Source of the DNA: Polytrichum commune
Taxonomy: Eukaryota > Streptophyta > Polytrichopsida > Polytrichales > Polytrichaceae
Assembly: GCA_950295325.1 (NCBI GenBank)
Contig: OX485809.1
Location: 18,180,144-18,244,143 of the forward strand
Direction of reading: 5' to 3'
Length of the DNA: 64,000 nt
Below, piece by piece: positions 1-64,000 of the stretch; position 1 is the stretch's first letter; each line of letters starts with the position of its first letter. The notes beneath the pieces are model-generated. The model had not been told where the DNA came from, ran no database searches, and worked only from the letters and a program-made list of their open reading frames with translations. Made by a program: the position numbers and the translations under genes.

Positions 1-1071
1 AAGTCACATCATTCTTGCTTGCAATTTGTAAAAGCAAAGTTTAATTTTTTTTAAATTTACAAACAAACACAAACCAAATCCGAATTTTTTAAAATTTTTT
101 TTGAAGCTCCGGAGCTCCACGGACACTCTTGGAGCTCTTGGAGCTCCTGGAGCTCCAATTCTGCACCCCGGGGCGGGGGGCGGCTAATCACGGGCCGGGG
201 GCGGGCGGGCGGCGCCAGCCGGGCCCTGCGGTGAGGTGGCAGTGGGCCGGGGGCGGGCGGGCGACAGCCTGGCCAAGGTGGCGGGCGGCGCCAGCCTGGC
301 TCCCCCCCCTTTTTCAAGGTAAGCTCCCCTTAATTAATTAATTGATTAATTTAGTTAGTTAGCTTAATTAACTTAATTAGGTTAGTTAATTCACTTAGAT
401 TAACTTAATTAATTAGGTTCATTAGTTTAAGTTAATTAAGTTAGGTTGAGTTATATTAAATTAATTAAGTTAATTCATTTAAGTTAATTAAGTTAATTAA
501 TTTTTTGTTTTTGTTTTTGTTTTGTTTAATTAAAACTATTTTTTTATTTTTTTATTTTTTTATTTTTTTTCACATTGTTACTTTCACCTTTCAAACTTGG
601 CATCCAATTCTCACAAACGTTGAGGTTCAAATTTGGGGGCATACTAGCTCCGATTGGAGTGAAATTTGAGCCTATCTTGTGTGAAATTTGCCAAGGAATC
701 CAATGGCGTAATTGGATTGTTGATTGGAATTCAAAATCATTGCTGAAATTATTAATTTCAACGCTGATTTTTGTTTTTGGGAGCAAATTAACTCCGATTG
801 GAGTGAAATTTGAGCCTAATTTGTGTGAAATCTTCCTAGGAGTCCATTGGTGCACTTAGTTTGTTGATTGGAGTCCATAATCACCTTGGAAATGAGCCTT
901 TTCAACGCTGATTTTTCATTTTAATTACCAATCTCAAACCTTTGCACAATTTTGGAATTCTGGGGGCATAAACACTTGGCATTTGGCAAGGGATTGCCAT
1001 TTAGATAGCCCGCAACAGGTGCAGGTTGCCATTACCTTATAGATAGTTGTAGGTTCTCAAGTGATTATTTT
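1..1071 (+). other. Non-coding leader upstream of Gag
   Basis: No credible gene. From about 105 to 160 there are repeats of a GGAGCTC word. From 160 to 310 the sequence is very GC-rich (GGGCGGGC runs), and from 330 to 540 it is almost purely TTAATTAA-type repeats. These three blocks have sharply different composition. The remainder contains the 144-bp tandem duplication listed separately. It may be the untranslated leader of the methyltransferase-bearing element, but no primer-binding site was recognised. Confidence 0.5.
648..935 (+). repeat. 144-bp imperfect tandem duplication in the leader
   Basis: The word CTCCGATTGGAGTGAAATTT occurs at 648 and again at 792. Both are followed by GAGCCTA, a TTGTGTGAAAT stretch, an AGGA(A/G)TCCA word, TTGTTGATTGGA and CAACGCTGATTTTT. 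The period is 144 bp. ORFs on both strands here are by-products of the repeat. Confidence 0.8.
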
Positions 1072-2256
1072 ATGGTGCAAACTAGGAGCCGATATTATCG
1101 ATCGCCATCACCAGATTACTTGGAGGACGTGCATACCACAAATCTTGAGCCAGAGGTAGATACCAACGAGGCTTTTGAGCCTATTTCGGCGTTGGACACT
1201 ACTAGTAGGCTTCGGATTTGGAGTGTCGGCACGTTCGACGAAATGGAGGACGATCGCCACAATTCAGTGCGTGATCGGTTCTCAGGTCGAGCTGGGGGCA
1301 TTTCCTTGCCCGATTGGAAACTCCGGTTTCGTACCTGGATTAAGGAGAAACGCCAAAGGTCTTCCAATTTCAATGATTGGTATGCCTTTGAACTTCTGCC
1401 TCAGCATTTGGAGTATGAGGCACTCCAAACTTACGAACGCTGGACAGAGGGTCATCAGCGACAACTTCGGGAGGTGGAGCAGTATTGGGAGGCCCGGGTT
1501 GAGCTTATTTCAGCCCTTAAAGATGGGGCGATTGCTACATTAGCTCCACCCACCTTAAAGGAGGAGGAATCGCCGGCGGAGTCTAAGGACACGGAACTGG
1601 CACTTGGGCCAATGGTGGCTAGCAGTAGCACGGCAACCCTTTCACGGGTGGCACGTGCTACACAGGCAGCATTGACGGCTGTTGGTCCACCACCTCCGTT
1701 TAATCCCCTTACTGAATTTGTCGCACATTTGGAAGTGGAGTATGGTGGGTTTTGGCGAGACCAGATGCAGCGCATCCAGGATTTCCGCCGAGAGAAGGAT
1801 GATACTCCACGGACCATGTATACGCGACTCGCGCGATTTGTTGTGGAGTCGGGAGGTGTTTTTGCTGAGAGTCAGCTTGTTAAAATCTTTTTGTATAAGA
1901 TTGACAAGCGGCTACTTGAGTTGGCATCACCTCGGATTATCCTCGATTACGAGGGCCGAGCTACGCTTGCACAAGCGTTTGCCGTGGTTGAGAGATGTGA
2001 TCGGGCTCTTTGCCAACATGATGCCACGGATATGGTATCTTGGATGACAGAGAGTCCGAAACCAAGAAGAATTGTCACAGCTACTAGTAGTTTAGCTGAG
2101 ACTCAACCCGTCAAGGAGCAAAAGATTTTGCATTGTTGGGGTTGTGGAGAAGCTGGTCATTCGAAGAATGATCCCAATTGTCCTAAGAAGAAGAAAACTC
2201 AGCCTTTGGAAAAATTAAAACAAAAGATGGAACCAGTAAAGGCAGGGGACAATTGA
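1072..2256 (+). CDS. gag: Gag polyprotein of the methyltransferase-bearing gypsy element
   Basis: A 394-residue open frame with no internal stop. The central part (roughly residues 75-330) has the look of a Ty3-type capsid region: 'FRTWIKEKR', 'YGGFWRDQMQRIQDF' and a helical 'RTMYTRLARFV' stretch. A CCHC-type zinc knuckle follows at about residues 355-370 with spacing C-x2-C-x4-H-x6-C, two residues longer than usual before the last Cys, then a lysine-rich tail. Gag would package the element's RNA into cytoplasmic particles. The frame ends in TGA at 2254-2256, while pol is open in the -1 frame across the junction. A second knuckle lies in the pol frame at 2259-2300. The intact frame contrasts with the stop-ridden pol. 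Confidence 0.8.
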   Translation: MVQTRSRYYRSPSPDYLEDVHTTNLEPEVDTNEAFEPISALDTTSRLRIWSVGTFDEMEDDRHNSVRDRFSGRAGGISLPDWKLRFRTWIKEKRQRSSNFNDWYAFELLPQHLEYEALQTYERWTEGHQRQLREVEQYWEARVELISALKDGAIATLAPPTLKEEESPAESKDTELALGPMVASSSTATLSRVARATQAALTAVGPPPPFNPLTEFVAHLEVEYGGFWRDQMQRIQDFRREKDDTPRTMYTRLARFVVESGGVFAESQLVKIFLYKIDKRLLELASPRIILDYEGRATLAQAFAVVERCDRALCQHDATDMVSWMTESPKPRRIVTATSSLAETQPVKEQKILHCWGCGEAGHSKNDPNCPKKKKTQPLEKLKQKMEPVKAGDN

Positions 2257-2435
2257 AATGTAACCATTGTGGTGGCACTAATCACGATGTGGATCATTGT
2301 TTCCAACTACATCCTGAGATGCGGCCTGCCAGTTATGTCACTGGAAAGTCTCCAAGGGAGCAGAGTCTTGAGGCTAAGGTGGCAGAGCTTGAGCAAAAGC
2401 TTAAATCTTCTGCATCTTTTGCTCAAATTTCTTAG
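2253..2435 (+). CDS. pol: N-terminal segment of pol with a second CCHC zinc knuckle
   Basis: This segment lies in the -1 frame relative to Gag and overlaps its end by a few bases. The pol frame is open from about 2186. It carries a canonical C-x2-C-x4-H-x4-C knuckle (CNHCGGTNHDVDHC) followed by a short, probably coiled, stretch (LEAKVAELEQKLKS). It ends at TAG 2433-2435, and the same frame continues as the protease and methyltransferase segment. It has no ATG start, so expression most likely depends on a -1 frameshift from Gag. I could not identify a canonical slippery heptamer in the overlap. Confidence 0.6.
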   Translation: MKCNHCGGTNHDVDHCFQLHPEMRPASYVTGKSPREQSLEAKVAELEQKLKSSASFAQIS

Positions 2436-2441
2436 CCGCAT

Positions 2442-5153
2442 GTGAGTGGTGGCACCTCGGGTTCGGACATGTATATGTTTGGAGCAGCTGGAGAGGTGGT
2501 GGCGGCGGCTTCTACTCGCTCACAAACATTGGCAGATGCGGTGGCTTCCACGAGTGGTGGTAGCAACGAGGTGCTACATCCTCGCCATGCCGGACCAGCT
2601 GATCAAATTGGTCAAGCACGTTTACCTTTGTCATTTGGATTGGTAGACACCACTGTTGTTGGGGCTAAAAACCCTGTACCTTTGAGAGATGGGGATTCCA
2701 TCTCGAAGGATGTTACGCAGGCATTGGCATACAAAATTCTCCATATGCCAATTTTCTCGGGTTCGGAGTTTATGGCTTCGGATTTCAAGCCTGCTGCAGT
2801 TTTTCATTTAGCTGGGAGAATGTTAGAAGGTAAGGCGGCTTTGCCATCCCTTCAAGTATCCCAAGCTGTGGTTGACGTACCTGTGGTTGACGAGGTGGAG
2901 GACTTAGCCAATTTACGAGCAAGTCTTGCGGATGCGGCGATCATTGCTTTTGGTAAGCAAACTGATATTCCTCCAGCATCAATTTCAGCAGTGGATACGT
3001 CATTTTCGAATTATGCGTCGGGAGCGGCATATCTTGCAGACATTTCTGCAAGGCCTGCTCGCGAACGGCATAATTTGCAACCTGGAGTTGTACGGCTGAT
3101 GAACGACAAATCTTTGTTTGTCGTTTCACGCACGGATATGCCCACTATCCGTGCTACACCACTGAGAGTTATGATGGATTCCGGTGCTCAACCGGTTATG
3201 ATTGGCAAAGGACTTGTTGACAGTCTTGGATTGACGCCAGCAAGCTTGGATCCTTGTCCATTCACTATTGTGACTTCAGTAGGGGGCACTGAACGTGCAA
3301 CAGGTTACACCAAGGCACCTTTACGTTTGATTTTTCATGTGGGGGCAGGGCCTACTTACACTCATTTGTCAATGAAGTATGTTGTTACTAATGCTACCAA
3401 CTATGATATACTTGTTGGTCAGCAAGCTCTTTACCCACTTGGCTTTGGTTTGGATAATTGGACGGAAGAGGCATGGATTAGACCGGGATGGTCCACTGGA
3501 GATGGCAGGAAGGTATTTATTCCCGTCACATTTGCAGCCACTGCTATGACTATGGTTGCGGAGGCAATGTTTGGTTGCAGCGGTTCAGTTGCAGATTTGC
3601 CTTGTGCTCCAGTTTTATTGGAGGAAACAATGGACTACACTTGTAATGCGGCAGAACAACAATTTTTACCATCTTTTCAAATTCCTGCTCGACATTTCAA
3701 GGATCCACCTCCACCATGGCGAACTCCTAGGGAGTTATCCGACCATTGTCGACACATTGTAGCGGATTTGGAGCTTGGAGAGGCACCTCCAACTTTATCC
3801 TCATTTTCTTTTGCTCAACCCATTCGTTGGCAACCATCATCTGAAGGTATTGTCCTTGTGGAGATCTTTGGAGGCATTGGCACAGGTTTGGCGGCAGTGT
3901 TGGAAGCTGGAATTACAGTTTGGCGATATATTCATGTGGACAATGGGTATGCAGCCAACAGAGCCGTCCGACACCACATCCAACAATTGTTGTTGAGATA
4001 CCCCGCACAATTGTCAGCCTCTGCCATTCATGGATGTTGTAGTCAACTTCCTCAAGATGTCACTATGATTAGTGATGAGGATTTGAGAAGGTTGGGCCAC
4101 GTGGATTTGATTCTTGCAGGATGGCCTTGTCAAGGCCATTCGCGGACAGGAACTGGCCAGGGATTGGATGATCCTAGGTCTAGTTTGTTTGCGGATTTGA
4201 CGCGATTGACGCAATGGTGGTTTACCCACCAATCAATTCCACCAGGGTACATTTTCGAAAATGTACCATTATTGGGTGATACCCGGCACAAAGTGGTGAA
4301 GGATGGTGAGTACATTAACCAAATCTTGGGTACTCCAACATTTCTGGATGCTGCATCTTTGGGATCCTTTGCTCATCGGCCTCGTTGGTTTTGGACCAAC
4401 TTGGTATCACCTCGGGTGCTTTCAGCGGCGATTGCCCGCATTCCCCGCCTTATGGATCGCAAAGTGGATGATATTTTAGATGATCATCGTGTTTCCTTGG
4501 CAGTTACCAAGGATGACACCTTGCCATTTGCATTAATTAATAAGGTGGGCATTCCAAGAGGTGCACTACCTACTTTTGTGACATATCCACAGTCTTTTGC
4601 ATTTCGATCTCGTGGACCTGGCATGGTTTGGGATTCAAAATCCCAAACTTATGAGGAGCCTACGGTAGATGAGCGGGAACGCGCCATGGGTTTTCTTACA
4701 GGTACCACGGCTGCTCACAAGCTTCAGGAAGGTCAGAGACGTTTCCTATTGGGGCAAGCTATGGATCTTAATAGCATTGTGTGGATAATTGGAATTTGTC
4801 TTGCTGCTCAACAACGTATGGATGACCAATTGCTTACTCTGAGAGCAGAGAACAATGGTCAGGGGGCAATGGAGCCGCAATTCAAGGATCACATTGAGGT
4901 CAATGACACCGAGGGATTATTTCCTTTGAAACTTCATGTTGCGGAAGAGCTTCGAGTCCAACGTGGTTTTTCGGCTTTGGCCCAAGAGTTTGGGAAGTTG
5001 GAGGCCCATAAAATGTTTCCACTTCTACTTCTTGGTGATACTTCATATGTGGATAGCTATTTAGCTACACAAACTGATTGTAGTGGAGAGGATACGCATT
5101 TGGATTCAAGTGCAGATGATGGGGGCAAAGGTGTTGCCCTCTCCACGGACTAG
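2442..5153 (+). CDS. Pol segment: aspartic protease plus C5 cytosine DNA methyltransferase
   Basis: About 903 residues, with no stop until TAG 5151. Residue numbers count from 2442. A retroviral-type aspartic protease has its catalytic DSG at 246-248 (VMMDSGAQPVMIG), with a second 'ILVGQQALYPLG' element downstream. A full C5 methyltransferase domain follows: motif I at about 470-482 (VEIFGGIGTG), the motif IV PC dipeptide with catalytic Cys at 563 (GWPCQGHS), ENV of motif VI at 606-608, an R-x-R pair of motif VIII at 646-648 in 'AHRPRWFW', and the C-terminal GF...LLG region from about 749 to 790. Motifs run in the order I to X, and the AHRxRxFW and motif I style is nearest to DNMT3-type enzymes rather than permuted DRMs. 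All key residues are present. The domain sits between protease and reverse transcriptase, an exceptional position. Confidence 0.88.
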   Translation: MSGGTSGSDMYMFGAAGEVVAAASTRSQTLADAVASTSGGSNEVLHPRHAGPADQIGQARLPLSFGLVDTTVVGAKNPVPLRDGDSISKDVTQALAYKILHMPIFSGSEFMASDFKPAAVFHLAGRMLEGKAALPSLQVSQAVVDVPVVDEVEDLANLRASLADAAIIAFGKQTDIPPASISAVDTSFSNYASGAAYLADISARPARERHNLQPGVVRLMNDKSLFVVSRTDMPTIRATPLRVMMDSGAQPVMIGKGLVDSLGLTPASLDPCPFTIVTSVGGTERATGYTKAPLRLIFHVGAGPTYTHLSMKYVVTNATNYDILVGQQALYPLGFGLDNWTEEAWIRPGWSTGDGRKVFIPVTFAATAMTMVAEAMFGCSGSVADLPCAPVLLEETMDYTCNAAEQQFLPSFQIPARHFKDPPPPWRTPRELSDHCRHIVADLELGEAPPTLSSFSFAQPIRWQPSSEGIVLVEIFGGIGTGLAAVLEAGITVWRYIHVDNGYAANRAVRHHIQQLLLRYPAQLSASAIHGCCSQLPQDVTMISDEDLRRLGHVDLILAGWPCQGHSRTGTGQGLDDPRSSLFADLTRLTQWWFTHQSIPPGYIFENVPLLGDTRHKVVKDGEYINQILGTPTFLDAASLGSFAHRPRWFWTNLVSPRVLSAAIARIPRLMDRKVDDILDDHRVSLAVTKDDTLPFALINKVGIPRGALPTFVTYPQSFAFRSRGPGMVWDSKSQTYEEPTVDERERAMGFLTGTTAAHKLQEGQRRFLLGQAMDLNSIVWIIGICLAAQQRMDDQLLTLRAENNGQGAMEPQFKDHIEVNDTEGLFPLKLHVAEELRVQRGFSALAQEFGKLEAHKMFPLLLLGDTSYVDSYLATQTDCSGEDTHLDSSADDGGKGVALSTD

Positions 5154-5165
5154 CAATCACAGGCT

Positions 5166-5894
5166 GTGCTGGCACCAATTGGCAATCCTTCTATGAAGAA
5201 GGAAACTACGGAGTTTGACGATTGGCCAATTGAAGTGGGGCCAAAGCTTACTGGTGCCGAAGCACGAAAGGTACGGGCATTTATTCGCTCTTACCGTAAT
5301 TGTTTTGCCTTTAGTCTTCATGATCTTGAAGGATATAAAGGTAAACCTGTTCGTATTCAACTCGAGGACGACCACCCTATTTTCAGACGGCCGTACAGAC
5401 TTAGTACCTCTGAAAGGTTGGGTGTTCAAACTCGATGTCAAGAGTTATTGGCAGCGGAATTGATTGAACTCTCCAATGGAGAGTATGCTTGTGCCACGGT
5501 TATGCCGTCAAAGAAGGATATCTTTGGCAACTGGACGGAAAAACGGATGTGTGGTGATTATCGTCCAGTCAACCGCAAGACCAAGTCGGATCGATATCCA
5601 ATGCCGATGCCGGAGGAGTTATTTGATGCACTAGGATTTTCTAGAATCTTCAGCACTTTGGATTTGAGGTCTGGTTATCACCAATTACCTTTGTTGTTGG
5701 GTGATCGGGTGAAGACCGCGTTTTGGGGAATTGATAAAGATGGCAAGGATCAACTTTATCATTGGAAATTTCTGCCATTTGGTCTCAAGAATGCACCAGT
5801 TGAATTTCAGCGGGTGATGGACCAATTATTGGCTGGTTTGTCGTTTGCTAGATGTTACATTGATGATGTTATCATCTTTAGTAACAGTTCATAG
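5166..5894 (+). CDS. pol: Pol segment: reverse transcriptase, fingers and palm
   Basis: In the same frame as the preceding methyltransferase segment, separated by TAG 5151. Contains classical Ty3/gypsy RT motifs: a KRMCGDYRPVNRKT block, 'STLDLRSGYHQLPL' with the first catalytic Asp, 'FLPFGLKNAPVEFQRVMD', and the YIDD catalytic box at residues 231-234. It ends at TAG 5892-5894 just after 'IIFSNSS', where related elements keep reading with an acidic or glutamine residue. Template switching and cDNA synthesis would happen in the virus-like particle. As sequenced the protein stops right after the active site. Confidence 0.85.
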   Translation: MLAPIGNPSMKKETTEFDDWPIEVGPKLTGAEARKVRAFIRSYRNCFAFSLHDLEGYKGKPVRIQLEDDHPIFRRPYRLSTSERLGVQTRCQELLAAELIELSNGEYACATVMPSKKDIFGNWTEKRMCGDYRPVNRKTKSDRYPMPMPEELFDALGFSRIFSTLDLRSGYHQLPLLLGDRVKTAFWGIDKDGKDQLYHWKFLPFGLKNAPVEFQRVMDQLLAGLSFARCYIDDVIIFSNSS

Positions 5895-5900
5895 GATCAT

Positions 5901-6215
5901 GTGAGACATTTGCAAGCGATATTTGAACGACTTCAACGGTGGGGACTCCGTTTACATCATGGGAAATGTAAGTTTTTCCATGATCAATTGCCCTATTTAG
6001 GCCACATGATTGTTCCTGGCGATCTTGGTGTGCAACAGGCGAAGGTGGATGCTTTGCACAAAATTCCCGCACCTAGTGATGTACCACGGCTTCGTGCATT
6101 TCTAGGATTGGCAAATTATTATAGGAGGTTTGTCAAAAACTTTAGTTTGATTGCCAAACCTCTTACCATTCTCACGGGGAAAGACCAACCATGGATTTGG
6201 AGTTGGGAACAATAA
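5901..6215 (+). CDS. pol: Pol segment: reverse transcriptase thumb and connection
   Basis: Same frame as the preceding RT segment. It holds the usual continuation of gypsy RT: 'ERLQRWGLRLHHGKCKFF', 'LPYLGHMI', 'RLRAFLGLANYYRRFVKNF' and 'AKPLTILTGKDQPWIW'. It ends at TAA 6213-6215 in the context 'WSWEQ-stop-HAFDTLKQ', where relatives typically read through with Gln or Glu. No indel is needed to join it to its neighbours. Confidence 0.8.
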   Translation: MRHLQAIFERLQRWGLRLHHGKCKFFHDQLPYLGHMIVPGDLGVQQAKVDALHKIPAPSDVPRLRAFLGLANYYRRFVKNFSLIAKPLTILTGKDQPWIWSWEQ

Positions 6216-6230
6216 CATGCATTTGATACA

Positions 6231-7340
6231 TTGAAGCAGAGGCTCGGTTCAGCGCCAGTGCTTCGACGCCCGGATGTGTCTAGAGCTTTTCAATTGCACA
6301 CGGATTGGAATGCAGTGGGATTGGGAGCGGTATTGACACAGAAAGATGAAGAGGGAAAGGAATATGTGGTGGCTTATGCATCTAGAAGTAATAATAGTGC
6401 TGAATCTAATTATTCTTCTTATGAAGGCGAGGCCTTGGCGGCCGTTTGGGCCATTGCACATTTTCGACCTTATTTGTATGGGCAGAAGTTTACTTTGGTG
6501 ACTGATCATCAACCTTTAAAATGGCTTATGGAATCAGATAAGCTCACCGGAAAACTTGCTAGGTGGGCATTGTTACTTCAGGAATATGATTTTGAAGTTG
6601 TTCACCGAGCAGGAATTGCCAACTTGGATGCAGACGGATTGTCTCGCAATCCAAGTCCTTCAGATGAGGATTTAACTGGGGCCAGGTGGCATGGAGATTG
6701 TGATCGTGAGGCAGTGCCGGGTTGGCATGCTGCCACGTATCTCACAATGATGTCGGGATTGGCTGCTGAAATCCTTGTGGAAGAGCAAGATGAGGAGATT
6801 GATAAATCTCTCATTGTTAGTGATGTGTGGGAAGACCAGGCGGTCTTGCACAAACTTCAACAAGGGATATTTCCTCTTGGACTATCTTCTATGGAGCGAG
6901 ATAGAGTTAGTCACCGGATAACAAGGTTTCGTTGGGCAAACAGCTTGTTATTTCGTGTGTGGCCGAACGGAACGAGGCGCATCGTTCCAAGGCCAGATCA
7001 AAGAGCTTCTTTGGTGCGGCAAGTGCACGAGGAGCTTGGACATTTTGGAGTGCGAAGGACGCATTCTATGTTGCGCAACCAATATTGGTGGACTGGTATG
7101 TATCAACAGGTTGCCACTTATGTTTCTCGGTGTGAAGTATGTGACCGGGTCAGGTCAAGTTTTAATACTTTGTCACCTCAACTTCAGCCTTTACCTATTA
7201 TGGGCTTGGGATATCGTTGGTCTCTGGATTTTGCCGGACCGCTTACTATCACTCCACGTGGTTCCAAATATGTGCTTGTAATGGTGGAGCATTTTAGTAA
7301 GTGGATTGAACTCGTAGCTCTTCCCCAAAATTCCTCATAA
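6231..7340 (+). CDS. pol: Pol segment: RNase H, integrase zinc domain and start of integrase core
   Basis: 369 residues, numbered from 6231. RNase H has its acidic residues at D25, E67 and D92 ('LHTDWNAVG', 'YEGEALAAVWA', 'LVTDHQPLKWL'). After a linker, the integrase HHCC zinc-binding domain is seen at about 268-308 (VHEELGHFG...YVSRCEVCD). The first catalytic Asp of the DDE core is in 'RWSLDFAGPLT'. The segment ends at TAA 7338-7340 within the core ('LPQNSS-stop-LAAMAFLD'). All expected catalytic residues are present. Confidence 0.85.
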   Translation: MKQRLGSAPVLRRPDVSRAFQLHTDWNAVGLGAVLTQKDEEGKEYVVAYASRSNNSAESNYSSYEGEALAAVWAIAHFRPYLYGQKFTLVTDHQPLKWLMESDKLTGKLARWALLLQEYDFEVVHRAGIANLDADGLSRNPSPSDEDLTGARWHGDCDREAVPGWHAATYLTMMSGLAAEILVEEQDEEIDKSLIVSDVWEDQAVLHKLQQGIFPLGLSSMERDRVSHRITRFRWANSLLFRVWPNGTRRIVPRPDQRASLVRQVHEELGHFGVRRTHSMLRNQYWWTGMYQQVATYVSRCEVCDRVRSSFNTLSPQLQPLPIMGLGYRWSLDFAGPLTITPRGSKYVLVMVEHFSKWIELVALPQNSS

Positions 7341-8297
7341 TTGGCGGCTATGGCATTTCTTGATCGAGTTTTGGCACGGTTTGGAGCACCTGCAAAGGTG
7401 TTGACGGATCAAGGGAGAGAATTCCTTGGATCTTTCGAGGCTTTGTGTACCAAGGCTTTGATTGATCATCGGACAACTTCCAGAGATCACCCTGAGGCAG
7501 ATGGCTTAGCTGAACGAGTTGTTCAGACAGTTAAGCGCGGTTTGCGGAAGTATGGATTGCTTCATGGCAACCATCGCGATTGGAACTTGATGTTACCATG
7601 GATAGCAATGGGTTATCGTTTCAGCAGGCAAATATCTTTGGCATCCTATAGTCTTTACCAACTCTTGTATGGACGGGAACCAATTTTACCTAGCTCGGTG
7701 CGAGAGAAATTGGCTCCCGTGGTAAACTTGGATGATCCAGATGTTTGGGCTCAATGTCTTCATGACCGAGCAGCGTTCTTCCAAAAGGCCATGCCTATGG
7801 CTATGGAGAACTTAAATATTGCTCAACATCGTGATACATTACGGTATGCCCGGATCCGCAGTGGAGCTTATCGACCTCAGGTTCGTAGATTTTCCAAGGG
7901 GGATTATGTTTACTTGCAACGGGAGGCGCCTACGACATTGGATGTCAAGGCTGAGCGCACGATTTTGCGGGTAAAAGATGTCTTGCCAAGTGGTATATTA
8001 TTGCTTGAAGGCAAAGATGGACAGGAATGTCGTGAGCATTCAAAGAATTGTGCTCCATGTCACCTTCCCATCGACGGCTCTGTGCATCCCGAGTTGGCGG
8101 TTGTACCACAGGGTCTGCCTTGTTATGTTTGTGGAGAGAAGAAAGGAGCTGCAACAATGTTATTGTGCGACCAATGTCAACGTGGATGGCACATGACATG
8201 TTTGACACCTCCCATTTTTACTCTTCCTTCTGGCAATTGGGTTTGTCCTCGTTGTCGGAAAGCCTCTCATTCCGTGGCCGTTAATGGTCATGATTGA
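7341..8297 (+). CDS. Pol segment: integrase core and C-terminal PHD finger
   Basis: 318 residues. The second and third acidic residues of the DDE triad are D23 ('VLTDQGREF') and E58 ('DGLAERVVQ'). A C-terminal integrase region with basic and hydrophobic stretches follows. Residues 261-305 form a complete C4HC3 PHD finger: Cys 261, 264, 276, 279, His 284, Cys 287, 302, 305, with the conserved Trp two residues before the last Cys pair ('GNWVCPRC'). PHD fingers read histone H3 tails, so by analogy with the chromodomain of chromoviruses it could steer integration to a chromatin state. That role is inferred. The frame terminates in TGA 8295-8297. The codon at 7341 is TTG and simply follows the in-frame stop; it is not a real start. 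Confidence 0.85.
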   Translation: MAAMAFLDRVLARFGAPAKVLTDQGREFLGSFEALCTKALIDHRTTSRDHPEADGLAERVVQTVKRGLRKYGLLHGNHRDWNLMLPWIAMGYRFSRQISLASYSLYQLLYGREPILPSSVREKLAPVVNLDDPDVWAQCLHDRAAFFQKAMPMAMENLNIAQHRDTLRYARIRSGAYRPQVRRFSKGDYVYLQREAPTTLDVKAERTILRVKDVLPSGILLLEGKDGQECREHSKNCAPCHLPIDGSVHPELAVVPQGLPCYVCGEKKGAATMLLCDQCQRGWHMTCLTPPIFTLPSGNWVCPRCRKASHSVAVNGHD

Positions 8298-8622
8298 GAA
8301 TTTTGTGGATGTTTACCTCATGTTTTAGTGGTGAAGTTGTTATTTAGTTGGTTGGAAATTTTATGGAATTAAGACCACATTGAAAGAGTTATCCAAGAAT
8401 TCAACATTAAATGGTTGAAGGCGATTAAGGATGGGGCTCAAATTGCACCCAGCCTATAGTTCTTGGATTACTTTCTCAATCATGAGTTTAATTCCTTAGA
8501 TTACCACTACCCAATTGAATATGTATAGATGTAGCAACAACTTCATCATGTTCAACAACTCTACCGATGAGTGTGTGTGTTCCTAGCCGATTGGAGGGGC
8601 TCCTTATCTGCTAGTGGGGGCA
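8298..8622 (+). other. 3' non-coding tail between pol and terminal repeats
   Basis: No coding potential seen. It ends in a GCTAGTGGGGGCA stretch (about 8610-8622) that could be a short polypurine tract priming plus-strand DNA synthesis immediately before the 107-bp repeat. Confidence 0.4.
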
Positions 8623-8729
8623 CTTGAAGAGGTGGTTGTTTAGCATTTTAGTTTGCTATTTTATTTTGCTAATTGATGTTGACGACGACACTCGATCTGT
8701 TGTGTTTAACGATCTTAGTTTACACGACA
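8623..8729 (+). repeat. 107-bp direct repeat, copy 1 (element 3' end)
   Basis: Begins CTTGAAGAGGTGGTTG and ends TTTACACGACA. It is repeated almost perfectly at 9162-9268. The two copies are 539 bp apart, start to start, and bracket the possible LTR. Confidence 0.8.
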
Positions 8730-8731
8730 GC

Positions 8732-9268
8732 TGTCACGTGAGGTGACATCGGGGGCTAAGTCACGTCAATTTAGGAGTAAATGGACTCCACTAGGAGTCC
8801 ATGTGTGTTGGGATGAGTAACGGACTCCATTGGGAGTCCTAGTTAGTTGTTCATCCACTCCATGGATGAACTCCACATAGGATTGGGGTTGTATGGAGAG
8901 GAAGGCCTCTTGACTTGCCATTGTTGTCAAGTCAAGTCTTGTGAGTGTGTTTTGAGAGAGAGAGCTTGTTGTTGCTTTTTCATGGCTATGGTGTAATAGA
9001 TTATGAGTAAAGCCTTTGCATTCTTTCTCCACCACTTGCACTCTTGGATTCTCCCTTCGTGGAGTGAGAGATAGCTTGACTCTTGTGTGTGAATTTTAGA
9101 GTTTCTTAAGCTTTGTAAGGAGACATTTTAGTTTCTTAAGCTTGGAGAGAGAAACCCTCATCTTGAAGAGGTGGTTGTTTAGCATTTTAGTTTGTTATTT
9201 TATTTTGCTAATTGATGTTGACGACGACACTCGATCTGTTGTGTTTAACGATCTTAGTTTACACGACA
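8732..9268 (+). repeat. Possible 3' LTR (TG...CA), including the second 107-bp repeat
   Basis: The segment starts TGTCACGTGAGGTGACAT and ends in ACGACA, and its last 107 bp (9162-9268) duplicate 8623-8729. A palindromic TCACGTGA near the start and repeated 'GGACTCCA...GGAGTCC' words lie in the first 120 bp. An alternative reading is that the LTR runs from 8623 to 9161 and a partial second copy follows. Without the 5' LTR in the window the two readings cannot be separated. Confidence 0.45.
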
Positions 9269-11251
9269 ATTGTATACCCTTTTAGGGACACAACTAACCC
9301 ATATAAATGTCTAAATTTTAATCAATAAATGGCTTACATTCTGACAATGGCTATCAACCATTGTAAATTGTATTATTGAGTCTCATATACGAACATATGA
9401 ATTGATCGTGGAGAATCAATAACTAGGCATGTTCAACAACTTCAACAAGTTGAAGTGGAGGCATGACCTTGTTGTAAGTGCAAGTCGGAGCATGAATGAA
9501 TTTATTGTTGTCGTAATCCACCTTGTATGGAAATATGAATACATAATACAAGCAATACACACATTTCCTTTATTTTCAAACCCACGATGACAATCCAAGC
9601 ATTGTGTAGTGTAGGATATTAGCAATGGGAACTTGATATGACTTGTCTTCCTTAAAAATGGTGTTGATAATCACTCTGTATCCTAGAAATGGAATGGCAA
9701 CAAAAGAGTATACCAACAAAACAATATACGTCCATGAATCCGACACTTTGTTGTTTGTCTTTGTGATTTGTTGTTGATGTTGCAAAGTTCTACAAAAATA
9801 TGACCAAGATCCAATATTAAGATTTTGCATACCCCAAAATGATTTTATGGCCTCCACCAACAACTTTGGATCTCCACACTTAGAAGCAACCTCCAATATA
9901 AAGGACATTTTGCATGATCTTTTCCAATGGATCCACCTTTCTAACAACATTTGTAATTGGCAATTTGTATGAAGGCTCTAATAAATTATAAATTATAGCC
10001 TCATAAAGTCATGTCATTTTGTTATTGGATTTTTGAAGCCATTTGTTTTGTAATATCTTTGCAAAATGTACACTCACAATTTATCATGGGACAATAGGGT
10101 CTCTACTCTTGCAAAAAATTTGCACAACATTCCAATTAGCTTGGGCATTGTCCCCAATGAACACCTTGAAAGTTCACGTTCTTGTCCCCAATGAACACCT
10201 TGAAAGTTCACGTTCTTGACCCCATTATTTGCCATGACCGCATTAGGGTTTTTTAAAGCAACTCCATCCTCAAATTGCATATCACAAAGCACAAATTGTG
10301 AGGACCTTGCAAAAAATGCTAGCATACACAAGGCACAACATTGTCATCCAATCTTTTAGTTGTTTAACACTAGCTTGGACCTGTGTCATCTTGGCATGTT
10401 CCACGTGTGGATATGAATTGATATCCAGACAAACCCAATCCCATATACCCATGCAACCATGTGCCCATGCATGTGCGTATGTGCAACATGCATGTATAGC
10501 CATACTCATAAGTCTCCATGACCCACCACCGTGCCCCCATAGAACAATTTAAGAAAAATAACAAATTCTCTTTTCTTTTTAATTAAATTGTCCTACTTTG
10601 TCCTATTGCCGATGCCATGTCGCCACTTTAGCTCCATGCCCACCTTTAGCACTTGTAATCCCCCACCTTTCTACATATGTTTCCTCTTTCTTTTGTCACA
10701 TGCCAAAAAATCTTGTCATGTCAAAAGCCAACAAACACTTGATGTGCTTTTTCTTTGGAAAGCCAATTAGAGATGTGTCCGTTTCTCGTAGACTCCCACC
10801 ACCATGAATACCATTGTATATAGATGGTAAAAAATGAACCACGAGTTCTCCATGTCCTCTTTAGATTGCATTTGTTTAACTAATTGGACAACACCTCTTG
10901 GAAGGCCCAATAACATTTTGTAATAAACACCTTGTATTTTGATTGCCCCGGGAACTAATTGTCTAGGATAAAATTGAGACCCCAAGAGGTCTTTAAGCAA
11001 CACAACAATACTTTCCATGGTACCCATCCCACTATGGATGAATTGCTTGACCCAACCACAAAATTACAGTAGTTGGGCAACGCAAGTGTAGTAACTTTTG
11101 TCCATAACAACCTCTAAGGATGCTCCATCAAGGTGATGGCCTTCACTGTTGATTGGTCACTTAAGAGGATAATATGACAAAAATTGTTTGTTAGCAAGCC
11201 ATGACACATAACAAAGTTTTTGGCAATAGGTGTTTAAATTTATATTTATAT
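9269..11251 (-). other. Unrecognised minus-strand ORF remnants
   Basis: Minus-strand open stretches at 9576-9950 (124 codons, with a hydrophobic 'TYIVLLVYSFVAIPFLGY' segment), 10074-10331 and 10767-11027 (86 codons). None resembles a family I can name. Together they may be fragments of one decayed element or gene. A 34-bp tandem duplication (GTCCCCAATGAAC...) lies at 10150-10217. Confidence 0.25.
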
Positions 11252-11258
11252 TTTGCAG

Positions 11259-11667
11259 CCCCGGGGAGTGCACTTAAAGTTAAGATTAGGAATACACGTG
11301 AGTGCGTTTTAATGGCATACCCCCTACAATACTTGGCCTTAAAATAGTTTTTAAATTAAGGTTTTTTCAGTGCCAAATCATTACATATATATCTATCACT
11401 TGGTATAAATTTCAGGACGAAAATTTTTAAAAAATTATTTAAAAAAATGATAGAAGTTTGAACTAAAATGCGTTGTTTTTTTCTTCAAAAATCAATTTTA
11501 AAATATTTACAATTGATTTTTTTTGAAATTTATACAACAAGAACTTTAGATTGTGTTTAACAACTTCATTTTTAAAAAAATTAGATGATTTTTTAGTACA
11601 TACATAGGGGGGTCAAAAGTACGCATTCACGTGATTCCTAGTCTTAACTTTAAGTGCACTCCCCGAG
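11259..11667. mobile_element. 409-bp non-autonomous DNA element with about 45-bp terminal inverted repeats
   Basis: The left end reads CCCCGGGGAGTGCACTTAAA and the right end, reverse-complemented, CTCGGGGAGTGCACTTAAAG. Similarity continues inward for about 45 bp (to ...CACGTGA.TGCG). TTTGCAG flanks both sides (11252-11258 and 11668-11674), extendable to 8 bp with one mismatch, as expected for hAT-like insertions. The interior is AT-rich with no ORF. Confidence 0.75.
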
Positions 11668-11674
11668 TTTGCAG

Positions 11675-14600
11675 TGCATGAGTAGAAATTCTAGACATGT
11701 GCTAGGTGGTCATGCACACCCAAATGAATGCAAATCCACGACATGACAAGAGATGTGGAATGGACATACATGATACAACCATGACCCACAACAATGCATA
11801 CCTGTGGAGAATGACTTCTATATACAACAAAGACACGGTAATGATGGTGAGGGAAAAAATGACACTTGGATTAAAGAAAACCTAAAGAAAAATATAAAAA
11901 CCTTGCGCAAGATCGCTTTGCACCATTCCAACAAAGAAAAATCTTAAAAATCTACATATTATATCAAAGTTGAGATGGCGAGCCATGCGAAGGGCGGAAA
12001 AAATGCCCTATGGATAGGTCAACATGGGGTAGGGCAGGGAATGTGGCACCATCTGATCCATGGATGGAGGTGGGGACGCATGTGTATGGGGCTATGGGTA
12101 AGAAGGGCCGCATGGGGGAATATACAAATGGGGGATATGGATAAAAGGGGAAACATGTGGGGTAAAGATAGATTGTGTGGGGAGCATGGATGGGGCATCA
12201 TATATAGCATGGGAATGGGAATATGTGATTATGGGATTATGGGGGAGACAAGGGGTAGGAGGGCAATTTATTTTTTCAGTAACTAAATTAATATGTCTAA
12301 CTAAGGTACACGTATATGTGCAATTAAGTTATGGTGCAACTTTGGTCTTCAACATTTATGGCATTCCTAGTTTCCTTGTTGTCTGTACCTAGCTCCATTC
12401 CCATGTCTGTTTTTTTTTCTTTTTTCTTTTCCATTCACAATGTGACACTACATTCCCAAGAGCCCTAAACCATGTCTAGGTGAAGTGTGAGCTTGTGCAT
12501 TGTACATGTATAGTAGCAGTCCATTTGCATCCAATTTGTGGTAGAAGCCAAATCAATGTGGCTCCCAAAGGATTTTTTGCACAAAAGGTATAGGTTCATG
12601 GTCCAAAATTTATGACCCTCCCTACCACAGAATATTGGGTAATGACCATCTTTGCGGAATTGTCGAGCAAATTTGCCAAATGTAAAACTCTTAGCCCTGG
12701 TGTTATGTTTGATTGGATCGTGATGTCTCCTATTGTGAAGCCTAAACGATTCAAGTGCCACCTACATTCCAATCGCACACCCCAATCTTCAGGCTTTTGT
12801 TTGACTTTCAATGAAGCATAATGTTGTTTATGGAAAGATTGTTGTATTACATATTTCCATTGTGCAGTCCCAACATGATCCATACTAAGCCCATATCATC
12901 TCCAATGTCTTGGCCCATTACCTTTGAGCTTGATCTCATTCTTGCAATTCAGTCATACCCATCAAAGTTGGCATTTGGTCAATAGAATTTATCTTGGGTA
13001 TACATTTCTTGTAGAGGACCCCTATTCCATTATAGTGTGTAGCCCACATTGGTCTCACTGTGGATCAATCAAACTTGATGAGGCAAGAATGCGAGTTCCT
13101 TTAAATGTACGCCTGGGCACTAGCTTGGATCTATGCGTTCTACATATTGCCAATTTTTGGAGTTTTTTCGGTCTCACGACATTATGAGGTAAATTAGGCA
13201 CTTCCTTGGTTTTCAAGTCAAAGGGTTGAATCGTGCTTACCCTTACTTCACAAATTACATTTTCTAAGGTTCGAAAGTCTTATGAGTGAAAATATTGTAG
13301 TTAGCCTTTTAAGCATCTAATTAACCCAATCAAAACTTAGTTACCTTAGAATCGGTAACCTAGACTCTCCTAATATAGTTCAACTATTAAAATTCAACAC
13401 AAATGAGACTAAATACTAATATAATATTTTAGAACTTCTAACTATTTGAGAAATAATATGAAGAAATGAGGTTTATGTAAAATGCCTCATGGAAATGCTT
13501 ATAATTTTTAATCAAAATTTTCGATTTTAATGAAATTAATATAGATAAAGAGATAACTTTAAGACCTATCTAGACATATAAAAATGATTGAAAATGGACT
13601 CTCCAACTAGCCGGGATGAGGCTACAAAGTTAGTAGTACCACAGTAGAAGTTGTCTCACGGAAATGTTCATAACTTCTAGACATAATTTTAGATTTCAAT
13701 GAAACTATTTTTTCTGGAAATAAAACTTTAACATCTAGATATATACATTCAAGATACGTTGGAATTGGACTCAAAGATAAGACGTGACAAGATTCTGAAG
13801 TACGATGTCTTTTTTTATTTAAAATCACTAACTATATGAACTAATTTTGCTCCACTAACAAGAAAAGAAAGATTAGGATGTAAATTGAATACAAAGAGAA
13901 AATTTTGAATGAATAGGAAAAAAAACCTAAAGTCTTAGATTAGTAGTGAGTTGTTTGAGGCCTCTAGTTTGTAAGATACAATTGACTTCAAAGGCTCACC
14001 ATGGGCTCTCAAAATATTCAATTTCTACAAAATTTAAATCTATATATAATTCTTTTAATTTTATTCCGAAGTTGTATTGAAATAATCTAAAATTTTGTTT
14101 AGAAATTATAGAGGTTTCCGTAAGACTACTTAGCAAGTTACCTATCTAAGAACATCTAACTTTCAAGGTTTGCCATGGTATTTTATAGTTGTCATTTCTT
14201 TTGAAATTTATATGTACAAATAGGTCTTCAAGTTATTTTTCTAGTCTAAGTAGTTTTAATTCATTTTAAAATTCTAGTATTAATTTATGGGTGTTTCCAT
14301 GAGATAGTTGTAAAACCTAATTTCTCTATAGAAAAAATTTAGACTTATAAATGATCATAATAGGCTTTAGACCACATTAGTTTCCACCATAGTACCTAAA
14401 TTTAATTAGAGGGCTCTAAGTTGTTTATTTTACAGAAACCAAACTTAGACTAAAATTTTAGACATTTAGTAAAACTATACAGATTTATTTCGCTCACTGA
14501 GATTTTCAAAACTTAATCTTAGTTTATTTGTAATTCAAAGTTAATGTACGAAAACACCCTTGGCTTGGAAACCCAAGGGGTGTTTACTTTATCTCACAAT

Positions 14601-15070
14601 GACGGGTAGAGGCAAATTCAAGATCAACCAAAGACCTCTCGATTGAAGAAATATTGCTCAATCCTTCATATCTTCGGCCGAACTCTTGTGGGTGGTCACT
14701 CAAGATTGACAATGTGATTCATTTTCTATATGAAGCACTATGGGAGGTCAAGGTGTTTGATGCTCCACTTATTCTATATTTGGAGGTTCACTATGATTTT
14801 TTTTTTCTCTCATTACTTTAAAGTAATCAATTGGAGGTTCCTTGATGTTGGTAGTATGAGTGTACCCTTGACTTATCACCATTTATCCATGGGTGGACAC
14901 TTGTGATAGGTTGATTTTGGAGACATCATCAAATACATATGTATATATACTTTACTAGTTTGTATTTGTTAGTATAACTTGGGAGGCTCACATCTTGACA
15001 TTTGTCTAAAATACCACTTTTAATGGCACCGTTAATGTAAACTTCCATGTGCATTGTTATATTGAAAACC
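11675..15070. other. Gene-poor AT-rich stretch with an unidentified minus ORF
   Basis: The only notable open stretch is on the minus strand at 12596-12883 (95 codons, 'WGVRLECRWHLNRLGFTIGD'). Neighbouring minus frames carry stops, so it looks like a decayed coding region of unknown type. A 12-bp inverted repeat (AAACACCCTTGG / CCAAGGGGTGTTT) sits at about 14550-14583. Otherwise nothing recognised. Confidence 0.3.
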
Positions 15071-15074
15071 AAAT

Positions 15075-17263
15075 TTAACACCCCACACTACATAACAACC
15101 ACCCAGATAAAACCATTATGGAAGAAATTTTTAACTTCCTTATACAAAGAACCCAACCCACAACACTATATAAAGTAAGAGCACACGCAAACATCACGGG
15201 AAATGAAGAAGCCGACACACTTGCTAAAGAAGGTACATCTAAGGAACACCTCAATGCCTTACAACCACATGAATTTGCCCACTCAACTCCATACTACTAC
15301 CAAAGAGATGAATGGCCATCAATGGACTCAACCCCGGACAAAGGACCTATTAGATTCCTTGAAAAACATCTTACAAAACACAATAAAAGTATAAATCTAT
15401 AATTAATCCCCATACTATACCCCAACATAGATAAATGGATAGCCAATGAGAAAATAGATAAAGAATTATCCAATAAATTTTGGACAAACAAAAACATTAC
15501 GGACTCTCAAAAAACATGTCTTCTAAAACTAAGACATGGCCAATATGTGGGAAACGCCAGGATACAATTGTTCTTCGGTAGGGAAGCCTTCCCATCAATC
15601 ACATGCCCCATATGCAACTCCCTAGACCCTGATACATGGCTATACGTACTTCTAAAGTGCAAACAACACCACGTACATGCCCTCCGAACCAAAAGACATA
15701 ATAAGGCAATATGGGAACTACGAAAACTAATAGTGGCATCAAAAAAGTCAAGATGTTATGTTCTCATGAATGCAGGCACATATAATAATAACCCACCAGA
15801 AAACATAGTCCCCCCATGGCTACTGCCTTGCACGTGGGGCCAACAAAGATGTCACTGCAATGCCATATTCAAACCTGTTGCGCACCTCTCCATGAGGATT
15901 GCCCGAAACACCATGGGCACAAGGGGGACCCTGGAGTGACACCCGGGACTTGTGGCGCCGTTGGTGAGAGGGCCCAAGTGATCCTAGTGTGGGCGAGGCC
16001 CCCGGGCGTTGGGAACGCCTCCCACCCACGGAGACTAGGAGGCATGAGGGTAAGGTTATGAGCTATGCGTAGCTCATGGTGTGGTGATTCTAGAATGCTC
16101 AAGATCACCTCAAGCGGAGGTGTGAGCTAGGAGTTATGGCCATTTGAGTGGGGCGCTGTCCCGGGACAGCGCACTGGTACAGCAGTGCCTGGGAGTGATT
16201 CCCGGGACTGCCAAGGTTCAAACAGGCATAACTTCCTCCACACTTGCCCGAATGGGGCAAGTGAGGAGTGCATCGGAATCTACGTGAAGCGTAGATGAAG
16301 ATGAAGTGGTTGGTTGTTATGATCAGACATCATAAAAGGAAGTTATGATGGTCTGAAGCTGCTAGGGGGTTCTTGGCCCAGCAGCTAAAGGAAAATGTCC
16401 ACTTGGTCCCAACTCTTGGTAGAGAGACAAGAGGTTGGTTGACGGTGGGGTAGGGGCCCTGCGTAAAGTCCTAGAGGCTTATATGGGTGAGGTGGTGTGG
16501 CCTCACCCACCCGAGGCCGAACGGCATGGCCTCCATGGGCTTTGGCCCATTGTGAGGCCATAGTTCCCTAGTATGCTTCGGGTTGTTATAGTGTTGCTCC
16601 GGCAATGCGATGATCAACATAGGATTGGACTTCCATGGATGGAAGTCCACATTTGGGATTTGGTTACCGATGAAGGGGTGAGTCCCGAAAGTAAAGTAGG
16701 AGGGTTGGTTCCCCTCCTATGAACTATAAGGTCCGGGGTAGGTAGAGCTAACCATTAGCATGATGGAATGAGAAGGGTTAGCACTCGTAACCTTTGCTAG
16801 AATTGAAAATTGGAAAGATTGTTAAGGGGCCTAGCAAGGGTTGTGACAAAACCTGACCTCTTACGTGTGAAAGGACTACCATACCAATCCCCGCCACCGA
16901 CATAATCGAATGAGAACCTAACAATACAATTAATGGAATTCACATACTGTAACGATAGAATACCAGATGATACTATAACCAAAAAAATATAAAATATAAA
17001 CCATTAATAGACAATAAAACCAATAGAGGTTGGAACATAGATCCACTAATAGTCATCACGGCTGGTGCTAGGGCAACCACACATACCCCCTCTATGAAAA
17101 ATATTGAAACAATATTGAAAATCCCCAAGATAAACATCAAGCACGCATTTGAGGACATTAGTGTTATTGGCATACAATATGCTATGTCCATAATCCTACA
17201 GAAAAGGAGAATAGCAAACAACGAGCCACTACCAACAAATACACAACTACCATAGTAACCCCA
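15075..17263 (+). pseudogene. LINE ORF2 3' half (RNase H and C-terminal domain), split by a solo LTR
   Basis: The left part (15075-15875) reads in one frame: an RNase H end ('YKVRAHANITGNEEADTLAKEG'), then a C-terminal domain with Cys-rich patches ('FGREAFPSITCPICNS', 'LLKCKQHH', 'CTWGQQRCHCNAIF'). There is an in-frame TAA at 15400-15402. After the solo LTR the frame resumes at about 16850 ('VKGLPYQSPPPT', TAA), continues through 'EFTYCNDR', shifts by one base near 16980 and ends with 'ITAGARATTHTPSMKN...LPTNTQLP' and TAG at about 17263. LINE ORF2 proteins carry endonuclease and reverse transcriptase N-terminal to this part; those are missing here. The copy is clearly dead, with two stops, one frameshift and one large insertion. 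Confidence 0.75.
15876..16848. mobile_element. 973-bp solo LTR inserted in the LINE
   Basis: Starts TGTTGCGCACC and ends GGTTGTGACA, so it has TG...CA termini. The 5-bp target duplication AAACC is perfect (15871-15875 and 16849-16853). Its base composition is clearly more GC-rich than the LINE around it, with CCCGGGAC words repeated. Removing it and one AAACC brings the interrupted LINE frame together. No internal retrotransposon genes remain, as expected after LTR-LTR recombination. Confidence 0.88.
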
Positions 17264-18267
17264 AATACCCGCCAACAAATTAATAATTAGGATGAAAAGA
17301 AAAGATTAAATGCCAACGACAACTAAGGAACCACTCCAACCCAAGCTAGGGTTGTGGGCCATAATCTCATGTCAAGCAAAACCACATAGCACATGCAAAG
17401 TCACTAACATTAGAACACAACGTCCATACGAGGCATCCACCTTGATTACCCCGATAACTATAGTGCCCACCCCGAGAGGGGTTAGTAGTCCTGCACCACT
17501 ATTATTATGCCAAGAGGGTATAATACCAAGGGTGGGTCGAACGGACATTTCAATCACGCTGACCTATGGTCAACGTTTCTTCTCTCTGCTCACATGTTCT
17601 CCACGTAAGGTTGTCACTCAATGTGCATGATGGTCACAATTGTTTTTTACAGTGGTTTACCCATGGAATGTAAGCACAATCCTTTTGTCTTTATTAATGA
17701 GTTTGATCACATTACATTTTTTCCTTTGCATGGTTATCTAATATATGTATGATTGTATTAGAATGTTTAAGTTGGTTTTAAAAAATCCATCATGGGTAGT
17801 TACTCATACCAACTAGCCATCATTAAGTTCCTATCATGCTCCCAATACTAATTGAGTGGACCAATTGTCTCATTTTAGTTGATAAGGCCATTGAGCTCTA
17901 AATCATAAATGTTGCACCTCTCAAAAGCTCATGACTATGTAAGTTCTTGATTTCTTGTATTTAGTTTCTAGGTTTTGTGTTTATGTTTAGAATGTTGAAT
18001 TTGATAAGTTGAAAGAAGGCACCCATGCAAGAGCTCACAATAATGCAAAATGTTTATATTGGTCAGCTCTTCAATGGTTTCAAATAGCCAATTGAGATTA
18101 TAGTAGAAACAACTCTTTATATATATATAGTAATGATATTGGGCATGTCAAAGGATATAGAGTTTAAGTACATGCGCTTGTAGAAAAATGTGGGTCACAA
18201 TGGCATTTGGTTTTTACATAAACACATTTGTTATTAAATCTAGAATATTTATCGTATTTATCGTATG
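17264..18267. other. Intergenic DNA downstream of the LINE
   Basis: A 106-codon plus-strand open stretch at 17310-17630 directly follows the LINE C-terminus and may be its 3' untranslated region read by chance. It matches no family I know. The remainder is AT-rich without structure I can name. Confidence 0.3.
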
Positions 18268-20420
18268 TAGTCCAATATTTTTGAAACGTATGTCTTTTAA
18301 TCGGATTAATTTTTGGGGTTCATAATTTAGTTCTTGTTTGTCATCAAAGTGTCCACAAACATGTTTATCCATGTTTGCATACATGTTAGTGGGACCTATA
18401 TGACCATTTAATGAAGTATTAGTGTTCCTAAATATGTCAATTAGTGAAATGTTTCATTGGATAGGTAATTGCAAATCACATTGCTTCTCACTTGAAAATT
18501 GGAGTTGAGATGCAAAAGTCACTTGGGGGAAAGAAATAGCAATTATTCTCTTTCCGTAATGATGCATGCTCTCCCATATTAATTAAGAATTTTGAGTTCA
18601 ATAACCAGCATAATTAGGGGGACCTTTATGACCATTTAATGAACATAAGAATCTTCAATTGCTAGGTTACACTAATAATCAACAACCTTACCATTTGTGT
18701 CATTTCATTACACTTGGCGTTCAATATCTTGGTGATATCTTAGTATGAATATGTTCAACAATGTTGTGAGGTGTATGCCAATGTTACACGATGGTGCATG
18801 ATTTGACTCAAGTTTACACAAATGACACTTGACATTAGTATGCTCAAGAATATCTTCCTCTTAAATACTAAAATGTAAACACATGACACTTGCCATTAGT
18901 ATGCTCACTAAATATTTTCCTTAGAATACTAAAACACAAAACTATCGTCTCAAGTATCCCTACGTGCTACCACAAAGTTCCAAATTTAAAACATTTCATT
19001 TTTTTAAAGTTCCTTTTATGTTGATGAATAATATAGTAATGGAAATTAATAGACGCGACACTTGGAGACCTCTAGGTATCTAGACTAGGCCCTTTGCAAA
19101 CAGTGTATGTGACACTAAATACCATGAACGGTGCAATGTGAAGTTGGCTATGGCACCGTCCTGTAACCAAGTGACCAAGGATTCAACTCTCACCATGCTT
19201 GACATGCTTGCTTGAATCTAATAGTGATAAGGATAACCCCAATGGTTGATCTCAACTGGCTAGTAGGTGGGACTTAGATGAAAGTGCATAAGCAACCATT
19301 CCTTTTTCACGACAGTGTGGATATATTCGTTAATTACCTTCTGAACTTGTTTTATGTAATTTCGAAGGGTAGGTTCAGGATGCAGGTTTTGGGTCAGTTA
19401 CATTAACACAATTGTAAACCTTAAATGAAAATGCTTGTGATGTTGAGCTCATGATCATCTGAAATGCCCCCATTAACACAACATGACATATTCAATTACC
19501 ACACAGTCAAACAACTAAAACAAAGAAATCATAAACAAGATGAGTGAGATATTGCAATTTCCAGTAAATCCCATTTGAAAACATGTGTGACTGTGACCCA
19601 TGTTTTCCATTGGTGATGCAACATCCTTCCACAACCCTCAAAGTGTCATGTATGCAGTTTCATACATATGATAAGCTCTCTGATGACATCTCAACAAGGT
19701 CGAACTAAGGACCACTTCACACACGAGCCAAGAGCCATGACCATGAAATTGTGAGAGCCCACAAGAAAGTGTCCAAAGGCCGTCCCAAGACACCTCCAAA
19801 ATCACGTAGTGTGGTCACCGATCCTCAAGTGTATTGTGAAGCCATATGTGACCGGGCCCTCAACCAAATGCTATTTCAATGAATTTCTACTCATGCCGGG
19901 CTTCACACGTGATAAAATATAATAAATCAACAATTGTGAGCGTTTGGAGTGCCATGGTCTCCCAATGGTTTTGTGTTAAGCCTCCTCCAAGAGATGGTTT
20001 TTGAAAATAGTCCAAGTGACCATGAAACATGATCCATTTGATGCCATGTAGGAATCCATGTAGACTTCACATCCATCTTGCATTCACACACTGAGTTGGT
20101 CCCTCAAGCGTAGTGTGAAGTGAACTTGGACCGGCTCCGCCTTTTCCACCATTGAGAGTGCTTGAAGTGTAATGGTCACGGGCTCTCAGTCTCGTGTGTG
20201 AAGTGGCCCTAAGTAAACATCTATGAGATGCAATCTCTTGTGCTTCCATCTGTGATACTATATGATGGCATGCTTAAAAACGAACACACACACATACAAA
20301 ACCCACAATCTGTGAAAGAAATTGATGTGGCTCTTGCTATTGTTTAGCTAGGTGGAATTTTGACCTTGGTGGGCAGTGTAACAGCTCAGATACAATGGCA
20401 ACTCAAACAATTGCTACACG

Positions 20421-23400
20421 CATATTGAATTGGATATGTGAAGGAAAATTCTGGTGAACTATGTGGTGTTAAAAGTCTTCCTCGTTGTTCCTAAATCTAG
20501 TGGGTTGTCCATGGATTGGCATATTGAATTGGATATGTGAAGGAAAATTGTGATGAACTATGTGATGTTTAAAGTCTTCCTCGTTGTACCTAAATCTAGT
20601 GGGTTGTCCATAGATTGGCATATTGAATTGGATATGTGAAGGAAAATTGTGATGAACTATGTGGTGTTAAAAGTCTTCTTGGTTGTACCTAAATCTAGTG
20701 GGTTGTCCATGGATTGGCATATTGAATTGGACTCGGGGAGGTGACTATCGGAATTTTAGAAACCACGTGAGATAAAACATAGGGTCAATTTAATTCGTTG
20801 AGGGTAAATTTTATAAGTTTGTTAGATCTACCATAGCATTGGAAATATGTCCCCAACATGATTACATGTAAAATAAGGTGTTGAATAAATCCTTCATTTT
20901 AGTAAGTAGTAGAAAAAAAATAAGGTCATAGATATTGGATCCCCCCAAATGTATGTAGTAGGATCAATAGAATAATATGGGTTTGACTACTTGGATGAAT
21001 AATGTTTAAATTCTGTCCAAATTTGAACGAAATGCGTTAGTATGGAGGGAAATGTTATGGATTTTGTTTGGGGAAGGAATGTTGCGACTTCTCAACGACC
21101 CTTGGGCTTGATTGGGGTTTGGGCAAGCATAGTGGCGCGAAAGCGGTAGGTAAGACATAGTTTTTGGAGCTTTCTTCTTTGTTCCATAGCATTCACACAG
21201 GGTGTTTCACAAGCACCGAAGATTCGGCTTAGTCCGCTCTCGTGCAGCTAAAGTCGATTTCAAACTCCACCTCTTTGATTTTCCCCTTTCATTGTCCGTT
21301 TTTGACGACATACTATTGATTTCCGACGCCCTCTTGAATGTAGGATGTAGAAAGATGAAGAGTTTCAAGATCTGAATGTGAGCGTAGAAAGATGAGATGT
21401 TGATGATTATATCAATGTTTCATCTTCTACAGAGAGAATGTTGGGTCTTGGGATGGATTGTGAAGTGTATTTTATGCAGAGCAGTACGACAACTATCTCA
21501 TTTACAGTTAAATCGGTTGTTAAGAGGACAAGGGGAAGACCTTCCAAAAATCTGCAACCTACATGTGTCCTCAATGGAGTTGACTAGGGTACGTGGTGTA
21601 TATGACAAATTCAAATAATGAGACGGAAGTTAGGTACAAGGTGGGGAAGTTGCAGGTATTCCATTGACCGTCACAATTGGGAGGTGAACAAAGGTAAATA
21701 AACAAATATTGCCGGAACCAGTTTTATGGTCTATCTTAATTATTTTAGAAAAGTCCTTGGACACTTCAAATTCAAATGTGACCACTCGGATTCTATTTGG
21801 GTTGATATAGATAGCATAATTTGCACAGTGACTATGTTATTTGATGTAGAGAAGGATGTCTTTGAGCTTGATCCGGTTGATGACAATTCCTTGAATGAGT
21901 TTGTGGAGAAATCTACATAAAATTGATAGCGATGTAGGATATTGGTTGTGACCCTATACCCATACCACAAAATAACTAATTTTGTTTTTTAGTATAGAAA
22001 TTATGAATGATTGTTGTAGAAAATATTTTCTAAGTTAGTAGGTGTTATTCAATCTATGAAATTCTCTTGCTTCATTCAAAGATGTCATTTATTAATGAGC
22101 ATTGGATGGTTGAAGTGATAAGCATGTATTCGTCTTTTCAAATGCATGAAGATGATGAGTTAACTCTCAATCCAAATTCGGAGGAAGTTAGGTATTACGC
22201 ATTCCTAAACCTTAAATTTGCACATTTTCTTGCTATTTGGTCTTGAATAGATTTTTGAATGAGCATCTTCAATTCTCTAAAGCTAAAACCTAGTTTTTAA
22301 GCCATGAAATTATGAGAATTAAGGTTGGCTTGTGTTCATTCTTCATCAGTTTTTGTTGTTGCTTTTACTTATCTTGCTAGTAGTGTCTAATATTTCAACA
22401 TTCTGTTGATTGCCTTTTTGTTATAACAACCTTTTGTAGATGATCGATTGGTGTGCTGCAACATTTGACAACCTCACCATGATAGCTAGACTCGGAGGAT
22501 TGTGCTTTGCCTTCGAAGAATACGGTGTTGGAGTGGTTGGAGACTTTGAAGGTTGCTGTCTCATGCCAATAATTAGTTTTAGTTATTCGTCATCATTGGT
22601 GTTAAACCTCTCTAAATTTTTTAGTCTTATCATGTGATTGTAGAGGATATTGACATGTACCTTAACATATGTTTTGGAGGGTGCATAGTTTTATCCTAAC
22701 CCTCCACATTGTAAATATTTGGTACAATGTTGAATGTGTTTGTGAACACAATTAAAGTAAATGTTTTCAATTTTTGTATTTAGGTTTCTTTCATTTAAAT
22801 GCAATCTTTTGTTTTGGAATATATAGTTGTACACATTTTCATGTCTTGTGATAGTTGGTTGTATTTTTTTTTGTTCTATCCGCATTTACAACTTGTTTAT
22901 GTTAGCTTCTACATTTTGTTATCTCCATGTTTATTGGTAACCTTTTAACTAGTATCAAAGTGCTATTGGTTGTGTTTTGAATGGGACTTTGAATGGTTTA
23001 GCATTGGTATAACTAATTAAAACTGATTGAATAACAAGATGGAAGATATGAAACGTTTGTTGCTAACATAATTGATTTTGCAATGCTATAGTATTCCGTC
23101 CACTATTTGGTACTTGTACGATTTATTAAAAAAAATATGGTGCCAAAAAATAGCCTCTCTAAATAATTACAAATAAATTTAGGGTGCTAAAAAATATGTC
23201 AAAGTAACTTTATATCTACAAATAGGGAGGAAAAAAATATTGAGAGGTGCATAAATATTCCCCCATAAAATACCCCATTATCGCACGTGGTTACAAAATG
23301 TAAGGGGGTGTGATCCCCCCGTGGAATTGGATATGTGAAGGAAAATTGTGATGAACTATGTGGTGTTAAAAGTCTTTTTGGTTGTACCTAAATATAGTGG

Positions 23401-23611
23401 GTTGTCTATGGATTGGCATATTGAATTGGATATGTGAAGGAAAATTGTGATGAACTATGTGGTGTTAAAAGTCTTCCTCGTTGTTCCTAAATCTAGTGGG
23501 TTGTCCATAGATTGGCATATTGAATTGGATATGTGAAGGAAAATTGTGATGAACTATGTGGTGTTAAAAGTCTTCCTCGTTGTTCCTAAATCTAGTGGGT
23601 TGTCCATAGAT
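20421..23611 (+). repeat. 99-bp tandem array, split by a 2.6-kb insertion
   Basis: Units beginning CATATTGAATTGGATATGTG start at 20421, 20520, 20619, 20718 (interrupted after 14 bases), 23417 and 23516, each 99 bp. The interrupted unit resumes at 23324. Copy 2 of the long repeat has only one such unit (from about 46825), so the array expanded in copy 1. There are no variable spacers, so this is not a CRISPR array. Confidence 0.85.
20732..23323. mobile_element. 2592-bp DNA element inserted in the 99-bp array, 8-bp target duplication
   Basis: GAATTGGA flanks both ends (20724-20731 and 23324-23331) and is present once in uninterrupted array units, so the duplication is genuine. The left end is CTCGGGGAGGTGAC and the right end, reverse-complemented, CACGGGGGGATCAC, a short imperfect inverted repeat. 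An 8-bp duplication suggests the hAT superfamily. Inside, no transposase was recognised. Small open stretches lie at 21397-21618, 21726-21920 ('FDVEKDVFELDPVDDNSLNEF') and 22440-22637, possibly exons of a captured or decayed gene. Confidence 0.8.
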
Positions 23612-23993
23612 TGAAGTCCTTTCCAATCACATCATATTAGCCAAAATAAAACTGTGTGTGTTGACATGTGACAAAAGATCAGCACTCAAACATTTATGAA
23701 CAAAGACAATTTCAGAATGTCACTGCAGTCTCACTTCCATGATACAACGCTTGACTATACAACACCTCGACTATATGACACATTTCATGTTGACCGATCT
23801 ACCTCCATACTACAACTACGAGGCTCGTAACACAACATTTTTTAAGCCCGGTTTGTCATATAGTAGAGGTCACTAATGAGCATAAGTGGCGGGACCCACA
23901 CTAGGACTTGCCTTGGGATTGAGGAGATGTTCCAAATACGAAATGAATTCGAAAAAGAACATGAATCATGTTCATCGGTGGGTGAAATTAACT

Positions 23994-25338
23994 TGTGTCA
24001 CCCAAAGTTCGCCACCCTTAATTTCGTCCTAGCCCGAGTGGAAAATATTGGAATGACACGTAGTAATGATATTTCAATGTATAATTATTTCAATTAAAAG
24101 AGTGCGAGTGTTTAAAAACACTTACCTCAATGGTCAATCACCAATACATTTAAAAGTTACACACACCCTTTCCTACTTAATGAATCCAACACTTTAAATC
24201 TAAACATCATAAGTCAAAAACTATAACAGTGTGTCATTATTTTTTTGGAAGTTTGGACATAGTTTCGGTTTTTTGGCTCTCAAAAATTCATATGAAGTCC
24301 AAGAAATGAGTTCTTGGTATCCATGGATAGGTAATGAAGTCCTCTACATGAATATGAAATAATATTTCTACTGCCACAAAGTATATGGTCACAATTCTAC
24401 GCTGTTCCCTTTGAATCTGCATTTTTCACTAGTTTTTGGAAGTTTGGACATAGTCTCGGTTTTTTGGCTCTCAAAAATTCATATGAAGTCCAAAAAATGA
24501 GTTCTTGGTATCCATGGATAGGTAATGAAGTCCTCTACATGAATGTGCAATAATATTTCTACTGCCACAAAGTATATGGTCACAATTCTACGCTGTTCCC
24601 TTTGAATCTACACTTTTTCACTAGTTTTTGGAAGTTTGGACATAGTCTCGGTTTTTTGGCTTTCAAAAATTCATATGAAGTCCAACAAAACTAAATGCTC
24701 CAATAAGAGACTTTGCACATCCGCATAAGTATAAGGATAATCAATGTAAATCCAAGTAGTCAAACAAAGCTATAAATTGAACTTTAAATCATTCACGCCC
24801 AACTATTACTAACAAGAGGTCAAGCCCTCTTTAAGGCCAACTAGCCTTGGCTCCTAACTTTACACCTATGCACACACACGTGCTCCTATCTTGCTTCCCA
24901 CGCACCCACACTTATAACACGTGGGGTGCCAAGGAGCACGAAGGAAAGAGAGGAGGAGTGAGGGAAGAACGAGGTCTTAAATAATGAGTTTGAGGAGGTG
25001 AGCACCCTCAAGGCTCACGATAAGCCTTCGAAATCTCCTCCTACTTTGTAGGCTCTCATCTTATCTCTTGAGCCTTTTTCCTAAAACAAACACCAAAGGT
25101 CTTAATTCAATCATTTAACTACCCTTGGATCTCTACCTACTACGCTTACCAACTACGGAGCTTCCTTTTACTACTACACTTTTAATTAATCCACTCCAAA
25201 TGAGCCTAATGCTTAAACCTAGCTTCTTTCAAGCTTCACTCTTTTTATATTTTTGTAAATAATCATAAAACACTAAAACATCCCTTGTAATGGTTTACAA
25301 GAGTTAAAACAAACATGTGGGCCCATTTTGGGCTCACA
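23994..25338 (-). mobile_element. 1.34-kb solo LTR of the TGTGAGCCC family
   Basis: On the minus strand it starts TGTGAGCCCAAAATGG (25338) and ends GGGTGACACA (23994). Copy 2 of the surrounding repeat lacks it and shows the empty site TTAACTTGACTC (near 47460). AACTT abuts both ends within one base, consistent with a 5-bp duplication. A TATTTAAG box (about 24980), and the family hairpin (24107-24122) near the 3' end, are in minus orientation. Inside it, a 191-bp unit is tandemly repeated. Confidence 0.82.
24242..24690. repeat. 191-bp tandem repeat inside the solo LTR
   Basis: The word TTTTTGGAAGTTTGGACATAG recurs so that its GG starts at 24247, 24438 and 24630, each followed by a near-identical TTTTTTGGCT...ATTCATATGAAGTCCAA stretch. 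About 2.3 units. Confidence 0.8.
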
Positions 25339-25592
25339 ACTTGACTCAAGTTATTTGTTCTAAACCATGGTTTTAGAACAAATGTTGCACTTTTACATCC
25401 TTGGGTTTAGGCGGAAGTTGAAGTAGAACTGAAAAAAAATTCAACTAATCTTTTGTTGTGTCTATTCGAGTTTTGGTTGAAATTTGGGTGGAGGTTGGAA
25501 CTCATATTTAAGTATATTTGGACAAACCAATTGTCCAAAAAAAAACAACAAATAGATGTGCACTTATGAGGACAAAAACATTGAACAACAAC

Positions 25593-27084
25593 AAGTGGCT
25601 AGTCGCATGGTCTTTGCCTTAGTATTTGAGCAAAAAAAAAATTAACATGACGATATTGTGGAACATAATTTGGAAGTTTAAATGCAAAATATATTGGTTT
25701 ATGGTCTGTCCAATATGCTTCAAGAACTCTAGAGATGCATTGTTAAGTTGGAGCATTTGTCCATACATTATCAATTTGGAAATCATATATGGTTGTACTT
25801 TCTTGAAATTGAAGACATATGTTATAAAATTTCATGAAATGTTGGAGTTCTTTGATATCAGATGAATTTTGGTTGAGCATATTGATGTTAAAATCACCTA
25901 ATATTGTTGTAGGACAAGAGGTTGGTATTGTACTTAAAAAGTGTCGAAGGTGGTTCAATAATGTTTGATGACTGTGAAAATATAATTAGTAATAAGGAAA
26001 TGTGAAAAAAATAGTGGCAAGCTAATGAATGCGAAAATGCAATGAGGAAATAGGAAAAATGAAAATATAGTAAGCAAGAAAAGTGAAAATGCAATGAGTA
26101 ATAGAAAAAGTAAAAATGCAGTGAATAAAAAACGGATGAATGTGAAAATGCTACTAAGTAGGCACAATGAAAATGCAATGATGAAAATGACAATGTAAAA
26201 TGCACTGAATAATTAGGTAACTTGAAAATACATCAAGTAACAATTGAACATGAAAATGCAATGAGTAACTAAAGAATGCCAAAACAAAATATTGAATACG
26301 ATGGTACAAATACGATGATATGTTGTTGTTTTCATAATCGTAGATGTTGTCGCTTTTGGACAAAATGCCAAAGTCAATACACATATGTAAAATTTAAAGT
26401 TCAAATCAATTTTGAACTTGCTATATACTATAAAACACTATAACACACAACCAATATAATATACTATAACACACTAGAATACACTATGACATATGTATCA
26501 AGGCAAATTTTTGTAAATGATATCAAACAGAAGAAGATGCTATGATCACATCAAGATTATCATTGGATTTATTGAATCTAATAAGTTCACCCAAAGGACT
26601 CAAATGAAACTCACCTCTTGCAACTAGGGAGCCTAGTGCTTCAATGCTGCAATGCGGTTGGTTACATAAAAATCAAAGAAATCAGATTCAAACTTGTGCA
26701 ACAGGGCCTAAATTCATGCGGCGCTCACAAATGCAGCAATAGACACTACTAGAGATTGTATACAATCTAGACCTGTAACATGACATTTATTGAAGTAAAG
26801 AAAGACGTGACTTAATAGCATATATTACTAGAAATTGTGTTATCTATGACATGTCTTGGGGGACCATGCCCTACAACCCATGGATCGTTCATTTGGACAT
26901 AGCCAATATGTTTAGGACCATTGCTTATGATGTCTGAATATACTAATTATTTTACGGGCTCCATACTAAATTATTACTTAACGTTAAAGCGTGCATGCAT
27001 GTGTAGGGCTATCATTGGTTCATATGTTGAAAAATGAGTGAACCTATTTTTTAACAAATGAGTGACATTTAAAAGAGTTATCCA
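25593..27084. other. AT-rich stretch with a degenerate short repeat
   Basis: From about 25970 to 26290 the words GAAAATGCAATGA and GAGTAA recur irregularly, giving spurious minus-strand Phe/Leu/Tyr-rich ORFs. Nothing else recognised. Confidence 0.4.
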
Positions 27085-27262
27085 CCATTAGTAAGTCCAA
27101 TCTTCACCTCCTGAGCCTTGCCATCTATAAACACCTATAGTTCTAAGTGCCTAGTCACTTACCTAATAGGCTAAGCCAAAGGCGGGGGCCAAGGGATTTG
27201 ATCCTTGAACCTCTTGGCTCCCACATAGAGGCCTTAGCCACTAAGCCACCACTCCGCGCATG
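27085..27262 (-). mobile_element. tRNA-derived SINE
   Basis: On the minus strand the sequence begins near GCGGAGTGGTGGCTTAGTGG, which contains an A-box-like TGGCTTAGTGG, and 40 bases later carries a B-box-like GGTTCAAGGATCAAATCC. It is followed by CTTGGCCCCCGCC and a tail ('GGCTTAGCCTATTAGGTAAG'). A related unit in the same orientation is at 60465-60606. The two internal boxes are those of RNA polymerase III promoters. No full cloverleaf is seen, so it is not a functional tRNA gene. Confidence 0.6.
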
Positions 27263-27285
27263 ATATATTAGAAGTATTTAAAACA

Positions 27286-27783
27286 TTTGTATATAGAGGC
27301 CCCAAGTTACTCTTTATTTTTTATTTACTGTATACAATATAATATATTATATACAACATATATTATTTATTGTCTATTATTTATTGCTTATAATTTATTG
27401 TCCAGTATTTGTTGTATACTGCTTATTATTTATTATTTACTGCCTTGTATTTACTGTTTATATTATCATATTTACTATGTATTGCGTAATATTCATTGTT
27501 TATAGTATTTTATATTATCTATTTTATATATTATTTTCAATATGTTATTATTATATGTTATATATAGTATATTATTTCATATTTATAGTATGATATTTCA
27601 TATTTCATATTTATAGTATATTAGTACTATTAATGGTCTTCTGTTTATTATTTATAGAATTTATATTATTTTAAGTATGTTATTCTTATCTAATGTATAT
27701 AGTATATTATTTACTATTTATGGTCTGATATTTATTATTTAATTGTTTCTATTAATGGTGTGCTATTCTTATTTACTATTTAT
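27286..27783. repeat. Low-complexity TATTTATTGTTTA-type region
   Basis: Nearly all A and T, built of TATTTA, TTATTG and TATAGTAT words. The tyrosine- and isoleucine-rich ORFs on the plus strand here are products of this composition. Confidence 0.75.
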
Positions 27784-28371
27784 CCCGGGTACGCAACTCC
27801 CGTATTATATGGTCCTGATTTTAATCACTTATAATTCGTTTTAGTCTAATATTGAGTGATACAATTTGTTTTATTGTAGGAAACCCTTGTAGCCCTTCTA
27901 ACAAGGAATCCAAAAATGTAATTATATATAGGAAATGAATATGTTTTTAAGCATATAATTGCATTAAAAACCTAATTATATGAATTTTTTTAATACAGGT
28001 ACCATAGGTCAAACTATCCAACTTTTTGGACTTTTTAATAAAATTTTAACATTGTGAATGAATTATAATTTTAATGGGAGGCAAGTATTCGTGGCTTATA
28101 ATTTTAATGGGAGGCTTAATAAATATGCAACACAACTTTGTTTTCATCTCATTTATTTAATTTGGTCTTCATCCAACTTTTTTTCATCTCATTTTATTTA
28201 ATTTGGTCTTTACCCAATTTTTTTTCATCTTATTTAATTTAATTTGGTCTTCATCCAACTTTTTTATCATTTTAATTTGATATAATTTGATATAATTTTT
28301 ACAAAAGCCGTCCTCTAAGCCGTTTTAAGTACGATGTCCCCTGCGTATAATATGGGAGTTACGTATCCGGG
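27784..28371. mobile_element. 588-bp element with terminal inverted repeats
   Basis: The left end reads CCCGGGTACGCAACTCCCGT and the right end, reverse-complemented, CCCGGATACGTAACTCCCAT, continuing as TATTATA on both sides. The interior carries repeated TTTAATTTGGTCTTCATCC words and an internal duplication of TATAATTTTAATGGGAGGC. I could not define a target-site duplication, so the superfamily is open. Confidence 0.6.
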
Positions 28372-28689
28372 CCATTATAGTATATTATAAGATTTATTAT
28401 ATTTATTATATATTGGAAATTGTCTATTATTTACTGTGTACATGATTTTCCACATACACCTTAAAAATTACCGACCATAATTCACATAATCTATTGGGCA
28501 AATTGTCTGATGGTGATGTGAGTCGTCCTATAAACAATATCGGGGCGTCAATGTGTCTATAATGACTATTTTCCAACACTTATACTAGGAACATGTCGAT
28601 TTTTTTTTTATGAAGTGTTTGTCCAATTAGCACATGCATGCTAAAACACTGTACTAAAAACAATTGTTTTTCTTGTAGTGAGAAGGTGC

Positions 28690-29880
28690 ATCTTCGACGG
28701 CAATAATAGCATTGATATGAATCACAAAAGAGCATGGAGCATCCAGCTTGCAAAGGTTGCATTGGTAATTACCGGATTGTTGACGATAGATATCCCGAGC
28801 TTACAATTACCACACACCCACTTGTATGGTAATGCGGATGGGTTGACTACAATCATACACCCCGTAATTTGCAATAATCCAACAAGAAATGTACGTTCAT
28901 ATTTGCACATAATTTATAAAAATGAATGAAAGAAGAACACCAATCAAATAGAATAGTGTCATTACCTTCTGAGCAACAATTTAGCCCTGATTTTTTATGT
29001 GTGTGTTGAAAACAGTGGTAAGTTTGGATTTCAATATGTTAGAGTGAACTGGTGCCAAAATAGATGACCCAATTGTAAGAAGTCGAACATCTCTTTTGTT
29101 GGAGCATGCTATGTTTTTTATGATGATATGGGTAGGTTCATCTTTGCGGAATTGTTCCGCAAATGAATGATAATCACTTTCAAAAGCTAATAAAAAAACT
29201 CACCTACATATGCAAACTGAAATTAGAAAAGATGAAGGTGATTTTCAAAATGACAATAATCAAAATAAGGTATTGGAAGTACTTACAATTTGAATGTCTT
29301 CAGCATCATGTCCATCAGCAACAAGGAGCTCAAATTTTTGATCGACTTCTCTTCTCACGCCAATGATAGTAACAACAAGTGTGGAAGTGACAAACCGTTG
29401 GAGCATTCGCCGTGCAAAGGAACGGATTGTATATGATACGTGGAAGAAAAGTTTAATTGGAGGATCCAATGGCGGAATCTCAGAGACCTTTGTGGCAGTA
29501 GAGATATCTATTGTCCAGTCCGAATCTCTCTTGTCATAATCTGATCGGCCTCTCATACTAAAATTGTCCAACTGCAAAAACTTCCCCCTCTTTAGTTTAT
29601 CCAGGTGCGTTTTCACCAAATTTCCCTTCACAGTTACGATTATAGTCGTTGTATCAACTGTGTCCGTAACATCTGTATGGAAAAACCAGTGAGTTGGAGA
29701 TTTTGATGGTGACATGGTGCTCCCATAACAAGACAATACAAAACACTCAAAAACCACATCCCGAAGAGCATTATCTATTTCTTCCAATAATGCAGTGGGG
29801 CGCTCAGCTCGTTTCGTCATGATACCTTCAAAAGAACGATGACACACAAGGTAGCAACAAACAGAGGAAAACAAAGCCAA
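28690..29880 (-). pseudogene. RPA1-like single-strand DNA-binding protein gene, broken
   Basis: Exon 1 (29880 or 29820 down to 29287) encodes an OB-fold-like region ('KRGKFLQLDNFSMRGRSDYD', 'LFFHVSYTIRSF', 'VVTIIGVRREVDQKFELLVADG') and ends exactly at a consensus GTAAGT donor (29286-29281). A second exon (about 29180-28966) continues with 'FAEQFRKDEPTHIIIKNIACS' and 'GSSILAPVHSN', has an in-frame TAA and ends at GTAATG. A third (about 28912-28690) holds a zinc-finger-like 'YKWVCGNCK' and, one frame over, 'YQCNLCKLDAPCSFVIHINAI', which matches the layout of the RPA1 C-terminal zinc OB fold. RPA1-like proteins bind single-stranded DNA, and such genes are often carried by Helitrons. The stop and the frameshift suggest a pseudogene. 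No Helitron ends were identified. Confidence 0.55.
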
Positions 29881-29929
29881 AGAGAGCTCTTAGGGAAGAA
29901 TGAGGAGCTCGAAGAAGAATGAGGAAGAA

Positions 29930-30150
29930 GATGAAGGACGAGATTCACATTGAAGTTCTTAGGAGGCGGCTCTACAGTTCTAGTCAGAGTTTATACTAGT
30001 TCTAGTTCTATAGTTCTAATAAGAGTTTTTACGGGAAGAAGATGAAGGACGAGATTCGCATTGAAGCTCTTAAGAGGCGACTCTACAGTTCTAGTAAGAG
30101 TTTTTACTAGTTCTAGTTCTACAGTTATAGTCAAAAAATTTATTAGTACT
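29930..30150. repeat. 111-bp tandem duplication
   Basis: GATGAAGGACGAGATTC occurs at 29930 and 30041, each followed by a GCGGCTCTACAGTTCTAGT-like block and GAGTTT(A/T)TACTAG. It lies just outside the leftmost end of the LTR nest. Confidence 0.7.
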
Positions 30151-30637
30151 ACAATTCTAGTCAGTTTACTTTTTATTTTTTACTTTTACGCCATAGTTTC
30201 ACTGTTTAGCACTTGTCAGCCACAAACCCCCACCCTTGTGCGTCCTAGTCCAGGTGAGAGCCAGTAGCTCACAGGTAACTAATTGATTTTCTAGAGCCTT
30301 AGGATCCCACTACCATTAACCCCACAATATGAACATTGAACACACAACTTTATTCAAATAACACAAGATTGAAGTATTGAGAAATACTATATCACCTCAT
30401 GGTCATTGTAACCCAATTCCACCCATAACATCCTTGAATCCTACTCCTAACTAATGTCTAATTAAATCATCTCCCTCATGCACTCATGGCCTCCCGGTTA
30501 ACCGGTAAATACCCATTAGCCTCTAATCCTAATACATTTAACTAATCATTCAACCCCTATCTCCGAGTTGGAACCATTTGCTGTCCCCCCTTGTACCCCC
30601 TTCTAGCTCCTGGAATGATAGCCTTACAGGGCCCTGG

Positions 30638-32411
30638 TATGAGCCCAAAATGGTTGCTCGTATTTGTTTTATGCTTAAAATTTACTTGAAGTTGCAATTG
30701 ACGTCGTTATTGAAACAACAAAAAGTATTAAAAAGAGTGAGGCTTGGTGTGGAGTTATATTTTAGGCCTTAGGCTTATTTAGTGTGGTTAATTAGAGGGT
30801 TAGTGGCATTAGGGGTTGGTTTGGTTAAGTGAGTTGGTGTTTGATGAAGCAAGGGGAAGGGCCTTGGGTTTAAATGTTTGAATTTGGGCATTCCCATGTT
30901 GGTTTAAGGTTGGGGATTTAGTGGATAAGCTTGGGGGTTCCTCTCCACAGGGGTTTTTATGACCTTGAGGTTTGAGTGTGTGCTCCCTCTCTCTCTCGCG
31001 CACTAGGAGAGAGGATGAGCTAGGTTCAAGTTCGGAGATAGACTGGTGGATTCGGCCAAGACCAGTTGAGTTTTGAGTTCGGAGATAGGCTGGGGATTCG
31101 GCCAAGACCAGCTGGGTTTTGAGTTCGGAGATAGACTGGTGGATTCGGCCAAGACCAGCTAGGTTTTGAGTTTGGAGATAGACCGGGGATTCGGCCAAGA
31201 CCAACTGGGTTTTGAGTTCGGAGATAGACTGGGGATTCGGCCAAGACCAGCTGGGTTTTGAGTTCGGAGATAGATTGGGGATTCGGCCAAGACCAGCTGA
31301 GTTTTGAGTTCGGAGATAGACTGGGGATTCGGCCAAGACCAGCTGAGTTTTGAGTTCGGAGATAGACTGGTGGATTCGGCCAAGACCAGCTGGGTTTGGA
31401 GTTCGGAGATAGATTGGGGATTCGGCCAAGACCAGTTGGGTTTTGAGTTCGGAGATAGACTGGGGATTCGGCCAAGACCAGCTGGGTTCAAGTTCGGAGA
31501 TAGACTGGTGGATTCGGCCAAGACCAGCTGAGTTTTGAGTTTGGAGATAGACTAGTGGATTCGGCCAAGACCAGCTGGGTTTGGAGTTCGGAGATAGATT
31601 GGGGATTCGGCCAAGACCAGCTGGGTTTTGAGTTCGGAGATAGACTGGGGATTCGGCCAAAACCAGCTGGGTTTTGAGTTCGGAGATAGACTGGGGATTC
31701 GGCCAAGACCAGCTGGGTTCAAGTTTGGAGATAGATTGGTGGATTCGGCCAAGACCAACTGAGTTTTGAGTTTGGAGATAGACTGGTGGATTCGGCCAAG
31801 ACCAGCTGGATTTTGAGTTCAGAGATAGATTGGGGATTCGGCCAAGACCAGTTGGGTTTTGAGTTCGGAGATAGACTGGGGATTTGGCCAAGACCAGTTG
31901 GGTTCAAGTTCGGAGATAGACTGGGGATTCGGCCAAGACCAGCTGGGTTCAAGTTCGGAGATATACTAGGGATTCGGCCAAGACCAGCTGGGTTTAACTT
32001 TTTGGGCTAGTCCCGGGTCCACACTAATTACCACAGTTGAATTAAGGTGGGGGTGGTAGTGGCATCCACCTTGTGACACACACATAGGCTAGTTAGTTAA
32101 GATTGGCATATGGGGTTATTCTAAGTAATTAGTTAATCAGTAAGTAGGAAAACCACAACATGCTAGGTGGTGGCATTAAGTATTCATTAGATGTGTGGGT
32201 TTTACGATGGGGTGTATTACGGGGGTGACATTAGAGTAGAGCGTTTTTCAACGCTTGTATCCTCGCCATGGAATAAATTGGGGTGCCAAAATTGATGTGA
32301 GATGCAATGGGGGTTAATGATGTGGGAAGATTTAATGAGGCTAGCATGAATGTGAGCCCCGCGCCCTCACCCGGACTACGACGCATGAGGGGTGGGTGGT
32401 TTGGCCTCACA
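30638..32411 (+). mobile_element. 1774-bp solo LTR with a perfect 5-bp target duplication
   Basis: The plus-strand termini are TATGAGCCCAAAATGG (TG mutated to TA) and GGTTTGGCCTCACA. CCTGG flanks both ends (30633-30637 and 32412-32416). It holds an AGTATTAAAAAGAG box about 85 bp in, a 46-bp minisatellite, the family hairpin AGCGTTTTTCAACGCT (32240-32255) and AATAAA (32272-32277). It is inserted in the opposite orientation inside another LTR of the same family. Confidence 0.85.
31024..31996. repeat. Minisatellite, 21 copies of a unit of about 46 bp
   Basis: The unit contains GTTCGGAGATAGACTGG, GGATTCGGCCAAGACCAGCT and GGGTTTTGA. I count 21 occurrences of the GGCCAAGACCA core or a one-base variant. 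Length classes of about 44, 46 and 48 bp arise from GTTCAAGTT/TTTTGAGTT and GG/GGTGG variants. On the minus strand the array is open in all frames, producing ORFs up to 360 codons (30809-31891) that are repeat artefacts unless shown to be translated. Confidence 0.92.
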
Positions 32412-34011
32412 CCTGGTATCAGCCACCGTGATGGCTATCCCGGCTCGGCTCCCTCTCTCCTACCATTAGCACAGCAACTCCAGCAGTTTCCCAAACTTAC
32501 ACCTCCGTCTGTTGGCTTCCCAGCTGCAGCTATCTCAGCTCACTCTCAACCTTCACACCGAGGTCCGAGAAATTCTAATTGGAATCGGCCCTGGCCGCAG
32601 TTCTGCACATGATTAGGTTGCCTGTGTGCATTGCCAGAGTTGTTCCCTGGTGTCGACTTTATCACCTGGCTCCTTCTTCCATCCATCCGCTGAGACCCTC
32701 TTAGCGCAGAGCTATGATTATGGAGGTGGAACAGAAGTCCCTCACGATGACTCAATGATTATTTCAGCGATAGCGAATGCCTGCCAAAGCGGCAGTTGCC
32801 TGAACTCCCTGCATTCCCCCGAGTTTTACTTAGCTCATTCAACTCTGTGGGTTGAATCCCAGACCAAATGTGATGAATTCTCAGCTGATGGGTTGCCTTG
32901 ACCCTGCATTGCACCCATTTTCGGCATTCAACAGATGCGTCAGCAACTCCCCCTACTGCTCTCAATGCCTCTCTCATTGGCCACTCGCATCGGGGATTTT
33001 GAGCTCATTCGCCTCCCTAGTTGAATTCACCTCAAATTAGACTCCCTCATCAGCTAATCTCCTCTTCCCCCTCTCTCTTCAATGCTGGCAGTTTGCAGTC
33101 GCATTGCGCTCCTCTGCCACCTTGTCAACTACAACCCATATGGCCGCAGTTGCCGCCACCACATTGAAACTGTGCACTTGTGTGCTCCCTTCCTCACAAG
33201 TGAAGGTACCTTTGCACTCGAAGTTAGCCATTCCCTTTCCCCTCTGTTCTGAACATAAGCGGCATTCGACCAAATCCTTCCACCCAAAAATCTTCCACCT
33301 TCCCCGTTTTCAGCTGATTGACCTAGTTGTTGGTCGAAATCGGGGTCAGCGAATCCAAGGTTGCCAAGCCAACCTGATCGAATCAAAGATTCATTACTCC
33401 CTTACCGACTAAACCCTTCCCGTGATCTGCTGGCTGCCGGATGTTATGCCCGGAGTACTCCTTCCTTGCACAGGGATCAATCCCCTTCTTCATCCTCTCA
33501 TCAGCCATCTTCTTCCAAGGGAAGGACTGATTTTTTCTCAACGTCGTCCTCACCTCTCTCCTCCTTAGGCCGCATCTCCTTGTCCTTCTTCCCTGCCTCT
33601 CTCGAAAACAAGCTGCCGCCTCCAACCAAACTCCCCTGGTCCGAGGCCCGGGAAAATCTAGGGATGCAGTGCACCCCCCCCTTAAGTGAACATTTGCCAA
33701 GCCTTAATAAGGCCATTTAACCCCAGCTCTGAAGTCCCAAGTGCAACTCTCATCCTTATCAAAACAACTCCTTAACTAATTCCTATCCTACTTCCTACCC
33801 CATAAGCCCCACATGCTAGCTTAAGTCTTAATCAACAATCCAATCCAACCTTACTCTGTTTATGTTTTTCTAAATAAGCAATGAGAATTTAAATGCCAAT
33901 CTTTAATGAATCCTAAGCCTAAAAACACTTGTGGGCACCACGTTGGGCTCACATAATTGGCGACCATCAGGGGATGGATCACAAAGTCTCTTGCTTCGCA
34001 GGCAAGTGCTT

Positions 34012-35193
34012 TCAAGCTCGGTATTCCTTGCACCGACTACCTGCTGTGCGTGTGGAAAAGTTCTCCCCATTTAAGGTTTCTAGTTGCAATGAGTTATTTG
34101 GTAATGCTTCCCGGACCAGATAAGGTCCCAACCAGCATGCATCAAACTTACCCAGGAAGTCAAACTTCCTAGCATCCTGAATCATCACCATCATACATGG
34201 CCTCAGTGCCTTTTTCTTGTGTCTTTTGTCGAAGGTGATTTTCCTTCGGCGTTGGATGGCCTCGATATGTTGAGCCGCCATCCTCATCCTCTCGTTCAGT
34301 TCTTCTAGCGTCGTCAGTCGATTTCTCAATGATTGACTATCCGTAATGCGTGACTTCATAGCGATACGCAACGACTTGACTTCGAATTCAATGGATAGCG
34401 TAGCCTCCAACCCATACACTAAGGAGAATGGAGTCACTTGCGTTGTCACTTTAAAGGTTGTGCGATATGCCCATAATGCCGCTGTTAACTTGACGTCCCA
34501 ATCCCTCTTCGAATCCAACATTGTTTTTCGAAGGATGCTCACCAAGGTCCCGTTAACAAGCTCCGTTTGACCATTGGTCTGCGGGTGATCAGGAGTTGTT
34601 TTCCTGTGGTCTATCTTAAATCTGGCGGTCAGGTCTTGAAACATCTCGTTCAAGAAGTGGGTGCCCCTATCGCTAACTAGAATCTTGGGACACCCGAATC
34701 TTGAGATGATGTTTTCATACATGAATGTGGCGGCATTGGCGGCCGTGTTTGTCTTCACCGCCTTAGCTTCCGCCCACTTAGTTAAGTACTCGGTTGCTAC
34801 TATGATATAAGCCATGCCTTTAGAAGAATGGGGGTGAACCTCACCAACATAATTTATTCCCCACTTCTTAAAATGAACTAGAGGTCAGGACACGTGAAGA
34901 CGCATCTTCATACGGAGATCATTCCTTGCATACCTCTGGCAAGCATTACACTTCCGGACATATTCTTTAGCATCCTTGAACAAGTCCGACCAAAAGTAAC
35001 ATGCTCTAAGTACCTTTTGTCCAGTAAGCAATCCTAAGAAATGCCCACCACATCCACTATCATAGCAAATTGCCAATATCGAGGGGGCCTCTATCTCCGA
35101 CACACATCGCCGTAAGATCCCATCCATTCCCCTCCGAAATAGTCTATGGCCTATCAGTGTATAGTGCCGACTATTAACTCTTACCTTTATCAT
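34012..35193 (-). pseudogene. pol: Gypsy integrase, zinc domain and core
   Basis: Two segments in one frame, 35193-34885 and 34815-34012, separated by TGA 34887-34885. The zinc domain shows 'CYDSGCGGHF...CNACQRYA', where family members have His in place of the Tyr, so the first zinc-binding His seems lost. In the core, the first catalytic Asp is replaced by Asn ('KWGINYVGEV'), while the second ('LVSDRGTHF') and the Glu ('NGQTELVNG') are kept. It ends with the conserved 'GSRCKEYRA' and a stop at 34012. Two key residues are mutated, so the enzyme would be inactive. Confidence 0.85.
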
Positions 35194-35199
35194 TTCCTC

Positions 35200-36342
35200 C
35201 TATGTCCGATCTCCAATCAACTGTTGAGTCATGAGGAACTCCACAATGCCCGAGTACCAATCCGCCCAAGCTATCACCAAGAAAAGGTTGTCGTCCCTCA
35301 AACTGTCATCCACTGGACTGTCGCCCACCTCATTAGACAACCTTGATAAATGGTCAGCTTGCAGGTGCATACGACCAGATTCATATTCAACCGTATAATC
35401 GAACTCCTCCAAGAGTAGCACCAATCTAGCCAATCTACAACTCAACTCCGCCTTGTTGACTAAGAATTTGATTGCCATGTGATCAACGAAGAAAACCACC
35501 GGATTACATATGAGGTAATGGCGAAATTTCTTGACTGAGAAGACCATGGCCAAGCACTCCCTCTCCGTGGTAGAATAGTTTTTCTCTGCCGGTGTCAACT
35601 GCCGGCTTGCATACGCCACTGGTTGATCCTTCTCATTTTCTCCCATTGTTTGACATAATGCACTACCTACAGCTACTGAGCTAGCATCGCAAAACACATG
35701 AAAAGGTTTTCCCCAGTCCGGTGGAACCAACACCGGGTAGGTGCTCAATTTATCCCTCAACTCCTCGAATGCCCTTTGGCAAGTCTCTGTCCATTCAAAC
35801 CTATAATCTTTCCTAAGCAACTGCGTAATGGGAACAACTATCTTGGAATAATTTGGAATCAACTCACTATACCAACCCACATGTCCTAACAACTTGGCTA
35901 TTTCCCTAGCATTTGTGGGAGTGGACAATTCATCTATTACAGCTATCTTCTCGGGATCCGGCTCTCTTTCCTTCTCACTCATAACATAATCCAATAATAC
36001 CCTCTTTTGAACACCCAAGAATATCTTGTCCGGATTCAAGGCGAGCTGCATTTTTCTACACCTAATCAAAGCCTCCCTAACACACTCTAAATGTGAACTA
36101 GCGCTAGACTGAGTGCTAAAATCATCTACGAAAACAGTCATAGACTTGTACAACAAGTCCGTAAAAATATATATGACCAACCTTTGGAATGTCGCCGGCG
36201 CATTATATAAACCAAAAGGCATGACATTCCGAACAAAGGTGCCCCAAGGAGTGGTGAAGGCCGTCTTATGGATGTCTTGAAGAGCGATGGAAATTTGATT
36301 GTAGCCCGCATACCCGTTCATGAACGTATATCTTGCATGACC
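35200..36342 (-). pseudogene. pol: Gypsy reverse transcriptase catalytic part and RNase H
   Basis: From 36342 the RT resumes with 'GHARYTFMNGYAGYNQ', followed by 'FGLYNAPATFQRLV', the catalytic 'VFVDDFS' box (about 36137-36121), 'LLGHVGWYSELIP' and then RNase H ('HVFCDASSVAVGSALC', 'ERECLAMVFSVKKFRHYL', 'FFVDHMAIKFL'). The frame ends at TAG 35202-35200. The next segment is in the same frame. RT and RNase H catalytic residues appear intact in this part, but the protein cannot be made because of the upstream insertion and stops. Confidence 0.85.
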
Positions 36343-36350
36343 ACCTACCT

Positions 36351-36704
36351 ACCGGGAGGTCACTTCATTGTCAAGTTGACACCACGTGCGGACAAAGTTT
36401 GCTACCCCTATATTATATGCCATATATAATTTTAAAATTTATAATATTTTTTCTACATATACATAATCATTGATAGTATCTTTTTTATTTTTTTTTATTT
36501 TTTTTAGTCATTTTTATATTTTTTAGTAGTTTTTTTAGTTCAATTCTGTGTCATTCTAGTTAGAAATTGTATGTTTTATGAAAAAAAAAATCATCAAATT
36601 TAGTTACCACTTTTGACTATGTCATAGGTACTGTGTATATCTACTCATGATCCATTTTGGTCGTACGTGGTGTTCAACTTGACAATGGAGTGATCTACCC
36701 GTGT
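36351..36704. mobile_element. 354-bp MITE inserted in the reverse transcriptase
   Basis: ACCTACCT flanks both sides (36343-36350 and 36705-36712). The left end reads ACCGGGAGGTCACTTCATTG and the right end, reverse-complemented, ACACGGGTAGATCACTCCAT. Similarity continues for about 40 bp (CATTGTCAAGTTGA.ACACCACGT). The AT-rich core has no ORF. Removing it with one 8-bp copy puts the two RT pieces in register within a conserved block, so the borders are exact. The 8-bp duplication points to a hAT-like transposase acting in trans. Confidence 0.9.
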
Positions 36705-36712
36705 ACCTACCT

Positions 36713-37184
36713 CCTCTAGCAATAGTGTGATGAATGGTAATGGGAAATGATCTTTTTATGTGCTCGCATTCAACTTCCGATAATCGACACACACCCTCAA
36801 CTTCCCATTCTTTTTCTTCACCAAGACCATTGGAGAGATCCAATCCGTAATCTCCACCGGCTTAATAAACCTGGCCTTCAACAACCTCTCTAATTCCGCC
36901 TTAACCAACAATTGTAATTGTGGGTTCATTTATCTCTCCTTTTGTCTAATTGGCCTAGCACCCGGAATCAAAGGAATGCGATGCTCTACCATATCTCTAG
37001 GAATCCCCTTAAGCTCATCATACGACCAAGCAAAAAGTGTCACTAAACTCATCCACCAAATCACTATATTCCTTGATTTCTTTTTCCTCCAACTTAGACC
37101 CCATCTTCATTTGGCTAACCTTTCCATTCCGTGTTGTCACATCCACATATTTCTAATCCGCTACCGATACATGAGTTTGCTCAT
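36713..37184 (-). pseudogene. pol: Gypsy reverse transcriptase, N-terminal part
   Basis: The minus-strand translation shows 'ELKGIPRDMVEHRIPLIPG', a stop in 'QKER-stop-MNPQ', then 'VKAELERLL', 'PVEITDWISPMVLVKKKNGK' and 'CVDYRKLN', the standard gypsy RT entry block. The region N-terminal to this carries stops and frameshifts. The right limit is set by an LTR start at 37185. It is separated from the catalytic part of RT by the 354-bp MITE. Confidence 0.75.
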
Positions 37185-37720
37185 TGTAAACCCAAAATGG
37201 TGCACACATGTCTTCTTACCTCCATCAACGGTTAACTTGAGGGTAGTGATTTTATTAAGCATTTTAAAAAGTATAAAAAGAGTGGTGTGTTTGAATTAAG
37301 GAGTGATTTGAACCTAGGTGGGGATTTGGTCTTTTTGTAGTTAGAAATGGGAGTATTAATTAAAACGTTGGTTAGGTTGGTTAAAGAGGAGCCTAAAGGG
37401 TGCCAGGGTTTTTGTGTTTTAATTAGGACCCCCTCTTGTTAGTTGAAGGGGGTCGGGGGGTTAAGGGATAGGCCTCGGACTCCGGATTACCACCAAGAGA
37501 TTAAGCCAACAATGGGATATGGTTGGAGGCGGCGGAATATGCTCGGAGGCGCTGGCCGCAAGCACAGGGGGCCTCTTAGATGAGAATGTGGCTTTGTGGT
37601 ACTTTTGGGCCACCCCCTTTCGAAGGAGCCTAAAAGTATCACACAAGCCCTTCGGTGAAGGTGGCCTGCACTTGCAGGTGCCCAAGCCGAACCCGGATGA
37701 TAGGTGTATAACGTGAGTAG
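37185..37720 (+). repeat. Plus-strand LTR 5' part of the TGTGAGCCC family
   Basis: Starts TGTAAACCCAAAATGGTGCA, matching the family start with two changes. AGTATAAAAAGAGTGG at about 37270 matches the box at the same distance in the 30638 LTR. The GGAGGCGCTGGCCGCAAGC block at about 37545 recurs at about 42978. Similarity is lost after about 37720, and the 3' end was not found. Confidence 0.5.
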
Positions 37721-40377
37721 TTAGATTTTTAAGGGAGATTAAATATGCGTCGTAGTACCTCCGAAGGTTGGGCCTTAGTTTTTTACTAGTGTGGCTTTAA
37801 ACTCCACTAACTAATTTCATATCTAGTTCTAACCTTAACCTACAACCTATTCTACGCGCAGACGCACCAGCCTTGAAACCAAGGCAATCCTAATTTGTGA
37901 ATTGGGATGGTTCTGATACACCCAACCGGGTGTGACTCATACCACCCTAACTCAACGAACGGAATAACGACAATTTGATGGACCATTCAATTCTTCCTAT
38001 TTCTTTATTTAGTTCTATTTAGTTTTCTAAGCGGGGGAACTTGGCCTAAGTCCCACCCTTCACACAAATTCCTTTTTAATTACTTACTTTTGTTTGCACG
38101 TCCTAACTCACTTCATTAACATATAAGGCATCACCCCTTACCTGGTTGGTGCACCCCTTACCTCGGAACCTTCTAAGGCCTCGTGCAGGTCCTTTGAAGG
38201 TCGAGTAACATCTCAAACCCTTCGGACATCAATGGTTCGAAGGGTGGTGTCACTCTACCGAGTTAAGTTTCCGATTCGGGTCTCTTGCCAACAAGGGTTT
38301 ACGATTTATTTTGTATGTTTTGATTGTTAAATGTGTTTACACTGGATAGACCACGAAATGCAACTCAATGGGACCAGGGTGACGGACAACCTGTAGGTTC
38401 AACCTGTTGCGCAATCTTCATAAATTGGGGCCATTACTCCCAATCTATGGGGCCAACAACATAATAGTGGATTCGCGGGTCATTAACCCCACCTTTCCAC
38501 CAACAACATTCAGAGTGGTCGTGTCGGTGATTAATCCGACTTACCACACACGAAACTTGCTAATAAATGAAGCTACTACCACAAAACATACCAAGGGCCC
38601 CGAAAACAATGGAGTTGGATATTCCCTTGGCGGTTACGAGATAGGTGAGTGGGTTTAGAGATGCGTACCTTAGCCGCGCTCCCTCCAACCCTAAATGGAA
38701 GGCTAGCGTTAGTAAATTTACCTCAATTCTCCTCGGTTGATTTGGGCTCGATGTAGGCCGAGCCGCTACCTCCTTCCTTGCTCCACTTCCTAAGCGTCGA
38801 CCTTGCCTCCTTCTTTGTAACTAGTTTGGTAGTAAGCGTATCTTAGTTAACAATTCAAATATAAAATATTTATTTTGCACTGTAATTTAATCCTAAGCAT
38901 AATATTTATACTTAGTGCACCTAATTATCTTTCCAATGATCTAAAAATCACTTGAATCAGATAAGAAATGCAAAAGTTATGAGGGTTGGAAGTGTGAGGT
39001 CGATTCAACCGACCCTTCCAACCCACCTATCTACCTTCTAACTTCAAAAATTCATAGCACATTCCTTACTAGTTGGATCTAGGCTTTCCTTATACCATTG
39101 GAAAGCTATGAACAAGTTCTAACTAGAAAAATTATGACATCAGCAGGTTAAGCTAATAGAAATTCAGCAGACTCCTTGTAACACATCAGTCAATCAAGAA
39201 GGCTTAAACTATGTATCTCGCCTTCAACAATTCATATCTAATTCAAATCTTATTCAAATCAAACGTTCTATATGACCCTGGAGAAATATTAAAAAGATGT
39301 ATTTGATAAAAATATGTGATTAGAAAGGTAAGCCGAAGTGAACCCAGCAGATCCTCTGTAATGCAGCAGTCAACTAAAAGTTCTCAAACTATGTGTCCCA
39401 TCTTGCACAATTCATATCTAATTCAAATCATGCTCAAATCAAATGTTCTAACTCATTTTGGAAAGCTACACAAAAGTTCTACTTGGAAAAAATATAACTT
39501 CTTAAAATTAAAATTCGTATTGGGCTTGCAAGTCTAATCCAGCAACCACTACCCACAAGACCACCCAGTTTTTCTACTTCATCTTTGGAAATTCATAATT
39601 AATTGTCATCTTAACCGAATCACAAATGGGAAACGGCTATGGATAGCTATATGAAATCTCTCTAAGAGAAAAATGATAAGTATTTTGTTCTAGCTTATGA
39701 ACTAAGCTTTCAGGGCATTGGCAGATGAGGTCTACAATGCCTCCACTCAAAACTCTACCATCCAACCTACCTCTACAAAAGAAGGAATAATTTTGTTGGT
39801 GTGTTAATAAACACACATTCTAACTAGGAGAGAGAGAGTAGAGGAGGTTCTCAAGCCTTTCTTTTACGCCATTGAGAATGCATGCTAAAGGATTTTTTCC
39901 TAACTATATTGACGCAGAGCTTCGCCCAAACATTAGAGGAAGAGAGAGTAGAGGAGTTTCTCAAGCCCTTGTCTTAAGCCATTGAGAATACCTTCTAAAG
40001 GATTTTTTCCTAACTACATTGAAGCAGGGTTTCGCCCAAAAACTAAAGAAAGTGAGGGTAGAGGAGTTTCTCAAGCCCTTGTCTTAAGCCATTGAGAATA
40101 CATGCTAAAGGATTTTTTTTCTAACTACATTGAAGCAGGGCTTCGCCCAAAAACTAGAGAAAGAAAGAGAGCTACAAGGTGGAAGGAGGGGTTTTTAAAC
40201 CCTCTCACAAAAGGGTTGGCCCCCTCTTCCACCGGATCCATTTTTTAAACCCTTTCCCAAAATTTTGGCTCGGGGGTTTTCCCGGTTGAGGTTGCCACCC
40301 TCTCGCCGAGGTGGCTCCGACGGGGAACCTAGAAATCTTTCTAATTTTTCCGCCATCGAGTTGGCAAGAAGGCAAGT
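37721..40377. other. Unassigned interior of the LTR nest
   Basis: No recognisable gene. The ORF at 38407-38658 matches nothing I know. From 38930 to 39690 a diverged tandem unit of roughly 185 bp recurs (ATTCATATCTAATTCAAATC words). A cleaner 110-bp tandem repeat is listed separately. It may be decayed gag/leader sequence of the minus-strand element. Confidence 0.3.
39825..40165. repeat. 110-bp tandem repeat, three copies
   Basis: GTAGAGGAG occurs at 39838, 39948 and 40058, each followed by TTCTCAAGCC, GCCATTGAGAATAC, CTAAAGGATTTTTT and TTCGCCCAAA. Confidence 0.85.
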
Positions 40378-40382
40378 AGCCC

Positions 40383-42482
40383 TGTGAGGCCAAACCCCCC
40401 ACCCTTAAGCGTCCGTAGTCCGAGTAGTGGGTTTGGGCTCACATTCCTCCGCGGTATTGGATTTGGACTTGGATGAGTCCATAGTGCAAGGTTCACCCTT
40501 CAAGTGGTCTTGGATTTAACTGGAATTTCACTTTTAACAACTCAATGTACGATTTCAATACGTATGTGGAGAATGCACAAGTTAACTATGTTATTTTAAC
40601 CTCCTTATGCTCGGGTGCTATTTTGTCTTTGTTTGCTTCTAACGTCCATCCGGCTGCTTTAGCTACACAAGCCCTTAAGGATATCCCTCTCCTAAATGGA
40701 GTCCGTGCCGTTGACTCTATACTACCACTTGAACTATCACTTGTGTATTCCGTATCGCTACTATAAGAGGTCTCACTTGGTGTCTCCATACCGTACATAA
40801 GCCTTTAAGTATTAAGAAATACTTATGTGACTTATGTCAATCTCTCCCTCGCACCTTTGGTCTTTGCTTCCTTTGTCTTGCCATCGCGAGAGTGCTCCAC
40901 ATTCTCCATTAAGTTGTGCACGTGGTTTATTTTTAAAGAGAGGATGCAAGTGTTAAAAAACACTATTCTCTATAGTCAATCTCAAATACATTTACTTGTG
41001 AAAGCCACACATAACACTAACTAGCATAATGTAACTAACTACTTGTCTATGAGCTAATTAGGTAGGCTATCTACTAAGCTCCTTCATGAACCCATCTCTT
41101 TACTTTCTAATTACATAAACCTAGCTCCTTCATAAACCCAGCTCCTTCATAAACCCAGCTTCTTAGCTTCTGACTAAACAAACCCAGCTCCTTCATAAAC
41201 CCAGCTCCTTCATGAACCCAGCTCCTTAGCTTCTAACTAAACAAACCCAGGTCCTTCATGAACCCACAACTTTGTAGTTGTAATCCCCAACTACCTCACT
41301 AATTATTCAAGCCCTTAACTAATCTTCCTACTTAATTTCCCTAATTCTACTAACAACCCCTTTCTAATCACACAATTCTTCTCTAATCCTAAGATCCTAA
41401 AATCCTAGAGAGGAGAGGGGGAGAGAGAATTTCCTAACTTCACTAAGACTAACTAATCCACACAAGTATATTTTTGCACTCATCACAACATCAAGTGCTC
41501 AACTCTTAAACATAGAACTTGCAACCACGTGTATTCAAAACATGAACTTTAAGTACCACAAATTGGAATCATGAATTAACTTTAAAATCCTTCACGTCAA
41601 CACTAATTCTACCAAGAGGTCAAGCCCTTTTTAAGGCTAACAAGCCTTGGCTCTCAAACTAAAAACTAAGCACACACATGTGCTCCAATATGGCTTCCCA
41701 CACCCACACTTATAACTCGTGGGGTGCCTTGGAGCACAAAGGAAAGAGAGGATGAGTGAGGGAAGAATGAGGGATTATATAGTAAGCTTGAGGGGGTGAG
41801 CACCCTCAAGGCTCACGATAAGCCCTTGAGATTTCCTCCTACTTAGTAGGCGCCAATCCTATCTTCTAAGCCTTCCTCCCTCAAATGATCAACAAGGATC
41901 CTAATTCGAACATTTAACTAGCCTTGGCTTTCTACCTACCACACTTTACCAAACTTGGGATGCTTCAACCCAAACTTAGCCTCCTTCGCTTTCCGCCGCC
42001 ATAACTTTCTCCCCTTACTTTCCCAAATCGTCGCTCACCACTTAATTCAAACCACGATGCTTAACTCGTGATTTGATTGGTGCTTTGAGAATTTGCTTAT
42101 CCTCCACCTTGCATTCTTCCTTGGGCCTTCCCCATTAAGTGGCCATGATGAGGTGGTCCACTTGTGCGCTCCATGTGATCCTCCATTCATCCCAATTCGA
42201 ATGCACTTGCCTCTTGAGTCACTTTGGTTGTCTCCATCCATTTGTACTAGCCTACTCACTAACTATTCAATCCAAGTTCTCCTTACCTATCCTCATTCAC
42301 TCAAATCCTTCCGAAGGTAAAAACACAATAACAACTCACATCCTAGCCTCTTACAACATGGTACTTCTAAGACTAACATTTCACTCTTTTTATATTTTTG
42401 TGAAGTAACATGCTACTTCAAAGTGCATCAACTAACGTTTCAAGGGTCTAAGACTAAATGTGGGCACCCTTTTGGGCTCACA
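40383..42482 (-). mobile_element. 2.1-kb solo LTR with a perfect 5-bp target duplication
   Basis: On the minus strand it starts TGTGAGCCCAAAAGGGTGCC (42482) and ends GGTTTGGCCTCACA (40383). AGCCC flanks both sides (40378-40382 and 42483-42487). It carries a TACTATATAATCCC box (about 41780-41767), the family hairpin AGTGTTTTTTAACACT (40964-40949) and AATAAA (40931-40926) in minus orientation. Between hairpin and 3' end is a 70-codon minus ORF (40798-40586) rich in Ser and Thr. Short AACCCAGCTCCTTCAT repeats lie at 41110-41270. Confidence 0.85.
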
Positions 42483-42594
42483 AGCCCCCATGCTCTCTTT
42501 CTTTTTTGTCTTCAAAAGTCTTCAAGCCGATTTTGTCTTCTTACGTAAAACACCTCCAATAGTCTTGTGTGCCTCACACTAACTAATAAACTAA

Positions 42595-42765
42595 CATTTG
42601 GTTAGCTAGCATTTACTAACATTTGCTTAATAGCTAGCATCTACTAATATTTTCTTAGCTAGCATCTACTAACATTTGCTTAATAGCTAGCATCTACTAA
42701 CATTTGCTTAATAGCTAGCATCTACTAATATTTGCTTAGCTAGTTGTTTTTACTAGCTAGCATAT
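42595..42765. repeat. Short tandem repeat of TAGCTAGCATCTACTAAYATTTGC
   Basis: About five irregular copies of a unit of roughly 27-33 bp, with CTTAA/CTTAG variants between units. Confidence 0.75.
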
Positions 42766-42969
42766 TTTTTCTACTTTGCTATCTTCTAGCACTACTTAGT
42801 TTCATTTTAACCTTCCTTCTTCTAGGCTAAATGCTAAATGAACTAATTTTCCCTAAATTCCCTATCAATTCTCACTTTTAATGCTAACATTCTAACTAAA
42901 AGTGATCCCGCAGAGTGGTGGACCACTCAAAGGGTTCACAGGCTTGTGTGAGCGATTCAGGCTCTGAAA

Positions 42970-43563
42970 TTATGCTCGGAGGCGCTGACCGCAAGCGCAG
43001 GGGGCCTCTCAGACAGGGGCCTCGAGATAGGGGCTGAAGGCCGCGGCTGCCAGCGTGGGACGTTGGTTGGGCCGACTGCTAGGAGCTACTGTTCCCGAAC
43101 TGGGAGTTGTAGGGCGATGACGGGTTGGGCCCGGATGCCAACAACGTAGAATCCCGGTCAAGGGACCGAGACTGAATCCGAACCAAGGGGGTTGGGGCAT
43201 AGTCCTAAGACTCTATTATGGCTGGGTTTAGGTAATGGCTAGAGAAGGGGAAGATTAGATTAGGAAATAGATCATTTAGGGGTTGAGGAACCATAAGATG
43301 TTAGGTCCATGAAGTAGAAGTGTGAGTGAGAGTAGGATGAATAGTTCAGGTGTGATAGGATAGAAGGGGAAGGGAGGAAATAAAAGAAAAGCATTTCTCA
43401 ATGCTTGTAACCCGACATTGAATAAATTGGTGTGTGTTATATTTATGTTGAATATTGGAGGAAGATCCTGGATGATGGAGAATTGGAATGAAGTGAGCAT
43501 TGGATGTGAGCTACAAGCCCTCACCGGACTACCACGCATAAGGGTGGGAGGTTTGGCCTCACA
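42970..43563 (+). repeat. Plus-strand LTR 3' part of the TGTGAGCCC family
   Basis: Contains the shared GGAGGCGCTGACCGCAAGC block, the family hairpin AGCATTTCTCAATGCT (43390-43405), AATAAA (43421-43426), and ends CGGACTACCACGCAT...GGTTTGGCCTCACA at 43563. Its 5' start was not found, so it is truncated or diverged. Confidence 0.55.
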
Positions 43564-44648
43564 CCACCTCTTCTTCGAGTGGCCTCCTAATTATCTGTGA
43601 CAACAGTCCTCGCCTCCAATCTCAACGTGTCGCCGCTCCTAGCTAAAATTCTGCACCTCTGTTGGCGCAGCGATTCCCCAGCATTCACAAACCAACAATT
43701 CCGAAGCCTCCTTTTCCTTCGCATCCCGTGGGTTGATTGATATGCTAGCCCCTGCCGCGTGAATGTAATGCCCGTCAGCTTTGTGATTCGCCTCTGAATG
43801 CAGTAGGCTAGCTGGCCGACACCTCGCATCATGCATGATTCGGCGATTGATAATTGTTACCTCGTCTGGAGATTAATGTGGCTACTCTCCGCAACTGGAT
43901 CAAAGTCCAATCAATCCTCTGCTGCGTTGCATGTAATCGTACATCAGGACTATCCAGCCTTCGTTTCAGAGGAAGAAAATTCACCCTTTGAGCTTCCCTT
44001 TGGGCCTTGACCAGCCACTTTGCTCTGTGTGATCCGCAGTAGACGGCTGAATCTGGTTCCTATCCTTCACCCATACAGATTTCCATTCCAGCATTCTAGT
44101 TCGCCGTAACTCCTGTGTAGCAAGCATCACACTAACAATGCGGCCTTCAGCCACCCCTACCTTGTATGAGCCGAGTAATTTGGTGTTTTTTTCGGCAGGG
44201 CCTCGACTTGACGTCCACAGCTCTCTGCTGCATGGGTCCGAGAGAGAGATGAGCGAGAGAGCTCCCTGGACTTGCCGAACCCCTCCCCTGAGCTCAATAG
44301 AAATCCAACAAGGATAACCGACCCCTGCAGTCTGCCTATCTCAGCCCGGAATGCCAACCAACCCTTCCACCTAAGGGCCCCCCCCTTAAATGGGCAATAT
44401 TTAGCCTAAGGCCTCCCAAGCCACTATCACTTCAACCTCTATTTGAATTCATTCACTCTTTTTAATCTTTTTCACTTTTAATAGCTCTAGTCACACAATT
44501 AACTCGACTAAATCCAACTTAACACATAACACACTAAACTTAACTAAATCTAAACTCTTGTCTCTTGTCTCTTTTAAGTAATCACACAACACAATTACTA
44601 AATTTTAACAGTTTTAAGAAGACATGTGGGCACCATCTTGGGCTCATA
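43564..44648 (-). repeat. Minus-strand LTR 5' part of the TGTGAGCCC family
   Basis: On the minus strand it starts TATGAGCCCAAGATGGTGCC at 44648 and has an AGATTAAAAAGAGTG box and a TTTAAGGGGGGG stretch like those of the LTR starting at 33953. It abuts copy 2 of the long repeat exactly at GTAGTCC. Its 3' end was not located. It may be the 5' LTR of the minus-strand gypsy element. Confidence 0.5.
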
Positions 44649-47600
44649 GTAGTCCAATATTTTTGAAACGTATGTCTTTTAATCGGATTAATTTTTGGGG
44701 TTCATAATTTAGTTCTTGTTTGTCATCAAAGTGTCCACAAACATGTTTATCCATGTTTGCATACATGTTTATCCATGTTTGCATACATGTTAGTGGGACC
44801 TATATGACCATTTAATGAAGTATTAGTGTTCCTAAATATGTCAATTAGTGAAATGTTTCATTGGATAGGTAATTGCAAATCACATTGCTTCTCACTTGAA
44901 AATTGGAGTTGAGATGCAAAAGTCACTTGGGGGAAAGAAATAGCAATTATTCTCTTTCCGTAATGATGCATGCTCTCCCATATTAATTAAGAATTTTGAG
45001 TTCAATAACCAGCATAATTAGGGGGACCTTTATGACCATTTAATGAACATAAGAATCTTCAATTGCTAGGTTACACTAATAATCAACAACCTTACCATTT
45101 GTGTCATTTCATTACACTTGGCGTTCAATATCTTGGTGATATCTTAGTATGAATATGTTCAACAATGTTGTGAGGTGTATGCCAATGTTACACGATGGTG
45201 CATGATTTGACTCAAGTTTACACAAATGACACTTGACATTAGTATGCTCAAGAATATCTTCCTCTTAAATACTAAAATGTAAACACATGACACTTGCCAT
45301 TAGTATGCTCACTAAATATTTTCCTTAGAATACTAAAACACAAAACTATCGTCTCAAGTATCCCTACGTGCTACCACAAAGTTCCAAATTTAAAACATTT
45401 CATTTTTTTAAAGTTCCTTTTATGTTGATGAATAATATAGTAATGGAAATTAATAGACGCGACACTTGGAGACCTCTAGGTATCTAGACTAGGCCCTTTG
45501 CAAACAGTGTATGTGACACTAAATACCATGAACGGTGCAATGTGAAGTTGGCTATGGCACCGTCCTGTAACCAAGTGACCAAGGATTCAACTCTCACCAT
45601 GCTTGACATGCTTGCTTGAATCTAATAGTGATAAGGATAACCCCAATGGTTGATCTCAACTGGCTAGTAGGTGGGACTTAGATGAAAGTGCATAAGCAAC
45701 CATTCCTTTTTCACGACAGTGTGGATATATTCGTTAATTACCTTCTGAACTTGTTTTATGTAATTTCGAAGGGTAGGTTCAGGATGCAGGTTTTGGGTCA
45801 GTTACATTAACACAATTGTAAACCTTAAATGAAAATGCTTGTGATGTTGAGCTCATGATCATCTGAAATGCCCCCATTAACACAACATGACATATTCAAT
45901 TACCACACAGTCAAACAACTAAAACAAAGAAATCATAAACAAGATGAGTGAGATATTGCAATTTCCAGTAAATCCCATTTGAAAACATGTGTGACTGTGA
46001 CCCATGTTTTCCATTGGTGATGCAACATCCTTCCACAACCCTCAAAGTGTCATGTATGCAGTTTCATACATATGATAAGCTCTCTGATGACATCTCAACA
46101 AGGTCGAACTAAGGACCACTTCACACACGAGCCAAGAGCCATGACCATGAAATTGTGAGAGCCCACAAGAAAGTGTCCAAAGGCCGTCCCAAGACACCTC
46201 CAAAATCACGTAGTGTGGTCACCGATCCTCAAGTGTATTGTGAAGCCATATGTGACCGGGCCCTCAACCAAATGCTATTTCAATGAATTTCTACTCATGC
46301 CGGGCTTCACACGTGATAAAATATAATAAATCAACAATTGTGAGCGTTTGGAGTGCCATGGTCTCCCAATGGTTTTGTGTTAAGCCTCCTCCAAGAGATG
46401 GTTTTTGAAAATAGTCCAAGTGACCATGAAACATGATCCATTTGATGCCATGTAGGAATCCATGTAGACTTCACATCCATCTTGCATTCACACACTGAGT
46501 TGGTCCCTCAAGCGTAGTGTGAAGTGAACTTGGACCGGCTCCGCCTTTTCCACCATTGAGAGTGCTTGAAGTGTAATGGTCACGGGCTCTCAGTCTCGTG
46601 TGTGAAGTGGCCCTAAGTAAACATCTATGAGATGCAATCTCTTGTGCTTCCATCTGTGATACTATATGATGGCATGCTTAAAAACGAACACACACACATA
46701 CAAAACCCACAATCTGTGAAAGAAATTGATGTGGCTCTTGCTATTGTTTAGCTAGGTGGAATTTTGACCTTGGTGGGCAGTGTAACAGCTCAGATACAAT
46801 GGCAACTCAAACAATTGCTACACGCATATTGAATTGGATATGTGAAGGAAAATTCTGGTGAACTATGTGGTGTTAAAAGTCTTCCGGATTGTACCTAAAT
46901 CTAGTGGGTTGTGCATGGATTGGCAGTTTGATTTTCTCTGCAAGAAGGGAAACATGTGTTCAAATAAAAAGGCGAGCCTTCAAAATTTCATCGAACAGAC
47001 AAACTTACTCGTATGTTCAGTGAACAATCTTAGTTTACAATATACTTATAAATACAATAATATTCCTACATAATGAAAAAATTGAAGTCCTTTCCAATCA
47101 CATCATATTAGCCAAAATAAAGCTTTGTGTGTTGACGTGCGACAAAAGATCAACACTCAAACATTTATGAACAAAGACAATTTCAGAACGTCACTGCAGT
47201 CTCACCTCCATGATACAACGCTTGACTATACAACACCTCGACTATATGACACATTTCATGTTGACCGATCTACCTCCATACTACAACTACGAGGCTCGTA
47301 ACACAACATTTTTTAAGCCCAGTTTGTCATGTAGTAGAGGTCACTAATGAGCATAAGTGGCGGGACCCACACTAGGACTTGCCTTGGGATTGAGGAGATG
47401 TTCCAAATACAAAATGAATTCGAAGAAGAACATGAATCATGATCATCGGTGGGTGAACTTAACTTGACTCAAGTTATTTGTTCTAAACCATGGTTCTAGA
47501 ACAAATGTTGCACTTTTACATCCGGTTTAGGCGGAGGTTGAAGTAGAACTAAAAAAAACTAATCTTTTGTTGTGTTTGTTCGAGTTTTGGTTGAAATTTG

Positions 47601-47705
47601 GGTGGAGGTTGGAACTCACATTTAAGTATATTTAGACAAACCAATTGTCCAAAAAACAACAAATGGATGTGCACTGGTGAGGACAGAAACATCAGACGAC
47701 AACAA
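44649..47705 (+). repeat. Long dispersed repeat, copy 2
   Basis: Same orientation as 18268-25592. It lacks the 2.6-kb DNA element, the solo LTR and the array expansion of copy 1, so it gives the empty sites for both insertions (GAATTGGATATG at about 46830 and TTAACTTGACTC at about 47460). From 47082 to 47460 I count about 13 substitutions against copy 1, mostly transitions, while the first 2.2 kb looks identical. A 160-bp stretch at 46924-47081 is specific to copy 2. No gene seen. Confidence 0.8.
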
Positions 47706-50700
47706 CAAAAGCAACAACACAACAACCATTACTTCAAATGTTTGTATTTTATGTTCACCAACCATTATATTTATGTAGTTTTGCATTCTTGTGGATGTCC
47801 TATTGTTGGTTATTATTGTCCAAAGTTATGAGTAAATCCAACATACTTAAATCCTAGCTTGGGTGGAGGTGACTTACTTACAATAATTGGTACTTGGGGG
47901 TTGGTGAAGGTGTTTGAAGAGTAAAGGTTTTGTTTATTAGGAAGCATGCCGGTGGGGTTAGGGAATTCATTCATGTGTGTTGGAAATGACTAGTGGTAGG
48001 AGCTTGAATCTTAATAACATCTTTAGTGGGGACAATTTCAGTTAGGGTTTTGGTGGTCATGTGGTGTTTGCTATTTGAAAAAGATTGAGTTGGGTAAAAG
48101 GACTCCTCCTCTCTCCATATAAGGTTTTAATTCAGAGTTGGGACAAGGGAGTGATAATTGTTGATGATTCTGATGATTGGATTTTAATCTCTTGAATCTT
48201 GTAATTGATCAATAGATTGCAGTTGCTAAGATTGATCTTTCAACCTAGGTTTAATCTTTAATGGTTTTATGGGAGGGATGTGTTGAAGGCATGGCACATA
48301 GAAAAATATTTGGGCTTAGATTTGAATGAAGAGTCAATTAAGGGGAATCAAGGGGATGAGCAGCCAACACCAATAGCCAAGCCCATAAATATGCCTAATT
48401 ACTATCAAGTTTTCAAATTGAGCATTCTTTGGAGTTTTTAGATGTCAATGTGACGAACATTGCAATCTTTTATAAATAAATTAAACAAGTTGTCAATTTC
48501 CTACATCAACAAACATCATCATTAGACAAAAGATTCTTACTTTTGTAAATGTGTGATATGGTGAAGACATGTGGAGGCAATTTTTAGTAATTGTTGTCTA
48601 AATAAAAAACAATGTGAAAGGGATTGAATTAGAATTGGATACTCTATTGACATGTGCAAATTAGGGCAATAGTCTAAGAGATAGGGAAAGAGAAGATATT
48701 AGTATACTATTGCCTAATTAGGGAAGGTGAAACCTTCGGATTTAGCACATGGTCTCTTTGGAGAAGTATATATAAAGAGGTTTTTGAGAGCAAGAGGGGT
48801 TCAAAGTATAGATTTTCAATACACCGGAACTTTGTCAAATTTATGACTTTCTTAGTCAAGTTAAAATGTAATACAATTTGTGTCTTGATGCAATATATGT
48901 GAGATGCGTAATTGCAAGTCAAAGTGTCTTATGGTACTTGTAACGTATATGTGATTCATAGTACGAGACCATTGTGTGCTATATAATTGAAAGCATCTAA
49001 GGTGTTTAACTTGTACATAGGTTTATGGTTTGGGTTCCAATCAAGAGAACCACACAGGGAAGACTAAATGAGTGTCAGATTTTATATCTAGGTGTCACTA
49101 ATAGGTTGATTGATAGATTACAAGGATTATGAAATGAAGTTAGCATGACAAACGCAAGGGAAACAACTTTTTAGGTGAGTTTTGGGTCTTATTAAATTGA
49201 GGATTGGGTAATTAAGGTCACTCTATGCGGTACATGCAATTGCTCAATCTCTCCCTTACAACCAACTTTCGGCAATATCATCTCTCTTATTATAATTTTG
49301 CAATACATAGAGTCACAACTCAACAATAGTCTTGTGAGTATCTAGTCATCAGTTAGTAAAGTCAAGGCCAACCAACAATGTTCAGTTTATTTACTCATAA
49401 GTTCAAATTATTAACTCCATTATTTTCTCACAAGTTTTGTGAAACAACTTTGAACATAATGTTTTTATTTTAGTTACTAATTTTTAACAAAAGTCTAGTT
49501 ACAAGTGTCGGGAACCACGTACCAGGAACTAAGCGAGCGAACCAGTAGCTCGAGTCTAATAGCGAAACCATAGTCCTAGTCACTAGTTCCAAGTAACAAT
49601 ATCAAGTTCCAAATAGTGAGCCTAATAGTGTAGTGCATGCCATAGTCTTTAGTCATAAATAAGCATTAAGTTCTCAAAGACAAACCTGGCTTCTTCTCCT
49701 TTTATCTTGACCCTTGAGCCTCCTACCAAATGATATGGGATAACGCCCCATCTTTTTTCTTCACGCGGTTCGCCTCCCACGTTCAGACGCTTTGTCGTCT
49801 CCAACTCCTTGCCGCCATCGTAGACTATGGTCCCGGCATTGAAGATTCTTGGCGAGTGCCCCCTTTTGAGATCACAATTTAGACAATGGCCCTTGCGAGT
49901 TTCATTCACAACCTCCACTCCAACGGCCCGATTCTCAATTTTATGGAGTTATCACAATTCTTAATTTCACTGTGCATACAAAATTCTTCATACAAGAAGA
50001 AATTATGTCACTCTCTCCCTCATAAAGAACATTTCACTTACATATCTTTCATGACTACAACATTATTCAATCCCTAAGAACTTGAAGAGATGGCATTCTT
50101 GCCATATCTCATTCATCCTTATCCTGTCAATAGCAAGCATGGGGCCTTTCTCACTACCCGACCTTCTTTCCAAGAGTTACGAAACTTTGAATTAATCTAT
50201 ATCGAATTTCTCACCCAACGTCTTTTAGGTTCTAATTCTGACTATTCGACAATGATTGGGTAACACATGTACTCTGAACCCCTTCACATGTTAAACCGAA
50301 TTCAACGAAATGAGTAATAGTATTATGAGAAAGTGTTTGCACATTATAGTTTCTTCCTATTGCATCTTCTTACTCACACAAACCTAGGATAATGGGCATG
50401 CTTAATTCTCTCTCTCTCTCTCTCTCTCTCTCACATGATAAATAGGGTTAACAGGGTTTCACACCCTTCTAGGATGAATTGATACAAATAGAACTCGGAT
50501 AACTCCCCTCTTCACGAGCGAGTTGTCTTGTATGTGTTATCTTTTATGTTGAATTTTTACTGGCCTCACGCACAACACCGTCAGACTTATCTTTAATTAA
50601 CCTTCATGAATAAGAGTATCTCTACCTAGATAGAATTCCACACCAAGAGATAACAGTGAAATGTGTGTCATACTTTGATATTATGTAGAACTCTCGTTCA

Positions 50701-53700
50701 CAAAATAAGGGCTTCACAACCAAAAAGTGCTAACACTATATAGGCATTAAAGGTTGTTGAAGAAGAGGCTACTCTCTTTCCAAGAGAGCGTAATAATTTA
50801 TTTATTTTAAAATCTTGCCTATGGTCTATTTCAACGAGGCTAGCCTCTTCAACTAATGCGCCCGCCCCTGTCCAGATGTCATGAGTCTCTTTCACTTTGA
50901 TCACATGTCTATGGTCCTTCCCAATCAATTCTCCCATCCTTATATATATATGGGAAGTGAGAAAATCCATTTCTTACTCTCTCCTACTAATTAGTCACTA
51001 ATATCCTATCTTCTTCTATTTCGAGCATTCCAACTCCCATTCTAAGCTTAAATTTCATCATAATTCAAAAATTCACCTATTATGTCCAAAAATTTGTATT
51101 ACAATACCGGATCGCAATTGTCTTATCTTATCATCACCCTCCAGTCTGATTGAGCCTTAATTTGTATTCCGTGAAGGAGTGATTCCTTCTTGGTTACCAA
51201 TATGTTAGTCATGTGGTATTTAGATATTGATAACCACTGAGGCTATAGTTTGAGCAAGTCACCAAATAAAGTAGTTTTGAATGTTTGCCTTAATTGAAAT
51301 AATTTGTGTTGGCTAGTGCTATGGTCTATGCAGAGATGAAGTTTGAGAGAATTGTGATAATTTGAAGCACACTGGAGTGATTGGACTAGTAATGTTAGTG
51401 AGTACTCCAACAAGGAAAGATTCCTTGTAAATGAATTAATTTCAACCTTTCTATGTTGAAAAAGGCAAAAGCTTGAATAAGGCTATAGTCCACTTGATTG
51501 AGTGATTTGATTGTCTTTGAAGGGTTCCAGAGGGTATGTGTTGATCTCTTAGATTGAGCAATTCCAAAGAGGATTGAATCCTCAACTCTGAAGCAAACAA
51601 TGGTCTCAATAGGAAAATAAGATTGACAAGACAATAAGCCTAAAATCTTAAATGCAAGTTGTGCATTATCTTGAGAGTCTATGAACTCATATGGATGTTG
51701 TTTCCAAACTAGATAAACTTGAGTAGAAGCTAACGTGTTTCATTTGGGAGAAATTGAACATTTTCATGATAGAGTACCTTTTACCGCAATCCCTTCATAG
51801 ATAATCTTGTCAGTATGGTTAAATAGATTGTAGACATTGAGATGTTTGACTGGCTAAGAAAGACTTAGAGAGGCCATGGCCTGAATGAGAGTTATGAAAC
51901 TTGTTAATTTCGAACGAAAAAATGTGTCACTAAAAGAGTGATTGCACAATGTCATTGCAATATGTTGTGATTAATCTATGCCTAAAAGGGAAGAATTGGA
52001 AGGTGATGAAATTTAGAAGTTGAAGAGGCAATGGTCTCGATAGTTACAAACCGTAGAGGTTTCATCTTCCTAACCCTTGGCAAAAAAACCAAAAGGACAA
52101 CCAATCAACATTATTGACTATGAAGAGGCAAGACGTATTTCGAGGAGACGAGAGGAATTGACGATTAAACCTCTTGGTACATATGGTGTGCTTATTGAAT
52201 GTACAAGAGTAATTTCACTTCAATATGCTAGAGTGATAACCTAATATTTAAAAACACATGGTAATCAAATGCATTAACCGATAATCTTGAGATATAATAA
52301 AGAGAAGGAATATCCAATGTGCAGTGCTTAAGAGAATGGAAATATGAATTAAATTTTAATCTAAATTGGATAAATTAATGAACCATGCCATGACATTTTA
52401 ACCCGCATAGTTGCAATTGATGAACATAATGGGTACTCTGGCCAAGACAAGGTAAAACAACATTGTCTGACCACTTCATTAACATTTAATTAATAAAAAA
52501 TTAAAAAACTATGAATCTTGTAAGGATAACTGCACTGCAATTTCCAATTACATTAAAATTTATTAATTAACATGAGACATTTGACCAATCTAAAGTGCCC
52601 TTGGCTTTGGTAGAAAGACTTAAATGGGATATTATCTGCAAGACAATTGTCGATGGATATGCCTATGCTTGAGCATCGCACAAGGTCTAATTATAATGAA
52701 CTCACTGCTAGACAATTGCCCAGGTAAATAGTATGAGGTTGAATAACTGTCACAATTGCATATGTTGACATTGAAAGATTTTAAAGTCTTTACCCAATAA
52801 ACTACAATCTAATTATCAGTACAACCCTAAAGTAAAGTGAAATAACCTTGTGCAAGACACTTAGATGATAAAAAAAATCACCTTTTAACTTTATCTTGAG
52901 TGTTTCCCTAGGTTTGTTTGTTTGTAACCATAACCTAAATTACAAGACATCATAATGATATTTTTTTAAACTCCATATTGCATGATGTTGTGATCATATT
53001 TCCTTAATAAAAATATTCTTCTATAAAAATGTGTATACAAAATGACATTATCCATTGAAATAGGCCATTTTCTTGAATTACTCAATTATACACCATTTGG
53101 ATAATATGACACTTTCTTGTGCAACCAAACATGTCGTATTAAAGAGAGAAAACAAAATTTGTATGTTTGTCTAACATAATTATACATATTAACATATACA
53201 TATTATTTATATTTATTTGTAAATTTTAATATTGTGGGTTATTTAATTTTAAATTTCATCAGTTATGTAATAAACAAATAGTGGACCTTAAATGGTATTT
53301 AAATTAAAGATATCAAGATATGATAAAATTTGCATAGTTGGTAATTTTACCTTTACAATATTGTAGATTGATCTCATATTAAAGATGTCTCATTAAATTT
53401 ACTTTGAATACATAGTATGAAGTAAGCTTACCAAGCAAGGTTGTGAGGCATGAACACTTATATACAACGGAAGACATGATGATAGTGTTGGTAATGGTCG
53501 TCACCTCTTGTCCGTAACATGGATCCTAAGAATATAAAAATCACTTTATTACTATCAGACACAACTAGAAGCATAAATTTAATAAAATTTCATAATCATA
53601 TCCTCAATATAATTTAATATAACTTTTATGTGCAATTTTTTTTATGAAGTAAACATCTTCTATATTGATTTAACATATATATTTCATATACATTAGAACT

Positions 53701-54677
53701 GAAAAAATGAATATAATATATGGCTATCATAAAAAAAGACATAATAGATTAAAATTTTAATTTAGAAAAATTAATGAAATAATAAAGCTTCAAGTCTCAC
53801 AATCTGGCAATATAAAATTTTGAAGTACTTAGAAAAAACATAAATTGAAATACATGTGTGAGTTGGTCATTCAATAAATTATCAAATGCCCATTCGAACA
53901 TTTGGGTATGGCAATCTTTGGATTCTTCATTGGTAGGTTACCAAACCTTATATATAACGTCCCCCTTATAAGTTTCAAATAAATAATTCAAATTTTTTAT
54001 AACATAATATTATTAGAAATATGAGTTATATTTAATTTCAAACACTTAATCATTGTACAAACATAGAACCCAAACATTATAAAAATGTTAATACACAAGT
54101 ATCAAGCCAAATGATTACTATATAAGCCTTTATCATTCAAGACACTCATATTTCAGATGACAGACCATGAAGGATGTCACTTATTAAAACAAATCAAGAA
54201 AGTTATTCACAAGACCATGAAGAATATCACTTATTAAATCTTTTATGTTGAAAACTTAAACATAAGAATGTTGATTTTTAATTATAACATTAAATACACA
54301 ATAGTTTCTAAACAACAAGAATATAAGAGATTCTAACATATGAAATATTACATATTCAAATTATCAAAATATTCACATTATAATTTTAAACAACAAACAT
54401 ATATCAATAATTTAAAAAATGAAGATAGAAGTAACTCACTAATTAAAATATTATATAGGACAAATTTAAACATCAAATTTTCATGTCGGAAAGGTGACAT
54501 CAAATCTTGAACATGAAAATGTTCATGTTTCATATGTGTTTTAGTCTATATATTAAAATGTTTAAAAATTAGAGTTATAATATATCAAAATAAGATATAC
54601 AACTCAACAGTTGTTTGAAACGAATTTTACGATAAACTATCAAATATTAATAAATCAAAAATATAAGTGAAGATATA
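47706..54677. other. Gene-poor AT-rich DNA
   Basis: No gene, LTR or TIR pair was established. A (CT)n microsatellite lies at 50407-50432. A TGTCGGGAACCACG word at about 49507 resembles an LTR start, but no matching end or partner was found. Minus-strand open stretches at 49649-49918 and 50698-50970 match nothing I know. Confidence 0.35.
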
Positions 54678-54853
54678 TAGTAGAACCCTCTTAATTGATG
54701 CCCTTAGGCTTGGAGATTTTTATTCATTAAGAGAGATTTTTAAAAGAGAGGGGCTCTAATATTTGGTTCAAACCAGACTTGGGACCAGAGATCTTCATTA
54801 ATTCAGAGAGATCTTTATTTATGAGAGGTGATTAGTTAAGAGGGGTTCTACTA
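54678..54853. mobile_element. pogo/Tc1-mariner-like MITE, about 176 bp
   Basis: The ends are TAGTAGAACCCTCTTAATT and, reverse-complemented, TAGTAGAACCCCTCTTAACT, flanked by TA-rich dinucleotides as expected for TA target duplication. The terminal motif resembles the CAGTAGAACCTCTATAAATT ends of plant pogo-type MITEs. There is no ORF. Confidence 0.7.
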
Positions 54854-56330
54854 TATATTGATTGGAACATTAAATTTGTTTAAATACAATCAAAGTTGTA
54901 GTTTCTAAATTTTAAGAATAAAAATGTTTATATTATTTATAAAATAATTATTTAATATATTTAAAATTGTGTTCGAACTTGTAGTCAAATATGTACTAGA
55001 AGAAGAAAATATTTTATTTAAAGTGGAGAGAGAATAAAAAAGACTACACCAATATTTAATGTTGGTATAAATGAGGAGCAATAGCTTTATCATAGTTGTA
55101 TACTTTGAACTGAAATATTAAAGACTGTATTTTAATTTTATATTTAGCTATACAGATTATTAAGATGGAATTGTTAGAATTTAGTGATATTTACAAGTAT
55201 TTGCATGAATAATGTTTTATTTTACATAAAAGTACTATAATACTGAATAAAATATAAAATATATATTTAATTATTATATCATATATAAAATTACCATTAA
55301 ATTTCATTTAAACATACTATTAATAGACCCCTGGATATTAAAATTTTACATCTTCATATAATATTTTTATAAATTTTGTTCATATTAAGTAGTACGGAGT
55401 ACCCTCCAATGATTCATAATGACTCTTTTGTAGAGTAACCAAGCTTCAAGTATCACAATATGTAAATTGGAGAGAGGGAGGATGATTTCATAACAAATAT
55501 TGAATGATGTTGATAAATACTTGAGTTCAAGACATTGATTAAGAAAGAAATACCTCATTCACTCATGTCACCTTTCTCCCGTTTTTGTTTTCTCTCCCTG
55601 AATGAATTGATGTTATAAAGTAAGTAATGCAAAAATAAGCTTCCAAAGTAATTTGTTGGAAGTTTAAGGTCTACAAGGACAAGAAAAATCAAAGAAACAA
55701 GTTAACAAACTATTGTGGTATCTATGAGGTTCAAAATGTGAATGAATGCAAGGTCCAAGTCTAAGAATATCACACTTGAAAATATGTTGAGATCCTTGAA
55801 GCTAAAGGTAACAAAGACTCAAGTTCAAAAATCACAAAGTGAGAAGTAACCAAATGAGGTCATGCTTGAGCACATTTATTTGTGTGTCCTTCTACTTGAG
55901 AAATAAGAAAAGAGTACAAGAATCACAAGAGTAAGGATGGAAACTCAAGCTCAAGAATCATAAGATGATGAGAAAGCAAGAAATAAAAGGTTGCTCATGA
56001 ATCACACAATACTAAGTTGGGAAACCTTCACAGCATACCAAGCCTCAACCAACCTCACCATCACTCACTCGCTTAACATTGCACATCATCGCGTCACAAG
56101 AATCACTCTAACCTTTAGTGTTTGTGAGAAAGTGCTCTCACCAAAGCAGTTGCTTGAAGAGTAGTCACAATCTTCAGTTCCGCCATCAAATACAAGGTTG
56201 AATCCAAAGATCTCAACTTGCCCAACTATCTCACCCACATTAGAACCTCATCATTGCTCCGGCTTGAGGCCAAGAAGCTCAGTGCCGAGTCATGATCAGG
56301 TGCTTCCAGTAAGTACAGAGATTCAACCAG
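54854..56330. other. AT-rich intergenic DNA grading into a higher-GC island
   Basis: No gene recognised. AAGAATCACAAG-type words recur irregularly between 55780 and 56000. Confidence 0.3.
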
Positions 56331-56536
56331 AAATATACCACCAAGGGCTCACTTTTGCTTCACAAGATGTGTAGATCAGATACTACTCCGGGAGCGATCA
56401 CTCATATTCATAACCTGCAGACTGGTCTTCGAGATGTCTGTTGCCTCCAACCCAATAACCTGCCAGAGTGCCAAAATAACATAAATATCCACTCGTTGTT
56501 CGTGTTTAGTGTCCAGTGGAGGCTTAATCCTCGAAA

Positions 56537-57154
56537 TTAACAGCTGCGAGCACCTCTGCCAATTCTTGTAAAGAGAACCTGATCACTCACAGAAGCATCA
56601 CTGTAAGCACTTGGATCCAGAGGTCGCTGTCGTGAGCGAGCGCTAGCATCTGAGAGTCGGACTAATGGAGATATACTGATGCAGACTGGCGGTAAATGGA
56701 AGCCACTTGAGGCCACCGTGTGCTGATGAAGCTGCACCGATCGTGAGCCTATAAACCGCGTCGTTCTCAAAGATCCTGCAAGCACGTCGAGAACATGTGG
56801 GGGAGAATTGGTGGAGCAAGTCAAGTGTCTGAGTCTGAAATTAGCTCCTAAATTTGTAAAACGGGCTCCACAGGCCAAGTCCGACACTGGAGCAGAATAT
56901 TTTATATCGTCAAAGCTGACCGGGTATACACAAAATCCACGCGGACCCAACGATCGATGCCCAAGTGCAGGAAATGATTCAATTAGAAATAGAATGCCTC
57001 GAATACCACTCAGTTCGGCAGGCTGTCCGCCAGTAGGCATTCCTTGACTCTGGCATACTTCTTTTTCTTTTTCTTTTTTATTGCCGGCACAGGGAACCAC
57101 GACCAGGGTTTCTGCTGGTACTGGCGCTGGACCCTGAGCAGATACTTGTGACAT
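56537..57154 (-). CDS. Unidentified 205-codon ORF
   Basis: The longest open frame in the higher-GC island. It begins 'MSQVSAQGPAPVPAE', has a lysine/glutamate run (NKKEKEKEV) coded by a TTTTTC-type repeat on the other strand, and no domain, signal peptide or membrane segment I recognise. The opposite strand is also open for 79 codons at 56808-57047. It could be a chance ORF in GC-richer DNA. I give it low weight. Confidence 0.2.
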   Translation of the reverse strand: MSQVSAQGPAPVPAETLVVVPCAGNKKEKEKEVCQSQGMPTGGQPAELSGIRGILFLIESFPALGHRSLGPRGFCVYPVSFDDIKYSAPVSDLACGARFTNLGANFRLRHLTCSTNSPPHVLDVLAGSLRTTRFIGSRSVQLHQHTVASSGFHLPPVCISISPLVRLSDASARSRQRPLDPSAYSDASVSDQVLFTRIGRGARSC

Positions 57155-57666
57155 ATTACACGCGATGTTGCATTTCTTTATTGAATTTGGGTCAAATTGG
57201 AGCTGCTGTAGCGCATATCAACGCTGGAAATCGGTGCTGGTACAAAGGAATATCGCATCGTTTTGACAAGGTTGCAACTGGCATTGGTACTATTCCCGTG
57301 AACCATGCGGCTACAACCTACGATTTCAGCAGCCACAAGTCGTCGTCTCATACATGACCGTATATTAAATAGATATAAAACTTTATGTGTATTAATTAGT
57401 CACGCCAATGGTATACTACAATAAGGTGAATAATTGGTGAATGTAAAATCAAATGGGGTAAGTATATGTGGCAACACCTTCCTTCGATAGAATCTGCTTC
57501 GGTGTTTGCATAACCCTAGGTTACTTGGCTAGAATTACTAGCCCTCAACACATGCTCTTTCACAACAAAACAACTTTCCACACCGCGGGATCAAGTTGAT
57601 CAGTTGATAAGTGGAAGTCATTCTGAAGTAACCGTGCGCAGCACCTACCAAGGCGGGGGGGGATTT

Positions 57667-57750
57667 GGGCGAACCAACCCATACACTCGTTCCTTGTTGG
57701 ATGCCTAAACCCTTGCCTCCAAGGAATCAGTGTACGGGTTGGTTCGTCCC
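57667..57750 (+). ncRNA. Candidate microRNA precursor hairpin
   Basis: Two arms of about 31 nt fold on each other around a loop of about 22 nt. The 5' arm GAACCAACCC (57671-57680) pairs with GGGTTGGTTC (57736-57745), TACACT (57682-57687) with AGTGTA (57729-57734), and TTCCTT (57690-57695) with AAGGAA (57721-57726). GGG/CCC closes the base. Interruptions are limited to an A/C mismatch, a small C-G/T-C internal loop and a one-base bulge. That is the pairing quality expected of a plant miRNA duplex. The sequence is not a miRNA I recognise. It could also be a remnant of a tiny inverted repeat. Confidence 0.5.
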
Positions 57751-59400
57751 AGCCGGGGATGAAACCACTCGTTACTTACGCATGCTGATATGTGCAATTA
57801 GGTACTGCAGCTTCCCGAATAGGTTGCCTCTCTACCATGCAAATTACTCAGATCACAAAATTTGATCAGTTTGTTACTTGTCGAATAGAGAGCAGTACAT
57901 TGCACATGTCGAATAAATTCATTATTTTCAGTTCAATAGGAATCATGTAACGGTCTACAACGTGCACATCTGATGATATATTTTGTGGTTTGATAAACAG
58001 TGAGAATGAGCCAAATAGTGTGGTCTACAGTATTTACCACAATCAGCGTAGTATGGGTCGTGAGTTTTGGGGTTTAGGGTTAGTACAGTTACATCGCTAC
58101 TATATTCATCACTGGCTCTCCGTGCATTTCTATTATCAAAGATGCAGCCACGATGCATTTCATCCTTCTAGTAAATTTCCATATTGGAGACCATGTTAAC
58201 GCAAATTGGCCGAATAGTGTCTGTAGAAGCTGTGTGCAAGTACTGTAGCACTGTCTCTTTAATCACAAACGTGGGCCCAGCTTCTCTTTCCTTCTCTACA
58301 AATTTAACACATGCTGATTATATGCTACACAGCCGAAGTGAGGGCCTACTCGTACAGGCAATGATACTTTCTTCCTCTTCTTATTGGGCCTCTAAATTAT
58401 TCTCACATCCACCCACATCATCACTCAGGTGGACTCCACTGCGTACAAATTCAACTGAAATACACACCTGGGTTCTATATTATTATACTAACCGGCTATC
58501 TGAAACCATCTATGATAATATAACATAAACTTGGATTTCGTGCATGCATGTTTCTATTCTGGGGCATTCCAACCCAGCGCTACGTCAGGCGATGTAGATC
58601 ACAAGATGCATATTATGGGAAGAAGGCCTAATTTCGTAGCAGCAAACGTGGTGACCTTAAGCAGCTTGCACTTCAGGACCTGAGGACAGATTTGGGCTTT
58701 GCAGGACTGTCCTGTATGGCACGTTTCCCGGCACTCACCATTTTAGAGAGGCCAGGTATGCAGCTAAGTTGGCTTTCATCATTGTCAGGAGTAATTAATT
58801 CCAGTCTTAAGTATGTGAGAGTAAACCATCGTCTAGGCTCCAGCGTACGTACGACGGTAGATCCAGTTCACTCGACCGGGCTTTAGGCTGTTGTTGCCAC
58901 TTGATCATGAGCGCTACAGCTCTATTCTAGAGCTTAACAATCGGTGGGTGAACCTGAGCAACTTGCGACAGTGTGATAAGTAGTTCATTTAGTAGGTGAA
59001 GATTGAAATGATGCAGGAGTAATGTTTTGGCAGAAAGAAGAACCTGATGCATTTCATCGATCAATTTCTTCTGTCAGGACCCATGATTACTTACTGCAGG
59101 GTGCTCGAGTCTTCAAACACATTATCGGCCACTACATAATACAGACACCGGCAGGTTTTGTCATTTCTGATTTATTGTTTTCACCTCATCAATCACACCA
59201 TGAGATATATATATTCTCCAAGGTACACGTACCGGACCCTCGCATAGGTATGAAGTTACCAAACAATGCATAGTTACCCTCATGGACTTCTGGTATCAAA
59301 GAATGGCATCATTTCAAAGTAGGTAGGTATTCGTGGTAATCTGCTTCATCAGAACAAACAGATTCACAAGGGACGGGAAGCACAAAGAGCACGGGTAAGT

Positions 59401-60464
59401 TCTGCGACAAAATTACACTGTAAACTCCTTGGACATTCGTGTGACATAATGATATTAGATACTACAATTCAAAAGAAAAAGTGTAGCCTATCCACTCTAG
59501 TAGAAATATTTGAATACACTTGGTTTTTCTGAAGACAAACGTGAAGAGTGTAACTTCATTCACATACAACAACATTCAATGATGACAGGAAATTACACTC
59601 AATTAGTGAGTGTGAGAAAGAAGTGAGGGTGGGAAATTAAATTCCTTTGTGCTATGAAATTAGTGCCACCAAAAGATTTGGGAAGCATTATTCGTCTCAA
59701 CACTTGACATTATTAACTAAGTTAAAGTAATGGCACTTGGCACTAATCACTAAAGTATTGGCATTTGGCATTATTCACTGACAAGCTTGCATGTGGCATG
59801 CACTAATCACAAGCATGCACTAACTTTCTTGAAATTTATGTTAAATGAGCATAGAATTTATCTTCTTCGTGAATGTAGTATCACTTGGTAGTAACTTCAA
59901 CCCTCGGTAAGTTTGAGATTTGGCTAGATTGTGCGTGTGACTTGAATTTGTACACCCTCACTAATTGGTATTTTAAGTACAATAAGGTTTAAGTTTTAAA
60001 CAAAAATTGTTGTTGATGAATCTTAATGATTGTATATCAGTCAATGGGTATGTATTCATGCAATTGATTCAATGCAACATAGTCAAGCATTTTTTCAAGA
60101 TAATATTATATTCCATAAAATCCCCAGGCTCTTGGCCATACTTCACGAATACAAAACAAGGCTCTTTTGAACATGCAAAAAAAAGAAGCCATTTCGACAC
60201 AATAGGAGCCATTTACACATGTGTCTATATTTTGGTCCACATGTCCTAATTAAGCTAGTCCAAAAAGTGTTGTTCATGCCATGTGCCAAGGGTCATGCCC
60301 CTTTAGGCACAAACCAATTTTTACTTAAACGCTTAATTTTTTATATTCCAACATGGTGATTTAATGGTCCATGGTAATTTTGTGTAGTAATTTTTGTTAG
60401 TAATATCCAAGGCTAATTTTTATAATTTCAATAATCATACCTATCCCATTAAAATCAAATTTAA
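59401..60464. other. Intergenic DNA
   Basis: AT-rich with loosely repeated GGCACTTGGCACTAATCAC words at 59690-59830. No gene or element recognised. Confidence 0.35.
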
Positions 60465-60606
60465 CATGTTGGTAGGCCCTCCCGGTTTAAGTTGCCTAAG
60501 GTACATAGCCACCTACAAGGTTAGGCCAAGGGTGATGACCAAGGGATTTGAACCTTGAACTTCATGGTCACTATTATATTGTGTTAAACTCTAGTCACTC
60601 GGTCAA
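60465..60606 (-). mobile_element. tRNA-derived SINE, second copy
   Basis: On the minus strand it carries a B-box-like GGTTCAAATCCCTTGGTCAT and, upstream, a degraded A-box region (GAGTGACTAGAGTTT). The shared core is CAAGG(T/A)TCAAATCCCTTGG, as in the copy at 27085-27262, followed in both by a GGCC-containing segment. More diverged than the first copy. Confidence 0.5.
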
Positions 60607-61790
60607 TACTTCACGAATAGTTTTCAAAAAGTGTTGCATGATGATTTGGCATAAGAAACACTCTCACTTGGCACGTAAAGAAAATGAACTTTACCATTTG
60701 CTTAAAATAGGGACCCAAAATTGTTTGCAAAGAACTTTGAAGAAAACGACAATTGAACCCTCCCATTTATGCTACAAGAAATAGATAATTGTTGCACATA
60801 ATTATACACCTTATGATATAGTAACAATGATCATTTTGTTCCAAACACTTAACTTCCAAATGTTTTTACATAAGGGGAAGTATGGGTCACTATGAAAGAT
60901 CTAGCAAATCACAAGGCATAAGACATTCATAGGCTAAAACTTGAGTTTCTACAATAGGCTACAAATGATATATGTGAACCAATCACGAAGCTATTTAATT
61001 TAGTGGCTAGAGGAGGATTCCCAACTTTATGGACTATCAACATTATTCAAATGATATTCAAATCCGGCGAAAGAATCACAATGGGAAACTACAAGATCAT
61101 AGTGCTAGGCACAATTTTTGGCAAGCTCTATGGCTCCATTTTAGAAAATGTAATTAGTCAATGGGCATAATTGAAAGGGTTATGTGCAAGAGGACAAGTA
61201 AGTTTTCAACAAGGTGGATCTACTTTCGACCACATTTTTACCCCGCGTACTTTAATTGCACAAGAAGTATTTGTAGGTCGATGTCTCTACTCGTATTTTG
61301 TTTATTCTAAACAAACAAATTGACGCAATTCCACATGACCAGCTTTGGGAACACCTCCAACATTTAGGCATACCACCACATTCACGACACGCTTTGGGAA
61401 TGTTTCTATATTTAAGCATACGACAACATTTACTACAAAAAATTTAAAGTGATGTTTACCATAGCATATGCAAAAGTACAAATGAATGGAGATACACATG
61501 ATAAAGTAATATCTGACAACGGTATTAAACAAGGATGTCTACTTTCCCCCACAATGTTCGACTTATACATTGATGAACTTGAAACATATTTGGAGAAGAT
61601 CGAGGGGATTCTCCATGTTTATTTGATATGGTGGTTGCCACTCTTCTTCATGATGACAATATTCTCTTGCTTTCTAAATCAAAATCAAGCTTATAAGGAC
61701 TTTAGAACAAGCTATATGAGTTTTGCACTTTTCTAGCTTTGATGTCAATTCCAACATAAACTTGTCCCCTATATATTTTGGTGGATTCAT
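60607..61790 (+). pseudogene. LINE reverse transcriptase remnant
   Basis: Pieces of a LINE-type RT in several frames: 'ITKLFNLVARGGFPTLW', 'GNYKIIVLGTIFGKLYGSIL', 'CARGQVSFQQGGSTFDHIF', 'IPHDQLWEHLQHLGIPPH' and 'ISDNGIKQGCLLSPTMFDLY' (61510-61572). The active-site box reads HDDN instead of YADD, after a frameshift near 61610. A short duplication (ATTTA(A/G)GCATAC.AC.ACATT) lies at 61360-61430. At least four frame changes and several stops make it non-functional. An upstream Lys-rich stretch at 60620-60784 may belong to the same element. Confidence 0.75.
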
Positions 61791-62264
61791 CTCAAGTGAC
61801 TTGGACTAGACCTATTTGGGGTTTTAAAACCTAAATCACATGTCTAAATAACTTAAAATAGTAAAATATGGACCATTTCAGACCTTGGACAACTAACCAA
61901 TTGATTCAACTATTTGTTAACTATTTGTCTTTCGTAACTATAGTTGTTCATGATTTGACCTGCCACAAAACGTAGTTAGCTAAAGTTATATCTAGTAAAC
62001 TAAAGTTGAGCGCAACATGCAGTGTAGTATCAGGTTAGTTTAGAGCATTTGTATCTTTACCTTTTCTTTAATCAAAATTTAAAATTTGGGACTTGATTCC
62101 ATTTGTGACTTGGACTCTATCAACACCCAATGAACACAACCTCATTATCTATTAGTAACTTAAAATACAATGAGTTCAACTTTTGCAAGGAACAGTGGGT
62201 TCTATTCCTTCTTGGGATGGGCCGGCATGGGTGACAAGCATTGATTTCTTACATAAAGTCTCTT

Positions 62265-62299
<35 letters not shown>

Positions 62300-62517
62300 C
62301 ATTCCATTTTTGGAGATAAATAAAAGAACTTGTTGGCTGGCTCCTTACAGATTTTGGGACTCTCAACTTATAGTTGTCTAATTTTTTTCTAGTTAGTTGT
62401 AATTGTTTTTGAATTTGATCTTAATTTTTTTCAAGTTAATTATAATTTTTAAAAAAATTGGTTTGAAATTGTCGAGGAGGAGGCTTATAGGCCTTTCATG
62501 AAATCCCGGCCTCTGAG
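61791..62517. other. Intergenic DNA with a (TA)n microsatellite
   Basis: A run of about 15 TA dinucleotides lies at 62268-62297. Otherwise nothing recognised. Confidence 0.6.
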
Positions 62518-62777
62518 GTGGCCACGTCACTTTCTAGGGTTAGGGTTTCGTTATCCTCCGGGACCCTGGCCATGGCCGCTTGTGGGAAGCTTGCTCTCGT
62601 GGTTGGTTGTATGCAATTGCTTGGCCGAGCATCAAGTATCGTGGACTATGTGAAGCGAGGTGAGGATTCAAGATGGATTCAAATTACCTTGCAAAATGAA
62701 CATCCCAATAAACATATATCAATCACACGCAAGATCAACAAGCATAACAAGTCAAAATGGACAATTGAAGGTGTACT
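62518..62777 (+). pseudogene. SMC5-like ATPase fragment
   Basis: The plus-strand frame contains 'QLLGRASSIVDYVKRGEDS' followed by 'WIQITLQNEHPN', 'ISITRKINKHNKSKW' and 'TIEG', the sequence that follows the Walker A loop in SMC5, a subunit of the SMC5/6 genome-stability complex. The preceding 'AACGKLALVVGC' is where the ATP-binding GxxGxGKS/T and a following helix should be. It is shortened by several residues and the P-loop is degenerate. After TIEG the reading runs into GTGTACTGAG and soon stops, so the fragment may end at an exon border (GT). It is most likely a pseudogene or captured exon, though a real exon with an unusual start cannot be excluded. Confidence 0.6.
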
Positions 62778-64000
62778 GAGCATGCCATTACCTTGCTTGT
62801 AATCCTATAAATGAAGAAATCTATTAAGAACTTTGCAGTGTATCTATAGTTGTTCCCTAAAATGTATTGAAAAAAATATATAGTTAACTATAGTTATTAT
62901 GGCAGTTTTCCAAGCTCTAGACCATTTACTATTTCAATTCTTCTATGTTGGATGAATGAAGAACTCACTTGTATGCACTTGAAAATCCCTCTATCTCTCA
63001 CATTAGTAATTACTTAGGAAAGTGACTTATGTCTATATTTATAAGATGTTTAAAACTAAACAAAAATAGAACATTCTTTCACGGACATTCAATAATAAAT
63101 ATGTAATATAGTGTGTAAGGTTGAATGAATAGCCAAAAATATAACAATTTGGAAGAGGGGAAATACATTAGTAGAAGGGGATCTTTAAATCAAACAAAGA
63201 GAGAACATATTTTTCTTCATATTGTAGATTGAATAATATACATGGGATCTAGATATTTTGACATAACATTATTCAACTAAGTTTGTATGTTGAGTGGGGC
63301 CATGAATAACCCAAAATCTATTCAAAATTATACTTTGTTTACTTTCATAGCAAAGCGTTGTACTTGCATATTCACGTTGAAAAACTTGGGTGAAGTAGTG
63401 AACTCGTATTATTAGAATTGAACAGTTGATACCAACAAAATAATGTTAGAAGTAAGCTTGAATGTAATTTATATCTAATAAGTAGCCAAAAATATAGCCA
63501 AATCTTCATTTCACATGGCCAACAAATTAGCAAGATGGCATCATTGCCCACAACAATGTGATTGTAATCTAGAATATTAATAGCACAAAACTAGTGGTGG
63601 TGGAAATGACAAAATGTCTCCACTAGGTAAGGGAGGCATGTGCAAAAGACTGTGGAAATGAACACACACAATTTGTATCGAAGCCAAGTGTTTGAAAGAG
63701 CCATGTTTTGTATTGTGTACATTGTTATGCCTAATGAGTGCGGGTTACCTTTGGAGCTACATGTTGCTATAACCTTTTATTGAGAGTGTCAATTTATTTA
63801 CCAAATAACATAAGTCGTAGTATGCACACCGAAGAATACGATATAACTTAGCTGGTAAAAAAAGACATAGTCGACAATTTTTTTAACAAAAAACAAAAAT
63901 TATAGCTACACGTAACTCCAAATGGTATCTCACACTCCTTAGACAAAACAATGTAGTGGGTGGACGCCCACCTCTTTGAGTTGGGCCCCCACCAAGGTAA
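62778..64000. other. Intergenic DNA
   Basis: AT-rich, no ORF, element terminus or RNA gene recognised up to the window end. Confidence 0.4.

What the first reader, a model, noticed from the sequence alone, without database searches (positions are those of the whole stretch)
2442..5153. A complete C5 DNA methyltransferase domain inside a gypsy polyprotein, between protease and reverse transcriptase
The protein shows all hallmark methyltransferase motifs in canonical order: motif I, the PC catalytic dipeptide, ENV, R-x-R and the C-terminal GF/LLG region. They sit in frame in pol after an aspartic protease. Retrotransposons with captured methyltransferases are known from dinoflagellates and charophyte algae but are very rare. 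An element with its own methyltransferase could methylate its own or host DNA, which runs against the usual picture of methylation as host defence. Motif presence is seen; function is inferred.
Basis: partly seen in the sequence, partly recalled or inferred. Interest (0 to 1): 0.92.

Follow-up and report, generated by a model that had tools for sequence, protein, structure and literature searches.

The report
Jumping gene carrying a DNA methyltransferase
A family of recently active plant retrotransposons carries its own DNA-methylating enzyme, placed just before a stop signal of a kind that ribosomes are known to leak through, so the enzyme may be made in bulk with the particle protein and could mark the element's own DNA copy before it integrates.

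The parts
1072..2256 (+). gag ORF (394 aa from ATG) with a first CCHC zinc knuckle; in this copy it leaves the frame that in close relatives continues into protease-methyltransferase
   Evidence: relatives with gag-PR-MT in one ORF
2187..2435 (+). frame 0 stretch with a second zinc knuckle, ends at an in-frame TAG (lesion of this copy)
3063..3527 (+). aspartic protease domain
   Evidence: PF13650 0.0013; family HMM
3840..4811 (+). DNMT3-type C5 cytosine methyltransferase domain; catalytic Cys codon 4128-4130
4812..5150 (+). C-terminal tail of ORF1 (helices in the model up to about model residue 451, last 25 residues of low confidence)
5151..5159 (+). conserved stop with type I readthrough motif: TAG CAATCA (UAG CAR YYA)
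   Evidence: motif definition PMC5382211
5154..6212 (+). reverse transcriptase; in-frame stop at 5892-5894 is a lesion of this copy
   Evidence: PF00078 1.9e-17 and 4.8e-6 in the two pieces
6216..6600 (+). RNase H
   Evidence: PF17917 1.5e-38
6819..7991 (+). DDE integrase with H2C2 zinc domain; in-frame stop at 7338-7340 is a lesion of this copy
   Evidence: PF17921 2.1e-18; PF00665 0.0017 and 0.00031 in the two pieces, below its cut-off
8121..8255 (+). PHD finger behind the integrase
   Evidence: PF00628 1e-10
8613..8622 (+). purine-rich (PPT-like) tract AGTGGGGGCA directly before the first Y repeat
   Evidence: read; similar tract in L053
8623..8731 (+). repeat Y, first copy (B of A-coding-B-A-B), with the two bases GC of the Y|X junction
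8732..9166 (+). repeat X, second copy (A); the first copy lies just outside the window at G000:C7:18179478-18179915 (window -665 to -228), 98.9% identical
9162..9268 (+). repeat Y, second copy; ends ...ACACGACA, the 3' terminus of the element
9269..9272 (+). 4-bp target site duplication ATTG (the same 4 bases precede the 5' X)

Best explanation
A Ty3/gypsy-derived retrotransposon family that carries a DNMT3-type C5 methyltransferase as a normal, conserved part. Shown: gag, protease and methyltransferase form ORF1; RT, RNase H, integrase and a PHD finger form ORF2 in the same frame; the two are separated by a conserved UAG with the plant-virus type I readthrough motif; the element has split direct repeats and lies between 4-bp duplications with TG...CA ends; the enzyme's catalytic residues are kept and purifying selection acts on it. 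Inferred: a minority of ribosomes read through the UAG, so the methyltransferase is made in Gag-like amounts and packaged in the particle, while RT and integrase are the rare readthrough product. Inferred further: in the particle or pre-integration complex the enzyme methylates the element's own cDNA at cytosines, so that the new DNA resembles host DNA, and the PHD finger guides the integrase to chromatin. The window holds one decayed but recently inserted copy.
Against: No readthrough, packaging or methylation was measured. The K. nitens enzyme gave no activity in yeast, which its authors call inconclusive (PMC5890265, section 10). Motif IV is GWPCQ here, not the GSPCN of DNMT3A, and 60 of 176 domains have Glu for the Pro. 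Within subfamily 1 the stop motif is not exceptional: 13 of 91 nine-base windows vary as little. ORF2 has an early Met in the window (residue 14) and in L118 (residue 5), so reinitiation is excluded only for L053-like copies. Some relatives run from gag to integrase without a stop (P0165-P0167), so the leaky stop belongs to one branch. Within subfamily 1 MT has the highest Ka/Ks of the six pieces tested (0.44; RNase H 0.15). Raised C-to-T change in CG, CHG and CHH alike fits host silencing at least as well as self-methylation.
Confidence: 0.6

Rival explanations
1. The methyltransferase serves after integration: it methylates nearby or genomic DNA and dampens the element (self-restraint), helping the host tolerate many copies.
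For: Many copies coexist; C-to-T changes are raised in all contexts in 14 copies, as expected of methylated elements.
Against: The enzyme is encoded with gag, before the stop, which would give more enzyme, not less; five of 11 dated copies show no substitution between repeats, so the family was not held back lately. Host methylation explains the C-to-T changes equally well.
Confidence: 0.15
2. The domain acts on RNA or as a nucleic-acid chaperone or scaffold in the particle, with methylation of DNA secondary or absent.
For: Encoded with the gag zinc knuckles; Pro-to-Glu in motif IV in 60 of 176 domains; the K. nitens domain was inactive on DNA in yeast (PMC5890265).
Against: Catalytic Cys, ENV Glu and Arg residues are nearly invariant, which a scaffold would not need; the closest folds are DNA methyltransferases.
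Confidence: 0.12
3. ORF2 is expressed by another route (reinitiation, splicing or a separate transcript) and the UAG is a plain stop.
For: Marchantia gene models P0031 and P0035 bridge the stop region as if spliced, though this may be an artefact of gene prediction; early Met codons in ORF2 of the window and L118.
Against: Same frame in window, L053 and subfamily 2; type I motif kept through an internal change; no early Met in L053.
Confidence: 0.15

Closest known systems
KnitGypsy-Dnmt3 of Klebsormidium nitens (de Mendoza et al. 2018, PMC5890265; abstract, sections 6, 9, 10, 11 and passages seen)
   Same: Gypsy domain composition, DNMT3-type enzyme without rearrangement in pol, repeats as in DIRS (A-coding-B-A-B), purifying selection on the enzyme.
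   Different: Here the enzyme sits in ORF1 before a conserved UAG CARYYA; TG...CA ends with 4-bp duplications and a PHD finger are shown. The paper's main text has no 'PHD' or 'readthrough' and its one TSD passage concerns the LINE; figures and supplements were not seen. No hit named K. nitens turned up, so kinship by sequence was not tested.
SymbioDIRS-Dnmt3 of Symbiodinium (same paper)
   Same: DNMT3-type enzyme in a retrotransposon with split repeats.
   Different: Those use a tyrosine recombinase; this element has a DDE-type integrase and lies between 4-bp duplications.
DNMT3A/DNMT3B catalytic domain
   Different: About 25% identity; GWPCQ instead of GSPCN; part of a retrotransposon ORF.
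Tobamovirus-type (type I) stop readthrough (PMC5382211, passages)
   Same: UAG followed by CARYYA, in frame with the polymerase ORF.
   Different: Found at the methyltransferase/RT border of a retrotransposon; activity not measured.

Membership tests
KnitGypsy-Dnmt3-type elements | Ty3/gypsy RT, RNase H and DDE integrase | tested here: met
   (PF00078, PF17917, PF17921, weak PF00665 in two pieces)
KnitGypsy-Dnmt3-type elements | C5 methyltransferase of DNMT3 type, motifs not rearranged | tested here: met
   by profile and fold, no tree with host DNMT3
KnitGypsy-Dnmt3-type elements | Repeats A-coding-B-A-B | tested here: met
KnitGypsy-Dnmt3-type elements | Purifying selection on the enzyme | tested here: met
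KnitGypsy-Dnmt3-type elements | Enzyme in the pol ORF (as the paper describes) | tested here: not met
   conserved UAG between MT and RT; one uninterrupted ORF in relatives P0165-P0167
KnitGypsy-Dnmt3-type elements | Clusters with the K. nitens sequence | not tested
   no hit carried that name
DIRS/PAT elements | Tyrosine recombinase | tested here: not met
   integrase hits are PF17921/PF00665, no phage-integrase family
DIRS/PAT elements | No target site duplication (recalled) | tested here: not met
   4-bp duplication in 12 of 13
Type I stop-codon readthrough | UAG followed by CARYYA, in-frame continuation | tested here: met
Type I stop-codon readthrough | Measured readthrough | not testable with these tools
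   needs a reporter assay
Plant DRM enzymes | Rearranged motif order | tested here: not met
   motifs colinear; DRM profile match far below DNMT3A (34 against 81 bits)

The most novel reading that the evidence does not exclude
A green-plant-wide lineage of split-repeat elements with a DDE integrase keeps a de novo DNA methyltransferase as a particle enzyme made at structural level. A leaky stop sets its dose with Gag, and it marks the cDNA before integration, a form of epigenetic camouflage. In chlorophytes the enzyme sits next to the integrase instead, so its link with reverse transcription and integration, not its place in the protein, is what selection keeps.
Probability: 0.33. Interest if true: 0.88.

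Novelty: new variant of a known kind. Interest (0 to 1): 0.7.

Why it matters
DNA methylation is usually a host weapon against transposons. A young, numerous element that keeps its own de novo enzyme, and apparently sets its dose with gag, makes the open question of what retrotransposon-borne methyltransferases do directly testable (in the particle or on chromatin). The 4-bp duplications suggest that split repeats, thought of as a mark of tyrosine-recombinase elements, can go with a DDE integrase. The chlorophyte and liverwort relatives bear on the published inference of an acquisition in the K. nitens lineage.

Full report
What is there. In the first 9.3 kb of the window lies one copy of a Ty3/gypsy-derived element, which starts 665 bases before the window. 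gag starts at 1072; a frame 0 ORF (2436-5153) holds a spacer, a protease and a methyltransferase; the same frame continues after a TAG at 5151 with RT, RNase H, integrase and a PHD finger to 8297. The copy is broken: gag and protease are out of frame near 2214-2256, and stops stand at 2433, 5892, 6213 and 7338. PF00145 scores 41 bits (2.1e-10), its best stretch being residues 540-620.

Copies in the host. The genome that holds the window has 408 Mb in 64 contigs and no name. The enzyme is found in 116 scored places of 587 candidates; all but the window's own are 86-97% identical to it, and 15 of the 116 show a 1,386-codon frame with no stop in the match. The RT is found in 150 scored places of 1,433 candidates, among them a second subfamily at 85-87% identity. 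Both lists are capped, so counts are lower bounds. In 11 copies with both X repeats complete these differ by 0 to 5 substitutions; five pairs show none (one gap column each), and all 19 substitutions are transitions. So the family has moved recently.

Ends. X (438 bp, starting TGTCACG) stands at the 5' end, just outside the window; behind the coding region follow Y (about 107 bp), X and Y. The order X-coding-Y-X-Y is the A-coding-B-A-B of the K. nitens and Symbiodinium DIRS-like layouts. X was found at the 5' end of 14 of 16 further copies and of the window copy; Y was found at the 5' end of none of these (for L080 the stretch ends within X). Of 13 copies with both ends, 12 have an exact 4-bp duplication (window: ATTG) and the other differs at one base; pairing flanks of different copies gave 0 of 156. 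The Y|X junction (ACACGACA-GC-TGTCACG) is the element's own 3' end, two bases, and its own 5' end, and is identical in L053. It looks like a kept record of joined ends, as in DIRS-type elements, but with a DDE integrase. How reverse transcription rebuilds the ends is not worked out here.

The leaky stop. In close relatives gag-protease-methyltransferase is one ORF that ends where the window has TAG 5151 (17 proteins with the matching tail). At DNA level the site was looked for in 56 copies of subfamily 1 (window and 19, 20, 16): 54 have TAG CARYYA; L094 did not align and L143 lacks the motif (L094 and L129 may be two halves of one element split by an insertion). In subfamily 2, with the enzyme about 60-63% identical, 10 of 11 copies read into TAG CAATTA; L120 meets another stop first. 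L053, from another source, has TAG CAATCA. UAG CARYYA is the type I readthrough signal of tobamoviruses and others (PMC5382211, passages). The one motif base that differs between the three lineages keeps the motif, while 43% of all sites around are identical in the three. L053 has no Met in the first 80 residues of ORF2; the window and L118 have one at residues 14 and 5. Readthrough itself is inferred.

Selection. Between window (or L079), L053 and L118 synonymous sites are near saturation (pS 0.73-0.77 for MT) while pN is 0.19-0.23; the one pair where Ka/Ks could be computed for MT gives 0.10. MT evolves faster than RT (aa identity 63-70% against 84-88%). Within subfamily 1 (20 copies, many decaying) Ka/Ks for MT is 0.44, the highest of six pieces; within subfamily 2 (11 copies, chosen from RT hits) it is 0.22.

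Relatives. Three protein searches gave 203 proteins. Named hosts of the window-like order (MT before RT, or gag-PR-MT) are Marchantia polymorpha, Calypogeia fissa and Closterium; named hosts of the other order (RT-RNase H-MT-integrase-PHD) include Haematococcus lacustris and Monoraphidium neglectum (lineages of Haematococcus and Calypogeia checked). Most hits have no host name. Of 203 proteins and 6 rows of window, L053 and L118, 60 rows are of the first order, 122 of the second, 27 unassigned. Both trees put the second order in one clade, but the root is not firm. A common origin with one move of the domain is the simplest reading, not a proven one.

Mechanism. Shown: anatomy, conservation, recent insertion, 4-bp duplications. 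Inferred: readthrough, packaging of the enzyme with Gag, methylation of cDNA. Raised C-to-T change in CG, CHG and CHH (0.016, 0.017, 0.012 against 0.002 for A/T transitions; 14 copies; CHG transversions are also somewhat raised, 0.006) says that copies are probably methylated, but not by whom.

Prior art. DNMT3-bearing gypsy elements with this repeat order are published for K. nitens, and SymbioDIRS enzymes methylate CG in yeast while the K. nitens domain gave no signal (PMC5890265, sections 9 and 10 read). A 2025 survey repeats that some DNMT3 are embedded in retrotransposons (PMC12344493, passages). I found no paper on the leaky stop or on the liverwort and chlorophyte families in the searches listed under Tried and rejected; the library lacks most subscription journals.

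Noticed in passing
window 18267-20521 and 44649-46925: A 2.28-kb direct repeat, 98.8% identical; perhaps another transposable element.
   Followed up: no
window 30809-31995, minus strand: A tandem repeat of about 46 bases keeps a 364-codon frame open over many units.
   Followed up: no
window 34012-36348, minus strand: A second Ty3-like element with RT, RNase H and integrase and no methyltransferase match among the proteins compared.
   Followed up: partly
L053 (CADCWO010000201.1), 1-9285: A contig filed under a Synechococcales MAG is a eukaryotic retrotransposon related to the window's, closed on itself by a 127-base overlap: evidently a contaminant.
   Followed up: yes
176 methyltransferase domains, motif IV: The Pro of the PC motif is replaced by Glu (ECQ) in 60, 50 of them with the enzyme behind RNase H, while the Cys stays.
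   Followed up: partly
X repeat pairs of 11 copies (window, L063-L079 and their 5' stretches): Differences between the two X repeats of a copy sum to 19 transitions and no transversion.
   Followed up: partly
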